Below, one piece after another: positions 1 through 64,000 of a stretch of 64,000 nucleotides of DNA; position 1 is the stretch's first letter, and each line of letters opens with the position of its first letter. Source of the stretch: Choanephora cucurbitarum. Taxonomy: Eukaryota; Mucoromycota; Mucoromycetes; Mucorales; Choanephoraceae. The position numbers and the translations under genes are program-made. The stretch spans positions 1-64,000 of the forward strand of contig JAIWNI010000006.1 of the NCBI GenBank assembly GCA_025331435.1, given 5' to 3'. A model generated the notes under the pieces. It was not told the origin of the DNA. It saw only the letters and a program-made list of their open reading frames with translations, and did no database searches.

Positions 1-983
1 AAGCCGGGAAGACCACCAAAATCTCAAAGACTATCTTCGCTTCCTAAAAACTTTGCCAATGCTATTTTAGAAAGCAGTACAGTAAAATTGATCTAAAGAG
101 AAAGCAGGAAGATGAAGAAGAAAAGAAAGAAGAAGATGAAGAAGAAGAAGAAAAGAAAGAAGATAGAAAGGAAAAGTCCAAAAAGAGAAAGCCTGTTCGT
201 CATGGAGATTTCGTATATAATTTGTACATTCCCAAATAGAGGGCAAGCACTGAAAGAAGAAGGTACCAACACAGTAGGTTAGATTTTCCTGTTCATAAGA
301 GCATAGATAAACTTGATGTTGTAGAAACCCATGATCCCAAGGGAGATAAATTTTGTGGGTTTAGATCTGCAGCTCATGCTATTTATGGCGACGAGGATAA
401 GTTCATTCAGGTTAAAGAAGCAATGCTGAATGTCTTGGGAAAGAAGTTTAATGCTGATATGACATACGCGGACTTCTATAGTAGTTCGTTGAGAATGATA
501 ATGAAAGATGTAAAAATGACTATCATTTGTGGCATTGATCAGCAAAACAATAGCTCGGAATTAAGAGGTGAGCCATCCCATTCAATAGCAAAAGTTGCTC
601 AACCAAGATTCTGATTTGATAGTTTGGATTGTATGCAAATTCTGGCTGATGCTTGCGGAAGACCAGTTTGCTACTATCCCCCTGTTGTTGATGTACCGGA
701 AGTAGCGATTGATCAACCTACTTCGTATTTCCCGGTGATCTTGCCTGCAAAGCTTGATAAGAAACCACTTCCAATCCACATCCAAAACATCAACGGTTGC
801 CACTGGGGTTCTATCAAGTTCTTCAACTCATGCCAAAGATTTCCGGCTCCTTCTAGAGTGTATATCGATGCGCATGAATCGCTTCGTGGCAATTTTGATA
901 ACTATTGGAATCGTTGGAAGCAATTCCACAAGCAACCGAAATCCTTAGAAGAAAAAGAAACAGCTGTTATTGTTATCAATTAA
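1..983 (+). pseudogene. Broken C-terminal part of a transposon-type protein with an OTU cysteine-protease-like domain
   Basis: The plus strand carries pieces of one protein with no complete frame. Bases 1-90 encode a GRPPK AT-hook-like motif, then a stop. Bases 100-200 are a purine-rich stretch encoding Lys/Glu. From about 298 to 983 one frame reads as an OTU-like domain: DPKGDKFCGFRSA resembles the catalytic-Cys block (usually D-G-N-C-x-F-R), and NGCHWGSI resembles the C-terminal catalytic-His block. A TGA at 612-614 splits this frame, and the frame upstream is also broken. OTU domains are often attached to FAR1/MULE-type transposases in early-diverging fungi, so this is probably the tail of such an element whose front lies left of the window. 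It could instead be a real gene with unrecognised introns, but the repeated breaks argue against that. Confidence 0.55.
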
Positions 984-1482
984 ATGGAGTTATATATACA
1001 CATTTATTGACACAGTGAACCTACATATGATTACCACGAAAAATGGTTGTGAATAAGGGTGGTTGTAAATAAGGTGGTTGTAAATAAAGTGGCTGTAAAC
1101 CAGATTATTTTAAACTCAGGGATCGGGTCAGTGTTTGTAAATACGAATTTTCGGTGGCGGTAAATAGCCATTCTGTGAACTTATTCCGGAAAAAACAATA
1201 AAAGTTGAGTCTTAGTCGTACTTTGTCTTTTTTGCTACTGCTGAAAACCTACGTATACAACACAAGCGTTCCGAAAAGCTTTTTTCGTATTATGTTTTAA
1301 CCGAATGCCAAATGCGTAATAACATAAGGATAGCATCCAATAGCATAGAACAATAATTACTAAATAAAGCATACATCTTCAAACTAAGGTCAAATCGTAA
1401 AGAAGTGTATTTCAATTGCTCGTGTAAAAATGTAACTTGAAAGAGCCTATGGGAGTTTACTAGTTGTGGTGATCTGAGCATA
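984..1482. other. Intergenic; short degenerate tandem repeat
   Basis: No gene seen. At about 1049-1100 a unit of roughly 16 bp (GGTGGTTGTAAATAA and variants) occurs three times, with a looser copy near 1153. It may be the subterminal region of the element that carried the OTU relic, or simple local duplication. Confidence 0.4.
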
Positions 1483-1515
1483 CACCGATCAAAAAATGAC
1501 CACGTATTTACGTGC
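1483..1515 (+). repeat. Left terminal inverted repeat of outer CMC element
   Basis: Identical over 33 bp to the reverse complement of 20308-20340. It contains a near-palindrome, CACGTATTTACGTG. The first 14 bases are shared, with a one-base indel, with the ends of the inner element (9849-15764). Confidence 0.93.
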
Positions 1516-2404
1516 CAGCACACCGGTTCTGGTGTCCTCGAAACGTCCTCGAAAACACCAACGAAGGCGTTCTGGCGTGCTCCCTCGTTACACAAAAGTA
1601 GGGGTTTAAATCAAAATTTCAAGTAGAGATGACGCTTTTGGACTTATGGTGCTACTTCATTTTAAAACTCAAAACTTTTTTTTAGCCTCTAGGCCTTTTG
1701 TTTGATTGGACGTTAGATCAGGAATAATATATACAGCGGCTTATTATGATTAGATTATTGTTCTGAAAAATGTGGCTTTTATTATTTTTAAATTACTATA
1801 TTGGGATGATGACGAAATTCTATACTGGGATGCATGCCTGTAGTATGATGGCTACAGGGGGGGACCCTTTGGCTAATACATCGAACGAAGCGATCCTTAC
1901 CTTGAATTTTGCAGAGAGCCATTGAGCTAAATGTAAAGCGAGACCATAAAGGGTGCGGTAGATGAGATCTATGTAAAATTTTAGTTGAGGCTTATATAAA
2001 ATAATTACGGAACACATACCTGTGACCTTTCTAACGATCTGACTATAAGAATGTGTTAGTTCTATGAACAAGTGCCTAAATACCTTTGATAATGCATGTA
2101 TCACTTGTCTACAGTAATAGTTCGAAACCCATATATAAAGCAATGATAGCGAAAAGTTCTGAGAAACGCGTATTTTATTTTACCTACTCTTTCAGTTCAT
2201 CTTCGGCCTAGAGAGGATACATAGACCATAAAACTAATACTACGCGTGACAGAAAGTATTAGACAAAGCACTGAGAGCTTTTAAACTACTTACTTCAGAA
2301 ATAGGGACACTTATTCAAAAAAAAAAGATGAAATAAAACGGAAGGAAAAAGAAAGAAAAAGAGAAAATAGAGAAAGAAATTTTTTTTATTTTTTGTTCGT
2401 CATT
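1516..2404. other. Non-coding left arm of outer CMC element
   Basis: No supported gene. A small inverted repeat around a GGTGT/ACACC stem lies just inside the terminal repeat (about 1523-1560). The stretch before 2405 is A-rich and would be the 3' flank of the accessory gene. Confidence 0.5.
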
Positions 2405-3363
2405 TCAAAAATCAGTCAACGACATCACTCCCTGACCAGATTGATTTTCAGAAGCAACTTCATCTTCTGCCATATAGCTGATGTTGCTTTCTTGAGGTGC
2501 ACTGGAAATGCTAAAGTCATATTAAGCACATGGTTAGATCTGAAAGTTATACTAAATGTATTATTGTACTTACTTCAGCTTGGCTGGCTATTTGGGTCGA
2601 GCTTGCTGAAGCAGCTTTCTTTGGCTTGCTGTTTCTGAAGATACTGCTCAAGATAGCTCGAGCCAACCAAGAATCCATTGCCATGTGAAGAGGCAGAAGA
2701 GCGTTTGCCATGTCATCTTCATCTACATCTTCTATGCTCTTCATGACAACGAAGTCCAATTGACGAGCGTAATGATCGCTGTCTCTTTTGCTTAGCTGAC
2801 TGAAGAGAAAGTCAGTGTTCTTCTTTTGCTTGAAGTGACGGACGCAAAGACCGCGGGCCAAGAATCTAGTATTCTGGTACATCACCTCAGCCTGTTCATC
2901 CAAGGCCTCGCCAGCAAGATTCCAGTTTGTCTTACTGGTGATGTAAAGCTTGCCAACTTGTATGGCTTTGGATTTGAAGTGGCCAGAGATTGAAGAATGA
3001 TAGATTCTATCACCACGATTTTCATCGTACCATCTTTCCATAGCTGTGTCGTTCATTCTGCGGACGGTTCGGTGCAAACTTTCATAATAACGTTCTAAGG
3101 CTATATAAAGTTTCTCGTTAGAATCCCTCTATATAATAACAACTCATTAACTTACTTTGAACATCTTCGTGAAATAATCCGTTATTGTTATCATTGGATT
3201 GAGATCCGTTGCGTATTTGAAGTCTATCAAGTGACTCTTGAAGGTGGTCTACCTTTGCGAGCAACGTATGAACAAGTTGGGTGAGGTTTCTGCCATCTTC
3301 AACAGACATTGGTTGGATAGGACAAGAAGAGCTTTGAGAGATTGTGTTGTTGAAGTCGTACAT
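2405..3363 (-). CDS. Accessory protein of the outer CMC element (unknown function)
   Basis: A three-exon gene on the minus strand. Exon 1 starts at 3363 and encodes a polar N-terminus with a short predicted coiled coil (LVHTLLAKVDHLQESLDRLQ). The donor is near 3160. Exon 2 runs from about 3096 to about 2571 and holds the conserved core (RGDRIY, KTNWNLAGEAL, MYQNTRFLARG, NALLPLH, SRILSSIFRN-like). Exon 3 ends in SLTDF and a stop at 2405-2407. The core matches the protein at 13826-14794 in the inner element at roughly half the positions, including the MYQNTR and NALLPLH blocks and the xSLxDF C-terminus. I recognise no named domain. Its place opposite the transposase, conserved in both elements, suggests a DNA-binding or assembly partner like TnpA of CACTA elements; that is inference. 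No obvious break is seen in this copy. Confidence 0.72.
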
Positions 3364-4496
3364 TTTGTGATACTGATTTTCGAGGAAAAAAAAAGAGAGT
3401 TGAAGTAAAGAAGAACGACCGAAAAAAAAGCCCTTATTTATACAGATATCTTTCCATCGATTGCTGACTGACTAAGCATGAATGTCTATATCATACATGT
3501 TATTTTTAACCATGATCTAGTGAAAAGAAAATTTAAGTGTCCATTGTCTTGATCCAAACAAAGTTAAAGCTTTTACCCAAATAGGATATGATGAAGTCTT
3601 TGTAACACCCCAGTGTGACTTGAAAAACATTATTCTTATAAATAACCCCAAAAAAACGATATTATAATAAACAACTTTATTTTCCCTTTGATTTTTAAAT
3701 TTGACTCTTCTCTTAACAACTGTCTGCCCGAAGTTGTTTAGAATCCTTATTTTCACTATCAAAGAGATACCCTTAATAACTCTACCTATCTAATCGATTC
3801 CTTGAGTTATTTTAACTAAGTATCTATTTGTCTGACCCTTCGAAATATAATTATATTCGTTTACTGAAGTCGAGTGACCCTCTGAATAAAACGTCTAAAA
3901 ACATCTTGATTATCTTTGAACCCTCAAGTTCTTAAGTGATAACCATTTCTTCTGTCTCTTGTAACTTTACCGCGCTAGATCGTAAATAAGTTACTTTACT
4001 CAGGCAGATAGACCAAATCTATAAAACTTTAACAGTCCATTACGAAGTCCTTGAGCCATTACTGGTCTCTTCACTAAAACTACGTGAATTGTCACTCTCT
4101 ATAAGTCTTACGAGAATTATTTGATACGAGTGTGCTGTTGTAACAATCTACTTTACTTTTACTGAAATTAAAACAAATCAATCCCCACAAATCTTACATC
4201 ATTCTGCTTAATAACCAAATTGATTGGTGGCTTACCAACCGATTCAATCTCCATCCAGTCAATTTTGGTGCCTGTTAGCTATAAATAACTCATTAATGCA
4301 TTGCATCCGATCGCTCTTTGTACCTGAATGACAAATATGTTTAAACCATTGTGCTAATTCTGCATTGACCTTAATCAGCATTAATCTTTGGTAAAAGTGT
4401 AAATACTACACCTTGAAACAGAGTATGTTGACTTTTATTTTCTTTTTCACCAAGTTAAATTTACCTTATTTACAACTCTCTATCAAATAAAACAAA
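3364..4496. other. Divergent intergenic region of outer CMC element
   Basis: Lies between the oppositely oriented accessory and transposase genes and presumably holds both promoters. AT-rich; no coding sequence supported. Confidence 0.5.
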
Positions 4497-5942
4497 ATGG
4501 CTCCTCAACGTCCTTAACCTACAATAAATCAACGCAGACAGCAAGTTGGTCCTTTGGTGGGTTTGCAACATGCTCGGCTCTTTTAAGACAATGACGCCCT
4601 CCATCTAGAAACCTCTCCTTCCCAAGAGCCTGCTGGAAATCATCAAGACATTGATTCCGATGTTAAGTCAGTTTTGGCCGACTAGGATCCTGATGGTTTT
4701 GATGCCCAAGACTTTGACGATATCATGTCTGTTCCTGAACAAGTAGAAACTCCGGAGCCAATGGATGTTGATGACTAAGGTAATAATATTGTATAAGAAA
4801 AAGTTTGACTAATTAGCCACTAAAAGCGATTCATTTTTAGGTGAAACTGTCGATCCTTTTGACATTGACATTTCTCACAGTTCAAACCCTTTAACACCCT
4901 CCGAGATTTGTAGCATCCGCTATCTCAAGGCCTGTAAGAGAAATGGCATCAGCATCAGTACAAGCGATGAAATCAGAGATGTCTTCAATGAAGCTTTGCG
5001 CGAAACTGGCTGTATGATAATGATGAGATAGCTGTTGAAATGATGTATCTAACTAATCTTTTTAAATCTCGCACGCAAGCTTACTAGTTTGAGCACCACC
5101 GTCAATCTCATCAAGCGAGTTATACGTTTCTCTCTTGTTGTTGAGCATGAAACTTGTAAGAAGGGACGCTACCTCTTTGATGCTGACGATGATCAAGAAA
5201 TGACTCACTGTCCTGTGTGCAATGAACAGCGTAATTTTCGCAAGAGAATTTACATCAACTATGTTTCGATTGCAAAGAAAATTGCGCAACTTCTGTCAGT
5301 CGATAAAAAGCGAGATGAATTGATGTATCGTCATCAAGTGTTTGAAGACGAGCGCCTCCAAGACGATAGCGATTTGTTCGATTTGTACTGTGGCGGAGTA
5401 TACGAGCAAATGAAGCAAGATAGGGCTTTCACTCTTCCCTTAGATCAAGGTGTTCTCTTGGCTGTCGACGGATTCACTTCGCGCAAGTCGCATAAAGCCA
5501 TGATGACAATTCATGTCATCCTATTGAATTACGAACCAACGATCAGGTAAGTTGTTTGGCCTATGACACTTGAATATAAACTTACATTGCTTGTAATTAG
5601 ATTCCAAGATAAAAACATGTTCCAGGCAGCAATCCTTTGCAGTGATAACAAGCCGGACATCAGAAGCTTCTTGCTTCCTATTGTCAAGGAATTCAAGAAG
5701 TTTGGTGAAGCCCCTATGAGGGTGTTTAAGAATGGAGACGAGGTATGCCGTGCTCATATGTACTTGGTGGGCATTACTTCTGATCTGATCGAAAGTCAAA
5801 AGTTACTTGACTTTGGTGGTAAATGTTTCTTGGTAACAACTAAGCAGTTGTACTCAGGATTTCGTATAGGTCATGGTGCCTTCTATGGATGCAAGTATTG
5901 GATCAGTAAGTATTTAACTTCATGATTTTTTTGAAATATACT
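4497..5942 (+). pseudogene. Tnp2-like transposase of outer CMC element, 5' half (broken, split by retrotransposon)
   Basis: Begins MAPQR at 4497, the same start peptide as the inner homologue. The first exon has several in-frame stops (for example CCTTAA near 4517 and GACTAGGAT near 4683). Exons at about 4841-5010 and 5084-5548 encode an acidic region and a zinc-ribbon-like block (HETCKKG...CPVCNEQ), followed by the first catalytic-Asp region LAVDGFTSRKSHK. The exon at 5602-5818 carries NMFQAAILCSDNKPD, the Tnp2/Plavaka signature (LLN..P..R...EN). A short exon ends GCKYW where the inner copy has GCKYC, losing a likely zinc ligand. The donor GTAAGT at about 5907 opens the intron that received the retrotransposon. 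The gene resumes at about 17692. Confidence 0.82.
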
Positions 5943-6331
5943 TGTTGTGTCAAGTGTACAACATGACATAACTAATAAGGGTTTTTAATGATCGAGTGGA
6001 TTATTCTCTTATGACTTCAATGTCTGAGATTGGTTGGTTCACAAGGTGAATAAGTTATGGCAAGATTGCATGATTTGAATGATACGAGTTGAAATAAATG
6101 TATATGTAATCGATCGAGACTACATTATACAATACTCCTCTACAATGATGTCGTAATAATGAATATGCTTATCAACTCGAAACCCTAACAAATGAATTCT
6201 AAATAATGTCTTACCAATGCAAATCTGACGCAAGATCATTTAATATAAATGAACCTCTATCTTAAACACAATAAACAGTAACTCTTTATCTGATTATAAT
6301 TTCTATCTGCATTTTGACAGCTGACAAATCA
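5943..6331 (+). repeat. 5' LTR of Ty3/gypsy element
   Basis: 389 bp, TG...CA. Differs from the 3' LTR at three positions by my count, all transitions (AAGTT/AAATT, CGATCG/CGACCG, CTGAC/CTGAT). Preceded by ATACT. Confidence 0.95.
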
Positions 6332-6366
6332 TTTTTTAAATTCTATTATCCGGAATCACTGCAACA

Positions 6367-7290
6367 ATGTCTACCAACTCTTCTACCTCAAGTGATAACA
6401 TTAGTATCGGTGCCAATGACAACAGTGTTGATGTTACCACTCAGCAAATGAATGAAACGACCGTAGTCAAAGAAACCAATGGTAGGGACAATGACTCTTC
6501 TCCTATAATGACTGAATCCTTCAAAATTGACAAGAACCAATCTCTGGATAACGTGGTTGATTTACTTACAGCCGAACTCTCAGGAATCACTATCTTACTT
6601 ATAACTGATGACAGCAACTCTACTCACCTCAACAGCCAATATAGGGTCATCAAACAAAAACTTGAACGTGCCACAAAAGCTCAAGCAGCTATTAAAAAGG
6701 CTAAAAATGACACCATCAATGTAGTACCCCGAAACCTTCCTTTGTTTCAATGGAAAGGTGGAGTGGTACAAAACAGCAATGAAATGATTTTTAAAAATGC
6801 CAAATCTTGTATTCGAAAATTTAAAAATATTCTCCTCTCTTACGACTTGGATCCCAATCAAAACTTCAAACGACTACTGCCCTCGTGTCTCTCGGAAAAA
6901 ATGAACAACTGGTTTAGTGACTTCCTAAGCCAAAATCCAAATGCCCTTTGGGAAATGATCGCTAATGCTCTGGAAACGAAGTATGGGTTGTCTGGCGAAC
7001 AACTACAACAACTTGCTCTTAATGACCTAATGAATGTAAAAATGAAAGAAAATGAAACAATGATGCACTTTGTAGAACGATTCAACAATCTGAAGACTGA
7101 TGCCAAGGTCTCTCAAGAACCAATGCTTTGCCGGTTCTTTATTGGTGCAATGCCTACCCGACTAAATGAACTGCTATCAACTGCAAATGCCACAGCATCA
7201 AACGAAAAAAGGGACAAGATCAAGTACCTGGTGGACGACGCTTTGCGCTTGGCTGCCCTCAAGAATGTTAACTTACAAAATGATAATTAA
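6367..7290 (+). CDS. gag: Gag (capsid) of Ty3/gypsy element
   Basis: 307 residues starting 35 bp after the 5' LTR. An acidic, Asn/Ser-rich N-terminus is followed by the retrotransposon Gag core: LFQWKGG, a helical region with NWFSDFLSQNP, and MKENETMMHFVERFNNLKT, which resembles the conserved major-homology-like part of Ty3 capsids. TAA at 7288-7290 ends it, but the frame continues directly into zinc-knuckle-like Cys/His motifs and pol. The stop therefore falls exactly between capsid and nucleocapsid. Either a mutation has split a single Gag-Pol frame, or the element uses stop readthrough; the sequence alone cannot decide. Confidence 0.88.
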   Translation: MSTNSSTSSDNISIGANDNSVDVTTQQMNETTVVKETNGRDNDSSPIMTESFKIDKNQSLDNVVDLLTAELSGITILLITDDSNSTHLNSQYRVIKQKLERATKAQAAIKKAKNDTINVVPRNLPLFQWKGGVVQNSNEMIFKNAKSCIRKFKNILLSYDLDPNQNFKRLLPSCLSEKMNNWFSDFLSQNPNALWEMIANALETKYGLSGEQLQQLALNDLMNVKMKENETMMHFVERFNNLKTDAKVSQEPMLCRFFIGAMPTRLNELLSTANATASNEKRDKIKYLVDDALRLAALKNVNLQNDN

Positions 7291-7365
7291 ACTACTCGCC
7301 TTAGGTCTAGCCGACCTATTGAAGAGGTAAAACGTCCTAGGTTATTTTGCAAAAACCACCCAAAA

Positions 7366-9848
7366 ATGAACAATCACTCTACTGCCGAATGCCAATACAA
7401 GGGAACCGAACCTCCCCTGATCTACTCCAATGTTACCAAAAATGGGCTATGTTACGACTGCCACCAGATATGGACAAAAGACCATCGCTGCAAAAACAAA
7501 ATGAACAAAAATGATAAACGCTCCACAATCGTGCCTACCAAGGTGGACATTGATTCATCCGAAGATGAAAATGATCTCAAATTCAATGCCATGGATAAAA
7601 TGAAAATGAAGCAGGATTGTAAGTATAAAATTGATGATTTTTCCAAACCTCCGAATGACTTGCTAAGCAAAAAATCTATACATCTTCCTTTAAGTATAGA
7701 AAATGTCAAGACCTTTGCTCTTCTAGAAACTGGTTCTACCTTCTCAATGATCTCGCCTAGTTCAACTAGTTTTCTATATGTTTCTATAATAAATGATAAT
7801 GATAATGATAAAAATTTTATAATGCTGGGAAAATCAGATTTAAAAGTAAAAAGAACGGGCAAGACAAAAGAAAAAATGGAAATATTTTATAATGATATCG
7901 AAGTTTATGTCAGACTTGAAATATTTGATATTAATGATGTTCACGTCATCATTGGAATGGACTTAATGAAATCTCTTGGAATTAATGTAACTGGTTTAGC
8001 TTATGACTGGGATACTCCTAATCATGATATTATTCCTGATCCAATTGATCCAAATGCATACAAACCTAATGAATCACTTTATGGTACAAATGAAGAACGG
8101 AAAAAAATGACTAAAGCACTTCAACCTTACATCAATGCCAATGCTAGTCTTGATCCTCGTGGTCATTGTACTTTACCTGGTAGTAAGATCTACTTACCTT
8201 TGAAACCAGGTGTGAAGAAAACATATCTTCGTCAATATGAAATTGCAAACGATCACCTTAATGCTGCCAGAGAACAGTTTAAAAAATGGAAGGAACACAA
8301 TGTCATTGAAGTTGCCGAACCAAATACCGCCTTCAACAGTAGCCTGCTGGTAGTCAAAAAGAAAAATGCTCAAGGAGAATACACTAGTGACATTCGAGTG
8401 GTAATCTATTGTCGTATGATCAACGCTCTGTTGGATAAGTCGAGGTTAGATTCTCTCCCTCTACCTCTCATTTCAGACATCCATAGAAAAATGGGACAAT
8501 GCGAACTGTTTACAACGACTGATTTATCTCAAGCTTTTCATAGCTTCAAAATCAAGAAAAGAATTGATCGACAACCTACCTCTTTCACCTTTGAAAATGT
8601 CCAGTATCCTTTTAGAAAAGCCCCTTTTGTATTAATACCCATTAGTAGTGTGGTCCAACGAACTCTAACGAATCTCTTTGCGGATCTGTCATATGTAACG
8701 GTTTTTGTTGACGACATTTCTGTAGCTACAAATGATGATATGGAATATCATACATTTTGTGTTAAAGAAGTATTGAAACGATTAACAAATGCTCATCTGC
8801 GCATCAATGTTAACAAGCTACACTTAGCTCAAACGTGTGTCTACATATTGGGTTTCTGTCTATCAGGTAAAGATGGACTCATGGTAGATCAAAGAAAGAT
8901 ATCCAATACTCTGGGTTGGCCCCTAGTACCTAAAAATGCTCGCGAGTTATCTTCTCAATTGGGTGTTGCCAACTTTTTTCGTGCGCATATTCCATGTTAC
9001 TCAACCTTAACGGCTCGCTTAGATAAGCTGAGAAACTCAAAGGATTTGCAAAAGGATTGGACAAATGATCATACAAATGACCTACGCAAATTGCAGTATG
9101 CACTTGTTAATGCCCCTGTACTGTCTTGCCCAGACTTCAGGTATGAATTCAATGTTGTAACGGATAGCTCTGCTTATGGAATAGGTGGTGCTTTATATCA
9201 AGTAATAGATCGAAAGATCCATTATATTGGTTTCATAGCCCGACGCCTCCAACTATCTGAGCAGAAATGGGGATTGTCTCGACGAGAGTTAACTGCTGTT
9301 GCCTTTGCTTTTGTACGCTGGCGAGCGATCTTAAAGGGTACGCGATTCAACTTGTTTGTTGACAATCATGCTCTTCTATTCTTGAAAACAAAGGAAAAGT
9401 TAAATAATGCTATCTTGAATGTTTATGAAACGATTTATGAAATGGATTTTATGATTACTTTCTGTCGAGGTATAAAGAATATACTGGCAGACTCGTTATC
9501 TCGCATGTTTGTGCCTACAATGCCCAAAATGCTGGAGGGGGGTGAAAACGCCTCTCATCAAAAGAAACGCAAGCATGAAAAAGATAACAAAAGGATAACA
9601 AAACGGAGAAAAACAAATAGAAATGAAATGGAAAATGAAGAGAGAATTAAGAATAAAAATAACTCAATGTGTAATGATAAAAATGAAAAGAAATGTAACA
9701 ATGAAACAAAGGAAAATGATGCAATGAACAAAAAGGAAAATGAGAATGATGTCCCTGTAATGAGAGCTAGCCATTTGAGCAGCCTAAGAGTACCAAATGA
9801 AGATGAACAAAAGGAAATATTACTAAAATGCCACTTACTTGGTCACTA
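7366..9848 (+). CDS. pol: Pol (nucleocapsid-like, protease, RT, RNase H, start of integrase), cut by the inner CMC insertion
   Basis: Same frame as gag; the open frame actually starts right after the TAA at 7288. A zinc-knuckle-like motif (CYDCHQIWTKDHRC) is followed by an aspartic-protease block reading LLETGSTFS, where the catalytic Asp of the usual DTG/DSG is Glu. Reverse transcriptase is clear: TTDLSQAFHSF and FVDDISV (usual YVDD), though the usual DYR.LN block reads IYCRMIN. RNase H follows with VTDSSAYGIGGAL and the LSRRELTAVAFA block. A Lys/Asn-rich linker of about 85 residues (9540-9760) resembles a nuclear-localisation stretch. The integrase HHCC zinc finger begins (CHLLGH) and is cut after 9848. 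Reading from 9848 into 15767 restores GHYGIHAMEKM in frame. Confidence 0.92.
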
Positions 9849-10224
9849 CACCGATCAAAAAAACCGAATGCATTTCAATTTCAGAACTCATTTTACGTTT
9901 TATACACCGTCATTCCGTATTTGAACGCTAAAAAAACGTATTTCGTGACCACTTTCGAATGAAAAAATGTGAAGTTGCTATTTAAGGCTGAAATAATGTT
10001 TATTAGAAAAAAATCACTTTTTTGTGAGGTTCAGTGTAACCACTTTTGCCACATCCACGCTCAGCTAAACAGCTTACAAGCGCTTATGGACCTCAAAGAA
10101 TTTTTTTTCTAACTTGCTTTAAAAAATCTACTCTTGATGTAGGACAATGTTACGTATTTGGAAGAAGGTAAATAAATTAAACAAATTTTATTGGAGATTC
10201 TATGAGGCTGAATTTTTTTGGGTT
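9849..10224. other. Left non-coding arm of inner CMC element
   Basis: Terminal repeat, then AT-rich sequence that forms the 3' flank of the transposase. An open frame continues from pol into the element as far as 9924, but this is only run-on. Confidence 0.6.
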
Positions 10225-13200
10225 TTATACTGGAAACAAATTTGCAACTTCGCCAGCTGTTTCATGCATATCTAAAGGGAAGACAGAGGTGTTGCGAATG
10301 ACTTTGTACCAAGGAGAAAGTTGATAGTTACTGGCACTTTGAATACTTTTGACCTCTTGTAGCAAGCTAACAGGAGAGATCAGGTCAGAAGCATCAAAGG
10401 CCACATACTTTTTGGTCTCTTTCACTCTTGGCACGTTGGTGATTGTTGATTCTCTACACCCTTCGTATATCTCTCCTAATACCAAGTGTGTAGGTAGGCC
10501 AGACTCGGAAGTGTCCACCAAGAAATCGAAAAAACAAAGGATCTTGCAAACATACCAGACGGATTTGAGCTTGCTAAAATTTGTATGGATAACGATTAAA
10601 ACCGATTTTGTAATCATCCACTCAAGACTTACTTGTTTTTGCACATTTTGTTTGCCTGGAACAGAGCATAATAGCCGTCCTTGTTGGTTTGTTTGCATCT
10701 ATCAATGTGCAGAGAAGAATAGTAGACAACATCGTCTTTCCAGAGCTTCCCTGCAATCGTCATGTTGTAGTCCAGTTGCCTTTGTTCCATAATTACATTT
10801 TTGGTGCTCTGAATGCGACCCATGAGCTGATAGATCGCATAACCCAACTGTCGAATGTTGAAGCCACCCTCAATGACTTGCTCTTTGTTCGCTTGTTTAA
10901 GGCTGATAGGTGAAGGCGAAGCCAGAAAGGGGGCCCAAAGTTGTGGAAGTGAAGCATCCTGGGGGTGGTCTTTGTAGGTGGTGTCTTCCTTTTTCTTCCC
11001 AAGGTCGAAGTTGACAATACCGGAAAAATCCAAGTAGTCCAGAAGAGCACCTACTTCCAGGATGTTGTTGTTGTTTGCGGCCACGTTGTAAGATGCCTTC
11101 ATTGTGCGTTTCAAGATTCCAATCGATCTTTCCATTGAACGCGCACTTGTTGAAGACATGGGGCCGAAATGGCGGATATAGTCACCGACATGTGAAAGGA
11201 GATGCATATTAATGCGGTAAACTGTCAAAGAGATGGTCTTGCGTGCAATACACTCATCGAGGTAGGAGAACCATTTCTTGAAGCATCTGAAATTGATTAA
11301 AAAGACGTAAGTAATGATAGTATTCTGTCAAAACAAATTTAAACTTACTTTTCCATTTCACGAATGTCTTCTTTGCTCAGGTGTCTTTGCAGCATTATGG
11401 TAATACCACGGATGACAGCACTCAGAGCTTTTGCGGCAGGTGGTTGTAGGTAAGGTGCCAGCAAAGTATGGAAAGTGTGGCGAACTATATCCAACCAACA
11501 AACAGAGCGGTACGCACTCAACTTGGAGTTTGTACAAGGGTTGTAAGGATTCCAGCTACCAGCGAAGTGTTGAGAGATATGCCTTTTGGACAGTTGTAAG
11601 GACTTATAAATCTTTTCACCAGCATCAACTGGCAACTGGAATGGGTACCTGGACTTGTTGTCGGTATGCTTGTACTTGTCATTGAGTTGTGGAGAAAGCA
11701 TCTCATAGAGGAGCTTGGCAATGTTAGAGCCGAGATGCATTTCATCCAAAGCAACAAAGAAGGGTGACTTGAAGTTTGGGAGATCCCCAAAAACGGAACG
11801 AGATTTGACTCCATGGTTATCATCCTATAAAGGTAGAGTTAATAAAGTCTTCAATAACTTCTCGAACGTTACTAACTTCTTCAAGTAACAGGCTGGCAGC
11901 AGTTCTGTATGGTTGGTTTCGAGTGGGGAAGTACATTCCCGACTTCTTTGGCTCATCGCTGCGTTTCCCTTGTGCTATCATAAAAAGTAAGATATTATTC
12001 ATTGAATTACACGATTTTAGTTTCACTTACTTGTGCAATACTTGCAGCCATAGTATGCACCATGCCCTACATCAAACAATTAGTAATGTCATTCAGCCAG
12101 GTTTTATGCAATACCTACCACCAAAATCAAGCAGCTTTTGGCTCTCAATCAAATCAGAAGTAACTCCCATCAAATGCATATGAGCTTGGCATACTTCTTT
12201 TCCGTTCTTTAAAACCTTCATTGGTGTGCTGCTAAACTTCTTAAATTCTTTGACAATCGGAAGAAGAAAGCTTTTCAAGTCAGGCTTATTGTCGCTACAA
12301 AGAATGGCAGCTTGGAACATGTTTTTTTCCTGGAATCTAGAATCATAAAGGTAAGATTACTGACACGTTTATACAAACATAATTGATCTACCTTATAGTT
12401 GGTTCGTAGTTGAGTAAGATGACGTGAATAATCATCATAGACTTGCTTGATTTCTTGGAGGTGAAACCATCTACGGCCAACAGTACACCTTGGTCTAAAG
12501 GGAGAGTGAACATCCGCTCTTGCTTCATTTGTTCATACACTCCACCGCAGTAGATGTCGAAGAGATCGCTGTTGTCTTGGAGTCGCTCTTCCTCGAAAGC
12601 ACGGTGTCGATACATCAACTCCTCACGTTTCTGATCAACAGAAAGGAGTTGTGCAATCTTCTTGGCAACAGAAACATACTTGATATATGTTGGCTTTCTG
12701 AGGTTGCGTTCTTCTTTGCACACAGGACAGTGCAACATCTCCTTGTCCTCATCAACATCATACAAGTAACAGCCCTTCTTGCAAGTCTCATGCTCTACAA
12801 TGGGCGAGAAGGAGATCACACGCTTGATCAGAGCAATAGTTGATGTCAAACTGGATACTTTTTGGCTTGGATCCTTCGTAGTGACTATAAAGGTAGGTTA
12901 GTTACGCCGCAGGTTTTATTTCTTATCAAATCGTATATCTTACCGCCATTCTGGTACAGTAGGTCATTGACATACTCTCTGACATGATCACTAACACCAG
13001 TGCTCAAGCCATCTGACTTGGAGAGCTCAAGAAAGCGAATGTCATTGATTTCTGCTGGCGTGAAAGGATTTGAGCTAACATTGATGTTGATGTTGTAAGG
13101 ATCATTCTCATCAAACGAAACTTCATCTATCGAGGAACACAAGCATCAACGATATATTCAGTTAAGTATGGTCAACTTCAGCTGCTTACCTCCTTCATCT

Positions 13201-13471
13201 AAATCCATAGGTTCCATGAAATCAATGTCATCAGGGAAAGAGAAATCCTCATCAATGGCTTGCATTTCAATACCAATGGGATCCCATTCACCCAGAACTG
13301 ACTCAATGTCAGATTCTTCCTGCTCTTCAGCTAGAAAGGTCTCTTCAAAGAGAGAGTATTCCACTTGATCGTGTACTTCTTTTGAAGAAGTCTTGCACGC
13401 TCTCTAGTCATCAAAGGTCCTATTTCATTTCTGCGCTGCTTTCTAGAAATATGAGTTCTTTGAGGAGCCAT
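10225..13471 (-). CDS. Tnp2/Plavaka-like transposase of the inner CMC element
   Basis: A multi-exon gene on the minus strand with about nine short introns. Going 5' to 3': MAPQRTH at 13471; an acidic exon (about 13364-13187); an exon at about 13127-12953; a zinc-ribbon-like region with HETCKKG and CPVCKEER, then LAVDGFTSKKS, the first DDE Asp region (12890-12391); NMFQAAILCSDNKPD and GVTSDLIESQKLLDFGG (about 12331-12120); GCKYC; then ALDEMHLGSNIAKLLYEM, LSAYRSVCWLDIVRH (11822-11348); HLLSHVGDYIRHFGPMSS (from 11287); and a C-terminal exon ending NLFPV. It matches the outer copy exon by exon. The only break I see is a one-base frame mismatch near 13380-13400 between the MAPQR start and the acidic exon. 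That is either a frameshift or a sign that the true start is downstream or in an unseen 5' exon. Confidence 0.85.
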
Positions 13472-13825
13472 TTTAAATTGAATATAAACTTTGGTTTTTA
13501 AGGTAAGTACGGATAGGTTTTTAAGAATAAGGTGATAGAAAAGCGTTTCTTGCTGTCGACTGCGAAGCTATTTATAAGGTCGCTTCGGCTAAATATATTG
13601 GAAGGTTTATAAGAAGTACTATACGTTCCTGATGTAAAAACTTTTTGATCCAATCATTTGGAATCAAATCGGAGTTACTGAATGCAAAGGAAATGAGTAT
13701 GTTGGTATGTTTCAGTGACAATGGTATCACTAATGTTTAAGATGTTTAAGATGCTTAAAAATTTTTAAATAAATTAGCAACCTGATCATTTTTATGGCTT
13801 TTTATTTTGTATTAAAATAGTAAAA
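13472..13825. promoter_or_regulatory. Bidirectional promoter region of inner CMC element
   Basis: 354 bp separate the divergent transposase and accessory starts, so both promoters must lie here. AT-rich with short repeats of GATGTTTAAGATG near 13730-13760. No defined motif could be assigned. Confidence 0.4.
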
Positions 13826-14794
13826 ATGGATAGTCCATCTTCTCAAAACTCATTCACTGCTAACCAAAGCTCAATGCGTGATGAAGGTCGTCATACAGAT
13901 GACTTATTGAGAAGTCTGTTTGCAGAAATGCAAGAAATGCGGCAGGCTATGAACCGAATGAACAAAGATTGTACCTGTAACGGCCATCAAAGAAGAAACA
14001 GGGCAATTGATTTTGAAACAAGCAGTAAGATCGTAGTTTAGAAATTGGTACTCTTTATTGAATTGTATTCTATTTTAACATAGATGCCTATGACCAAACT
14101 CTATTTGAAGATGTTAGTAGAAGGAACAAACGAGACTTTCAGGCATGGTTCAATGATACCCGTGGTAACAGAATTTATTCAACCATTAAAACGGGCTCTT
14201 TCAAGCAGAAAGCTATGCATGTAGCAAAGCGCTACATAGACGAGAAGACATCTTGGAATCTTACTGGACAGGCTTTAGAAGATCAAGCAAACAGAATGTA
14301 TCAAAACACCCGATATATTGCTCATGGTTTTTGCAGTCGCCATTTCCCAGGAAAGAAAGGAACAGGCTTCTTCCTCGGGAAACAGGCCATAGATCAGATT
14401 TTGCTCTATGCTACCATGTTTGATTATATTATTTGGAGGATCAGTGACCGCATGAATCCTAATGATCGTGATAATGCTTTGCTTCCTTTGCATCTGATAG
14501 AGAATTCTTGGCTCTCCCGTGCAATCTTATGCAGCATTTTTAGGAACGCTAACCCAAGAAAAAAGCAATGTGCAAGAAGGGTAAGCTTATCAGTATCAAT
14601 CCTTTATAGTCTTGCTAATTTCATATTTTTAGGCATCAATTAACTCTGATGAGGCTCTTCAAGAAGTTGCTGAAAGTGTTGCCCCCGTCGCTGCTACACC
14701 AGAAAATGCTGAAGATGTATCAGAGAGTATTTCTTCTTTGGATGATGGATCTGCTAACGGTGGTTGGTCTCTGGCTGACTTTATGAGTCAATAA
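13826..14794 (+). CDS. Accessory protein of the inner CMC element (unknown function)
   Basis: Three exons: 13826 to about 14024; about 14083 to 14580 (GTAAGC donor); and about 14633 to 14794. A polar N-terminus with a short coiled coil (LLRSLFAEMQEMRQAMNRM) is followed by a core RGNRIY, KTSWNLTGQAL, MYQNTRYIAHGF, NALLPLH and SRAILCSIFRN. An acidic tail ends WSLADFMSQ. The core and the C-terminal SLxDF match the outer element's accessory protein (2405-3363) with the same exon pattern. No family recognised. Conservation of both the protein and its head-to-head position suggests a functional partner of the transposase. Appears intact. Confidence 0.78.
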
Positions 14795-15764
14795 AAAGAC
14801 AATAAATTTTTTCTTCTTCTATTTTCTTTCTCTTCTCTTTCACTTTTATTTTAAAGTATTTTTTTTGTATGTAATAGTATTTGATATCTTTCTTTGTAAG
14901 TATACATATTTCTTTTGTGATTGTTTCACGGGCTAAATCTCTAAGTTTGTAGTTGAAATATCAGATGAAGAGCTCCATGATACACCAAATGATGTAATGA
15001 TATGAAGTTAGATAAGAGAGGTAGGAAGCAAAAACTAATATTATACTGAGCTCTTTATTAACTTGTTATGATATTAATTAGTAGTCGATATGTCGATGAA
15101 TGATAGACCATACTAGAGGCCAAGTGCCTTAGATGCCTCATTGCATTGCTTGTAGCTTATATGGTATCGATCACATCAGGTAAATAATATCAAACGTATT
15201 TCTAAGGCATCTTACTGACTACTATTTGATAGATTCAAGTATTCTTTTTGTTACACTTGACAAGCCGTATCATACGTACGCTCACAAGGTTTCACTGGGT
15301 AACTGCAAGACCATCTAAGCATCTGAAGCTCTAGACCTTGCTGTAATCAATCCTACCCCGTTTTCAGACCGTAGCAGCAACGCATTTGCTGTATAGCCTC
15401 CCTATACCATCTATATATAGCATTTTTTTAAATAAAAGCCACTATTTTTAAACAATAATCCAATCATTTGATACCATTAAACCCAATTGTAAAGAGCTAT
15501 AGTCCAATCATCGGAACCATGAACCAAATGATTCTTAAAAACTGATCCAATAAACGAAGCAATATAAAAAGTATCCATCCCAGAATACTGTAACACGAAG
15601 ATGTCCTAAAACGTTTGCGGTGTTATAATCTAACATTAATACTCCTTTTGTACTACTCGAAAGATGTGTCAAATGCAACTTTACTACGAGCTTTAAGGCG
15701 TAAGTGAAAATGCACTTTAGACACGTTCTCAGATGCATTTACATCCAGATTTTTTGATCGGGTG
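14795..15764. other. Right non-coding arm of inner CMC element
   Basis: No gene supported. The accessory gene's 3' flank has an early AATAAA at 14800. The end is the inverted terminal repeat at about 15750-15764. Confidence 0.55.
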
Positions 15765-15766
15765 TA

Positions 15767-17054
15767 TGGTATACATGCAATGGAAAAAATGATACACCAA
15801 GATTACAATGTACATTGGCCTGGTCTTAGAAAAGACATAATGAGCTTCATCGCTAAATGTAATGACTGTAGACAGTTCAACTTAGGTAAACATGTCTATC
15901 ATCCACCTAAAAGCATTGCACCTGATGGTGTATGGGATCATATCGTATTCGATCTAAGTACTTTCAATGTAACATCTAAAAATGTTAACAACTTTATACT
16001 AGTGGTGGTAGATCTATTCTCTCGCTTTACCATATTAAGATCACTAAAGAATAAAACGACTGTGACAGTAACAAAGGAATTAGAGTTTCTATTTTCACTA
16101 ATGGGCTATCCTAAAATAATCTCACATGATAATGGAAGGGAATTTAGCAACAAGTTGTTGCAAAGTATTATTGAACAATGCGTTATCGATGAATGATTGT
16201 CTTTACCATTTAACCCACTGGGAAATAGTGCAAACGAAGCCTTTGTAGGATTAGCTAAACAAACATTTGTAAAGCGATTACAAGGAAAAGAAGATTTATG
16301 GGACCTATACTTAAATTCTACAATGTATGCAAGGAATCTAAAATACTCAAGATTACATCTATCAAAACCGTTTAATGTAATGTTCCATCGTAAGCCTAAT
16401 GATTTACAGGACTATTCCAAATTGGAACCTGTACCTCATGATAAAATGATAAATGTAAAAGCACTTCATGAAAAGCTTACAAATGTGGACAATATTATAA
16501 TACCGGCTATCAAGGAACAAATACAAAAGACTCAAACGGCTGACAATGAATACTTTGAACGAAAACATCGGATACTTAAGAAACCATTCCCGATTGGTTC
16601 CTTTGTAATGATTAAGTCTGTCGAAAAGAAGAACTTGGCCAAATACGAACCTAAATATGAGAGACCTTTCCAAATACATGGCTATACTGACAATGGCAGC
16701 TATATACTCACAGATCGAACTAATGCTCTACTAACGAGGGATATACCCACATCCCATATCAAGCTCATTGAAGATGATGATGCTGTAAACGAAGGCGAGC
16801 ACTATGAAGTGGAAGCTATAATCGATCATAGAGGAAATAAGCCTAACTACGAATACAAAGTGCGGTGGAAAGGGTACACTAGAAACGACGATACTTGGGA
16901 AAAGGCTGAGAACTTCGACTCCTATGAGCCTATCAGGCAATATTGGGCTAGAAGAAATTTAAATGGTAAACATAGAAAACGACTACCTAAAACGATTGAC
17001 AAACGGAAAGTTCAAAACCGAAATGAAAAACGAAGAATGAGATCGCGTACCTGA
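15767..17054 (+). pseudogene. pol: Pol, continued: integrase and chromodomain of the Ty3/gypsy element
   Basis: Continues the integrase after the inner insertion. The zinc finger finishes with AKCNDC. The catalytic core shows Asp in WDHIVFDLSTFN, Asp in IISHDNGREF, and Glu in NSANEAF, the DDE set. TGA at 16194-16196 lies between the second and third catalytic blocks and splits the integrase. A GPY/F-like block (YERPFQIHGYTDNGSY) follows, then a chromodomain (about 16797-16950) with YEVEAIIDHR, YKVRWKGYTRNDDTWE and IRQYW. The aromatic and acidic positions fit methyl-lysine-binding chromodomains. The tail is Lys/Arg-rich. Confidence 0.9.
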
Positions 17055-17283
17055 AGGGTAAAGTAGTGATGTACCTTTTTCCCTTATTTTTTCCTCCAAT
17101 TGAGGTTTTTTAGGGTTTTAATGGCCATCATGAAGATCAATGAAATATTACTGTTACTATTTTTTGAAGGTTTGTCACCTTTGGTGTCAAAGTACAAATG
17201 CAATGATAAACTGTGTCCAATGTATATATCAATTAGTTATGTCGAATGACCCTCTCCGTATGTTCCATACTGCCCAGGGGTAA
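17055..17283. other. 3' untranslated part of the Ty3 element before the 3' LTR
   Basis: No coding. A weak polypurine stretch (CAGGGGTAA) directly precedes the 3' LTR and is the only candidate plus-strand primer. Confidence 0.5.
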
Positions 17284-17672
17284 TGTTGTGTCAAGTGTAC
17301 AACATGACATAACTAATAAGGGTTTTTAATGATCGAGTGGATTATTCTCTTATGACTTCAATGTCTGAGATTGGTTGGTTCACAAGGTGAATAAATTATG
17401 GCAAGATTGCATGATTTGAATGATACGAGTTGAAATAAATGTATATGTAATCGACCGAGACTACATTATACAATACTCCTCTACAATGATGTCGTAATAA
17501 TGAATATGCTTATCAACTCGAAACCCTAACAAATGAATTCTAAATAATGTCTTACCAATGCAAATCTGACGCAAGATCATTTAATATAAATGAACCTCTA
17601 TCTTAAACACAATAAACAGTAACTCTTTATCTGATTATAATTTCTATCTGCATTTTGACAGCTGATAAATCA
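17284..17672 (+). repeat. 3' LTR of Ty3/gypsy element
   Basis: 389 bp, TG...CA, followed by the target duplication ATACT (17673-17677). Three transitions separate it from the 5' LTR. Confidence 0.95.
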
Positions 17673-19899
17673 ATACTAACTTGATTGATAGCATTTGGCA
17701 AACACCCTGACGAACCTGGCAAGAATGGGATGTACTATCCTTGGCGCGACCAGCCTATCAGAACGATGGCTAACTTGATGCTTGAAGATGAAGGTGTAAG
17801 TACCAACTAAACTGATTGCTATGAATTATAATAATAACCTTGTCGATAGGATTCAGTCACTACCATTCAATATGGTATCAAATCCAAATCCATCTTTGCT
17901 GATCTTCGTAACTTCAGATCTCCTTTTTTTGTTGCTCTCGATGAGTTTCATCTTGGTTCCAACATCGCCAAACTTGTGTATGAAATGCTCTCCTCCGAGT
18001 TCAATGACAAGTACAAGCATGTCAACAACAAAATCAACTACCCTTTCCAACTGCCAGCTAATGCAGGCGAGAAGATCTATAGGTCCTTGCAACTGTCCAA
18101 AAGGCACATCTCTCAGCACTTTACTGGTAGTTGGAAGCCATACAACCCTTGCGCAAAGTCCAAGTTGAGTGTATACCGTTCTGTTTGCTGGCTAGATGTA
18201 CTTCGGTACACTTTCCACACATTACTGACTCCTCACTTGTGTCCTCCTGCTGCTGCTGCTCTGAACAATGTTGTCTGTGGTATCACCTTGATGCTTCAAC
18301 GACATTTGAGCTCTGAAGATATATGTGAGATGGAAAAGTAAGTATCCTGTTCTATTTGAATAACATGTCAATACTCATATAATCCCTTTATATTTGATAA
18401 CGAAATAGGCATTTTAAGAAGTGGTTCTCTTACCTCGATGAGTGCATTGCACGCAAGACAATCTCTCTGACAGTGTACCGCATCAACATGCACCTCCTCC
18501 CACATGTAGGCAATTACATCCGTTACTTTGGCCCCATGTCTCAACAAGTGCGCGTTCAATGGAAAGATCAATTGGAATCTTGAAACGTACGATGAAGGCA
18601 TTTAACAACGTGGCCGCTAACAACAACAACATTCTTGAAGTGGATGCTCTGTTGGATTATCTTGAGTTCTCTGGTAGTGTCAACTTTGACTTCAAACCTC
18701 AAAAGGAAGACACAACATACAAAGATCACCCTCAAGACCCGACTTACCCTCAACTCTGGGCTTCCCTTCTTGAACAGCAACGTCAGCCTTGCCAACAAGA
18801 ATAAGTCTGAATGCATCAAAAATACATTCAGCATCGGCCAACTTGGTGTTGCCCTCTTCCACCTGCTGACTAGGGTAACTGGCAACAGAAATGTGGGTAT
18901 TTCTGAACGCCAAAGGTAGTACAACATGACGATTGCTTCAAAGCTTTGGAAGGATGATGTAGTTTACTACTCATCTTTGTATAAAAACTTGGAATCGCAG
19001 ACTGAAAAGTCCGGCTACTACGCGATGTTTCCATGTCAATGAAATGAACAAACAAAAGTAAGTTTTTTTTTGTAGTAACGGTATTGAGTGATGGTACTGA
19101 CTTTAATACAATTATGGTTTTTGGTAAGCTGCACACTGTATGGTTTGTCTGTAAAATTCTCTCCTTCTTTGACTTCCTTGTTGATGATTCTGAAACCGGA
19201 CAGCCTACGCATCTCGTCTTGGGTGAAGTGTTTGAGGGTGCTAGTGACAAGCATGCTTTGAATGTGCAAGGGTCAAAGAGACCATTTTTTCCAACCGAAA
19301 GTTTGTGTAGCAAGACTCTATGTATTTATTGATTCATTACCATATTAGTACCTTCATACCTTTCTTACTTTGGCCTATCATATCAGTTCAACCATTATTG
19401 AGTCATATATCATTCTGGATATCAACTTGCATACCAGTGAATATAGAACCGCTAGATAAGCTGAACATGATAGAAATATTCTAGATACTTTTAAAAGTAC
19501 AGCAGAGAAATAGGAATGATAGTTTATTCTACAATCACCAATAAATTAAGGTTAACTATTCTGTCGGAAAATTACTGTTCACTATAATTCAGGAACGTAA
19601 CAAAACCATATAAATAGTGATAGATCATTAGTATAGAAAAGAATTTAGACTAATCCTCAATAAAGACGAATATAGTCGACTCCTCTTGTTTTTTTTATCT
19701 TTTTTTATTACAGTTTGTTGCCTTTGATGCTTCTGACCTCATCTCTCCTGTTAGCTTGCTACAAGAAGTAACGAGTATTCAAAGTGCCAGCAACTTTCAG
19801 GTCTCTCCTTGGTACAAAGTAATTCGCAAGGGTCCCCTCTTTCCCAACAACATTCACAAAACTGCTGGAATTGTTGGAAACTTGTTTTCTCACTTGTAA
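17673..19899 (+). pseudogene. Tnp2-like transposase of outer CMC element, 3' half (frameshifted, cut by solo LTR)
   Basis: Resumes inside the intron (TACTAAC branch site at 17674-17680, acceptor near 17691) and reads FGKHPDEPGKNGMYYPW. Exon at about 17851-18338 carries ALDEFHLGSNIAKLVYEM and LSVYRSVCWLDVLRY; the next, from about 18409, carries HLLPHVGNYIRYFGPMS. Compared with the inner copy there is a one-base deletion near 18540 (CATGTCTCAAC versus CATGTCTTCAAC), a TAG at about 18918 (QR-stop-YNMT), a further stop near 19039, and another frame break near 19271. The solo LTR at 19306-19712 then interrupts it. The last piece (19713-19899) reads FVAFDASDLISPVSLL and ends NLFSHL. Clearly dead. 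Confidence 0.85.
19306..19712. mobile_element. Solo LTR inserted in the outer transposase
   Basis: A 407-bp segment starting TGTAGCAAG and ending TTTATTACA, flanked by GTTTG on both sides (19301-19305 and 19713-19717). It interrupts coding sequence: removing it and one GTTTG gives KETIFSNRKFVAFDASD, which matches the inner homologue's continuous KETKKYVAFDASD. TG...CA ends and a 5-bp duplication fit an LTR left by recombination between two LTRs. It is unrelated to the 389-bp LTRs of the neighbouring Ty3 element. Confidence 0.8.
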
Positions 19900-20307
19900 A
19901 AGCTTTTTTTTTCGTATTTTTTTTTGTCTTGTCTTTTTTTTGTTATTTTTCTAACACCGTTCTTTTTCCTCGTCCAATAAAATCTAAAATTTGATTTGTC
20001 TTAAGAATAACGTTTTATTTTCTATTCAAAAATGGAAGCACCGTACTACAATGAAAGAAATAAATTTTAAAGTAAGCCGATATTGTAGACATTCAACTTT
20101 TTAAGCCTGCAAGAGCAAGTCGACGGACATCGAATCATAAAAATTCGTATCACCACTCTGCTCAAAAAGGAAGAAAAGTGTCCAAAATGCGTTTTTTTGG
20201 TCAAAAATAGTAATCGCACATTTATTCCTCCAAAAAGCTGTCACCCAAACTGCCTTTTTAGGATTTTTGGGCGGATAAAGGTTTACGAGGACGTCCAATC
20301 TGTTCTA
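19900..20307. other. Right non-coding arm of outer CMC element
   Basis: T-rich 3' flank of the transposase followed by AT-rich sequence up to the terminal repeat. No gene seen. Confidence 0.55.
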
Positions 20308-20340
20308 GCACGTAAATACGTGGTCATTTTTTGATCGGTG
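20308..20340 (-). repeat. Right terminal inverted repeat of outer CMC element
   Basis: Exact inverted partner of 1483-1515; similarity stops immediately inside this block. Confidence 0.93.
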
Positions 20341-23009
20341 AGCAAAGTTTTGTCAAAAGATAAAAAATTAAGTGGCCGTGTGAATGGCCTTATGGACGAT
20401 TCATTTATGGCTGTCTGTTTTTGTTTTTTGAAAGGTAGACTGATTTAGCTTGACGTTTTTCAGAAAGCATCCGGTTCTTTTTTTGTGTCAGATACCCATT
20501 ACTTTAAGGAAATACATTGTGCTCAGGGCACAACTTTAAACCAAAAATACTAATATAGTTTGATGATAGCACCAAATGGGCTTCTGGCTATAACTTTATT
20601 TTCTCGAATACAGCCCTAATTTCTCAGACATCCATGACATAGTACACCTACGTGCACTTTCCTTTTTTTTCCACTAGCTCATAATTTTGTTTTAAATGTT
20701 GTTTATGGCAAAGAATAGGACCTATCTTGGTTTCACTTAAATAAATGCTCTGCATTTGGGATATATGAGATTGATAAGACAAAAGAAGTTTAGAGGCTGC
20801 TCTATAACTGGAGAATCGCCGAAGGACTAGTGCTTGCTAAATATAGGATAACATTGTTTTATAGTCACTTTTTTCTGTATGGTTAACCTAAATCAACATT
20901 GGTGCTTGTGGTAGAATGTAAGGGTACATTGGCTACAATGCAACTGCCCTCTTTCGAATCATGATGATTATATATCGATGAGCTTGAAATGATCTACAAA
21001 TTCTTTGAAACGTCTCTTGATGTTCTCTTGATATTCAGTTTTAGCTTTCTTTTCACTTGATACATTATCTTTTTCTTTTCTTGAATTTAGCTATAGACTT
21101 CTAGAGAGGGTCATTTTGAACCGTTTGTGTTTGTCAGTGAAATAGAAAGAAGTGAAGATTATGATCTAATATTCAAGTCCTCATTGGATCAATTGGTGTA
21201 AACAAACAGACGAGATTACTGAAAACATAAGCAATATTATTCGGTGAGCGTATCACCTGCAATCGTATTCTGCTCCTTCCGTCGTTACACGTAGATAAAT
21301 CTTGTTGATAGTGTACAGTCATTAAAAGAAATCATCTTTATTAGAGAAGGAAAGGTTTCAGTTACGGTGCATCCATCTTGTGAACAAACTCTGCCTTTAT
21401 GAAAACAGAAGTTAAATTTTTTGAACAGACCTTATTCAAGGCGGGAGCGAGAACTAAGCTACACACAAATTGAAATCAGCCATAAATCAAAGCCAAATCA
21501 GTTTGCCAAAAGACGAGATCTAGGAACATATGTTTTTGCATAATTTGAGAAGCTCTTTAGCGAGTAGAAAAACAGTATTGCAAAGCACTTCTCTTTTTTT
21601 CATTTCTCTTTTCTAGTGCTATCCCACAACATTGATCACGTAGTGTCAATGAAACCACGGGACGCACTTTTGTTTTTCTTTCCTCGTGAAAACTGCGAGT
21701 CAGATAAAAAAGGAAACCTGTCTGTTTGTGTAAACGCTGGCTCCATCACTGCACCTTTTCTAGGCAAGTATAACGCTTAAACCATTTGCCGATTTGTAGC
21801 TCTCCTCACTGAAGTATCTGAGCCATAGTAGGTTTTCTTTTGAAAGATCAAGTTTGTTGAATTTGTCTGGTTAGTAGAAAGTCATCCATAATTTCTTGTG
21901 CAACACCAACTGACGCGTTCCTGGTCATTTTTTAAGGGTAGTTCAGTATAATCTCAAAGTGTTTGAAAGTGTCAAGTTACTTTTTTGAAGGTATGTGCAT
22001 AAATGACGTGCTTCTATTGTATTCGATGCTCCTTATGATGCAAAAATAGCAAGAGCAATCGATAAGAAAAACATCAATTACTATGAAGTTTTGCTGAAAA
22101 AGGCCTATTTAGCTATATGTATGACTAACTGAAAAAATCAATTAGGCTCTTTTTTTTTATACCTGTAATATGTTAAATTATGCAATTTGGAATCTCCTAA
22201 ATACCATCTCAACTTGTTTTTAAGCGCATTTGTTATACAAGCTGCTCTACAAAGTGAATCTTCACTCTGAACCTTTTGCCACACAGCAAAAATATAGTTG
22301 AAGAAAGTTGCTTCCCCATTTTATGCCATATCGAAGGCAGTAAGGCCCAAAAAAGAAGTAAACAAAAGCCCGATCTCACATGAAGAGCTTTAACAAGATG
22401 GCTTTTATCAGTGTACTTCAACAATAAACCGGATGTAGTTCCGGGTGGTTAATTCAAATCGATGGAAGTAGGACAGGTACCTCCTTTGCAAAAATTTCTA
22501 ATTTGTTATACTTATTTTATCCTAATGTCTACTTGCTGTTCTTCTTTTGGCCTACTTATGAGCATTTGATTTGTTTGCAAGTCATGTGAGATTGAAAAGA
22601 TGTATACTCAATAGCTCAGAATGTACCTAGATTTTTTTTTCTTACTAAAAAGTCCCTTATTTTTCAAATTGCGATAAAGTTTATGATGCCCACGTACAGA
22701 ATCCATTAAGGCATGGTTTTGCAGAGCATTATTTTTCTTAATGCATAATGAGCGTCAGCCCATTACTCAATAGACACTGATTTTCATGAAACGCTTAAGT
22801 TTGTGATTATAAATAAATGATTCTCCTTCTTTTTCTTTTCTTTTCTTTTTCTTCCTTTTGCTCTCTTTTATCTTTTTGTCCTCTTTTTCCCTTTTAATCA
22901 GTTATTTATTTCCCTTTTTTTTTTATTTCAAGCCATCTATCAGAGACAAAGTGATACTGCATCTTTTTTTTTTGATTTAGAGAAACAGATAGAATAGGCA
23001 ACGTAATAA
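20341..23009. other. Intergenic, 2.7 kb, no gene recognised
   Basis: Only short frames without recognisable protein features. Pyrimidine-rich tracts at 22820-22980 lie directly upstream of the kinesin start and may be part of its promoter or 5' leader. Confidence 0.55.
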
Positions 23010-26009
23010 ATGACTTCAACAGCCGTTAGGTACTGGTATCAAGTTATTTAGTGGATACCTTATTAATCTTTATAACAGAGTTGCATTACGTGTTCGACCT
23101 TTAACACAAAAAGAGCAGCTTTCGAACTGTACAGAATGCATTACGTTTATTGAAAACGAGCCACAAATTTTGATTGGAAAAGATCATTCGTTTACATACG
23201 ATTACGTTTTTGATGCAAATACGGCACAGTATTATATTTACAATACTAGTGTCGTTCCTCTAGTAGAGAAGTTTGTTGATGGGTAACAACACAAAAGCTT
23301 TGTTGTAAACAAAAAAAATTAATGCTCTTGTCCTACATCCAATTTTAGCTTTAACGCAACCATTCTAGCCTATGGGTATGACAATGCTATACTTTATTTT
23401 TCATGTAACTCCTGAACTCAAAAACTTCTATTTTTTTTAAATAGGCAAACAGGCTCCGGTAAAACATTCAGTATGGGAACTGCCCTTGATGAGAATACAG
23501 AATCTGAGCAACAAGGTGAAAAAAAGAATTAACATGCTCATTCAAACTAAGCGTACATTTACTAAATAGCAATCATATAGGTATCATCCCTCGATTTATC
23601 AATGACTTGTTTAGAAGATTAGAGCAAAAGAAAGTCGAGTCAAGCATGAGTGAACACAATGTCTATGTGTCGTTCTTGGAATTATATAATGAAGACTTTG
23701 TGGACCTGTTAAATGCAGCCTCGCAGCAACAGCAGCAACAAAACCGAAAAAGATCTAATTCTGTAGTTGGAAACAACCCCATGACACCACCATGTGAAGT
23801 CCAAATTCGAGAAGATATACATGGCCAGATTTACTGGAGTGGTGTTCGCGAAGAGCAGTGCTCGAGCCCTGACGAATTATTGAGATACCTAAAAAAAGGT
23901 TCTTTATGTCGTACAACCGGATCTACAGATATGAACTCTGTGTCTTCTAGATCCCATGCTATATTCTCAGTTATTTTGAAACAAAAAGTGCCTAATGAAG
24001 AGAGTGAGAACGAAGAACTACGTACTATCATCAGTAAATTTCACTTTGTCGATTTAGCTGGTTCCGAAAGAGTAAGATCTCATCTTTCTACTCTCCTTGA
24101 ACGCATTTAATCAACTAAGCCCTTTCTTTTAAATAATAGCTAAAGAGAACAAATGCTCAAGGCAACCGTGCTCGAGAAGGTATCTCAATCAATTCAGGCT
24201 TGCTTGCTCTAGGAAACGTTATCAGTGCCTTGGGTGATGAATCAAGAAAATCGGTGCACGTACCTTACAGAGATTCTAAATTGACAAGATTGCTACAAGA
24301 TTCCCTCGGCGGTAACTCACAGACGCTTATGATGGCCTGTGTGTCACCTTCGGATTCCAATTTTTTGGAAACACTTAGTACACTCAAGTATGCCAATAGA
24401 GCTAGAAATATTAAGAATAAGGTTACTATCAATCAGGAATTTGCAGGGTCTTCTGTCGAAGTAAACCAGTTAAGAGCGCAAGTAGCCAGACTAAAGCTTG
24501 AACTAAATCTCTTCAAGTCAAACTCTCTGGGTGGAGCTGCAGGTCCTAAGCTGCCACATAACGGAAGCTCTTCCGACATGATGATCAACAACATGCTTTA
24601 TCACCAACACAGTGAAACTGGTGGATCTACAGCTGCTGCAAAAGCACTCAAGGAAGAAATAGATCGATTAAAATCTCGCGTTAGAACTATGTCTGACGAT
24701 ATCTGCAGATTGACTACCGAGAGAGACTCCTTGCTGATGGAAAGAGAGCTTGCTCAACACCTTGGTTCTGAGGAATGGCCAAATATGATGGAGCATCTAG
24801 GACGCAGACCATCTTCAGCTCTAATGGATCCTTCTCCTATTACTTCATTGCCAATTATCAGTCAGTACCAAAAGACTATACAAGACCTGCGTGATGAATT
24901 GGCTGATACTCAAGAAAGACTTGCGTTTTCGGAATCTATTCGCGCTCCATTAGTGGATGCTATGGCTACTGCACCTAGTGCTCATGCAACCCCTAGCCCT
25001 TCTTTTAAAACTCGTCATCAACAATTGCAAAAACAACATTCCTCAACTACTAATAGACGTCGTGGCGGTAACAAGAAGAGACGCACACTTAACGGAAGCA
25101 CGACCACCTCTAGAAATGTAACCTTTCGCTCTACAAAACGCTCTAAAGTTCCCAATACGGTGGCCGAAGATGGCAGTAAGAAGACGAAGTCTGTCTCGAT
25201 CGCTCAGCCAATTGATGAGATGGATGTAGATGATGAAGACCATGAAGACATAGAAGCATGGCTTCGTACAACCCTTGGATCCATCCAGACTTCCGAATCA
25301 TCTGGTCTTCGAGTTGATGCTAAGCAATCCATTAATCATGCTAAATCTCAAATAGACAAGGCGCTGAAAGTGTTGGATGAGTTTAAGGTATGCTTGCAAA
25401 ATCGTCATCATTTGACATTCCTATTTAAAGTTTTAATAGGCTAAGGAGCAAGAGGCTCAAGTGCCTCAAGAGCTTCACGAACATCAAGAACAGGTAAGGA
25501 TATTACCAAAATGTCTTCTTTTTGCTTGCAATAAATGCTAATCCTGTTTTTATAGTCACCAAACTCATTCCCATGCTCTCTTTTAGATGATGATGAGCTA
25601 TTCGACAGATTGCAGGCTGAAGACAATCAAAGCATTCTCGGTGATATTGAAGATACAAGCAAAGACGTAAGTTTTGAGCTCTCCTCCATAAACAAACTAC
25701 AAGATCTAATTCTCTTATTGATTTCTTCAGATCTTGGATAACTCTTCTTCTAATAACATGTCAAAGTCCTCTCACTCTCGACAAGTCTCAACTGACAGTG
25801 CGTTTGCCTATGTTGACGATGCTGAGCTCGCAGAACTTTATGAAAAGAATCCCAATTTCCATCGCATGATTGATCAAATTCAATCCGATATACAAGTAAA
25901 TGAAGACCTTGTTGTTCAACTTGAAAAGACAGAAATCGAATATGTACAGATGAGAAAGAAGTTTGAAAAGAAACTTTATTCACTGCGAGACGAAATCATG
26001 GTTTTGCGA

Positions 26010-26041
<32 letters not shown>

Positions 26042-28703
26042 ACAACAACAGCTACAATCACAAAAGAAAGAAAGCCAAAGCAATATCAATGCTCAAAATA
26101 TGAATAGTATTCGCCAAGCTTACGAAGTCAAGATGAAGACTCTAATGAATCAGCTCTCTGAACTTCGCCGAAAGTACACTCAAACTTCTAGTACAATTCA
26201 ATCTTCACGCAACCAGAATGAGAGTATGCTTCGTGCCCTTCGTGCAAATGTTGAGACACTCAAAGTAGAGAAGAAGCGTATGATCAAACGCATGAAAGAT
26301 GAAGCTGAACGAGTCAAAGAGAAACTCCATAGTCATGAACGTGAAATTCAGCAGTTGCGCCGAAAGCAAGTCAAAGACAACGAAATCAAAAAGAAGCTTG
26401 AGCGCGAAGTCAAACAGATGCAGCTTGTCATTGGCAAAAAAACAGATGAATCCGTTGTTACTGCTGAGAAACTCAAGTCATTGGTTCAAATTTTAAAGAA
26501 GGCTGTTCGAGAAGGTGGTGTGTTGGATGAAAAAATGTTAGCAAGTTGTAGTTCTCTTCTGGATATTGGCACAGCCATCGTTCAATCCTCTAAAGTTGGT
26601 CGTATTTCCCGAACCCGCCGGAATAATGTCAACAAAGGCAACCGTCGTCGTCAACAGCATCAAGGCGTTTCTGTTGAAGTACGTGCAGCCAAAAAGAAGG
26701 CTTTGTTAGACAATGCTCTTTATCAGTTGATTCAAGGCAAGCAAGCAGTTGAAGAAATGAAACAACTACTTACAAAGAGAAATGATTTGGCTCAGCGCAA
26801 GATCGAATATATGAACGAGCGTGAAATGCTGGTCATTAATCAAGATAGCAAAGAGCTTTCTTCTATCGATAATGCTTTTAGACAAGTTATTGATGAGAAT
26901 ATTGAAACAATTGAAGCTGAAATCTCTTATCTAAATGCACGCATTCACGCCATCAATAATGATGCTGCAGCAGAAATTATGCAAGAAGATGAAAACGAAG
27001 AAGAAATTATTGATATGAGTGCTCGACCAATTGAGAAGCGAGTGACCTTTGCTGAACATCACGATGAACTTGACAAAAAGGAGGAAGAATTTGAAGAAGA
27101 CGACTGGTTAGACATGGACGCTATTGAAGAACGCTATACTTTGCCTTCCAGTGCTGGTCCCGAACAGTCATTAGAAATGATTTCTAAAATCTTGAAATCT
27201 ATGGCCAACGATGAAGCTGGTTTTGTTATGGAATCTGTCATTGACGATATTGTAATGCTTCGTATTGAAGAACACAACAGCAAAATGTCTCTTCAGCAGC
27301 TCGAGAAATCGGCACAAGACTTAAGACGCACGCTGATTGTTATGAAGAAAGCAGCCATTGATACAACAATTGAAAATGAAAAGAAACTAAAGCGCTTGCA
27401 ACTGCAACAACAAGGCATTTCTTCTCGTCGCACATCAATGTCTCGAGAGCTCTCTTGTCCCAGGCTCAGCAGCCAATCTTCCCCCACCAATGAAGATTCA
27501 AGTGATGCTGACTCTGCTATTGACCTACACAACGAAGATAATTATCAGCATGTGGAAAGCATGTTTGAAAAGATTTACAACGATGGACTTAATGGCAAAG
27601 TTTCTTCATATGAATATAACATGGCCAGTGTTGGCGCTGAAGCTGTCTCACCTGTTACATTAGCAGAAAATGAACTCAGCCCCTACCTTCGTCCACACCC
27701 TGTTCAGGCAGTTGCAAATCTTAAAAATGGTAATGTTCAGGCACCAATGAAGCCATCAACATCTCCGCTGGTCAGTCGTCGTCGGGACTCAATGTCTTCC
27801 CCTGAACAGTTTCTGATGCAAATGATGCAAACACCCAAAGATGCTCGACCACCTGCTTCGCCTTTGATGAAGCCTGCTGAATTTGCAAGATACCAACAGG
27901 ATCGAGAAGCATCTACCAACTCATCTATTAGAAGTCGAAACAATCCAAATATAGTCCCCAGACGTTCCTCAGTTCAATCGGACGGCGCACCATGGTCATC
28001 TGTCTATTCTTCAAATCAAGGCTACAGCCACCAGATGGTGAGAGCTTCTTCCGGAGGCAAAGCTTCTTCAATGCCACCTCCTGAGCCCATAGGGTCCATT
28101 ACAGGCTCTTCTAATAGTGTTCTTAACCGTCGTAGAGCCTTTTCGTTCCAACAGCCTGCTACAAACACCTCGCCTCCTACTGGTCCTGTCAATACTTCAG
28201 TTCGTAGACGTTCACTGTTGCGTGAACTTACTAATCTGCCTTCAAACGTGTCTGTAAATAGTGATACACCCAAATCACCCTTATATCAGCAACAATACAT
28301 GACAAGCTCGCCAACTAGTGTTGATTATTCCAGTAATGGCACTGCTCTCATCCCTGCATTTAGCAGCCAATCAATGAATAGTAACAGCACAATGATGTCA
28401 ATACAACAGAATAGACCACACTCTGTGCTCGCAATGCATGCAGCATCCATTGCGCCACCCAAGCCTGTTTCGAAAACAACTGTATATCCCGGTGCAAGAA
28501 GAGATTCGCCAAACAATTCATATGAGCTAAGGCGCTCTGCTATGTCTAATAACGTGTTTGATCGTTTGTCAGTAGGACACACTCAGGCCTCACAAGCGAA
28601 AAAGCGACTCAACAACTACCGCTATTCCTCTAGTAGTATTGACGACCTAAGACAGCAATGGGCAAGCGAGCTTTCTGAAAGAAATAGTGTTGATGAATTC
28701 TAG
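23010..28703 (+). CDS. Kinesin-4 family motor protein (chromokinesin / KIF21-like)
   Basis: A microtubule motor using ATP for movement or control of microtubule ends; family members act in spindle organisation and microtubule length control. Nine exons: 23010-23029, 23079-23282, 23349-23375, 23445-23515, 23581-24071, 24140-25387, 25440-25493, 25556-25666, 25731-28703, all in phase, giving 1732 residues. The N-terminal motor has VALRVRPL, P-loop GQTGSGKT, switch I NSVSSRSH and switch II DLAGSE. The start ([13 protein letters not shown]) and the FTYDYVFD block point to kinesin-4. The motor contains a Gln-rich loop ([13 protein letters not shown]). Behind it are long coiled coils with a 14-residue polyGln run at about 26011-26052, a basic Arg/Lys patch (26600-26700), an acidic region, and a Ser/Pro-rich disordered tail. 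The tail has no obvious WD40 repeats, unlike animal KIF21. Confidence 0.95.
26008..26052 (+). repeat. CAA/CAG microsatellite encoding polyGln
   Basis: A trinucleotide tract in the kinesin coiled coil; an interrupted pattern of CAA and CAG, likely length-variable between strains. Confidence 0.85.
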
Positions 28704-28808
28704 TTGTTAAACTCTGTACAAACTACACACGCGCATACAGTAAATCTATGTATTTCTTTGTATAATTCTTTGTTTATAGTAATAAAATTAAAATTTTCTA
28801 TTGTTTTA

Positions 28809-28984
28809 CACCTAGTATTTATTTCTCCGTTGCAAATCTAGCAAAAAAATATTGCTGGTAAATAAATTTATTTACCTGCTAACGTTGCAAGAAAAAATTA
28901 TTTACCATACAAAAAGTTTATTTACCATACAAAATGTTTATTTACCTGCTTAAACCTATTCTGATCTGGCTTCGAAATTAAACA
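28809..28984 (+). repeat. Left terminal inverted repeat of KDZ element
   Basis: Identical over 176 bp to the reverse complement of 35763-35938. It holds a perfect 20-bp palindrome at 28857-28876 (GGTAAATAAATTTATTTACC) and three more ATTTACC copies spaced about 22 bp apart, plausible transposase-binding repeats. Confidence 0.95.
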
Positions 28985-29052
28985 TATTGCTTTAAGCACA
29001 AAACTTTGGGACTGTTATTCTTCTATTGAATTGTTTTATTTTATTTTTTATT

Positions 29053-32000
29053 TTATTCATCTTCTTCTTCTTCATCATCATCATCATTATCTTCATCTTC
29101 TTCATCTTCTTCGTCTTCTTCTCCATCTTCATCATCTTCTTCATCATCTACAATCAGTTCGCCTCCATCTGTTACAACTTCATCGGCAGAGTCATCCAAG
29201 AAAGGAGTGTCTAAAAAGGCCTTGGCTCTTTCTTTGATGGCCAGCAGCATTCTCTCCTCTTGTTCGAGGAATGCTGCATGACCACACTCATTTGATTTGA
29301 GTGCAACCCTGATACTTCTTAGTTTGCACTCAAGGTTGCGTACAAACCGTTCATCTTCAGCCTATCGCGATATATTAGCACGTTTGTCGACCAATGAATT
29401 GTATGTCTGTATGACTTACATGCAAAAAAAGATGTTCTTCTTTAGCCCTGCAATACTTGTGCCATGTCAACACCCTTTCCGGTAAAGAAGCTTCTTCTTT
29501 AGAGTACTTCCTGATAGCTGTTTCCAGACTATCAAGAGAGTATTTGTCTCTTTGTTCTTGGTCTATTTAACAGGTTTAGTTGACCTGTCATTTTTTCTAT
29601 GTAAATAATCTGCTGACTTACTGCAGTTGTGAGCTAAGTGTTCATTGAGTTTTTCAACGAGCATCTTTGCATTGCTGACAATGTTTTTAATGGCAACAAT
29701 CAGACGGGTAGCCTTTTTTGTGCCTTGATTGAATCAAAAGTGTTAGAGGATGTTGTATCATTTGTATAGAATGGTCCTACCAATTTTGCCACTTCCGGCG
29801 AGCTGCTTCTCTTTGAGTGCGAGAGCAAACACATATTTTTTAACAAGTATGATTAGAAAATCAGTGACTTCAGAGTTGATGGCATTGTTGAGGTCTTCGT
29901 CAACAACCTCGGGTAAACTTTGTGTGGTAAGACGAAGAATACCAAAGGTACCAGAAAGCTTTGCTTTTTCTTTTGCAATTATTTTTGAAGAAGTGTCACT
30001 AAAGAGATTGAGCTTAATGCCATGTTTCTTACAATAAGATTTAACTTACATGCACTCTATATATTCTAGTTTCTTCTTGTTTGCTAGATATTTATAGTGA
30101 TCCTTGTTGAGTAATTTTTTTTTGGTTATATCTTTTAAATTTTTAAAGTATTTTTCTGACAATGGTAAAGCCATCAACTCCTTGACTGACTTCCATTCTT
30201 CTTCTACATTTTTTTCTTGATTGTTATGATTTTTTAAAATTTTTTCTATGTTCTTTTTTTTGTTTTTAATTTGCTCGGCTACATGATGAAGATGTTAAAA
30301 CAAAGATGCATGTTGGTTGACCTAAAGATGACTTACGCAACTCGAGCATTTTTTGGTAGGTAAAGTGTTCTACCGAGTCTGTGATTGCCAAGAGGCGGTT
30401 TCTACTGGACATGCTCCGCGTCATTGACACGAAACCGTCCAAGTAGGACCAGAACCTCTCACAGCCCTCGCCGTCAGTACACCCAAAGTTAGGGATATAC
30501 TTCGGGTTGTAGTTCACTTGGCAAGCCATAGTATGGGCGTATGCATGAAATGCAGTGACTCCATACCAGGTATCGTTCTTCAATACTGGAAAGGATCTCT
30601 AACAAGCAATATTATTAATTTTTTGACATATGTACCATGATTCAATAATAAAGTTATTTACTTCCAGGCCTTTTCTAACAAGACAGGCAATGTCATACAT
30701 GATCCCGTACTTTGTGCTTTCTGGGTTGTTCTCAACCATGTACCCAACACAGGCCAGGGCATACTTGTGGCTATTCAAGTTGGATGTTAGAAACCAGATT
30801 TGTAAACCATTTGTTAACTTACCCTTCACCACCGTACATGTTGTACATGCGCTCAGGCACGCCATGTCGAGCACATGAAAGCGAGAAGACGCCAGTTTCA
30901 GCATATCTGCCGCTGGAGTTGTTGCGGTTGTTGTTGCCGCTTGCCTTGAATGAGTTGTCAATCAAGGCATCAACAGAGCACTATACTATATGTCAGTTTA
31001 TGCCACACATTCAATTCGAGCAATTAATCATTACATCTTCTTCGTTTTTCAACTTGTCGGCAATAGCAGCGGCAGCATCGACTTCCTCCTTGGATCCCCA
31101 AAGGGATGTTTCCCCGGACGAAACAGAGAACAGCCCATCAAGGGGAAGTTCCCTTTGAGAGACGTCATCTCTTCTCTTCAGCTGCATGTTGCCATCCATG
31201 CTGACAATCTTGCGCTCTGCATTCTATTTACAACATAGTCATTAAACAAATGATGACTACTTTATATACTTCAGGTAGTTACCTCACAAGCAAGACAGTT
31301 CTTCAGCTTTTCAATTGCATTGACTTGCTTGACATAATCGCTTGCATATCGTGTCAAGCGTCTGTATTTCAGATAAACTGAATTCAACAAGTGATTCTTT
31401 ACAACATCACACTAAAAAGCTCAGTTAAGTAGGTATGTTATTATAAGAAGTTAGATAATGTTTTATAATCACCTTTCTCACTACAGATGCGAGGCCATAA
31501 TTCTGGTTCAAAATGTTCGCAAAGCAATGGTTTGAAATTTGACCATTCATCTTCAAGAGGTGGAGAAAGTCAAGCATTCCAAAATGAAATGCCTTTCGAG
31601 GCATAACAAGACTGGCTGGCATGAACTGCTTCAGCAACAGTTGTTCGAAAAGAGGATTGCAGCTACAGTTCTTGACTAATACTTTTTGAATTGCTAGTTG
31701 TCAATAAAAAATAAAATCATTAGAATCAGTGCTCGTTTTATGTTTCAAAAATACAAAGTACCATCCATAAAGTAAAGTGTGATTTCTGTAGTTTTCTGAT
31801 CGCTACAAACACAATCACACGTCTCAAAGCTGACACTTGTTTGAGACATGGTAGGGCGGCCGTTGATCTCATATGACTTGAGAAACAAGTCCCTAATCTT
31901 GTTGGACTCTTGAGCCCAACGAAGATTGTTTTCAACAGACTGAGATGGTCTGGCATCTTCGTCAATATCAACCCATTGACTATCATTATCAATGAGATTG

Positions 32001-32260
32001 ATATCAGAGTCAAAATCAGCTTGGCCTTGAGCAAGCATGATTCTTCTTCTGAGGCTCTCCTCTTCCTCTTCGTTCTTTCTTGTTTGCTCCTTGAGCTTTT
32101 CTTGCTTCGCATTTTGCTCAGCCCATTTACCAAATTTCAGAGCATCGTCCATTTGCTTTGCTCTGACAGCGTCGAAATACTTTTCAGCGCCCTTCTTTGT
32201 AAGTTTCTTTGCACCAGAATTAAAGAAGATTCCGGAGTAAGGGTTGCTGCGTTTAGACAT
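29053..32260 (-). CDS. KDZ transposase with CxC cysteine cluster
   Basis: A multi-exon gene on the minus strand. It starts MSKRSNPYSG at 32260 with a Lys/Glu-rich coiled N-terminus. A CxC-type cysteine cluster follows (FETCDCVCSD ... VKNCSC), typical of KDZ transposases. Then come CLAC, the first catalytic-Asp block SMDGNMQLKRRDD, FSLSCARHGVPERMYNM, the second Asp block MYDIACLVRKGLE (about 30680), FHAYAHTMACQVNYNPKY, and the catalytic-Glu block DGEGCERFWSYL (about 30465). After SVEHFTYQKMLEL the protein is Lys-rich and ends in an acidic Asp/Glu tail (29053-29160). All main family motifs are present and I saw no stop in the exons followed. Exons between 29260 and 30060 are placed less surely. 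Confidence 0.88.
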
Positions 32261-33180
32261 GTTAAGTTAAATGTATTTAGTTTTTAGAAAGAGATAAAAG
32301 TAAAAGAAAGAGGGTTTTTGATTCTGTTCCTGAATGTTTTGAATAAAATTACAAATCATATATTTTACTATCTACGATATAACTACAAGCAATTGTTGTT
32401 TCATAGAGAAAAAGTAATCAATGTGATGTGAATCATTACTGTTTGATATATAAGTTTGGCCATTGCAAAAAGCATCCTGACGAGAGATGTAAATTGAAAA
32501 GACGTTTATTATTATTTCTAATGTGTCAATGCACAAATGCTTAATATTACATTGATATCCCAAATGTCATAGTTCCTTAAAGAATGATCGTAAATCAATT
32601 ATGTTTAGCTTCCTATTATCACAGAAACTAAAGAGCAAAGTGCACATAATGTTTTCTGGTAAACAACGATAAAAGAATCAAACCAACTTCTAATAAAGCG
32701 TTTACGATCTTCACATTATGGCTTTCAGCATTCCTAAAACAATTAACAAGATTGCGGCTCATCAGGACAAAACAAAATGACCAATATAATAAAGCTAGCT
32801 TATATCATGTTAAATGGAAGTAGTGGAGTTCTTTATTGCACTGGAATACATCATAGACGAACATTTGAATGTCTTAAGGCTCATGTTGTTAAGCATGAGA
32901 ATTCAAAATAAGCTTTTTTGAAGTTTTTATTTGCTTCAATCGCTAACACTGTGATTGCATTAGCGCGCTCAATTATGCAAATTTAACGTATGCTAAAGTC
33001 ATTATTGACAAAGCTATTTTGGCTCAAACAGTCGATAACAGTTAGTTTGCTTGTTGTTACTTTGTCAGGTGTTCCAAGAGTATGGCGGCTATTATATATT
33101 CCGATAATCCACCATCCAACCTCGAGATTAATAGTAATCAAGATCATCTGAGCTCAAAACAATAAATTTTTTTTTATTAA
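32261..33180. other. KDZ element interior, no gene recognised
   Basis: AT-rich sequence upstream of the transposase start; no supported coding sequence. A minus-strand AATAAA signal near 33170 belongs to the small frame at 33195-33415. Confidence 0.5.
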
Positions 33181-33194
33181 ACAACCAATGAAGC

Positions 33195-33415
33195 TGTTAC
33201 AACGCTGTCATGACTCATTTTTTTTTATACTTCGACCCTTGTAATTTCTAGATTTTTTTTCTTTGTTTTCTTTATTTTCTTTACCTGTTTTGCTTGCGTA
33301 TACACCTTGCAGCTGCTCATCATTAGTGTCTTCATTCAACACCATCTTGCCTACTTTCCTAACAAGCAACAGTTTCTTTTTGTCCAGCAAACCTCTTGCA
33401 ATATAACTATAAACA
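33195..33415 (-). CDS. Possible terminal exons of an unrecognised gene inside the KDZ element
   Basis: On the minus strand an acceptor (GTTTATAG) near 33408 leads into an exon reading ARGLLDKKKLLLVRKVGKMV and NDEQLQGVYASKT. A GTAAAG...CTAG intron (about 33287-33250) joins it to KLQGSKYKKK and a stop, with AATAAA just after. This looks like the end of a spliced gene, but I could not identify its upstream exons in 33430-34400 and recognise no family. It could be a relic. Confidence 0.35.
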
Positions 33416-33429
33416 TGACGATTCAGCAC

Positions 33430-34432
33430 ATCTTTTTAAAGGTATAAGTATCACTTGTTATATGAAATGTTTGAAGAATCAGTCTTTATGCTGTAGAACA
33501 AAGTGTAGATGGCCTTATGGACTTCCACGCACATCAAGTGCAGGCAGTAGTTTTGCCTTTGTAGAGCTTGGGTGCTCCATGCATGTCTTGAAGTCTATGC
33601 TGAGAATGCCCATGCTTCAACTAGGCTTACTTCTGTATTATTATCGATTGCTTAATGAAATAAATATATGAAATGGTTTGCAATTAGACTTGTTCAGAGT
33701 AATGATTATCTCGCTTAGCTTGATTTTGTTTTGATTTGTTGTTGTTGTGTTAGAGCAGTTAGTGCTTCACTCTTCGTGAACTTCATAAAATTAATAAGCT
33801 GAAAGACTAGACGAAGACATCATATGAAAGTTATATGTTGCCCAAACAACAGACATATGTGCGCAAACCAAGTCTTACATGAGAACTAATAACTACACCA
33901 TCTGCACGATGTTCAATGAAATCCCCTGAAGTACTTCATTCTTATATGATTATATCTATTATATTAAAACCAGAGATGTAGGTATTTTTTAAACAAATGA
34001 TTTATTTAAAATAGCTTCTTAAAAATATGTACTCCTTGTGTCAAGAGCAAAAGACAACTAGCGATACAAATCGTTTTGTATCAAACAAGTGAAATGTAAA
34101 GACAGAAACCTTTGAACTCTGTTAACAGGGGGCCATGACTTCAAACAAAAAGTATAGTTCAACGCGTCTTAAACCAAGATAAAATAAAAGCTTTCTTGAG
34201 AGTATTCGCGGTAGTCTCCACTAAGGGCGAGATAGCTCTTGTATATCTCTATCTGCTTGCAACTACTAGCATGCTTGCCCTTGAACTAAAATAGTATTAA
34301 ATAGCAGAAATTTGGTTTGTACTTACCTTACAATATTTGTTTTGAAACGAAAGAAAGAGAAAAAGAGAAAATTAATTACCAGGGCAGGGGTTGCTTATAA
34401 CACATTATGGAGTTTGAAAATATGACTGTTTA
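33430..34432. other. KDZ element interior, unassigned
   Basis: About 1 kb without a supported gene; may contain upstream exons of the small frame at 33195-33415. No repeats of note. Confidence 0.4.
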
Positions 34433-35695
34433 TTACTCTTCCATTTCTTCAGGCGAAGCAGGAAGGGAAGAAACAGAAGGAGAAGCGCAAGCAGTTACGT
34501 TGATGCTTCCATTGTGAAGACCAATGGCCATTTGCCTTAATGTTTCAATATCGGCCATATTCAATCGATACCGGCCATTGGTCTCATCACCTGGGAATCG
34601 AGGCCAAGGGCAGAGAAGGCAAGACTGGCTTTCAGAATTAGGGCTCAACAGACTTACCCAAGGAATATGAATGATCTTGTCATTCTTCTTGTATTGCCCT
34701 GTATACAACATTATCAGCCATTAGCCTATCGTATTAAATTTACTTACTGTAGAGCCCCAAAACTGTACTTAAGATGTACTTCCTCAAGTAGGCCTTCTTC
34801 TTGCTCTTGGCATCACTGTTTCTACAGTCCAAGGATTCGAAAGAATCAACTTTGAGGTCTTGAAGACACTCAAGTGCCCCATAGCTAATTCTTTCCTTTT
34901 CTGAAAAATAAAGATGTTAAAGTTAGACAAGTGTTGTAGAGATACTGCATATTAATCATACCTGTAGAGACAGGAGCAACGTCCTGATCCTTGCGGATTA
35001 CCATTCGCTGAAATACAGCGTGGGCCACACGATTTCTCAACGCAGAGTTCACTTGCGTTTGAAAGGCTTCACCAACAGCTATAGTAGTTGTAGCGCATAA
35101 GTTATCTACTAGTAAAGTACAAAGTATTTTTAAGTTACTTACCACTGTTTGCATACCATTCAGATACGTCGGGCAGTTCAGTCCTGTCGGTGGCATAAAT
35201 GATTACTACGTGAGTGTTGAACTCACTTAGTAACCATTTACAGAAGCCTTTCATTTGCTGGATGCTGTTGGCCAGCAACTGACTCGTCGAGGATTCAGAT
35301 ACCTGAGAAACAGTGCAGTTGAATGCCTGAGTCTCTTTTTCCAACTCGACAAGTTCAGGTGCTTTCTTGTCAACCAAATCCTTGTAAGTGCGACGAATTT
35401 TTTTATAGTCGTCAGGACGTCTAAAATGCAAGCCCTTCTTGCGGCTGTTATGCAAGTATTGTTGCCATCTGTTTCTTCTTCTTCTTATCTTCAGAGGAAC
35501 AAAGACAGACTTGACCATAGGGATCATCTGGGGAGCCAGACGACCAACACCATATAACTGGACTTTCTGTTTGTCTTCTTCAGGGTGATTCTCAAAGAAT
35601 TTTTTCTGAAGTTCTTCCAATTCTTCCAAGTAGCTCTTAAGGTGAGGCTTTTCTTGTAGCGTTTGTTCTGATGGGGTGAAGAGTTTAGCAATCAT
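34433..35695 (-). CDS. Companion protein of the KDZ element (unknown function)
   Basis: About five exons on the minus strand. The start is taken as MIAKLFTPSEQ at 35695; an upstream in-frame ATG at 35746 would lie only a few bases inside the terminal repeat boundary and is less likely. The first exon (to about 35142) is Lys/Arg-rich with a strongly basic RRRRNRWQQYLH block, then EWYANSG. Later exons read AFQTQVNSALRNRVAHAVFQRM, LECLQDLKVDSFESLDC, IIHIPWVSLLSP and CLLCPWPRFPG, ending in a Ser/Pro/Glu tail and TAA at 34433. The C-x2-C and the basic block are compatible with nucleic-acid binding, but I recognise no domain. Being inside the element, it probably assists or regulates transposition (inference). 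Confidence 0.6.
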
Positions 35696-35762
35696 TTTCG
35701 AAAAATAACAGGGACGAGAAAAGAGAAGGCTTGTAAAAATAGGCACAGTGCAAGACTTTTGC

Positions 35763-35938
35763 TGTTTAATTTCGAAGCCAGATCAGAATAGGTTTAAGCA
35801 GGTAAATAAACATTTTGTATGGTAAATAAACTTTTTGTATGGTAAATAATTTTTTCTTGCAACGTTAGCAGGTAAATAAATTTATTTACCAGCAATATTT
35901 TTTTGCTAGATTTGCAACGGAGAAATAAATACTAGGTG
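35763..35938 (-). repeat. Right terminal inverted repeat of KDZ element
   Basis: Exact partner of 28809-28984, with the mirrored palindrome at 35871-35890. Confidence 0.95.
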
Positions 35939-36026
35939 TGTTTTATTATCTTACATTTTACTATTTCTTAATTAGGATGAATGTTTTTGTACAATTAAAA
36001 AGTCAACTTTCATTTTTTGAAAGGCA

Positions 36027-36044
36027 TATATATATATATATATC
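36027..36044. repeat. AT microsatellite
   Basis: A run of TA dinucleotides about 55 bp upstream of the start at 36099; may be promoter-proximal. Confidence 0.7.
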
Positions 36045-36098
36045 TTTTTGGTCTTTTTTTTCTTTTGCTTTCATCTCTTCAACTATAATTCAAAAAAA

Positions 36099-38026
36099 AT
36101 GTGTCCTTCTTTAAGAAAACACAAGGTTAACTCTTTAAGAAAGAAAGATGCAATGTGGATCTACAAAAACCCACAAGGGCTGCAAATATTAGAAGATGTA
36201 TGTTTTGACAATCTCCTGAAATGCAATTTGACTCATTTCAAGTGCAACTAGGAATTAAATGAGCGTCGTAAAAAGAGAGCAGCTAGACAAAATGGATTTG
36301 TCAAGAGGACTGTAAACTTCAAATCAATAAATCAGCCACATGAACACAGTAAGTAATCTTATAGGCGTGTCAAGATTGTTCCTAATATTAAAAATAACTA
36401 GCCATAATACCTGTTGTAAAAAGATCATACAGCCACAACCAAGAAAAGGAGCGATCAGATCAAAAGTTTACTGAAACAAACAAATCTGCAAGGCAATTAC
36501 ATCAAACATACAGTCGCACAAAAATGGAAAGTTCAAAATCACTCAGAGATGAACCAAAGATACAAGAAGCAGAAACCATGGTCGAGAGCCTTCAAGTCGC
36601 ACCATCAAGAAAACCTACAATGGATAAACCAAGGATTCTAGAAATATCAAACACACCCCCAACAAATACTCTATCGCAAGCAAGGCAAAGATTGCTGTCT
36701 GTACAACAAAAGAGTAATAGTTCCTTTGATCGCTCTGCTAACAAAGCAGATTCACACATGGTTAGAAAGAAAGGAATTGTGGTATGTCTCTTGAGACATG
36801 ACTATGCAAGAAAAAACAAGAACTAATTATATCTGACTTTTAGTCGTCATTCATAACTGCATTTGAGGGACCAGCATCCCCGTCTGCTTCAGTCCCCAGT
36901 TCGAAAAATAGAGATAGTAGGTTACTGCTACTTTAATTTATCATTCTTTTGGCTAACCGGCGTTGTCTGTAGAAAATGACATTAAATCACTACCCAAACA
37001 AAAACTCCAGGCATCACAACCAGACTTTGTCCGTGAATCACCTAAAATTCAAGAGTATAAAAGTTCCCCAATAAATATGGTAAACAAAACTCATTACACC
37101 AAAGAAAGAGTATTTCTCTTTAACATGTAAAGCTATAGCCACAGAAATCTGAGCCTATCTGCGACTCCTATTTCACCATGAATCCTCTTTCTTTCTCAAA
37201 CGGACTGCCGCCTCGTTATTATACCTCATCTCCCGAATCTGTTTCATCCTTAGAAAAAGAAGAGTTCTCAAAAAGCTCGGGGTTGATTCAACGAAAAGAT
37301 AGCGAGTCTTCTATTAGTATATATTCGCCTCAACTCTCTCCAGAGTTGTCGGTAGATCATGACAGATCTATCGTCAGTGCAAGTGAAGAAAGAAACAAGA
37401 GAAACGATGATATCTCTGAAGGACTTCGTCCCGGAATCAAAAAGCAAGTGTCGTTCTCGGAGCAGCTCTTAACATATATCCCTGAAGAACTTGATGATAG
37501 CCACAGCGTTGTCTCTTCTACCTGCTCGTCTGAAATCTTGACACCTGTTTTTGCTCCTGCACAATTACCAATCAAGACGGAATTTGTCTCAAATATTGAC
37601 CACAGATTCAGTAACGAATTCAATTCAGTAAAGAAGATTATGGTGACAGAGAAAAGAACAACAGATGTTCAAAACAGAATTGCCAACTCACAATCCGCTA
37701 GATCAGAATCACCTGTAACTAAACGTCCATCTATTGTACCTCAAAAGCTATCTAGCAAACTGCTAGATATGTTTCAGCAAAAGACGAGTATTACTACAAA
37801 CTCTTCACCTTCTACAGAACCCAAGCGGGAGCTTGTGCATGTAAGTATACCGCTGCAACATTCGGTAAAATAAGCATCAACTCATTCTTACTCATCTAAA
37901 CATTAGCTGACAAAAACAAGACCTAGAAAACCAGCAAGTTTGAAGAAACCTACTTATCCTGCTGCAACAGCACAGCCAGATTGGCGTAATAGAGCTACAA
38001 ATAAGAAATACGAATTTGTGGCTTGA
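36099..38026 (+). CDS. Unrecognised intrinsically disordered basic protein
   Basis: Seven exons with consistent phases: 36099-36197, 36252-36348, 36402-36781, 36844-36916, 36973 to about 37079, about 37147-37840, and about 37908-38026. The N-terminus MCPSLRKHKVNSLRKKDAMW and a following basic stretch (NERRKKRAARQNG) are the most ordered parts. The rest is rich in Ser, Pro, Lys and Gln, with KKQVSFSEQLLTYIPEE near 37440, which resembles a short regulatory motif such as a phosphatase-docking KVxF-like site (KQVSFSE). It ends PDWRNRATNKKYEFVA. I do not recognise the family. The splice structure and codon use look like a real host gene. Confidence 0.7.
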
Positions 38027-38095
38027 TTCTGTCAAACCAACATAAATACTTCTTATCTTCTTTTTCCCTTTGGTTTTTTTATTTACAAAAATCGT

Positions 38096-38395
38096 CTATT
38101 CCTTCTTTTCCTGCTCATTAACTGGGGGTGGCATGGGGACATCGCTGAAGTCGTCTTGTTTGACAGCGAGAAGAGAGTATGCATCTATAAGGAGAGAGGG
38201 ATAAAATAAGAAAGTTGCTTTATTTGATCGTCTTTGAAAGCAAAACTTACAAACACTAGTGGTGAAGGTAATGAGACCAGCCAAAGTGAGCATGTTACGA
38301 GCAGCAAAAGGCTTGCGAGTTCTTTGTAAGGCGGGACTGAAGCCGTAGCCTTTAGAGGTTGAATATAGCTTCTCGCGTGAGGGATGGTTTTCCAT
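38096..38395 (-). CDS. COA3: Cytochrome c oxidase assembly factor 3 (Coa3/Ccdc56-like)
   Basis: Two exons (38395-38251 and 38184-38096) joined in phase give 77 residues. After a polar N-terminus comes SPALQRTRKPFAARNMLTLAG, then one hydrophobic membrane segment (LAGLITFTTSVYAYSLLAV), then KQDDFSDVPMPPP. The SPAL-R-R-PF...RN block, the single membrane span and the DDFSDVP sequence right after it are the hallmarks of COA3, a mitochondrial inner-membrane protein that controls Cox1 translation and early complex IV assembly. The length fits the family. It is convergent with the gene ending at 38026, only 69 bp away. Confidence 0.88.
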   Translation of the reverse strand: MENHPSREKLYSTSKGYGFSPALQRTRKPFAARNMLTLAGLITFTTSVCKFCFQRRSNKATFLFYPSLLIDAYSLLAVKQDDFSDVPMPPPVNEQEKKE

Positions 38396-39103
38396 TTTAT
38401 TTTTACTTTCTCGAAGACAAATGAAAAAAGAAAGAAAAAGAAAGAAGGAAATAATGCGAATACAGCGCAGTCAAAAGCTATTTTTTCTTGTTACCCCCGC
38501 CGTAAGTCAGAAGAGTCAGTGAGCTTCAATTGATTGAAATATGTTGTGCAATTGAAGTACTTCTTGACAATAGAGATTCGAGTCTTGTTTCTTGAAATCA
38601 ATTGGAGGTATGCATGAGTCTACATGCTTTGGCTTTTCGAGTGGTTAATGCTTGCGATTTGTAGTCTGTTGCAGGTTTCGATAAACATCAATCTCGGCGA
38701 AGAGAGCCATCGGCTCTTTTTTCTTTATGGCTCCAGCACCACTTTCCTATTTAGTTCATCGCTTCGCTTCAAGGGACTTGTATGCTATAAAAGCTTTTTA
38801 GTTGGCTCAAGCATCAAATGTAATAATCTGCTGCTTGTACCTTCTATCAATTACTTATTGTGTACTTGCATCACAAGTAGTTTAATTATACATCTTATTA
38901 TAACCAAAGAAAAAAGCGAGAAATAATTTAGATGATATGTGTATCCTAAGCGAGTAGAAGAAATCAAGCAAATGTCTGTGGCTGTTTATTGGTTACAACC
39001 ATAGCAGAAAGGATATAGCGATATATAGACAAACAACAGAAAACAAATTAAGTGAGGTTAGAAAGAAAATAAAAAGAGGGAAGGAACATAGTATATCGAG
39101 ATG
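38396..39103. other. Intergenic between COA3 and the mitochondrial carrier
   Basis: No gene recognised. The part next to 38396 is purine-rich and is likely the COA3 promoter and 5' leader. Confidence 0.55.
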
Positions 39104-41112
39104 CTATGAGAGCCCAAGTTCTCTTTTACTCCATTCATAAGTAACATAACTTAAGCTTACGGCAGGAACAACCTAGAAGGAAAAGGAAATAAGTAGATGT
39201 CTAATTAAGCTTCATTCGTATGACAATACTTTTAGTAGCGTAGGACCTATTCCTTTGTAGAATCCTTTTGGACCCTCTTCCATAAATGTCACTCTAACTG
39301 CATCCCAAGGCGATTTATACAACCGGGGATGACCTTTTGTACCTTGAGCTTGAAGCCTATTTTTAGTCTTTGAGCATTAATATTTCATCTCTGGATCAAA
39401 AAAGATATGTTAAAAAAAGAACGAAAAAAGACCTTGTTCGAATCACATTAAGAGGATACACGCTTGTTGCACCTATTGTTCCGCTTATCATGCCACAGGC
39501 CCAAAGCACAAAGATATTAGGTTGTTTTTGAGTACCATCTGGGTTGTATTCTCCTTGACTATACTGTAGGTAAGACAATTTAAGCGTTTCGTATATACCT
39601 ATATTGTAAGAGCCAATGTGTTATTTTTTTTAGAGAATCTCGACTAAGCTATCACTCCTACCAAGGTCCATAGCTTGATAAGGAAACACACCTATAAGCC
39701 CCAACGTCTAAGATGAAAAAGTTAAGAAGGCATGGATCTTGTAACATATCGAATCATTCACATACTAGACCAGGCCAAAAGGCACGAATGCCTCCTTTGG
39801 CATACATTGCTTTTGCTGTCTCTTTAACAACTGATCCGGTAGTAAAACGGGCTTCTGTTGAAGATGAATTGTTATATGAAGTTGCAGCTAGTGTTGAATA
39901 GGGCGCTTTGGCTGTCGAAAGAACATTGCTGGCTACTCTATTCGAGGAAGCTTCCTGTCCATAAGATTGATGTGTCATGATTCGCGTCTTCAAAGTCTCC
40001 ACTGGATAGATGCTAAACTGTGCGCACAGACCAGCCATTCCACCAGCCACAAAACGTCCACTCGTTGGTATTGAATCTTTATCTTCGCATCCTAAGAGCT
40101 TTGCAATGATCTCTTTGGACGACTCAAACGAATAGAATTTTATAGCTGACTCTGGGATGATTTTCATGATGTTCAAACCATTTCCAACAAAAAAGCTTTT
40201 CCATCCACCTAAACTATAGATTGATCGAACAGCGCTTGATAAAGTCAGTGGATTTTGCGGTGTACCACTGTGAGTAATCAAGTAAATTTTAAGTCGATCA
40301 AATGGTGCTGTACATGTTCGAGAGACCGCACCGGCTATCCCACCAGCCAAAAGATACCTTATCGCATTCCTTGCAGTCTCATCTGTGGTAGGAATAACTA
40401 CTTCACCATCTTGTGTCAATTGAGTTGAAGATTCGTAATAACGATACATTTCGCACATATTTGTTTGAGGCAAGAGCTACACAAGATACAAAATAAGTCT
40501 TTCTCTCTTTTTAGTTAATATATATAGATATATAGCATACGAGAAGAAAGTTCTTGAATTCATTAAAGTCAATAAGTCCATTACCATCTAAACAATAGAT
40601 TGTTAAAAAACTTAAAGTTGTTCGATGCAGTATGTTTTTAATTTACTTGAATCCATAAGCTGCATAAAATTAGTGACATCCTCTTCACATATTTCCATCC
40701 CAGCTCTTCTCAGAGCAATCTGCAAATCGCTTGGATCTAGTTGACCTTCTCCGCTTCTGTCTAGTGCTGTAAACAGTTGCCATAACTCGTTTTCTTTATC
40801 CTCGACATACGCCTTAAATTCGTTGAAGTCGACGAGTCCGTCATTTGAAGTATCACAATGAGATACAAGTTCATTAGCATATTTTGTACGAGCTGGCAAA
40901 TGCGTCATAGCTGTGAAGCCTTTTTGAATGGCCTTGCTATCCAATACTCCTTTCTTATCTCTATCCAGTGTGTCAAAAAGCTCCCTTATTCGACTGTCTC
41001 TTTCAGTAGCTGTTTCTGAAAGATAAAATTGTGTTGATTCTGGAAAGGGTGCCTTTGATAGATTGTTATAGCTACTAATTGATTTCGAAGAATTCATCTT
41101 CGCAAAACTCAT
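39104..41112 (-). CDS. Calcium-regulated mitochondrial carrier with EF-hands (SCaMC / Sal1-type ATP-Mg/Pi carrier)
   Basis: Starts MSFAKMNSS at 41112 and ends WSKRELGLS at 39104. The N-terminal half has EF-hand loops: DRDKKGVLD, DTSNDGLVDFNEF, DRSGEGQLD, and a fourth near 40575 (DGNGLIDFNEF) across an intron. The C-terminal half has three mitochondrial-carrier repeats with signatures PFDRLKI, PVETLKTR and PLNVIRTR, and GGIAG / GGMAG helix motifs. This arrangement is that of short calcium-binding mitochondrial carriers, which exchange ATP-Mg for phosphate across the inner membrane when calcium rises. An insertion of about 45 residues rich in Ser/Ala/Asn lies in the second repeat (about 39950-39850), unusual in length. 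About six introns. Confidence 0.9.
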
Positions 41113-43216
41113 ATCGTGAACAGATGATAATTAAAAGAAAGTGCTAAAGAAAAAAAAACTAGCAAGTCCGGAAAAGTTGTTGTGAGTTCACGCTAAATGT
41201 GTAATCTCTTGTGGAGAAAGTCGTAAAATATAGCCAATCAAAATACAGTTTTTTTAAACGATTTATTCGGCCATTTGGAAAGAAATGATTGAATTCCTTT
41301 TTTATCCCATTTGTTTCTAGGAGTTCCCGGTCTGTTACGGTGTTGTATACTGCAAAATCTCGCTTCGTTGAAGCGGTATATCAGAAAATGAGAAAAAAAT
41401 GGGCATGGACACGAAATATTTCTTGAAGGGAAAGAAGGCATGTTTATTTAGTGTACTTCTTAAATTAGGCCCTATGATAACGAGGAAGAGTGTAAGTGGA
41501 ATGCGACAAGCTATTCTCCAATAAGAGAAAGTGCACAACCTGCTTTTAAAGATGCTTTGAAGAAAACAGGATTGCAGACTGAAGGGCTTAATAATTCAGG
41601 AGAGGCAGGCTAGAAAGGAGGATGAAACAGATTACTACTAAGATAAGAAATTAAGCTGCCAGAAATTAAAGCCTTGTTGCTTGCATTAATTTAGATTATC
41701 TCTGAGTTCATGTACGATGATGCATTATTTACGTAATTTCTCAAAGCCATTTTGAGTTAAAACAAAATTTAGAAAGTAATTGTTTTGATAGAAGTTAAAT
41801 GTGGCCAGAAACATGACACCTGAACATCAAGAAAGGATTGTTTCTTTGTGTAGAATAGGTTAAAGAGACATTTTTGATGACTGAATAAAGGTTCCGATAG
41901 CTTGAAATTAGTGACATTGAATATACTCGTATGTTCAGTCTGTCTGTCATACTATTTATTCAAGTGTAACGATTTCAGGACTCTTTCTTCTGGTTTTTGA
42001 CAAAGCAAGAAAAAAAAAGTCAAGGACAAGTTCACATCAGCAAGCTCTGATTTAGCAGTAAGATATAAACAGGCAGGAACATCGTGTGTATCTGGTACAA
42101 GCTAACCTCGGTTGGGCCCGCAAAGTCATTCTGCTATATCCCCTTTCTTCAATCCTTTCTGAATGACTTCACCCAATTCGTCAACCTGAAAAGGAGGAAA
42201 GTACTCTTCATATGTTGATTTGAATTTGTAACAAGTTTGCAGCCTTTTTTTTTTATTTAACTACCAAGTGTTGATCGTCATTTTCATAATGCGAGTTGCT
42301 TCTGTCAACCAAGAAAGCAATTGCTCTGAAATTACAGTTTTCATCTGCTTTTGGATCAAGGTACCTAGTGATTTCTGATTCTTTTATGGAAGTGCCGAGT
42401 ATACTATGTATTGTTATAGTGATGTTGCCTCTTGTTCTGCTGCTGAGCCTGTGATGTATGTCAAGAACGAAATTACTTTTTCCGTGCAACTTGATATCGC
42501 TTTCTTTTCATGATTTTCAATCCAATTTCACGCGTAAAAAATAGTGACATGCAATATAGGATTTTGCGATTTAGAGCTTGCTTTTGCTTTCTCGAACTGT
42601 TTCCTTCTTTGCAGTGTGCTTAATCAACCTTCCTACACATTTCTTTTACCGAGGTAAGCTCACAATAAGTTTGATTGCGCTTCACACTTGTAACATATCA
42701 TTTAGTATTCGTTCTTGTTCTTGGAGGCAAAGCCCTTTCAATTCCACTATGACTTATTTGCTCATAATTTCTTAAACAAAACCAACCACTTTTTTCTAAA
42801 TTGTCTCAATTCAAATAGTGTGTACAGTTCAACAAGTTTAGTAGCGACATTCTGAGTAAGAGCGTATTCAAGAAGTAGATCTCTTGTTGTCACGTCTCTA
42901 CCTGATTGACGTGTGATTTGAGGAGTGTTCTCGGTACCATCAACAACTATACAGTGATCGTCATTTTCACCTTCAGTTTTTCGAAAGTTTTCATTTTTGG
43001 TTCCTAAAATCTCGATGTAACGTTGGATCAAATCGCTTTTCTATGCTTGGCGCATCAACTACTTTGTTCGAACGATTTCAAAAACAACGTACAGTCTTGT
43101 TTAGTGAAAAAAAAATCACATGGCAGTCTTGAATGAAATAAACTTTAAGCGGGGTGCACGAACTTGAAACCTTTTCAAAAAGATACCCTTCGCTTTGTTT
43201 CCTAATTACAATAAAC
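41113..43216. other. Intergenic, 2.1 kb, with possible transposon relics
   Basis: No intact gene. An OTU-like relic is listed separately (42253-42489). The minus-strand frame at 42762-43031 (88 codons, Arg/Glu/Thr-rich) could belong to the same decayed element; I recognise nothing in it. Confidence 0.45.
42253..42489 (-). pseudogene. Relic with OTU-type catalytic-Cys motif
   Basis: The minus-strand frame contains YLDPKADENCNFRAIAFLVD, close to the OTU Cys block (D-G-N-C-x-F-R-A) and to the relic at 1-983 (DPKGDKFCGFRSA). No His block or neighbouring domain follows, so this is a fragment of a decayed element or gene. Confidence 0.4.
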
Positions 43217-44783
43217 ATGTCTAGCCCAATTGTCGAAACTGCTCGTGCTGCTCGCCTTGCTTCTGTAAGCTTACAATCAGTCAAGGATGAGCAAAAGAAT
43301 GAGGCCCTTTTGCGAATCAAGCAAGTCCTAAGCGAACGTCGAGAAGAGATCTTCAAAGCTAATGAACAAGATAAAAAGGTAGACCATGAACTAGATTAAG
43401 CGAGCCAACTAAATAACTTTTATACACACATGCACACACTAGATTGCTGAAGAATTGGTTCAGCAAGGAAAGCTCTCTGCATCTTTGTTTAAGCGTTTGG
43501 ACGTCTGCCAGGGTGACAAGTTTGATACTATTTTATCTGGTGTAAGTGATATCACTCAACTTCCTGACCCCACAAAAAAAATCACTATGGCAACCAAGTT
43601 AGATGATGGGCTCGAACTCTATCGTGTCACCGTTCCTGTTGGTGTCTTGTTGACTATCTTTGAAGCACGTCCTGAAGTAGTTGTGAACATCAGTTGCTTG
43701 GCTCTCAAATCTGGCAATGCAGTCATTTTGAAGGGAGGAAAGGAAGCCACTCATACTAATGCTGCTTTGGCCCGTGTTATTCAAGATGCTTTAGATAGCT
43801 TGCCTGAATCTAATGGTATCCCAAAAACAGCAGTACAAATTGTGGAAACCCGTGAAGATATTAGTGCTCTGTTAGATCTGGATCGTTACATTGACTTGGT
43901 AGTTCCCCGAGGTAGTAACAGCCTAGTCAAATACATTCAAAACAACACAAGGTAAACAAAACATACAACTTGAATGGGAAAACCAAAGAGTTTTCTTTTT
44001 TTCTGATAACAGTTTATTAGAATTCCGGTACTTGGTCATGCTGATGGTATTTGTTCTGTTTATGTTGATAAGGAAGCAGATATCGAAAAGGCAGTTAAGA
44101 TTGTAACTGACTCCAAGGTAAGAAAGAGAAAACAAAGAGATCGACATAAAGCTTAAAATCTATTCATTTCTAAACAGACAAATTACACAGCTGCTTGTAA
44201 TGCTGCAGAAACCTTATTAATTAACGAAGAGTTGCTACAATCAAAAAACCTTATTCCTATTGCTCTTAGTCTTTTAGATGCTGGCGTTACTCTCAAGTGC
44301 GAAAAGAATGTTTTTGAATTTTTACTTGAATCCGATGCCATTTCTCAAGAATACAAACAAAATAAAATTCAGAAAGCTACGGAGGAGGATTTTTACACTG
44401 AATTCTTGGATCTAGTCATGGCAGTCAAGACCGTAGAAGATGTAGATGCTGCTGTAGTACATATCAATGATCACGGATCAAAACATACTGATGCCATTAT
44501 TACCGAAAACAAGGACACAGCAGAATATTTTATGACCCGAGTAGATGCTGCCGGCTGTTACTGGAATGCCAGTACTCGTTTTGCTGATGGCTTCCGCTAT
44601 GGTTTTGGTGCCGAAGTAGGTGTCAGTACAAACAAGACACATGCGCGTGGTCCTGTTGGTCTTGAGGGTTTAGTTATTTACAAATACAAACTATTCGGTA
44701 ATGGTGAAGGAGCTGGAGATTATGGTGTTGGTAAAAGACAATACAAGCATGAGTCTATTCAGCCTTCCGAATACAAAATCTAA
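43217..44783 (+). CDS. PRO2: Gamma-glutamyl phosphate reductase (glutamate-5-semialdehyde dehydrogenase)
   Basis: Second enzyme of proline synthesis: reduces gamma-glutamyl phosphate to glutamate-5-semialdehyde with NADPH. Four exons (43217-43378, 43443-43951, 44021-44117, 44178-44783) in phase encode 457 residues, the usual size. Visible family motifs are [77 protein letters not shown] (the catalytic Cys lies in this block), [32 protein letters not shown] and [11 protein letters not shown]. Substrate supply would come from glutamate 5-kinase elsewhere. Confidence 0.97.
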
Positions 44784-44948
44784 TAAACCTTGTATAAAGA
44801 ATGTCTAATCATCTAACAATTAGCTTTAGTTTTTTTGTTATAGTTTATTCTAATAACATTCCTAAGATTGTAACAAAGTCTTACTGGCTTTATATATAAG
44901 TCCATCAATATTCTATAAGCTTTCTATTTTTTGTTTATCCTCACCAAA

Positions 44949-46985
44949 ATGAAGTCAATCATCTTTGCCTCAGTTGCATTAGTTGCTGCCGCAAGCGCAC
45001 AAGGATTCCCTAACACCAATGCACAAATGCGTAAGTAGAACAGCAGATAAGAGATGACTGAGATTGGTATGATTTATTGTATTTTTTTTATTGTAGCCCG
45101 TTCATGTCAAAATGGCTTGTACTTCATCCCTCCTAGATTCGTGTCTCAAGACAGAGCTGCTCAAGTTTGTAGTGCTTTTGGAGGTCGTTTGGTTGATGTT
45201 TCAAACAGCAACTTCCTTCAGCTCACAACTTTGGCATCTACCTGTTTAGGTCCTCAATCTCGTGCTTGGATTAGGTACTTTTTTTTCTTGAATATTGAAT
45301 ACCAATTTTTTTTCTAAATTCAATCGATCCATAGAACTTGGGATGGAAACAACTACAACTCTAACTGCTTAGCTATTTACACTGGTGTCGGCTACCCAGG
45401 AGGTGCTATCAACTTGGATTGTGTTGGCCAAAACTTCAACCCTCCTATTTGTATGCGTACTGGCGGTATCCCTCCTATTGTATACCCTAACCCTATCCCT
45501 ACCATTGTTGCTCCTACCACTACTTCTACTACTGTCCCCACTACTAGAGTAGTCACATCTACCAAAGTTGTTACATCCACCAGCGTTGTCTCTTCCTCTT
45601 CTGCTACTACTACTACTACTACAACACCTGCCGCCCCCAATGCTGCTCAAGCCAGTCTTTTGGGCCTTGCAGCTGATCTCTCCGATGTTGCTGCTGGTGT
45701 TTCATCATCTGCCTCAGAAGCTTCTTTAATTGCATCCAATTTGTCCTTGTTTGCTATCGAATTGACTGATGCTCCCGCTTCTACAGTCACTGTTACAGTT
45801 ACTCCCACAGTCACTCCCGTTGCCCCTCCCCCTCAATCTAGCCTTGCAAGCTTAGCCTCTGAACTCTCAGAAGTTGCCTCTGGTATCTCTCTTTCTGCTA
45901 TTGAGGCTTCTTTGATTGCATCAGAAATTTCAGAAATTGCAGAAGACCTTCCTGCTACTGTTGTTGCTACTGTTGTTGCTCCCTTCATTCCTCCTGCTGC
46001 TGCACGTGTAGCTGCTATTGATCCTGCCAGCGTTGTTATTGCTCCTGCTGCTCCTGTGGCCCTCGCTGCTGCTGTGCCTGATTCTCAAGCTAGCCTTCTT
46101 GGCCTCGCTGCCGAACTTTCAGATGTTGTATCTGGTGTTTCTAACTCTGCTGCACATGCTTCTTCCATTGCATCCGACGTCTCTGTAATCGCTGCTGATT
46201 TGACTGTTACTCCAACCATCACTATCACCACCACTTCTTCCACCACTTCTTCCACCACTTCTTCCACCACTTCTTCCACCACTTCTTCCACCACTTCTTC
46301 CACCACTTCTTCCACCACTTCTTCCACCACTTCTTCCACCACTTCTTCCACCACTTCTTCCACCACTTCTTCCACCACTTCTTCCACCACTACCTCTAAT
46401 GCTGCCCAATCTAGTATTGCAAGCTTAGCCTCTGAACTCTCAGATGTTGCTTCTGGTATCTCTGCCTCTGCAGCTGAGGCTTCTTTGATCGCATCATCAC
46501 TCTCTGAGGCTGCTTCTGGTATCGCCGCTCCTGCTCCTACAACTGTTACTGTTGTACCAGAACCAACCACTGTCACTGCTGTACCAGAACCAACCACTGT
46601 CACTGCTGTACCAGAACCAACCACTGATACCATTGTTGATCCTATTCTCACTCTCCCAACAGCTATCACTCTCCCAACAGCTATCACTCTCCCATCAATT
46701 CCCATTCTCCCATCAATTCCTCTTCTCCCAACAGAGATCACTCTCCCATCAATTCCTCTTCTCCCAACAGAGATCACTCTCCCATCAATTCCTATTCTCC
46801 CATCAATTCCCATTCTCCCATCGATTCCTATTCTCCCATCGATTCCTATTCTCCCATCAATTCCTATTTTCGGTATCCCAGCAGTTACCCCTTTACCTGT
46901 CAACCCCACATCCGACCTTATCATCACTGAAACATTGCCTAACAGCAGCGATGTTACTCTTACTGTAGTTGAGACCATTATCTAA
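44949..46985 (+). CDS. Secreted C-type-lectin-like protein with Ser/Thr-rich repeats
   Basis: Three exons (44949-45030, 45097-45274, 45335-46985). An N-terminal signal peptide (MKSIIFASVALVAAASA) is followed by a Cys-containing domain of about 100 residues (SCQNGLYFIP, RAAQVCSAFGGRLVDVS, AWIRTWDGNNYNSNCLAI) that resembles a C-type-lectin-like fold. The remainder is low complexity: four copies of a 34-residue helical module (ASLLGLAADLSDVAAGVSSS type) at about 45640-45770, 45830-45960, 46080-46200 and 46405-46520; about 13 SSTT tetrapeptides (46229-46390); three PEPTTVTA units; and a stretch of LPSIPI-type repeats (46650-46866). It probably forms a cell-wall or extracellular stalk. No clear GPI signal is seen at the end. 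Ligand unknown. Confidence 0.8.
46229..46390 (+). repeat. 12-bp minisatellite (SSTT)n
   Basis: About 13 near-perfect copies of ACTTCTTCCACC, preserving frame inside the secreted repeat protein. Confidence 0.92.
46650..46866 (+). repeat. Imperfect 15- and 18-bp repeats encoding LPSIPI/LPTEIT units
   Basis: Variants of CTCCCATCAATTCCTATT are repeated in frame with a higher-order block around LPTEITLPSIPL. Length polymorphism between strains is likely. Confidence 0.85.
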
Positions 46986-47874
46986 GATGGAGCTACAGCT
47001 CAAATCGTTTAACTTATTTATTTGTTCATCTAAGGAATAACTCTAGAAAAAAAATAAACAAATTACCTGGATGCTACATGAAATCTATCGTTCTTCTTTT
47101 TTTTTTGCATTCTTCAACTAAAAAGACTTATCAATTATGAAGTACACCGGTTCTATAAAAAAAATGCATGAGAGGTATACATACAGAAAAGAAAGAGAAA
47201 AACGGTTAAACAGCCTTCATTGAGCACACAACAACTGAAGCTACCTCTTTATCGTTGATCTTTTATGAGGGAGGGGTTTAGAATTATTTTGAAAAGTGAA
47301 ATTAGGCATGCAACTCTATATAGAATATGCTTTTATGTGTACATCATTGTACTCAATCTTCTCGATTGTTGTAGTAATTCTCTAGACAGAAATGTATAGA
47401 CATAGAAGTACTCAGCCAAAATCAAAGCCAAACCAGAACATCCAATAAACAACAAACAGAGGCTTAATAAAGCCTAGTATGCAAATAATTAGTGTATCAA
47501 GTAAGTGTTGTTTATTGTTTGTTTTGTGCAATGATCAACATACTTCAATAAGCTTATTACAGGTCAAAATGACAAGTAATTCTTGAATTCGTATGTACAA
47601 GATAGGTTGTTTTATTGTGTTTTGTGTGTGATTTATAAGAGCAGGAGCTGAGAAAGATGAAAGGGGCTAAGAATGAACAAAAAATAAAGTCATGTTGATC
47701 TTCAATTTATCGGAAGAAAATGGACTGATTAAATAAAATCTGTGATCGATGCATGTGTATGTATGTATATGTATATATATAGACATATATATAGAGAGAT
47801 GTGTTGATTGTATAATAAAGCAAGAAAAAATGTAAGTGTGTATATTTGTATGGGAATAATTGGGTTGATATATC
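46986..47874. other. Intergenic between convergent genes
   Basis: 3' flanks of the secreted protein (AATAAA at about 47056) and of the C2H2/DUF3020 gene. A TATG/TA-rich simple stretch lies at about 47752-47810. No gene. Confidence 0.6.
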
Positions 47875-49068
47875 TTATTGTGCCACTGTTGCGCTATCTA
47901 CATAGTTTAGGACCACACCAACAAACTCGTCTAATATTTTGTTGGGTTCTACGTATTTAATTCCGCCTTTTGTAGAAATGCATCTCTTTTGTTGTTGTTG
48001 TTGTTGTTGCTGTTGCTGTTGTTGATGGTTGAACAATTGGTTAGGTGTTGATGCATAAGATAGAAAAGTATGCATGGAAGGTAGTACACGAAACTCATCG
48101 TGCTTGTTGTCTTTGTCGTCATTTTCTTTGTGTTCTCCTGATCCTTTTTCTTCATATAGTAACAGGCTTCCAGGTACAGGTGTCATAGATCGACGCTGAG
48201 ATTGTTGCTGTTGTTGTACACATATACTACTGCTGTTAGAGCTAACACTGCTACTGCTTGTGCGACGCTCTAAAGTAGGTGATAAATGTGGCAAAACAGG
48301 ACTTGAAGAATCGCTGGATGAAGAGGAAAAATCTGGCGGTGAGGATGACCAAGCTGCAGCTCGTGTAAGTTGCTCAATTGACGGCAACTCTATCTTTTGT
48401 TGTGGCACACTATAAAAAGGAAGTTCAACAAGCCCTTTAGGTGATGTAAGAGATTGCTTTTGACTGCTCCATCTGGTAGTGTTTGATTCCCTCTTTTCAA
48501 TCAGCATACGTCTGCCTAGTCTTCTAGCGATTTCTTCTCTGACAAAGCCTTGCTTTTCAATAGAATCAGTATCTCCAAACTTTTGACGAGCCAACCGATA
48601 AACACGACATCGTAAATCATTCTGTCTATTTTTCTCTCGATTCTCAGCCCTCCATTTGCGCATTCTATCATTGTTACTGAAACAGATCAGAATAATTTGT
48701 CAATGATTCTTAAGGATAAAGCTATCTTTTTTTATTGGTTATACCTTTCTGTTGTTTCCTCTTTAGAAACCACTTTTTTTGAGTGTCCCTTCCATCTTTT
48801 CTGATCGCGGCTTCTGACATATGGTATGTTGTGAATATTTGGATTTTCCATGTGGCGCTTACTAAAAGACAAGTTTGAGTAAGAAAAAGGCAGGGAGAAG
48901 AAAACAAGCCAACTTACAGATTAGAGCGAGTGGCAAAAACTGATTCAAAAAAAGAGAAATAATTAATTTAGTTAAGATAGGAGAGGGTTTATATGCTTTC
49001 TTACTCTTAGGACATTGGGGACAGGCAAAGATCCTTGACGAGTTAGAGTCTTCTTCTACTGCGAGCAT
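47875..49068 (-). CDS. C2H2 zinc finger plus DUF3020 protein, probable transcription regulator
   Basis: Five exons on the minus strand. MLAVEEDSNSSRIFACPQCPK is split by an intron from IFATRSNL and again from KRHMENPNIH; together they make one C2H2 finger (C-x2-C-x12-H-x5-H). VRSRDQKRWKGHSKK follows. The main exon starts RMRKWRAENREKNRQ and continues NDLRCRVYRLARQKFG and FVREEIARRLGRR, matching the DUF3020 domain found in fungal proteins, often next to zinc fingers. The C-terminal part is Ser/Gln-rich with a Gln run (about 47993-48030). It ends VLNYVDSATVAQ. DNA binding and nuclear location are inferred from the domains; the target is unknown. Confidence 0.85.
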
Positions 49069-50332
49069 ATTTGGTGTAACAATTGAATAAGAGAATGTCT
49101 TTAGAAAAAAGAAAAGTAAAAAGAACAAAAAAAAAGCAAGAAAATTGGCCCTTTTCTTAAAAAAAAAAAGAGTTAAAAATAATTACAAAGAAAGAGAGAG
49201 AGAGAGAGAGAGAAAGTAAGAGAGAGCGACATGTTTATATATAAATATATGTATCTATGTTTATCAAGACAAATAAATAAATAAATAAAACACCACTTTT
49301 TCATATGTCTAAAAAACTACAGACAAGAGAGACAATTGCTTATTCATTCTACACTTTAAGTTTTTGCATAAAAAGAGAGTCTAAAAAAGTTAAGCAAATG
49401 GAAAGAATAAAAATAAAATAAAGAAAATAGAAAGAAAGGGTGCTATTTTTGGCGGGAAAGAGGAAAGAGGAAAGGGAAGGGGGGGAGGGGGAATAAAGAG
49501 AGGGTTTCTGTCATCAGTCAAGCCGTTTGGTTTGTAATGTCATTTTTCCATTACTGTATTTTTTCAATTTGTATAAAAAAAGATCTTTCTTATTTTGCAC
49601 CATTCCTGCTAATAGCAAAAAAAAACACGGAACATCCCGCATTCCCGAGAAAAAAAATCACTTCTCTCTATTTCGAACAAATTAACAAGCACGCGTCAAT
49701 TGTGCAGCAGTAGAATACTTTGAGGGATAAATTAAAAAATAAATATACACACGCAGTATCTTGGTCCGTTTTTTGTTCCGATAGTAGCTCCTGTGATCAT
49801 AAATAAAACAAAAAAGAAATACTTTCTCCTGATGTATAAATATTTGATTTTCTTACTGCTTAACAAGAGACACAAGAAACTTAAGGAATTGTATCTCTTT
49901 TGACTTCTTGTAAGACACAGACATAATCAAGGGGAAAAGGGAGGGGGTAGAGAAAGATTCCCCGCCTAAAGCCTAGATAAACACACGCTTTAATTCATAC
50001 TGTGCTAGTCGCAAATATGTCTTTGTTCTCGTAATGTATGTATTCCTTCTGAGCAGTAATCATCTATAGTGTTTCATGTTAATGACTAAAAAAGAGAACT
50101 TGTTCATGTCATGTGTGCTTTTTTATTTTATTTTGATATACATACATATATACGTACCCGTACACACACACACTAGCCTATTCTCTTTGACTGCCATGTA
50201 ACGAGCTATGTGTCGTTTATAGTTACATTAAAGTTTTCATTTATTATTACATTGTTTCCATTCCAGTGTATTCAAAGAAACATAGGCAAAGTCGGAGTGT
50301 CATGAGCAAAATTTTACGCATTTTCTCTTTTT
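49069..50332. other. Intergenic, upstream of the C2H2/DUF3020 gene
   Basis: No gene. Contains a GA microsatellite (49192-49215), ATAA repeats (about 49270-49288) and a purine run with G tracts (about 49440-49500). These lie in the likely promoter or long 5' leader of the gene at 47875-49068. Confidence 0.6.
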
Positions 50333-51143
50333 TTATCCATACATCCAACTACGCTGTTCTTCCTCCTCTTCCTCTTGCACCACTTGTTCTGTCTCAACTT
50401 GAAATCTACACATTGGACAAGTATGATGTAACTCTAGCCAAGGCACGATACAATCTCGATCAAAGTAATGACCACTTTGATAACAATGTCAATGCAAGGT
50501 ATTTAAACTCAAACAATAATAACTTACCAAGGCATTTTTGTTACTGTATTTCCACTTGACTGTAACTGATCTTTACAGATAATACATGTATCTCCACTAT
50601 TTAAAAAAAAAGAATGATAGGTTTGATCCAATGCAATTCATTTGTTTGTTTGAGTTTTTACTCACCTGTTTAGAGTCTTTGGATCAACAATGGGCAAAGT
50701 GTTTATAAAGCGCTTTGAGGCAGGAGGTGGACCCTTTGCATTACCTTGAGACTCTTCTAACAGCTGTGACACTAAATCATCTAAAAATTGCTCCTGATCT
50801 ATATCACCTCCTGCGTGCATTTGTTGTCTAAATTGACTGAAAAAACTGTATTTTCACTAATTAGTTCGTTTTGGATTTCCACATTTTCCTAACAAAAATT
50901 ACCTGGCAGTTTGAAGTAGCTGTTGAACATGATCCTGAGGATCTCTTCTTGAAATAAAACTGTTTAACTGTCCTGACTCAGGGTTCATAAAAGCATCAAG
51001 ATCAACATCGTATGTCTTCTTTTTCTTATTCTGGTCGCTCGAGATCCCCAACTCATCTAGAGTTCTTCAAGTTAGCTCAAATTACATTATTTGAAGAAAC
51101 AAAACTAGAGGAGAATAAGGAGATTACCAAAGTAACTAGACAT
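50333..51143 (-). CDS. RING-H2 finger E3 ubiquitin ligase
   Basis: Five exons; the short first exon encodes MSSYF and joins DELGISSDQ through an intron with acceptor CTCTAG. An acidic middle ([26 protein letters not shown]) precedes [15 protein letters not shown]. The RING-H2 domain is [10 protein letters not shown]...[27 protein letters not shown], interrupted by two introns, with all eight ligands in C3H2C3 order. It ends in a run of Glu and RSWMYG. The size and layout (about 185 residues, N-terminal linker then C-terminal RING) resemble the RNF115/RNF126 type. The substrate is unknown. Confidence 0.87.
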
Positions 51144-52211
51144 GACTAAATTTGCACAATAAAGGCTTAAAAAGCAAGAAATTCAAGATACACTTAACTC
51201 TTATGCTGATAGAACACGTAAGCTATAATGTGACTTTTGTTCAAACTAACAGTAACTTCATAAAAGAAATCAAGCAACTTCCTGCATTGCGTTTTAGTTT
51301 CAAAAGCATCCTTGTTTCATTATTATGATGTATGCACTCGCGAAATCAAAAATCATTCAATGAGAAGTTTATCCAAATAGCCTTTAAGTATTTTGCTACA
51401 ATCGTTTCAAATTAATGTATTGATTGTCATCAAAGGTCAGAGCCTTATATCATACACAAACACTAGATACAACACTTGGTATTAGCCTGAACAATCAGCA
51501 AGCTCCAAATTCGTAATGCTTCCACTTTAGAGAATTATTCTTAGATTATGTTATTGCAAGAATAATAAGTGTGGTAGTGTTTAGTACAACTTGATAAAAT
51601 GGCAGCTTGGGAGCTTTTCCGCAAGTTATAATAACCTTATCTTTAAAAATCCTTGAAGCATATGTTACCAACAGTGTGGGGATAAAACCAATCGTACTAT
51701 ATCTCTGTATCCAAATTTCTACATTCAAACAATGTAAGATGTATCGTCATTTCCCCTTTTCCAACTCTTCTTTCCTGAAAGATAAAAAGAAAAATCGACG
51801 CTTACTAACACTGTAAAAAAAGAAAAGGTCTTTTGAAGGCTAAAAAAACCTTTTCTTTTTTTACAGTGTAATACATAACAAATGAAGCATGTAACAGATG
51901 TTTTGGATCACTCTACATTCAAAAGCTTACTGTCTTATTAGGGGTAAAAGTGTAATTTAAGCCCTCATCCATCCTAAAAAAAACAGTGATACACAGTGTG
52001 CAACACTAAATAACACAATCAACCATTGTATTTATATTTTCAAATTTGGCATTTTCACTAATAAAGAAGACCCTGTCTATTATTTAAAAGAAATGCTTAC
52101 TTTCATTAACGTATGATATACTCATTTGTGCAAATGATAAAGATCTCAATAACAATCATGCTTCTAGAATAGATGATTAGTTTTTATTGTTAGTTTACAA
52201 GAAATTAAGGG
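51144..52211. other. Intergenic with a 60-bp inverted-repeat element
   Basis: No gene; contains the hairpin element at 51809-51868. Otherwise AT-rich with the chitin synthase 3' flank at the right. Confidence 0.55.
51809..51868. mobile_element. 60-bp foldback element, MITE-like
   Basis: A perfect inverted repeat of about 20 bp per arm (CACTGTAAAAAAAGAAAAGG and its complement) around a 20-base loop, bounded by TAA on both sides (51806-51808 and 51869-51871). CACTG ends and a 3-bp duplication fit a minimal CACTA- or Harbinger-type MITE. It could be a chance hairpin, but the flanking repeat argues against that. Confidence 0.5.
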
Positions 52212-55200
52212 TTATGTAGTTGTGAAATTATGTACAGCTCGATGTCGACCCTCACTATAATTATTTTGTGAGCTCGGGTTGTGTTGGTATTGATTGCCTA
52301 GGCGGTGACGAGGTATAAATGTAGGCTGATTATAGTCCTCATTAAGATGAATAGAGAACGTATTGGAAGAAATCGAAAGTGTAGATGCGCGGTCATCCTG
52401 AAACGAGACATCATCCAAATGCTCCACTAGTTCTGGCTTTAAAGCATCATCTATAGCAATTTGATCGCTTTCCAAAGTTCTTGCAAAGGCATCATTATTC
52501 GAAATAAGGATGGTGTCTTCCATGGCAGTAGCATAATTTTTGTGGACTGTGTTTGCTGCATCAGGATTAGAATAGGCTGGATGATGAGAATAATGATTGG
52601 AGCGATAGTTATCTAATTGAGACTTAGTAACTGAATGTATATCGTCGAATGGGTTAGATCGCTCTGCATACGGACTAGCACTTGATAGGGGTGAATGAAG
52701 CTCATCCGCAAATTTGATGTTAGGATAGATACTGTTCGGGCTGTAAATTTCTGTACTTGAAGGTCGATAATTCGCTATCGTACGGGTTGAATGGACACCC
52801 TCCCTGACTTGAACCAACGGAGGCGATATAACTGTGGCATCACCGGTTGTCTGGGTAGGTGAGCTTCCTTCGCGAGCAAAGTCTGTAAATCCTGCAAAAC
52901 TGGAATCAAGAGCAGCTTCTGCTGCTTGATAAAGTCGATTTGCCTCAAAGATCTCATACTCGTTCATACGCATCCGAGGCACAGTTTCTTCTCCATCACC
53001 TCCTTGAGAAAGGTTAAGAGTATATGCACTTTGCCTATTGGTTTTTTCTTTGTGCGGCTGATTGTCTAAAGTTTCTTTATGCGATGATGCAGCAACAAGT
53101 TGTCTTTCAGGCATGTTACGATCAATCAAGCCGTGAAGATGCGAAGTTCGACCAGCGGAAGTAGGCCATACATCATACCAATACTCTGCATAGTTACTTT
53201 GCCAAGCAGCTAGCAATGGGAAATAGACAACAAACAAAGGCATGGAAATGATACAGTACAACAAGAACCATAGAACGTATCTAAACTGACGTCGAAGCAA
53301 GAAGAATATCATATGAAGTGCAGCTAAGCCCATGAATGAGCAGGCAATAACAAAATAGGATAGGCCTAGTTTCTCGAGTGATCGACCAAAGATATTATAT
53401 AGATACAATGTGACAGGCATAGCAAAGATAGCTTCAATTATTTCAATAGTTGAAAGTAGCCAATAAGTAAATCCCAGTTGCCAGGCAATGCGTTGAATTT
53501 CAAGTTGGGTGTGAAATGCGGATCGAATACGACGAGTCTCTTGTCCCTGTAGAGAAAAGAAATGGGTAGGTAAAATGGTATAGCCAATGGCTTCAGGCTC
53601 AAACCCTAGCCGGTAGTTAGGATGTGACTTTAGTAACACAAGTGAAGTAACCCTATCTTCTCCCAACAACAATGCGTTTTGCATGTGCATAGTATCAGTC
53701 TCGATCGCTGCTAGGCCACGTAAAACTGTAGGATGAGCACAGCGCAATTCTATGTCTTTTCGAGGAGCCAACGATAAGCGAGATTCAGGTTTTGCTGAGG
53801 CTCTTTGAGGAGTAGAATAGATGTTAGAGGCTGGTCTGCCATGAGTGCGATGTCTTTGTTGTTGCTGCCGATGTATCGTTGTTGTATTTGTAGCAATCGT
53901 CGTCATTGTAGTGGCTGTATCATTTGTCATAGAGCTTGTTCGACTATCGTAATCATTGAATGGATTCTTGACAATGATTTCATCGCTCAATTTAGACCAC
54001 TGACTGGTGTAAGCTTGAGATGCTGTAGGAAGATTGCGCTGTTGTAATAGCTTGTGCTTTTTATCTAGCTTGTTTTCAATTGATTGACTTGGATTCTCTG
54101 TCCATATTTTGTACATAACAAGACCGCCTGTCAAAGTTACGACACTGCGCATACAAGCTTCGTACGCCAATCGTGAATAGTAAGTCATGTAGACAGGAAA
54201 TATCTGCAGCATGGTAATGATGTTTTGCTCCGGATTAGCTGGTCGGACATGACCACTCACAGCCAACAAGCGACGATCTTCTTCAAGCCGTAACACTAGT
54301 CTTTGAACTGTATCGCTTTGAACTTGAACATCTGCATCTGTAACCATCATGTATTTCAGTTTTCTGGGATCAATCCCAAGAACATTATAACATTGATTAA
54401 AGATTTCATATTCAAGAGGCGACATACGATTCTTAGTGAGATTCATGCATCGCTCAAGAAAACTTAGAACCAAAACAATGGAGTCACGTTTTCCTCTGTT
54501 TCCTGGAGGAGCTATTGACATATGACTTTGATAATAGTCAGTTTCTTCTTGAGGTTGGCCAATCTTAACAATCACCAAGTAAGGAACACGATTACGACCT
54601 GTTTCGTAAAAGCCCGAATAAACCCGAGCATGATTGATCTTCCGTTTATTTTGTCCAAGAGAAGTATACGGATGGCATAAGGGATCTTCTTTGCAGCTAT
54701 ATCCCAAATATTCTAGTAACAAGTTGTGAGTATATGAATCTGACTGGCTGCTCATTGCTATGCCATCGCAAACAAAAAGTAACAGCTTTTTGTTGTCTTC
54801 GTAAGTTGACCGAGATAAACTATCAATTGTCATCTTCAGAGTTTCAAATGGTTCAGCAAAACAGGGTACCACCAACACTGTATGTGGCCATTGGTGACAA
54901 AGTGTAACTGAGGAAGCCTCTGGAGTTGGAGAATATAAGAATCGTTGTATAAACGATATCCTTGATAGGTAAGTTAGGCTTGCTTTAAACACAAAGTATA
55001 TCAGCCCTGCTCCCATAGTGGCCCAGAGAGCTGGATTAACTCTAGCACAACCGGAAGAGATATGAGAGGGTACAACGCCTTTCTTGAACAAATAGACAAG
55101 ACACTGGCGATATAATGCTGAATCTTTAGTCACATTTCCTTCAAAATAATCTGTAATGTCCTTTCCAAGATTGGTGTAGAGAAAAATAGTAAGATCCAAA

Positions 55201-56247
55201 GGAAGAAACATGCGTTCAAGTGCGAGTGATCGAGAGCTGACAGTTGAAGACATAGGAACAATCGTGGTTGCACCTCTCAGATAAGCTGTAACATCAAGAA
55301 CATTGCCATCCAAAATAACATAGGCTTGCTTGGTATAGTTTGATGATGATGGTAATGTATTGTATGAGGATTGTATGATATTAGGGTCATACTCGATATC
55401 TGTTCAAACATTGTCCAATGTGTTAGTAGGCCAATTAAGAAAGTAGCCATATACAATCTGCATATGCGCATTAATCTCGTTTTATTTTCATTTACCTCCT
55501 TTGATAGGTAAGCCATTGAACAAAGACTTATAATCTGAGCTATAAAAGCATGGTGCACCAGTGATATTTGGACGGTTTGGTATGGGGCACTCTAAGAGCG
55601 TCCTGTTTACTTTGTCATATAGGTACCCATCATCTACCGAGAGCAGATGGTTTAACCAAGCATCAGCAGCAGGAGCTCGGTTCTGATAGTATATACAATT
55701 ATTGATGATATTATCAGCATACATTGTGTCGCTATCTGCACGGCTCAGCATCATGAATTTGGGGAAATTGGCTGATAAGTCGTAGTGGGGGTATTGGTTG
55801 ACAAAATCGACCATCTGGCTGCTAGAAACATGTCGCCAATCAACTACTTTTCCGTTAATAACTGCCATTTTCGAATTGTTTGCGAACACAGTATCATAGG
55901 CGAATATTCTTTCAGGATCGCAAAAGAAATTTGAAACAAATTCAAACCAAAAACAAATCAGGCCAGCTAGCAAAAGAAATAGAGTCAAAAGTGATATCTT
56001 TTCACGCCAAGCTGTGCGTGAAGCTATACATATATATTTTGATAGTAAAATAAAAGTAAGCGAAACGTATTGAACAATGCTATGCATGATTTATCTAAGT
56101 CGACAGATATTTACCAAATGATGGCATGCCTCCTACATGACGAAGAACAAAATCAGGTATAATAATTGTTAGGAGCCGAGAAAAGTAGCGCCAAAGAAGT
56201 CGTCTAAAGGTCAGGCGACGAGAATATGAGTAGCTGTTAATACTCAT
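52212..56247 (-). CDS. Chitin synthase-like glycosyltransferase with divergent catalytic motifs
   Basis: Four exons, starting MSINSYSYSRR at 56247; exon 1 ends MPSF and joins ASRTAWREKIS through an intron of about 90 bases. N-terminal membrane segments and a cytochrome-b5-like region (VINGKVVDWRHVSS) follow, then ILDGNVLDVTAYLRGA (from 55313). The GT2 core has LVVPCFAEPFETLKMTIDSL, LLLFVCDGIA and MMVTDADVQV (about 54335). At later catalytic positions it differs from canonical chitin synthases: QIFPVYMTYYSRL where Q-(V/I)-FEYY is usual (about 54195), LLGEDRVTSLVL for the EDR block (about 53655), and TRRIRSAFH where QRRRW is usual (about 53535). Five or six C-terminal membrane helices precede a long Ser/Asn-rich tail. 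It resembles class IV-VII enzymes; activity on chitin is not assured. Confidence 0.85.
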
Positions 56248-56724
56248 AGACTAAGCAAGGCCTGTTTAACATAGAATATGAACTAAAGTAAGTTGAAAGA
56301 AGAAGAAGAAAAAGGAAAAATAAAAGAAAACTAAAATAAGAAACGATGAGAAAGAAGGAGGGAGACGAAAGGAGTTTTATACTGTGTAACGTTAACTAAA
56401 CACAGCACTTTAAACGCTCTTTGCACTATCGGCGAGCCAACTATTTAGCTATACTTCGGGCTTCTTATTTTCTGAGCAATGTGTCACTAAATACTCACTA
56501 CAAACAAACGAAATGAAGGTCAACATGCTTCTTAGAAATTCAAAACAGTGGTTCTCAGGAACCTGGAAGACAAAGCTTCAGGAAAAAAACTTGTTTTGGA
56601 CATAAATTAGCTTTGTTTTTATGCTACTGCTCTTGTGATATCTATCTTTTCTATACACATAAAGACTTGATCAAACATATGTACAGTCAAACCTATTGAT
56701 ATTAGCGTTTTCGAAAAAATAGAT
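56248..56724. other. Intergenic between chitin synthase start and MULE element
   Basis: Purine-rich stretch (56290-56370) directly upstream of the chitin synthase start, probably its 5' leader. No gene. Confidence 0.55.
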
Positions 56725-59143
56725 TAAAGTTCCGCGCACCAAGGTTTTGCCATTCTGATACATAATGTGGACGGCAGCTAATGGAATAGGACCATTATAT
56801 CTTGCGAATCGATGTATGCAAGGAAGACGATATGCTCTACGCAATTCGCATAGGCATTTGCCCGTAGTAGAGTCCACATGTGAGACATGATCAGGATCAG
56901 CTTTGTTGTCCATCAAATTGATGTATTCAAAACGAATACGATCAAAGGCAAAGCTGGTGATCCTGCCTCTCAGTTGGCTCATCTTGTCATCAGTTTCATG
57001 GCCAGTCTTATCCTTCAAGATCGTTTCAAACAAAGACTCTTGCACAATTTGTCTGTTTCTGTAGCTTTCCTGTATTTGAAAATAAAGCGAATTAACCAAA
57101 CTTGATCCAGACACAATTGTAACAATTAACTCAACCCATTCGCGAATTTTTTCGATCACCAAGCCAAGCGAATCAGAGGATGTCTTGTTGTGGCGTTTAA
57201 TACCACTGTGAGCACTTTCGACTCTGTTAGACGTGCGATTGTCCATATGCATATAGGTGTTGACATAATAGCCAACCCAATGGCGACGAAAGGCCATCAT
57301 GCTATACAAGTTTGAACGTGAGAAAATTTCATGCTAAACGCTCTAAAACTTATTTTCATTCACATTACCTGTCAAGATATGTCTTCATTTCTTTGCCTTT
57401 ATCAACGCAAAGATTATCTTGAGAGACAAATGCATCGTACTCATTCTTGAAGCCTATCAATGCTTCCTTGGTGTTGGATTGAAAAGCTATCTTGTGAATA
57501 ATAGCTTTGAATCGCTTTTCCAGCAAAGGACGGCTTTCTTTGTCTACAAAGAAGAGCAATGCAAAAATAAGTTGTCTTTACTCATAAGAAAATTCAATAT
57601 TAAATTACCAAGCTGGACTTTCTTGCTCATGCTTTTGATTAGTCTTTTCATAAAGTTGTGCACAATGTGCACATAACACAAAATGTGTTTTGACTCAGGA
57701 AACACAACCTAAATAGCATTCATCAAGGCTTGATCCTTATCAGTGACAAAGTTGTCAGGAAGAAGACTGGGATCAGTTCCACTAGGCCAGGCAATGCTTC
57801 TCAGTTGCTTCATGGCCCACTCATAAGACTCGGTAGTCTCCTTTCTCATCCAACATCCAGCAACATGGATGGTTGCAAGTTGGCTTCGGCGATACTTTGA
57901 AGCTACTGTGCCTGCAACAACAATGTTGAGCAACACCATGCGGTGGCTGTTGGTCTTGTATGTTGCATCAATGATGACACTTTCAGGGAGTCGTCTGAGC
58001 TCATCCCTTCCATGCTCATGCATGAAGAAGACAGCATTCACCTTATCATCACTGTCTACTCTGGTACGTACCTGATGCCCAGTTTGCTCCTAATCTGAGA
58101 TGAACTCAGCCATACCAGAAAACTGGTCATTGCAGAAGCGTTGCTGAATGTTATGCAAATCGCTTAATGTGATACCATTATCAACTTGCTTTTCGACCAA
58201 CAACTAGTAAGATGTGCGTATATTAGTATTGACAAATGAAAGAATAAAATGGAATTCTATCGAATTCAAAAGTAAAAGAATCTGGTCTGAAGCAGCAAAA
58301 ATAATACAAGACGAGAAAAGGATATGAAATTGAATCACTTATTCTTTATTTCCTCTTTTTATTTTGTGTTAAAAGACATTCCATCAACTAGATATTCATC
58401 TCTCAAATGCAACATCGTCGAAATGAACATAGCTGTATAAAAAATATATAGCATAAAAAAGCTCATCTTACCTTCAAAACACTTTTAGGAGTTTCTCCTT
58501 TCTTCATCATGCTACAAGCCACTTCGAAATCTTCGGGGAGAAGCTTCCTGAAGACCGAATAGGTTGACAAGTCACTGCTAAGAGCATGGTTATGCTCAAG
58601 AGTGACTTGGCGAACCTCCCAGGGCCTCTCAGTATCGCGTCCTACAGACGCATAGATGCGCAAAGGGCATCGCTTTCTACCAGATTGATAGCGTCGTCCA
58701 CTCTCGTTCGTATCTATGAAAAAGGAGTCCAGTCAATCGCTTGATTCAGCTAATCCATTTCGTTTATAATTCTCTATGCAGCACAAACTCTCGGAGCTTT
58801 CTTCTCGCTCAGCGTCGGCTTCGACTTTCTTGGCCTTTCTGTAAGTACCGCCATGTCTACATTGCAAAACAATGTAGCTGTTCTTGCTACTTCTAGCAGT
58901 GGTGATTGGGCAATTAAACTCTTTGCCCAAAGCTTGTGCTTTATCACGAAGCTCGTCCAAGCTTCTAAACTTGGCACCTACAAAGAAGATTTTTCCAAAT
59001 TCTTCCTTCATGTTGTTGGAGGATTCGGCAACGACGGTTGATACAACTTCGTGTTCACTTTCCTCTTTAGTTTCGTCAAAAACAAGCGATTTAGCATCAC
59101 TAAAATCATCCCAGTCACAAGTGACAGTGTCACTAGTCGTCAT
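56671..59143 (-). pseudogene. FAR1/MULE transposase with SWIM zinc finger (interrupted)
   Basis: Starts MTTSDTVTCDWDD at 59143. A FAR1-like DNA-binding region (FRSLDELRDKAQALGKEF, VLQCRHGG; then RKRCPLRIYA and VTLEHNHAL) is followed by the MULE core: SVIIDATYKTNSHRMVLLNIV (first Asp, about 57985) and DNFVTDKDQALMNAI (second Asp, about 57730). VESAHSGIKRH (about 57215) and a SWIM motif CLCELRRAYRLPCIHRFARY (C-x-C...C-x-H, about 56830) come next. In-frame TAGs appear at about 58092 (ISD-stop-EQTGHQ) and 57708 (NAI-stop-VVFPES), so it is probably non-functional unless these lie in introns. The frame runs through the left inverted repeat (GKTLVRGTL) and about 50 bases into flanking DNA before stopping. 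Confidence 0.8.
56725..56750 (+). repeat. Left terminal inverted repeat of MULE element
   Basis: 26 bp, exact inverted match to 59340-59365; overlaps the 3' end of the transposase reading frame. Confidence 0.85.
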
Positions 59144-59339
59144 TCGTCTTATTCGAGAATCGGTAACGGTAATTTGAGAGTTGTCTAAAGATACTTGAAA
59201 GTTTATAATAGAAAAATAACAGAAAGAAAAAAAGGTTTGATTCGAAAAAGCAAAAAAAAAAAAAAAACTTCAGGCACCAAAATGCTCGAATATTATTGGC
59301 TGTTCATATGCCTACGTAGGCATTTGACAAAACCTTGGT

Positions 59340-59365
59340 GCAAAACCTTGGTGCGCGGAACTTTA
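59340..59365 (-). repeat. Right terminal inverted repeat of MULE element
   Basis: 26 bp, partner of 56725-56750, with an extra 13-bp tandem copy on its inner side. Confidence 0.85.
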
Positions 59366-60653
59366 TTCTTCATTTAAGTAGGGTCATTGAAAAGGGCAAT
59401 TGCTCACTCATGTGGTTGATCTGAGCTGACCAGAATAATAAAGTTTTTGTACCTTTGAATATTTTCATCCATCTATCCTCTAATGTATTCTGACCAGAAT
59501 CGTCGGAATTAAACTATTGACAATGATAGCGACCTGGTCTTTGACTGAGAGAAAAAAGAAAAGCGCAAACAAAATCAAATGACATCAAATCAGGCGAATA
59601 CTACTTTATAGAGAGCTTAGTATTCCGAACAGAAGATCAGTTGACTTTTTTTTTTCTGTCTTCCACATTATTTGTCAGTCTATTGTTGCTCTTGTTGCTT
59701 GCAAGCTTTGCATATTTCTAACCTCTATGTGTCTTCAACAAGAAAGATTTCAGCACCATCAACAAACCAACAGAAACTCAGTTTATTCAACCATGTCAAT
59801 ATAATCAGGCCAAAAATTTTAAGAGTGCAAGCCAATTTCAGCTTTTTGCTTCTCGAATCCTCATTCTAAGCCTAGACCCAAAACAATCTTATTTCTCCAG
59901 AAAAAAAAACGACTTTGGTGTCTTTCTTCTTTTTATTCCTTTCAAATCTATCAGTTTCTCCTTTGTCTTTTGCTCAGGAAGATAAGAAAAGCTGTAGTTA
60001 GGGAGGCGATTAGAAGTGTATTGTGGTTGACATTATGGCTTGCAAACCCATCTAGCTGCAAGTGAGAAAAATGTTCGTTATCTAGGCAGCTCTTGGCAGA
60101 AGAGATGAACAAATGAAAAGATGTTTATATGATCGCAAATAGCTACGAAGCTTTTTTTTTATAAATACCGCTGTTATCTTCATTCTAATCAGTTATATCA
60201 CTTTATGCTATTACTGGCTAGCCAATCATATGCAAAGGTGATCTAAAAGAATCATGATTGCTCAAATTTTTCATAGCTGATATAAATCAATAAAAGTCAT
60301 TTTGAAGCAATATTCATGTCATATGAAAAACATTTTAAAAATTCATGCAGACAGAAAGAAGATTAGTTGGCCGATAAAGTCATTAGCCAACAAGGGATGT
60401 ATGAAAACAAATAAACATTCCCTTCTTATTACTAATACATCATAACCTTATAAACTGCATAGTAACCTTTAGCATGTTCCCCTAATACAAAACATTCTAT
60501 TTTCTTTTTCAAAGCAAAAAAAAAAATCTCTTGTATTCGATAGTAATGAATAAGCAAACTAAGGCAGTGATCGAGATAAATAATGAAGTACTGTTTTTCT
60601 TTTTTTTTGAAGGGATTTAGATACAAATGGAGAGAAAAAAATATACAATAGAC
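59366..60653. other. Intergenic, 1.3 kb
   Basis: No gene recognised; AT-rich with several poly-A/T runs. The right edge is the 3' flank of the reticulon gene. Confidence 0.55.
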
Positions 60654-61993
60654 TTATTCGGTCTTCTTAGGTTGAGCACTAGCGGTCTTGCTCTTTAAGA
60701 AAGATGTAGCTTGACCAGTTAATTCTCTAGCCTTAGCATTGGCAATACCTCCGTACTTTTCAGCCAAAACGCGTGCGTTCTTGGTTTGATAAGCAACATG
60801 AGCATCAACAACATCTTGGTTTTGAAGGTAGAGGCGAGGAAGGGAAAAGGCAGAAATGATGAAGAAAGCAACAATGTACTTGGTAGATACAAACTTGGCA
60901 ATGGTCCAGACCATGTAAGAGATAACTACGGAGATAGCTGAACGCCAGTTATCTTCAATCAAGACCAACTTTGTAAGTTGTTGTGTAATAAGTTCAGCAA
61001 CATCGACAGTCAGTTGAGCAGTGTGTACAACACGGTCGCGAGGGATGTAAGCACCTTGAGTCTTAAGACGTTGACTGAAATGAACAAAACATGTCAGTCT
61101 CTTCTGTTTTTTTTTTACTTCAACACCATACACCCGCACAGACAAACAGTAATTTTTCCCATTTTTTTTGTGAATAAAGATTTTTACCTGTGAGGATTGG
61201 TTACGTTTTCAGGGGCTTTTCCACTAATAAGCTTTTGACCTTGTTTGTGTGTGTTTACAAATACCCAATTCAAACCAGTAGCCAAGGTGAAGACACCAGC
61301 CAAGATTTGTAAAAGAGAATAGTATTGTGTCAAGATCAAAACAGCAAGTGATCCAGCCAAGGTAATGGCACTCTTCTTAGGGTACTCCCAATAGATGAGT
61401 GATTCCACTGATGTCTTCAAGTAGGTAGAGGGGTCTAAGTAAAAATAAAGCATAAGTATAAATGATGAGGCAAACTTTCTTTTTTCCGCTAGATAAACAA
61501 TTGACTTACTATCCTCAAATTTAATGTTAGGAGAAGTATAGGTGAAAGGCTTTTTGGCAGCTGTGCTGGAAGGCTTCTTGATTTCAGCAGGAAGAGTAGG
61601 CTTTTCAGAAACTGGGGGAGTATCAAGAGTGGTTGTTTGCTTGACAGGCTCGCTGACAACAGGAACTGTTTGCTTAACAGGTTCATCAACAATAGGAGCT
61701 GTTTGTTTGGTGGGCTCTTCGACAATAGGAGCTGCTTGTCTAACGGGTTCGTCAACTACAGGAGCTGCCTGGGTAACAGGCTCATTGGCCACAGAAGCTG
61801 TTTGGTTAACGGGCTCGTCAACCACAGGAGCTAGATTGTAGTTAAAACAAATTTTAGATTCTTCGCCCTCATTTCCATACTTTCAATACATCATAATAAA
61901 CCTACCTAAAGGAGCAGAAGGAATAGAAGATTCTTGAGTTCTGATGTCAGAAGGGGATGTAACATCAGCAATAGTAGGTTGAGAGTCAGCCAT
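60654..61993 (-). CDS. RTN1: Reticulon-like protein (ER membrane curvature)
   Basis: Four exons from MADSQPTIADV at 61993 to TASAQPKKTE at 60654. The N-terminal part holds about seven copies of an 11-residue repeat of the type APVVDEPVNQT, then KKPFTYTSPNIKFED. The reticulon homology domain begins VESLIYWEYPKKSAI, the signature RHD start, and contains two long hydrophobic hairpins (LAVLILTQYYSLLQILAGVFTL and, after an intron, the region ISYMVWTIAKF with IVAFFIISAFSLPRLYL). Reticulons shape tubular ER by inserting such hairpins in the outer leaflet. The repeat region is unlike most fungal reticulons and is probably a variable cytosolic extension. Confidence 0.92.
61608..61830 (-). repeat. 33-bp imperfect tandem repeats in reticulon N-terminus
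   Basis: About seven in-frame copies encoding variants of PVVDEPVxQTA; likely length-variable. Confidence 0.85.
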
Positions 61994-62181
61994 CTTTTTA
62001 TCGTGTACAAGAAAAAGAGAGAAAAAGGTGAAGAAAAGAAGAGGAAACAAATTACGTGTTTTTATTTCGTTTAAAAATAGAGTGCATGATAAAAAAGTTT
62101 CATCATTAGTTTTTTTTTTTCCTTTTGGTGACACACGCAAAAAAAAAGATGGGCGCTTTTGTTTATTTTCATTTAAATGAT

Positions 62182-64000
62182 TTATTCTTTCATGTCGACC
62201 ACTTCTTCTTCTTCTTTAAATGCTAGTTGAATAGCACTTGTGTACTTTGGTAGCACAGGCATCTGCTTGATAGGCAAAGACATCATATCGAAACTAAAGC
62301 AGACATTTGACTGCTCTTCTGACAAAATAGGTAATTTGGGATAACGTTGACTAAAATGATTAAGTAGTGTGTATCGGGCATTCATTCTACAAAAAAAAGA
62401 GTAAGCTGGCTGTTCAGAAAGAAACAAAAAAGTTTTTACCTCTTGCCAATGTCGATCGCTTCACCCGTTGTACTATGGCGTTTGGCGATCGCTTTTTGGA
62501 GTTCTGCATCTTCTAATGTTGCCTCATGAATCAAAAGAGTAGCATTTTTACCGGATTCAACTAATCTATCACAAGGTCTGGTATCACCAGAGTAACTGAG
62601 GATGATATATGGTCAATACACAAACAAACAAATAAAAGCAGGGTTAAAAAACAATAACTTACACTAATTTCCAGCCCGATTCGTGTTGAATTGATAAGCC
62701 GTAAGCCCACCTGCAGTGTACAACCTCTACTGGTTCTATCGAAGAAAGTCCGAGACTCTTTTTCAATTCAACTAAGCTTTTTTGTTTTGTTTTGTCTCAG
62801 TTAAACTTTAAGTTATTGGTACTCTTTGGCCTTACTTCTTTGCTTCGGTACCCTGGATTTGCCTTTTGCTGTTTGGTAACAAGACCTCATTACGTACAAA
62901 CTTTAGCTTTCTCTTGTAATCAATGAACTCTACGCCACCGTATTCAGAAAGCCAGTGTTTATAGATATAAGGAGCAACAATAGTCAAGGTTTTGTCATTG
63001 TCGTACTTGTAAGCCTTTTGAGTGACAATAAGAGTCAGTTCTTTTTTCTTCTTTTTTGCTTTTGTATACTTTACCTTTTGCCATTTGTTAATAAGTTGAA
63101 TAACACCCAAATGATGATCAGCATGCAAATGGGAGATGAAGATACACTTCAACTTCTTGATCTCTTCTTCTAAACGATCTATACCAAATCTACGCATCAT
63201 TTGTCCATAAGTTCCTTCGCCTGCATCTAACATAATGGAGCCGTAGTTTGGAATGGTCACCAGTGTTGCACTGACTAACATACACTCAGATTAATTTTCA
63301 TATGATAAAATCAAATAAGATTTGGAACTCACCATTTCTATATTTGGCAGGAATTGAACTTCCTGTGCCTAGAGTGATGATTTCTACGTCATCTCCAGGG
63401 AAGGTTTCAGACAAGTCCACTTGGGCAGCTTCTTGTCTAGCTAACTTGACAGCCTCAAGGTATTCACGGTTTTCTTCAATTTCCTTGATGGCAGGTAGCT
63501 CTATGTTAGTATGATTGAAGGCAGGTCGGTCTAGATATTCGATTCCATTTCTAGGTTCAAGGTTATACTGAAGCATGCTATCTAATCGAAAGCTATTTTT
63601 AGGTAAGCCTTTGACTAAAGTCACAAAAATGAAGAAGAAGTAAAGTTAATGTATACGTTAGATAGTCAATTGTCTTCTTACATTCGCGCAAATCCTTTAG
63701 AGGCTTATTGCTGTATTGTGGAATAGGGAATATTTTCTCATTTAACATTGACAACTTGACTTGACCTACAGCATGTGACGTAAACTGGACTGTTTGTGCG
63801 CAAATCTCTGTCGATCCAAAAATATGCTTAATTTTGAATAGAAACAAAGAGGATAAGTTTATGCGCGTGTTGTCACGTTTCTTTCATAAATAGAGGGAGA
63901 GAGACTTACATCGGTAGTTGAATCAAAAGAATGTAACCAAGTTTGATAACGCTCATCTTCAAGCACTTGTTCACCAACATAATGTATCATAACATGTGTC
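62182..64000 (-). CDS. TRZ1: tRNase Z, long form (ELAC2/Trz1-like), 3' part of the gene
   Basis: The gene is cut by the window edge; its N-terminal half lies beyond 64000. Visible exons on the minus strand read [17 protein letters not shown] and [13 protein letters not shown], typical of the N-terminal half of the long enzyme. Next comes the C-terminal metallo-beta-lactamase domain: [17 protein letters not shown] (about 63370), [16 protein letters not shown], and the metal-binding [13 protein letters not shown] (HxHxDH, about 63130). [15 protein letters not shown] and [13 protein letters not shown] follow near 62530-62600, with [11 protein letters not shown]. The enzyme cuts the 3' trailer from pre-tRNAs in nucleus and mitochondria. 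A Lys-rich insert ([12 protein letters not shown]) lies after the HxHxDH motif. It ends EEVVDMKE at 62182. Confidence 0.94.

Follow-up and report, generated by a model that had tools for sequence, protein, structure and literature searches.

The window, a stretch of 64,000 nucleotides at the start of contig C314 in the 33.4-Mb assembly of the Mucorales mould Choanephora cucurbitarum that served as the searched genome, contains two nested transposons of the CMC/EnSpm type (Table 1). The terminal inverted repeats of the outer element, which begin with CACCGATCAAAAAATGACCACGTATTTACGTG, occupy positions 1483-1522 and 20301-20340 and are 95% complementary, while the dinucleotides on either side of the element differ (TA and AG). 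The direct repeats of the gypsy-like retrotransposon (5943-6242 and 17284-17583) measure at least 300 nt and are 99% identical. The inner element has one extra G at its right end and is flanked by TA on both sides; near-identical copies are present at C339 (flanks CA/CA) and C209 (flanks AT/AT). Elsewhere in the window, two adjoining ORFs at 240-983, reading GDKFCGFRSAAHAIYG and onward, presumably resemble the decayed remains of an OTU-type cysteine protease from a further element, and a Pfam search of these ORFs gave no significant match. The interval 45001-47000 has a GC content of 0.46 and a GC skew of -0.37, the remaining 2-kb steps away from it having GC contents of 0.34-0.42.

Table 1. 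Coordinates of the elements, genes and candidate sites in the window
Feature	Position	Strand	Description
Outer CMC/EnSpm-type element	1483..20340		Holds later insertions; 40-nt terminal inverted repeats
Palindrome-like CCACGTATTTACGTG	1500..1514		Within the outer terminal inverted repeat, centred some 25 bp in from the element end; candidate site for binding
Outer accessory gene	2405..3363	-	Coiled coil in exon 1 (3363-3156), core in exon 2 (from 3100 to about 2574); the SLTDF tail in exon 3, splice site uncertain; exon modelling, genome search, donor scan
Outer transposase, 5' part	4497..5925	+	Head to head with the accessory gene; tblastn of inner exons, DNA similarity
Gypsy-like LTR retrotransposon	5943..17583	+	Sits in the outer transposase, splitting the gene
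Inner CMC/EnSpm-type element	9849..15764		Within the LTR element; ends CACCGATC..GATCGGGTG
Inner transposase	10228..13471	-	Multi-exon; weak Transposase_21 match
Inner accessory gene	13826..14794	+	Exons 13826-14024, 14084-14580, 14633-14794; 285 aa; exon modelling
Palindrome-like GATGCATTTACATCC	15732..15746		Right end of the inner element, counterpart of the outer palindrome; candidate site
Outer transposase, 3' part	17670..19890	+	Displaced by the LTR element; tblastn 17670-17789, 17871-18338, 18407-19030, 19120-19278, 19711-19887

Each element carries a gene for an accessory protein, and exon modelling and tblastn confirmed the positions, the strands and the head-to-head orientation to the transposase region that the original prediction had given for both genes. 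The start codons of the divergent genes are 354 bp apart in the inner element and 1133 bp apart in the outer. The inner gene has the three clean exons that had been proposed, with introns bounded by GTAAGA/ACATAG and GTAAGC/TTTTAG, and the NCBI predicted protein EDC96DRAFT_578479 (P0001, Choanephora cucurbitarum) is the same as its product over 285 residues, except at residue 125 (N to D). In the outer gene, the first intron is equally clean (GTAAGT donor, CTAAC branch-like site and ATATAG acceptor), but the proposed third exon stands less firmly: the strong donor GTAAGT gives no in-frame join to the tail ending in SLTDF, and the sole in-frame GT-AG solution uses a weak donor. The same exon-3 frames recur in C97, a close copy of the outer accessory. 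The two proteins match each other far above chance in the whole-genome search (E = 3e-44), their exon-2 products are 42-44% identical, and the blocks MYQNTR, NALLPLH and SLxDF reported for them are indeed common to both.

The inner transposase matches Transposase_21 (tnp2) with 18.1 bits (E = 0.0016), below the cut-off of 28.6. CMC/EnSpm transposases are characterised by a DDE triad together with motifs of the C(2)C and H(3-4)H types; a CKYC motif and candidate residues were spotted by eye only. At 13158-13471, the start of inner transposase exon 1 and the remainder of that exon lie in different frames, and in tblastn the C339 and C209 copies are split likewise. The outer transposase has decayed, with a stop at codon 7 behind the start-like ATG at 4497. 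Its 5' part is similar to inner transposase exon 1 at the DNA level (4494-4559) and matches the inner transposase exons with 45-81% identity in tblastn at 4852-5019, 5071-5547 and 5599-5823. None of the 7996 candidates scored in a protein-database search with the transposase reached E<=0.001; annotated proteomes often omit transposon genes.

The pairing is much wider than the window. Genome searches, which used single proteins and hence give lower bounds, located at least 56 accessory places in four homologous groups (A-D) and at least 40 in a fifth group, E. Groups A and B together account for 18 matches at 17 places, group C for two, group D for 45 matches at 37 places, and group E for 52 matches at 40 places. 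Profile comparison places A/B and C together at E=4.5e-9 and joins A/B/C to D at E=9.6e-5 across 128 columns, a score equalled by none of 60 column shuffles; with smaller alignments, A/B against D reached only E=0.0028 and a probability of 11%. D matches E at the border of significance (P=0.034, equalled in 1 of 40 shuffles), and A/B/C does not match E significantly (P=0.3, 12 of 40 shuffles). Group E is therefore treated as an analogue, and judging from these profiles it is perhaps merely analogous to A-D. A donor-like hexamer follows the conserved tryptophan on its 3' side at 69-93 nt in four group A copies, at 54-63 nt in seven group D copies and at 50 nt in group E. The group B copy C310 has such hexamers at 52 and 99 nt and C28 (B) has none, and C140 (C) has one only, at 33 nt. 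In the protein database, the inner protein had two matches and the A/B/C profile eight, the four with a named source all being from Choanephora. Besides P0001, the database members found were P0002-P0008 only; P0002, which has a tail of other origin, was omitted from the A4 and A8 alignments.

Some of these copies have an unusual form. C291 (L024:854-2979) is a 2126-bp element with both CACCGATC termini, accessory remains and no detected transposase, and the same combination of CACCGATC termini and accessory remains with no transposase detected is seen at C236 (L025:3918 onward) and C294 (L031:502 onward). A solo group B accessory at C310 (L030:6942-7798) has an open core frame and 7 kb upstream without a transposase match; it is possibly domesticated, and is absent from the NCBI proteins found. 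Another solo gene with an open core frame lies at C59:7196. Group E forms head-to-tail arrays, namely C340:88306-101061 (L067), with three units 5143-5144 bp apart, and C203:557-11499, with a unit spacing of 5.1-5.2 kb. The spacer between the CACTG-like ends in these arrays would be 227 bp, with flanks that do not match. Such arrays are unusual for a cut-and-paste transposon and may be an assembly effect.

Where a transposase exon was found close by (within 4 kb for groups A-D or 5 kb for group E), the nearest one formed a divergent pair with the accessory in 47 of 49 cases: 6/6 in A/B, 2/2 in C, 16/17 in D and 23/24 in E. Extension of the range to 10 kb gave 17/21 for D and 6/7 for A/B; the exception in A/B is the outer gene, for which the closest exon on the list is one of the inner element. 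Other exons revealed three further divergent pairs, at the outer gene, C28 and C65. The transposases paired with group E match Transposase_21 above the cut-off (33-43 bits), save C324 at 18.6 bits, and those paired with group D score 23.6-30.3 bits, with one (C269) above the cut-off; the group A transposase exon is 25-31% identical to the group D partner transposases. The expectation that homologues always lie next to Tnp2-like transposases was thus upheld for the layout when an exon is close, but not for every copy. No listed transposase exon was in range at 10 of the 17 A/B places (including C28 and one of the two C65 places), 16 of the 37 D places and 16 of the 40 E places, and no accessory was listed within 5 kb at 39 of the 73 Transposase_21 places. 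At C48, C308 and C226, LTR-element sequence occupies the expected position of the partner, and C151, C140:18880 and C133:19422 reach contig ends. No partner was seen in the 3.1 kb examined at C73, where there is a Tc1-like ORF, or upstream of C97:5764. At C223, about 1.85 kb upstream contains no companion ORF of more than 100 aa; together with the 39 places, this suggests that such a transposase may do without an accessory. Since the copies share ancestry, the counts are not independent events, and the independent evidence is the layout kept by lineages at 24-45% identity.

Selection on the accessory was assessed by pairwise Nei-Gojobori dN/dS on exon 2, for pairs of at least 38% identity and at least 90 codons. 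The broken or partial A copies (L020, L024, L025, L027, L028, L029, L032, L033 and the A copy in L031) and the D copies L062 and L066 were omitted. The computable pairs range from 0 to 0.57, which agrees with the proposal that the gene is kept by selection. The ratio is 0.15 for the outer gene and C97, 0.13 for C28 and C310 (dS 1.75), 0.07-0.29 in seven group D pairs and 0.35-0.57 in three young ones, and 0 for C140 and C190, with 2 synonymous changes; more distant pairs are saturated. The inner, C339 and C209 accessories are separated by 1-5 replacement changes, with none synonymous, and so yield no ratio. In group E, the frames are open in 10/10 copies at 99-100% identity and in 7/7 at 49-50%, and most copies at 55-94% identity contain stops. 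By these codon comparisons, the accessory is under purifying selection in several diverged lineages.

These data bear on the idea that the accessory stems from one capture of a host gene and is a passenger with no function. The accessory-only copies, such as the C291 element bounded by terminal inverted repeats and the solo genes C310 and C59:7196, are what such a passenger might leave behind. However, the dN/dS is below 1 in every pair with a ratio, and the recurrence of groups A-E and of the divergent layout throughout the genome is at odds with one capture event: a single recent capture is refuted, and a functionless passenger is highly improbable. Identity between the inner and outer elements amounts to 44% in accessory exon 2 (dN 0.48), as against 76% in the transposase exon (dN 0.15). 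The accessory diverges faster than the transposase.

The N-terminus of the accessory is heptad-rich, and its profile matches GCN4 coiled-coil chains (best E=7e-4), in support of the coiled coil that had been noticed there; the heptad scores of hand-picked stretches in nine copies were equalled by 1 to 148 of 2000 shuffles. The core carries a net charge of +10 (pI 9.7) in group A, +13 in D and +4 in E, the whole group E protein being at -2 and not basic, and the group A proteins end in an acidic tail (-11) with the SLxDF block. The impression that the protein belongs to no assignable family was borne out, as the searches gave no known domain family, coiled coils apart. Only chance matches were obtained from Pfam (6 A-C, 11 D and 6 E sequences), with no DNA-binding domain recognised, from NCBIfam (7 proteins) and, coiled coils apart, from PDB profile searches with A-C, D and E. 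Neither Pfam nor NCBIfam gave an enzymatic domain, and no Myb match was listed in the Pfam searches of A-E members. The C-terminal tryptophan helix might resemble BEN domains, a likeness that we do not claim; a search with BEN PF10523 matched nothing in the genome nor in any control genome and is uninformative, and hmmscan of the members listed no BEN. Structure prediction, which had been suggested as a check, returned all-helical but unreliable AlphaFold models from A4 (9 rows, pLDDT 55) and A8 (6 rows, pLDDT 52), and Foldseek found no match to the first model in the PDB at E<=0.001.

A coiled coil and the frequent co-occurrence with the transposase could also be expected if the accessory served the transposase as a subunit for structure or nuclear import and had no specific DNA binding of its own; the Myb-like partner of Harbinger transposases acts in nuclear import. 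A basic core, as in groups A and D, that diverges faster than the catalytic part is, however, more expected of a specificity factor, and we regard such a subunit as rather improbable.

The ends of the elements combine a common terminus with variable sequences beside it. The terminus CACCGATCAAAAA is common to the outer element, C339, C209, C97, C291, the inner element (with one extra base at the right end) and seven short elements. These ends are of the CAC..GTG type that marks CMC/EnSpm (CACTA) transposons, CACCGATC..GATCGGTG in the outer element, C339, C209, C97, C291 and the seven short derivatives, with GATCGGGTG at the inner right end. The 2-bp flanks match, as do the target-site duplications of 2-3 bp made by such transposons, in 10 of the 13 copies with both ends seen, namely the seven short derivatives, C339, C209 and the inner element, and do not match in the outer element, C97 and C291. 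The short derivatives (L042-L048) are non-coding elements of 1265-1272 bp that have both outer-family ends and occur in two orientations.

Beside this terminus, group A-type ends contain a palindrome-like sequence centred 24.5-28 bp from the terminus at six ends, which differs between ends at a fixed place beside the common 13-bp terminus. In a joint test of the six distinct ends, which are partly related and for which the inner right end was taken from C339/C209, the palindromes summed to a score of 35, where shuffles averaged 26.3 (p=2e-4), and other positions on the same ends scored 23-30; inner_L, inner_R and C294_L reach no more than 5 of 8. Taken end by end the palindromes are weak, as the 7-of-8 ends were reached by 9-25 of 300 shuffles and the others by 101-169. 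In the group E element, an 11-bp motif, picked after the repeats were seen, has 23 matches with at most 2 mismatches, against 6.25 expected and a maximum of 13 in 200 shuffles. Sixteen of the 23 lie at 2794-3525, in the stretch from the 3' end of the accessory to the transposase that follows, and the motif is forward in 9/9 matches on one side and reverse in 5/7 on the other side of putative CACTG/CAGTG-like ends, which are deduced from one inverted repeat and have flanks that do not match. Another group E inverted repeat, first read as a terminus, falls in transposase coding sequence and was rejected.

The status of the accessory as a partner of the transposase is well supported by these genomic comparisons. 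Its role in transposition is inferred from the protein architecture, the charge, the evolution rate and the patterns near the element ends. We consider that these CMC/EnSpm transposons probably, with considerable room for doubt, work with two proteins, and that the accessory is the second one encoded by the element, a dimer that binds specifically the ends of its own element as partner of the transposase. End binding, to which we are led by inference, is the most likely mechanism. The coiled coil would make the accessory a dimer, and the core would bind a family-specific site near the ends, that is, the palindrome about 25 bp from each terminus in group A and the repeated 11-bp motif in group E. 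Once bound, the dimer would bring the transposase to the terminal sequence that the ends have in common; it may also regulate the promoter region that separates both genes. The accessory would work like TnpA of maize En/Spm, which dimerises; homology to TnpA is not claimed.

A different role would be that of a regulator or anti-silencing factor, which controls the common promoter region or counters host silencing and is unneeded for end synapsis. The 354 bp and 1133 bp between the divergent starts suggest a single control region, the fast evolution fits an arms race, and TET/JBP genes in other fungal transposons are thought to counter silencing (PMC12730594). However, no enzymatic domain was found, and family-specific end motifs coexist with the accessory; we regard a purely regulatory function as unlikely. 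Regulation and end binding are not exclusive, because maize TnpA does both jobs.

With TnpA of En/Spm and TNP1 of Tam1, the accessory shares the condition of a second element-encoded protein in a CAC-ended transposon of the Tnp2 type with element-specific sequences near the ends. The comparison is one of descriptions, and accessory groups A-E have no Pfam match above chance. Plant TnpA is a splice product of the transposase unit, whereas the Choanephora accessory is a separate gene on the opposite strand. Plant TnpA binds subterminal repeats and is needed for transposition; in Choanephora, the repeats and palindromes are present as candidate sites. According to PMC2613891, plant TNPA recognises subterminal repeats, and TNPA and TNP1 share little similarity. 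SmTRC-PrA, likewise compared by description, is a non-transposase protein of the CACTA-like element SmTRC1 of Schistosoma; its authors propose a TNPA role for it (PMC1636069). Unlike the separate accessory gene, it comes from alternatively spliced transcripts, and according to its authors it resembles no protein of any other animal or fungal element. Basidiomycota and Ascomycota have EnSpm, ESTA and Plavaka elements that bear TET/JBP genes; these, too, are fungal CMCT transposons with an extra gene (PMC12730594), but that gene encodes a dioxygenase, and no such domain was found in the Choanephora accessory. PMC12730594 gives Plavaka termini as TGT..ACA or CATCA..TGATG, which differ from the Choanephora CACC..GGTG. 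Harbinger and Nuwa elements also combine a transposase with a separate partner protein, which carries a Myb/SANT domain (PMC12730594) that was not found in the accessory. For Mucorales, PMC7928374 only counts EnSpm copies. In the literature on second proteins of fungal and CACTA-type elements, BEN domains and Choanephora transposons that was searched, no description of the accessory protein was found, and we claim absence from print no further.

CMC elements are widespread eukaryotic DNA transposons. To our knowledge, little is known outside plants on whether CMC transposases need a partner. In the present genome, several diverged pairs of transposase and partner are available, each with end sequences to match. 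As a tentative and rather doubtful extension, several CMC lineages in this one fungus may have an old two-subunit design in common, in which catalysis (the conserved transposase and the common 13-bp terminus) and end specificity (the fast-evolving dimeric partner and the family-specific palindrome or repeats) would be split over two divergent genes, and the partner would represent a new protein superfamily with group E as its most diverged branch. If this were true, a swap of the partner would re-address the transposase. The group E family of ten near-identical copies has open partner genes, and the separability of specificity and catalysis is directly testable by binding assays.
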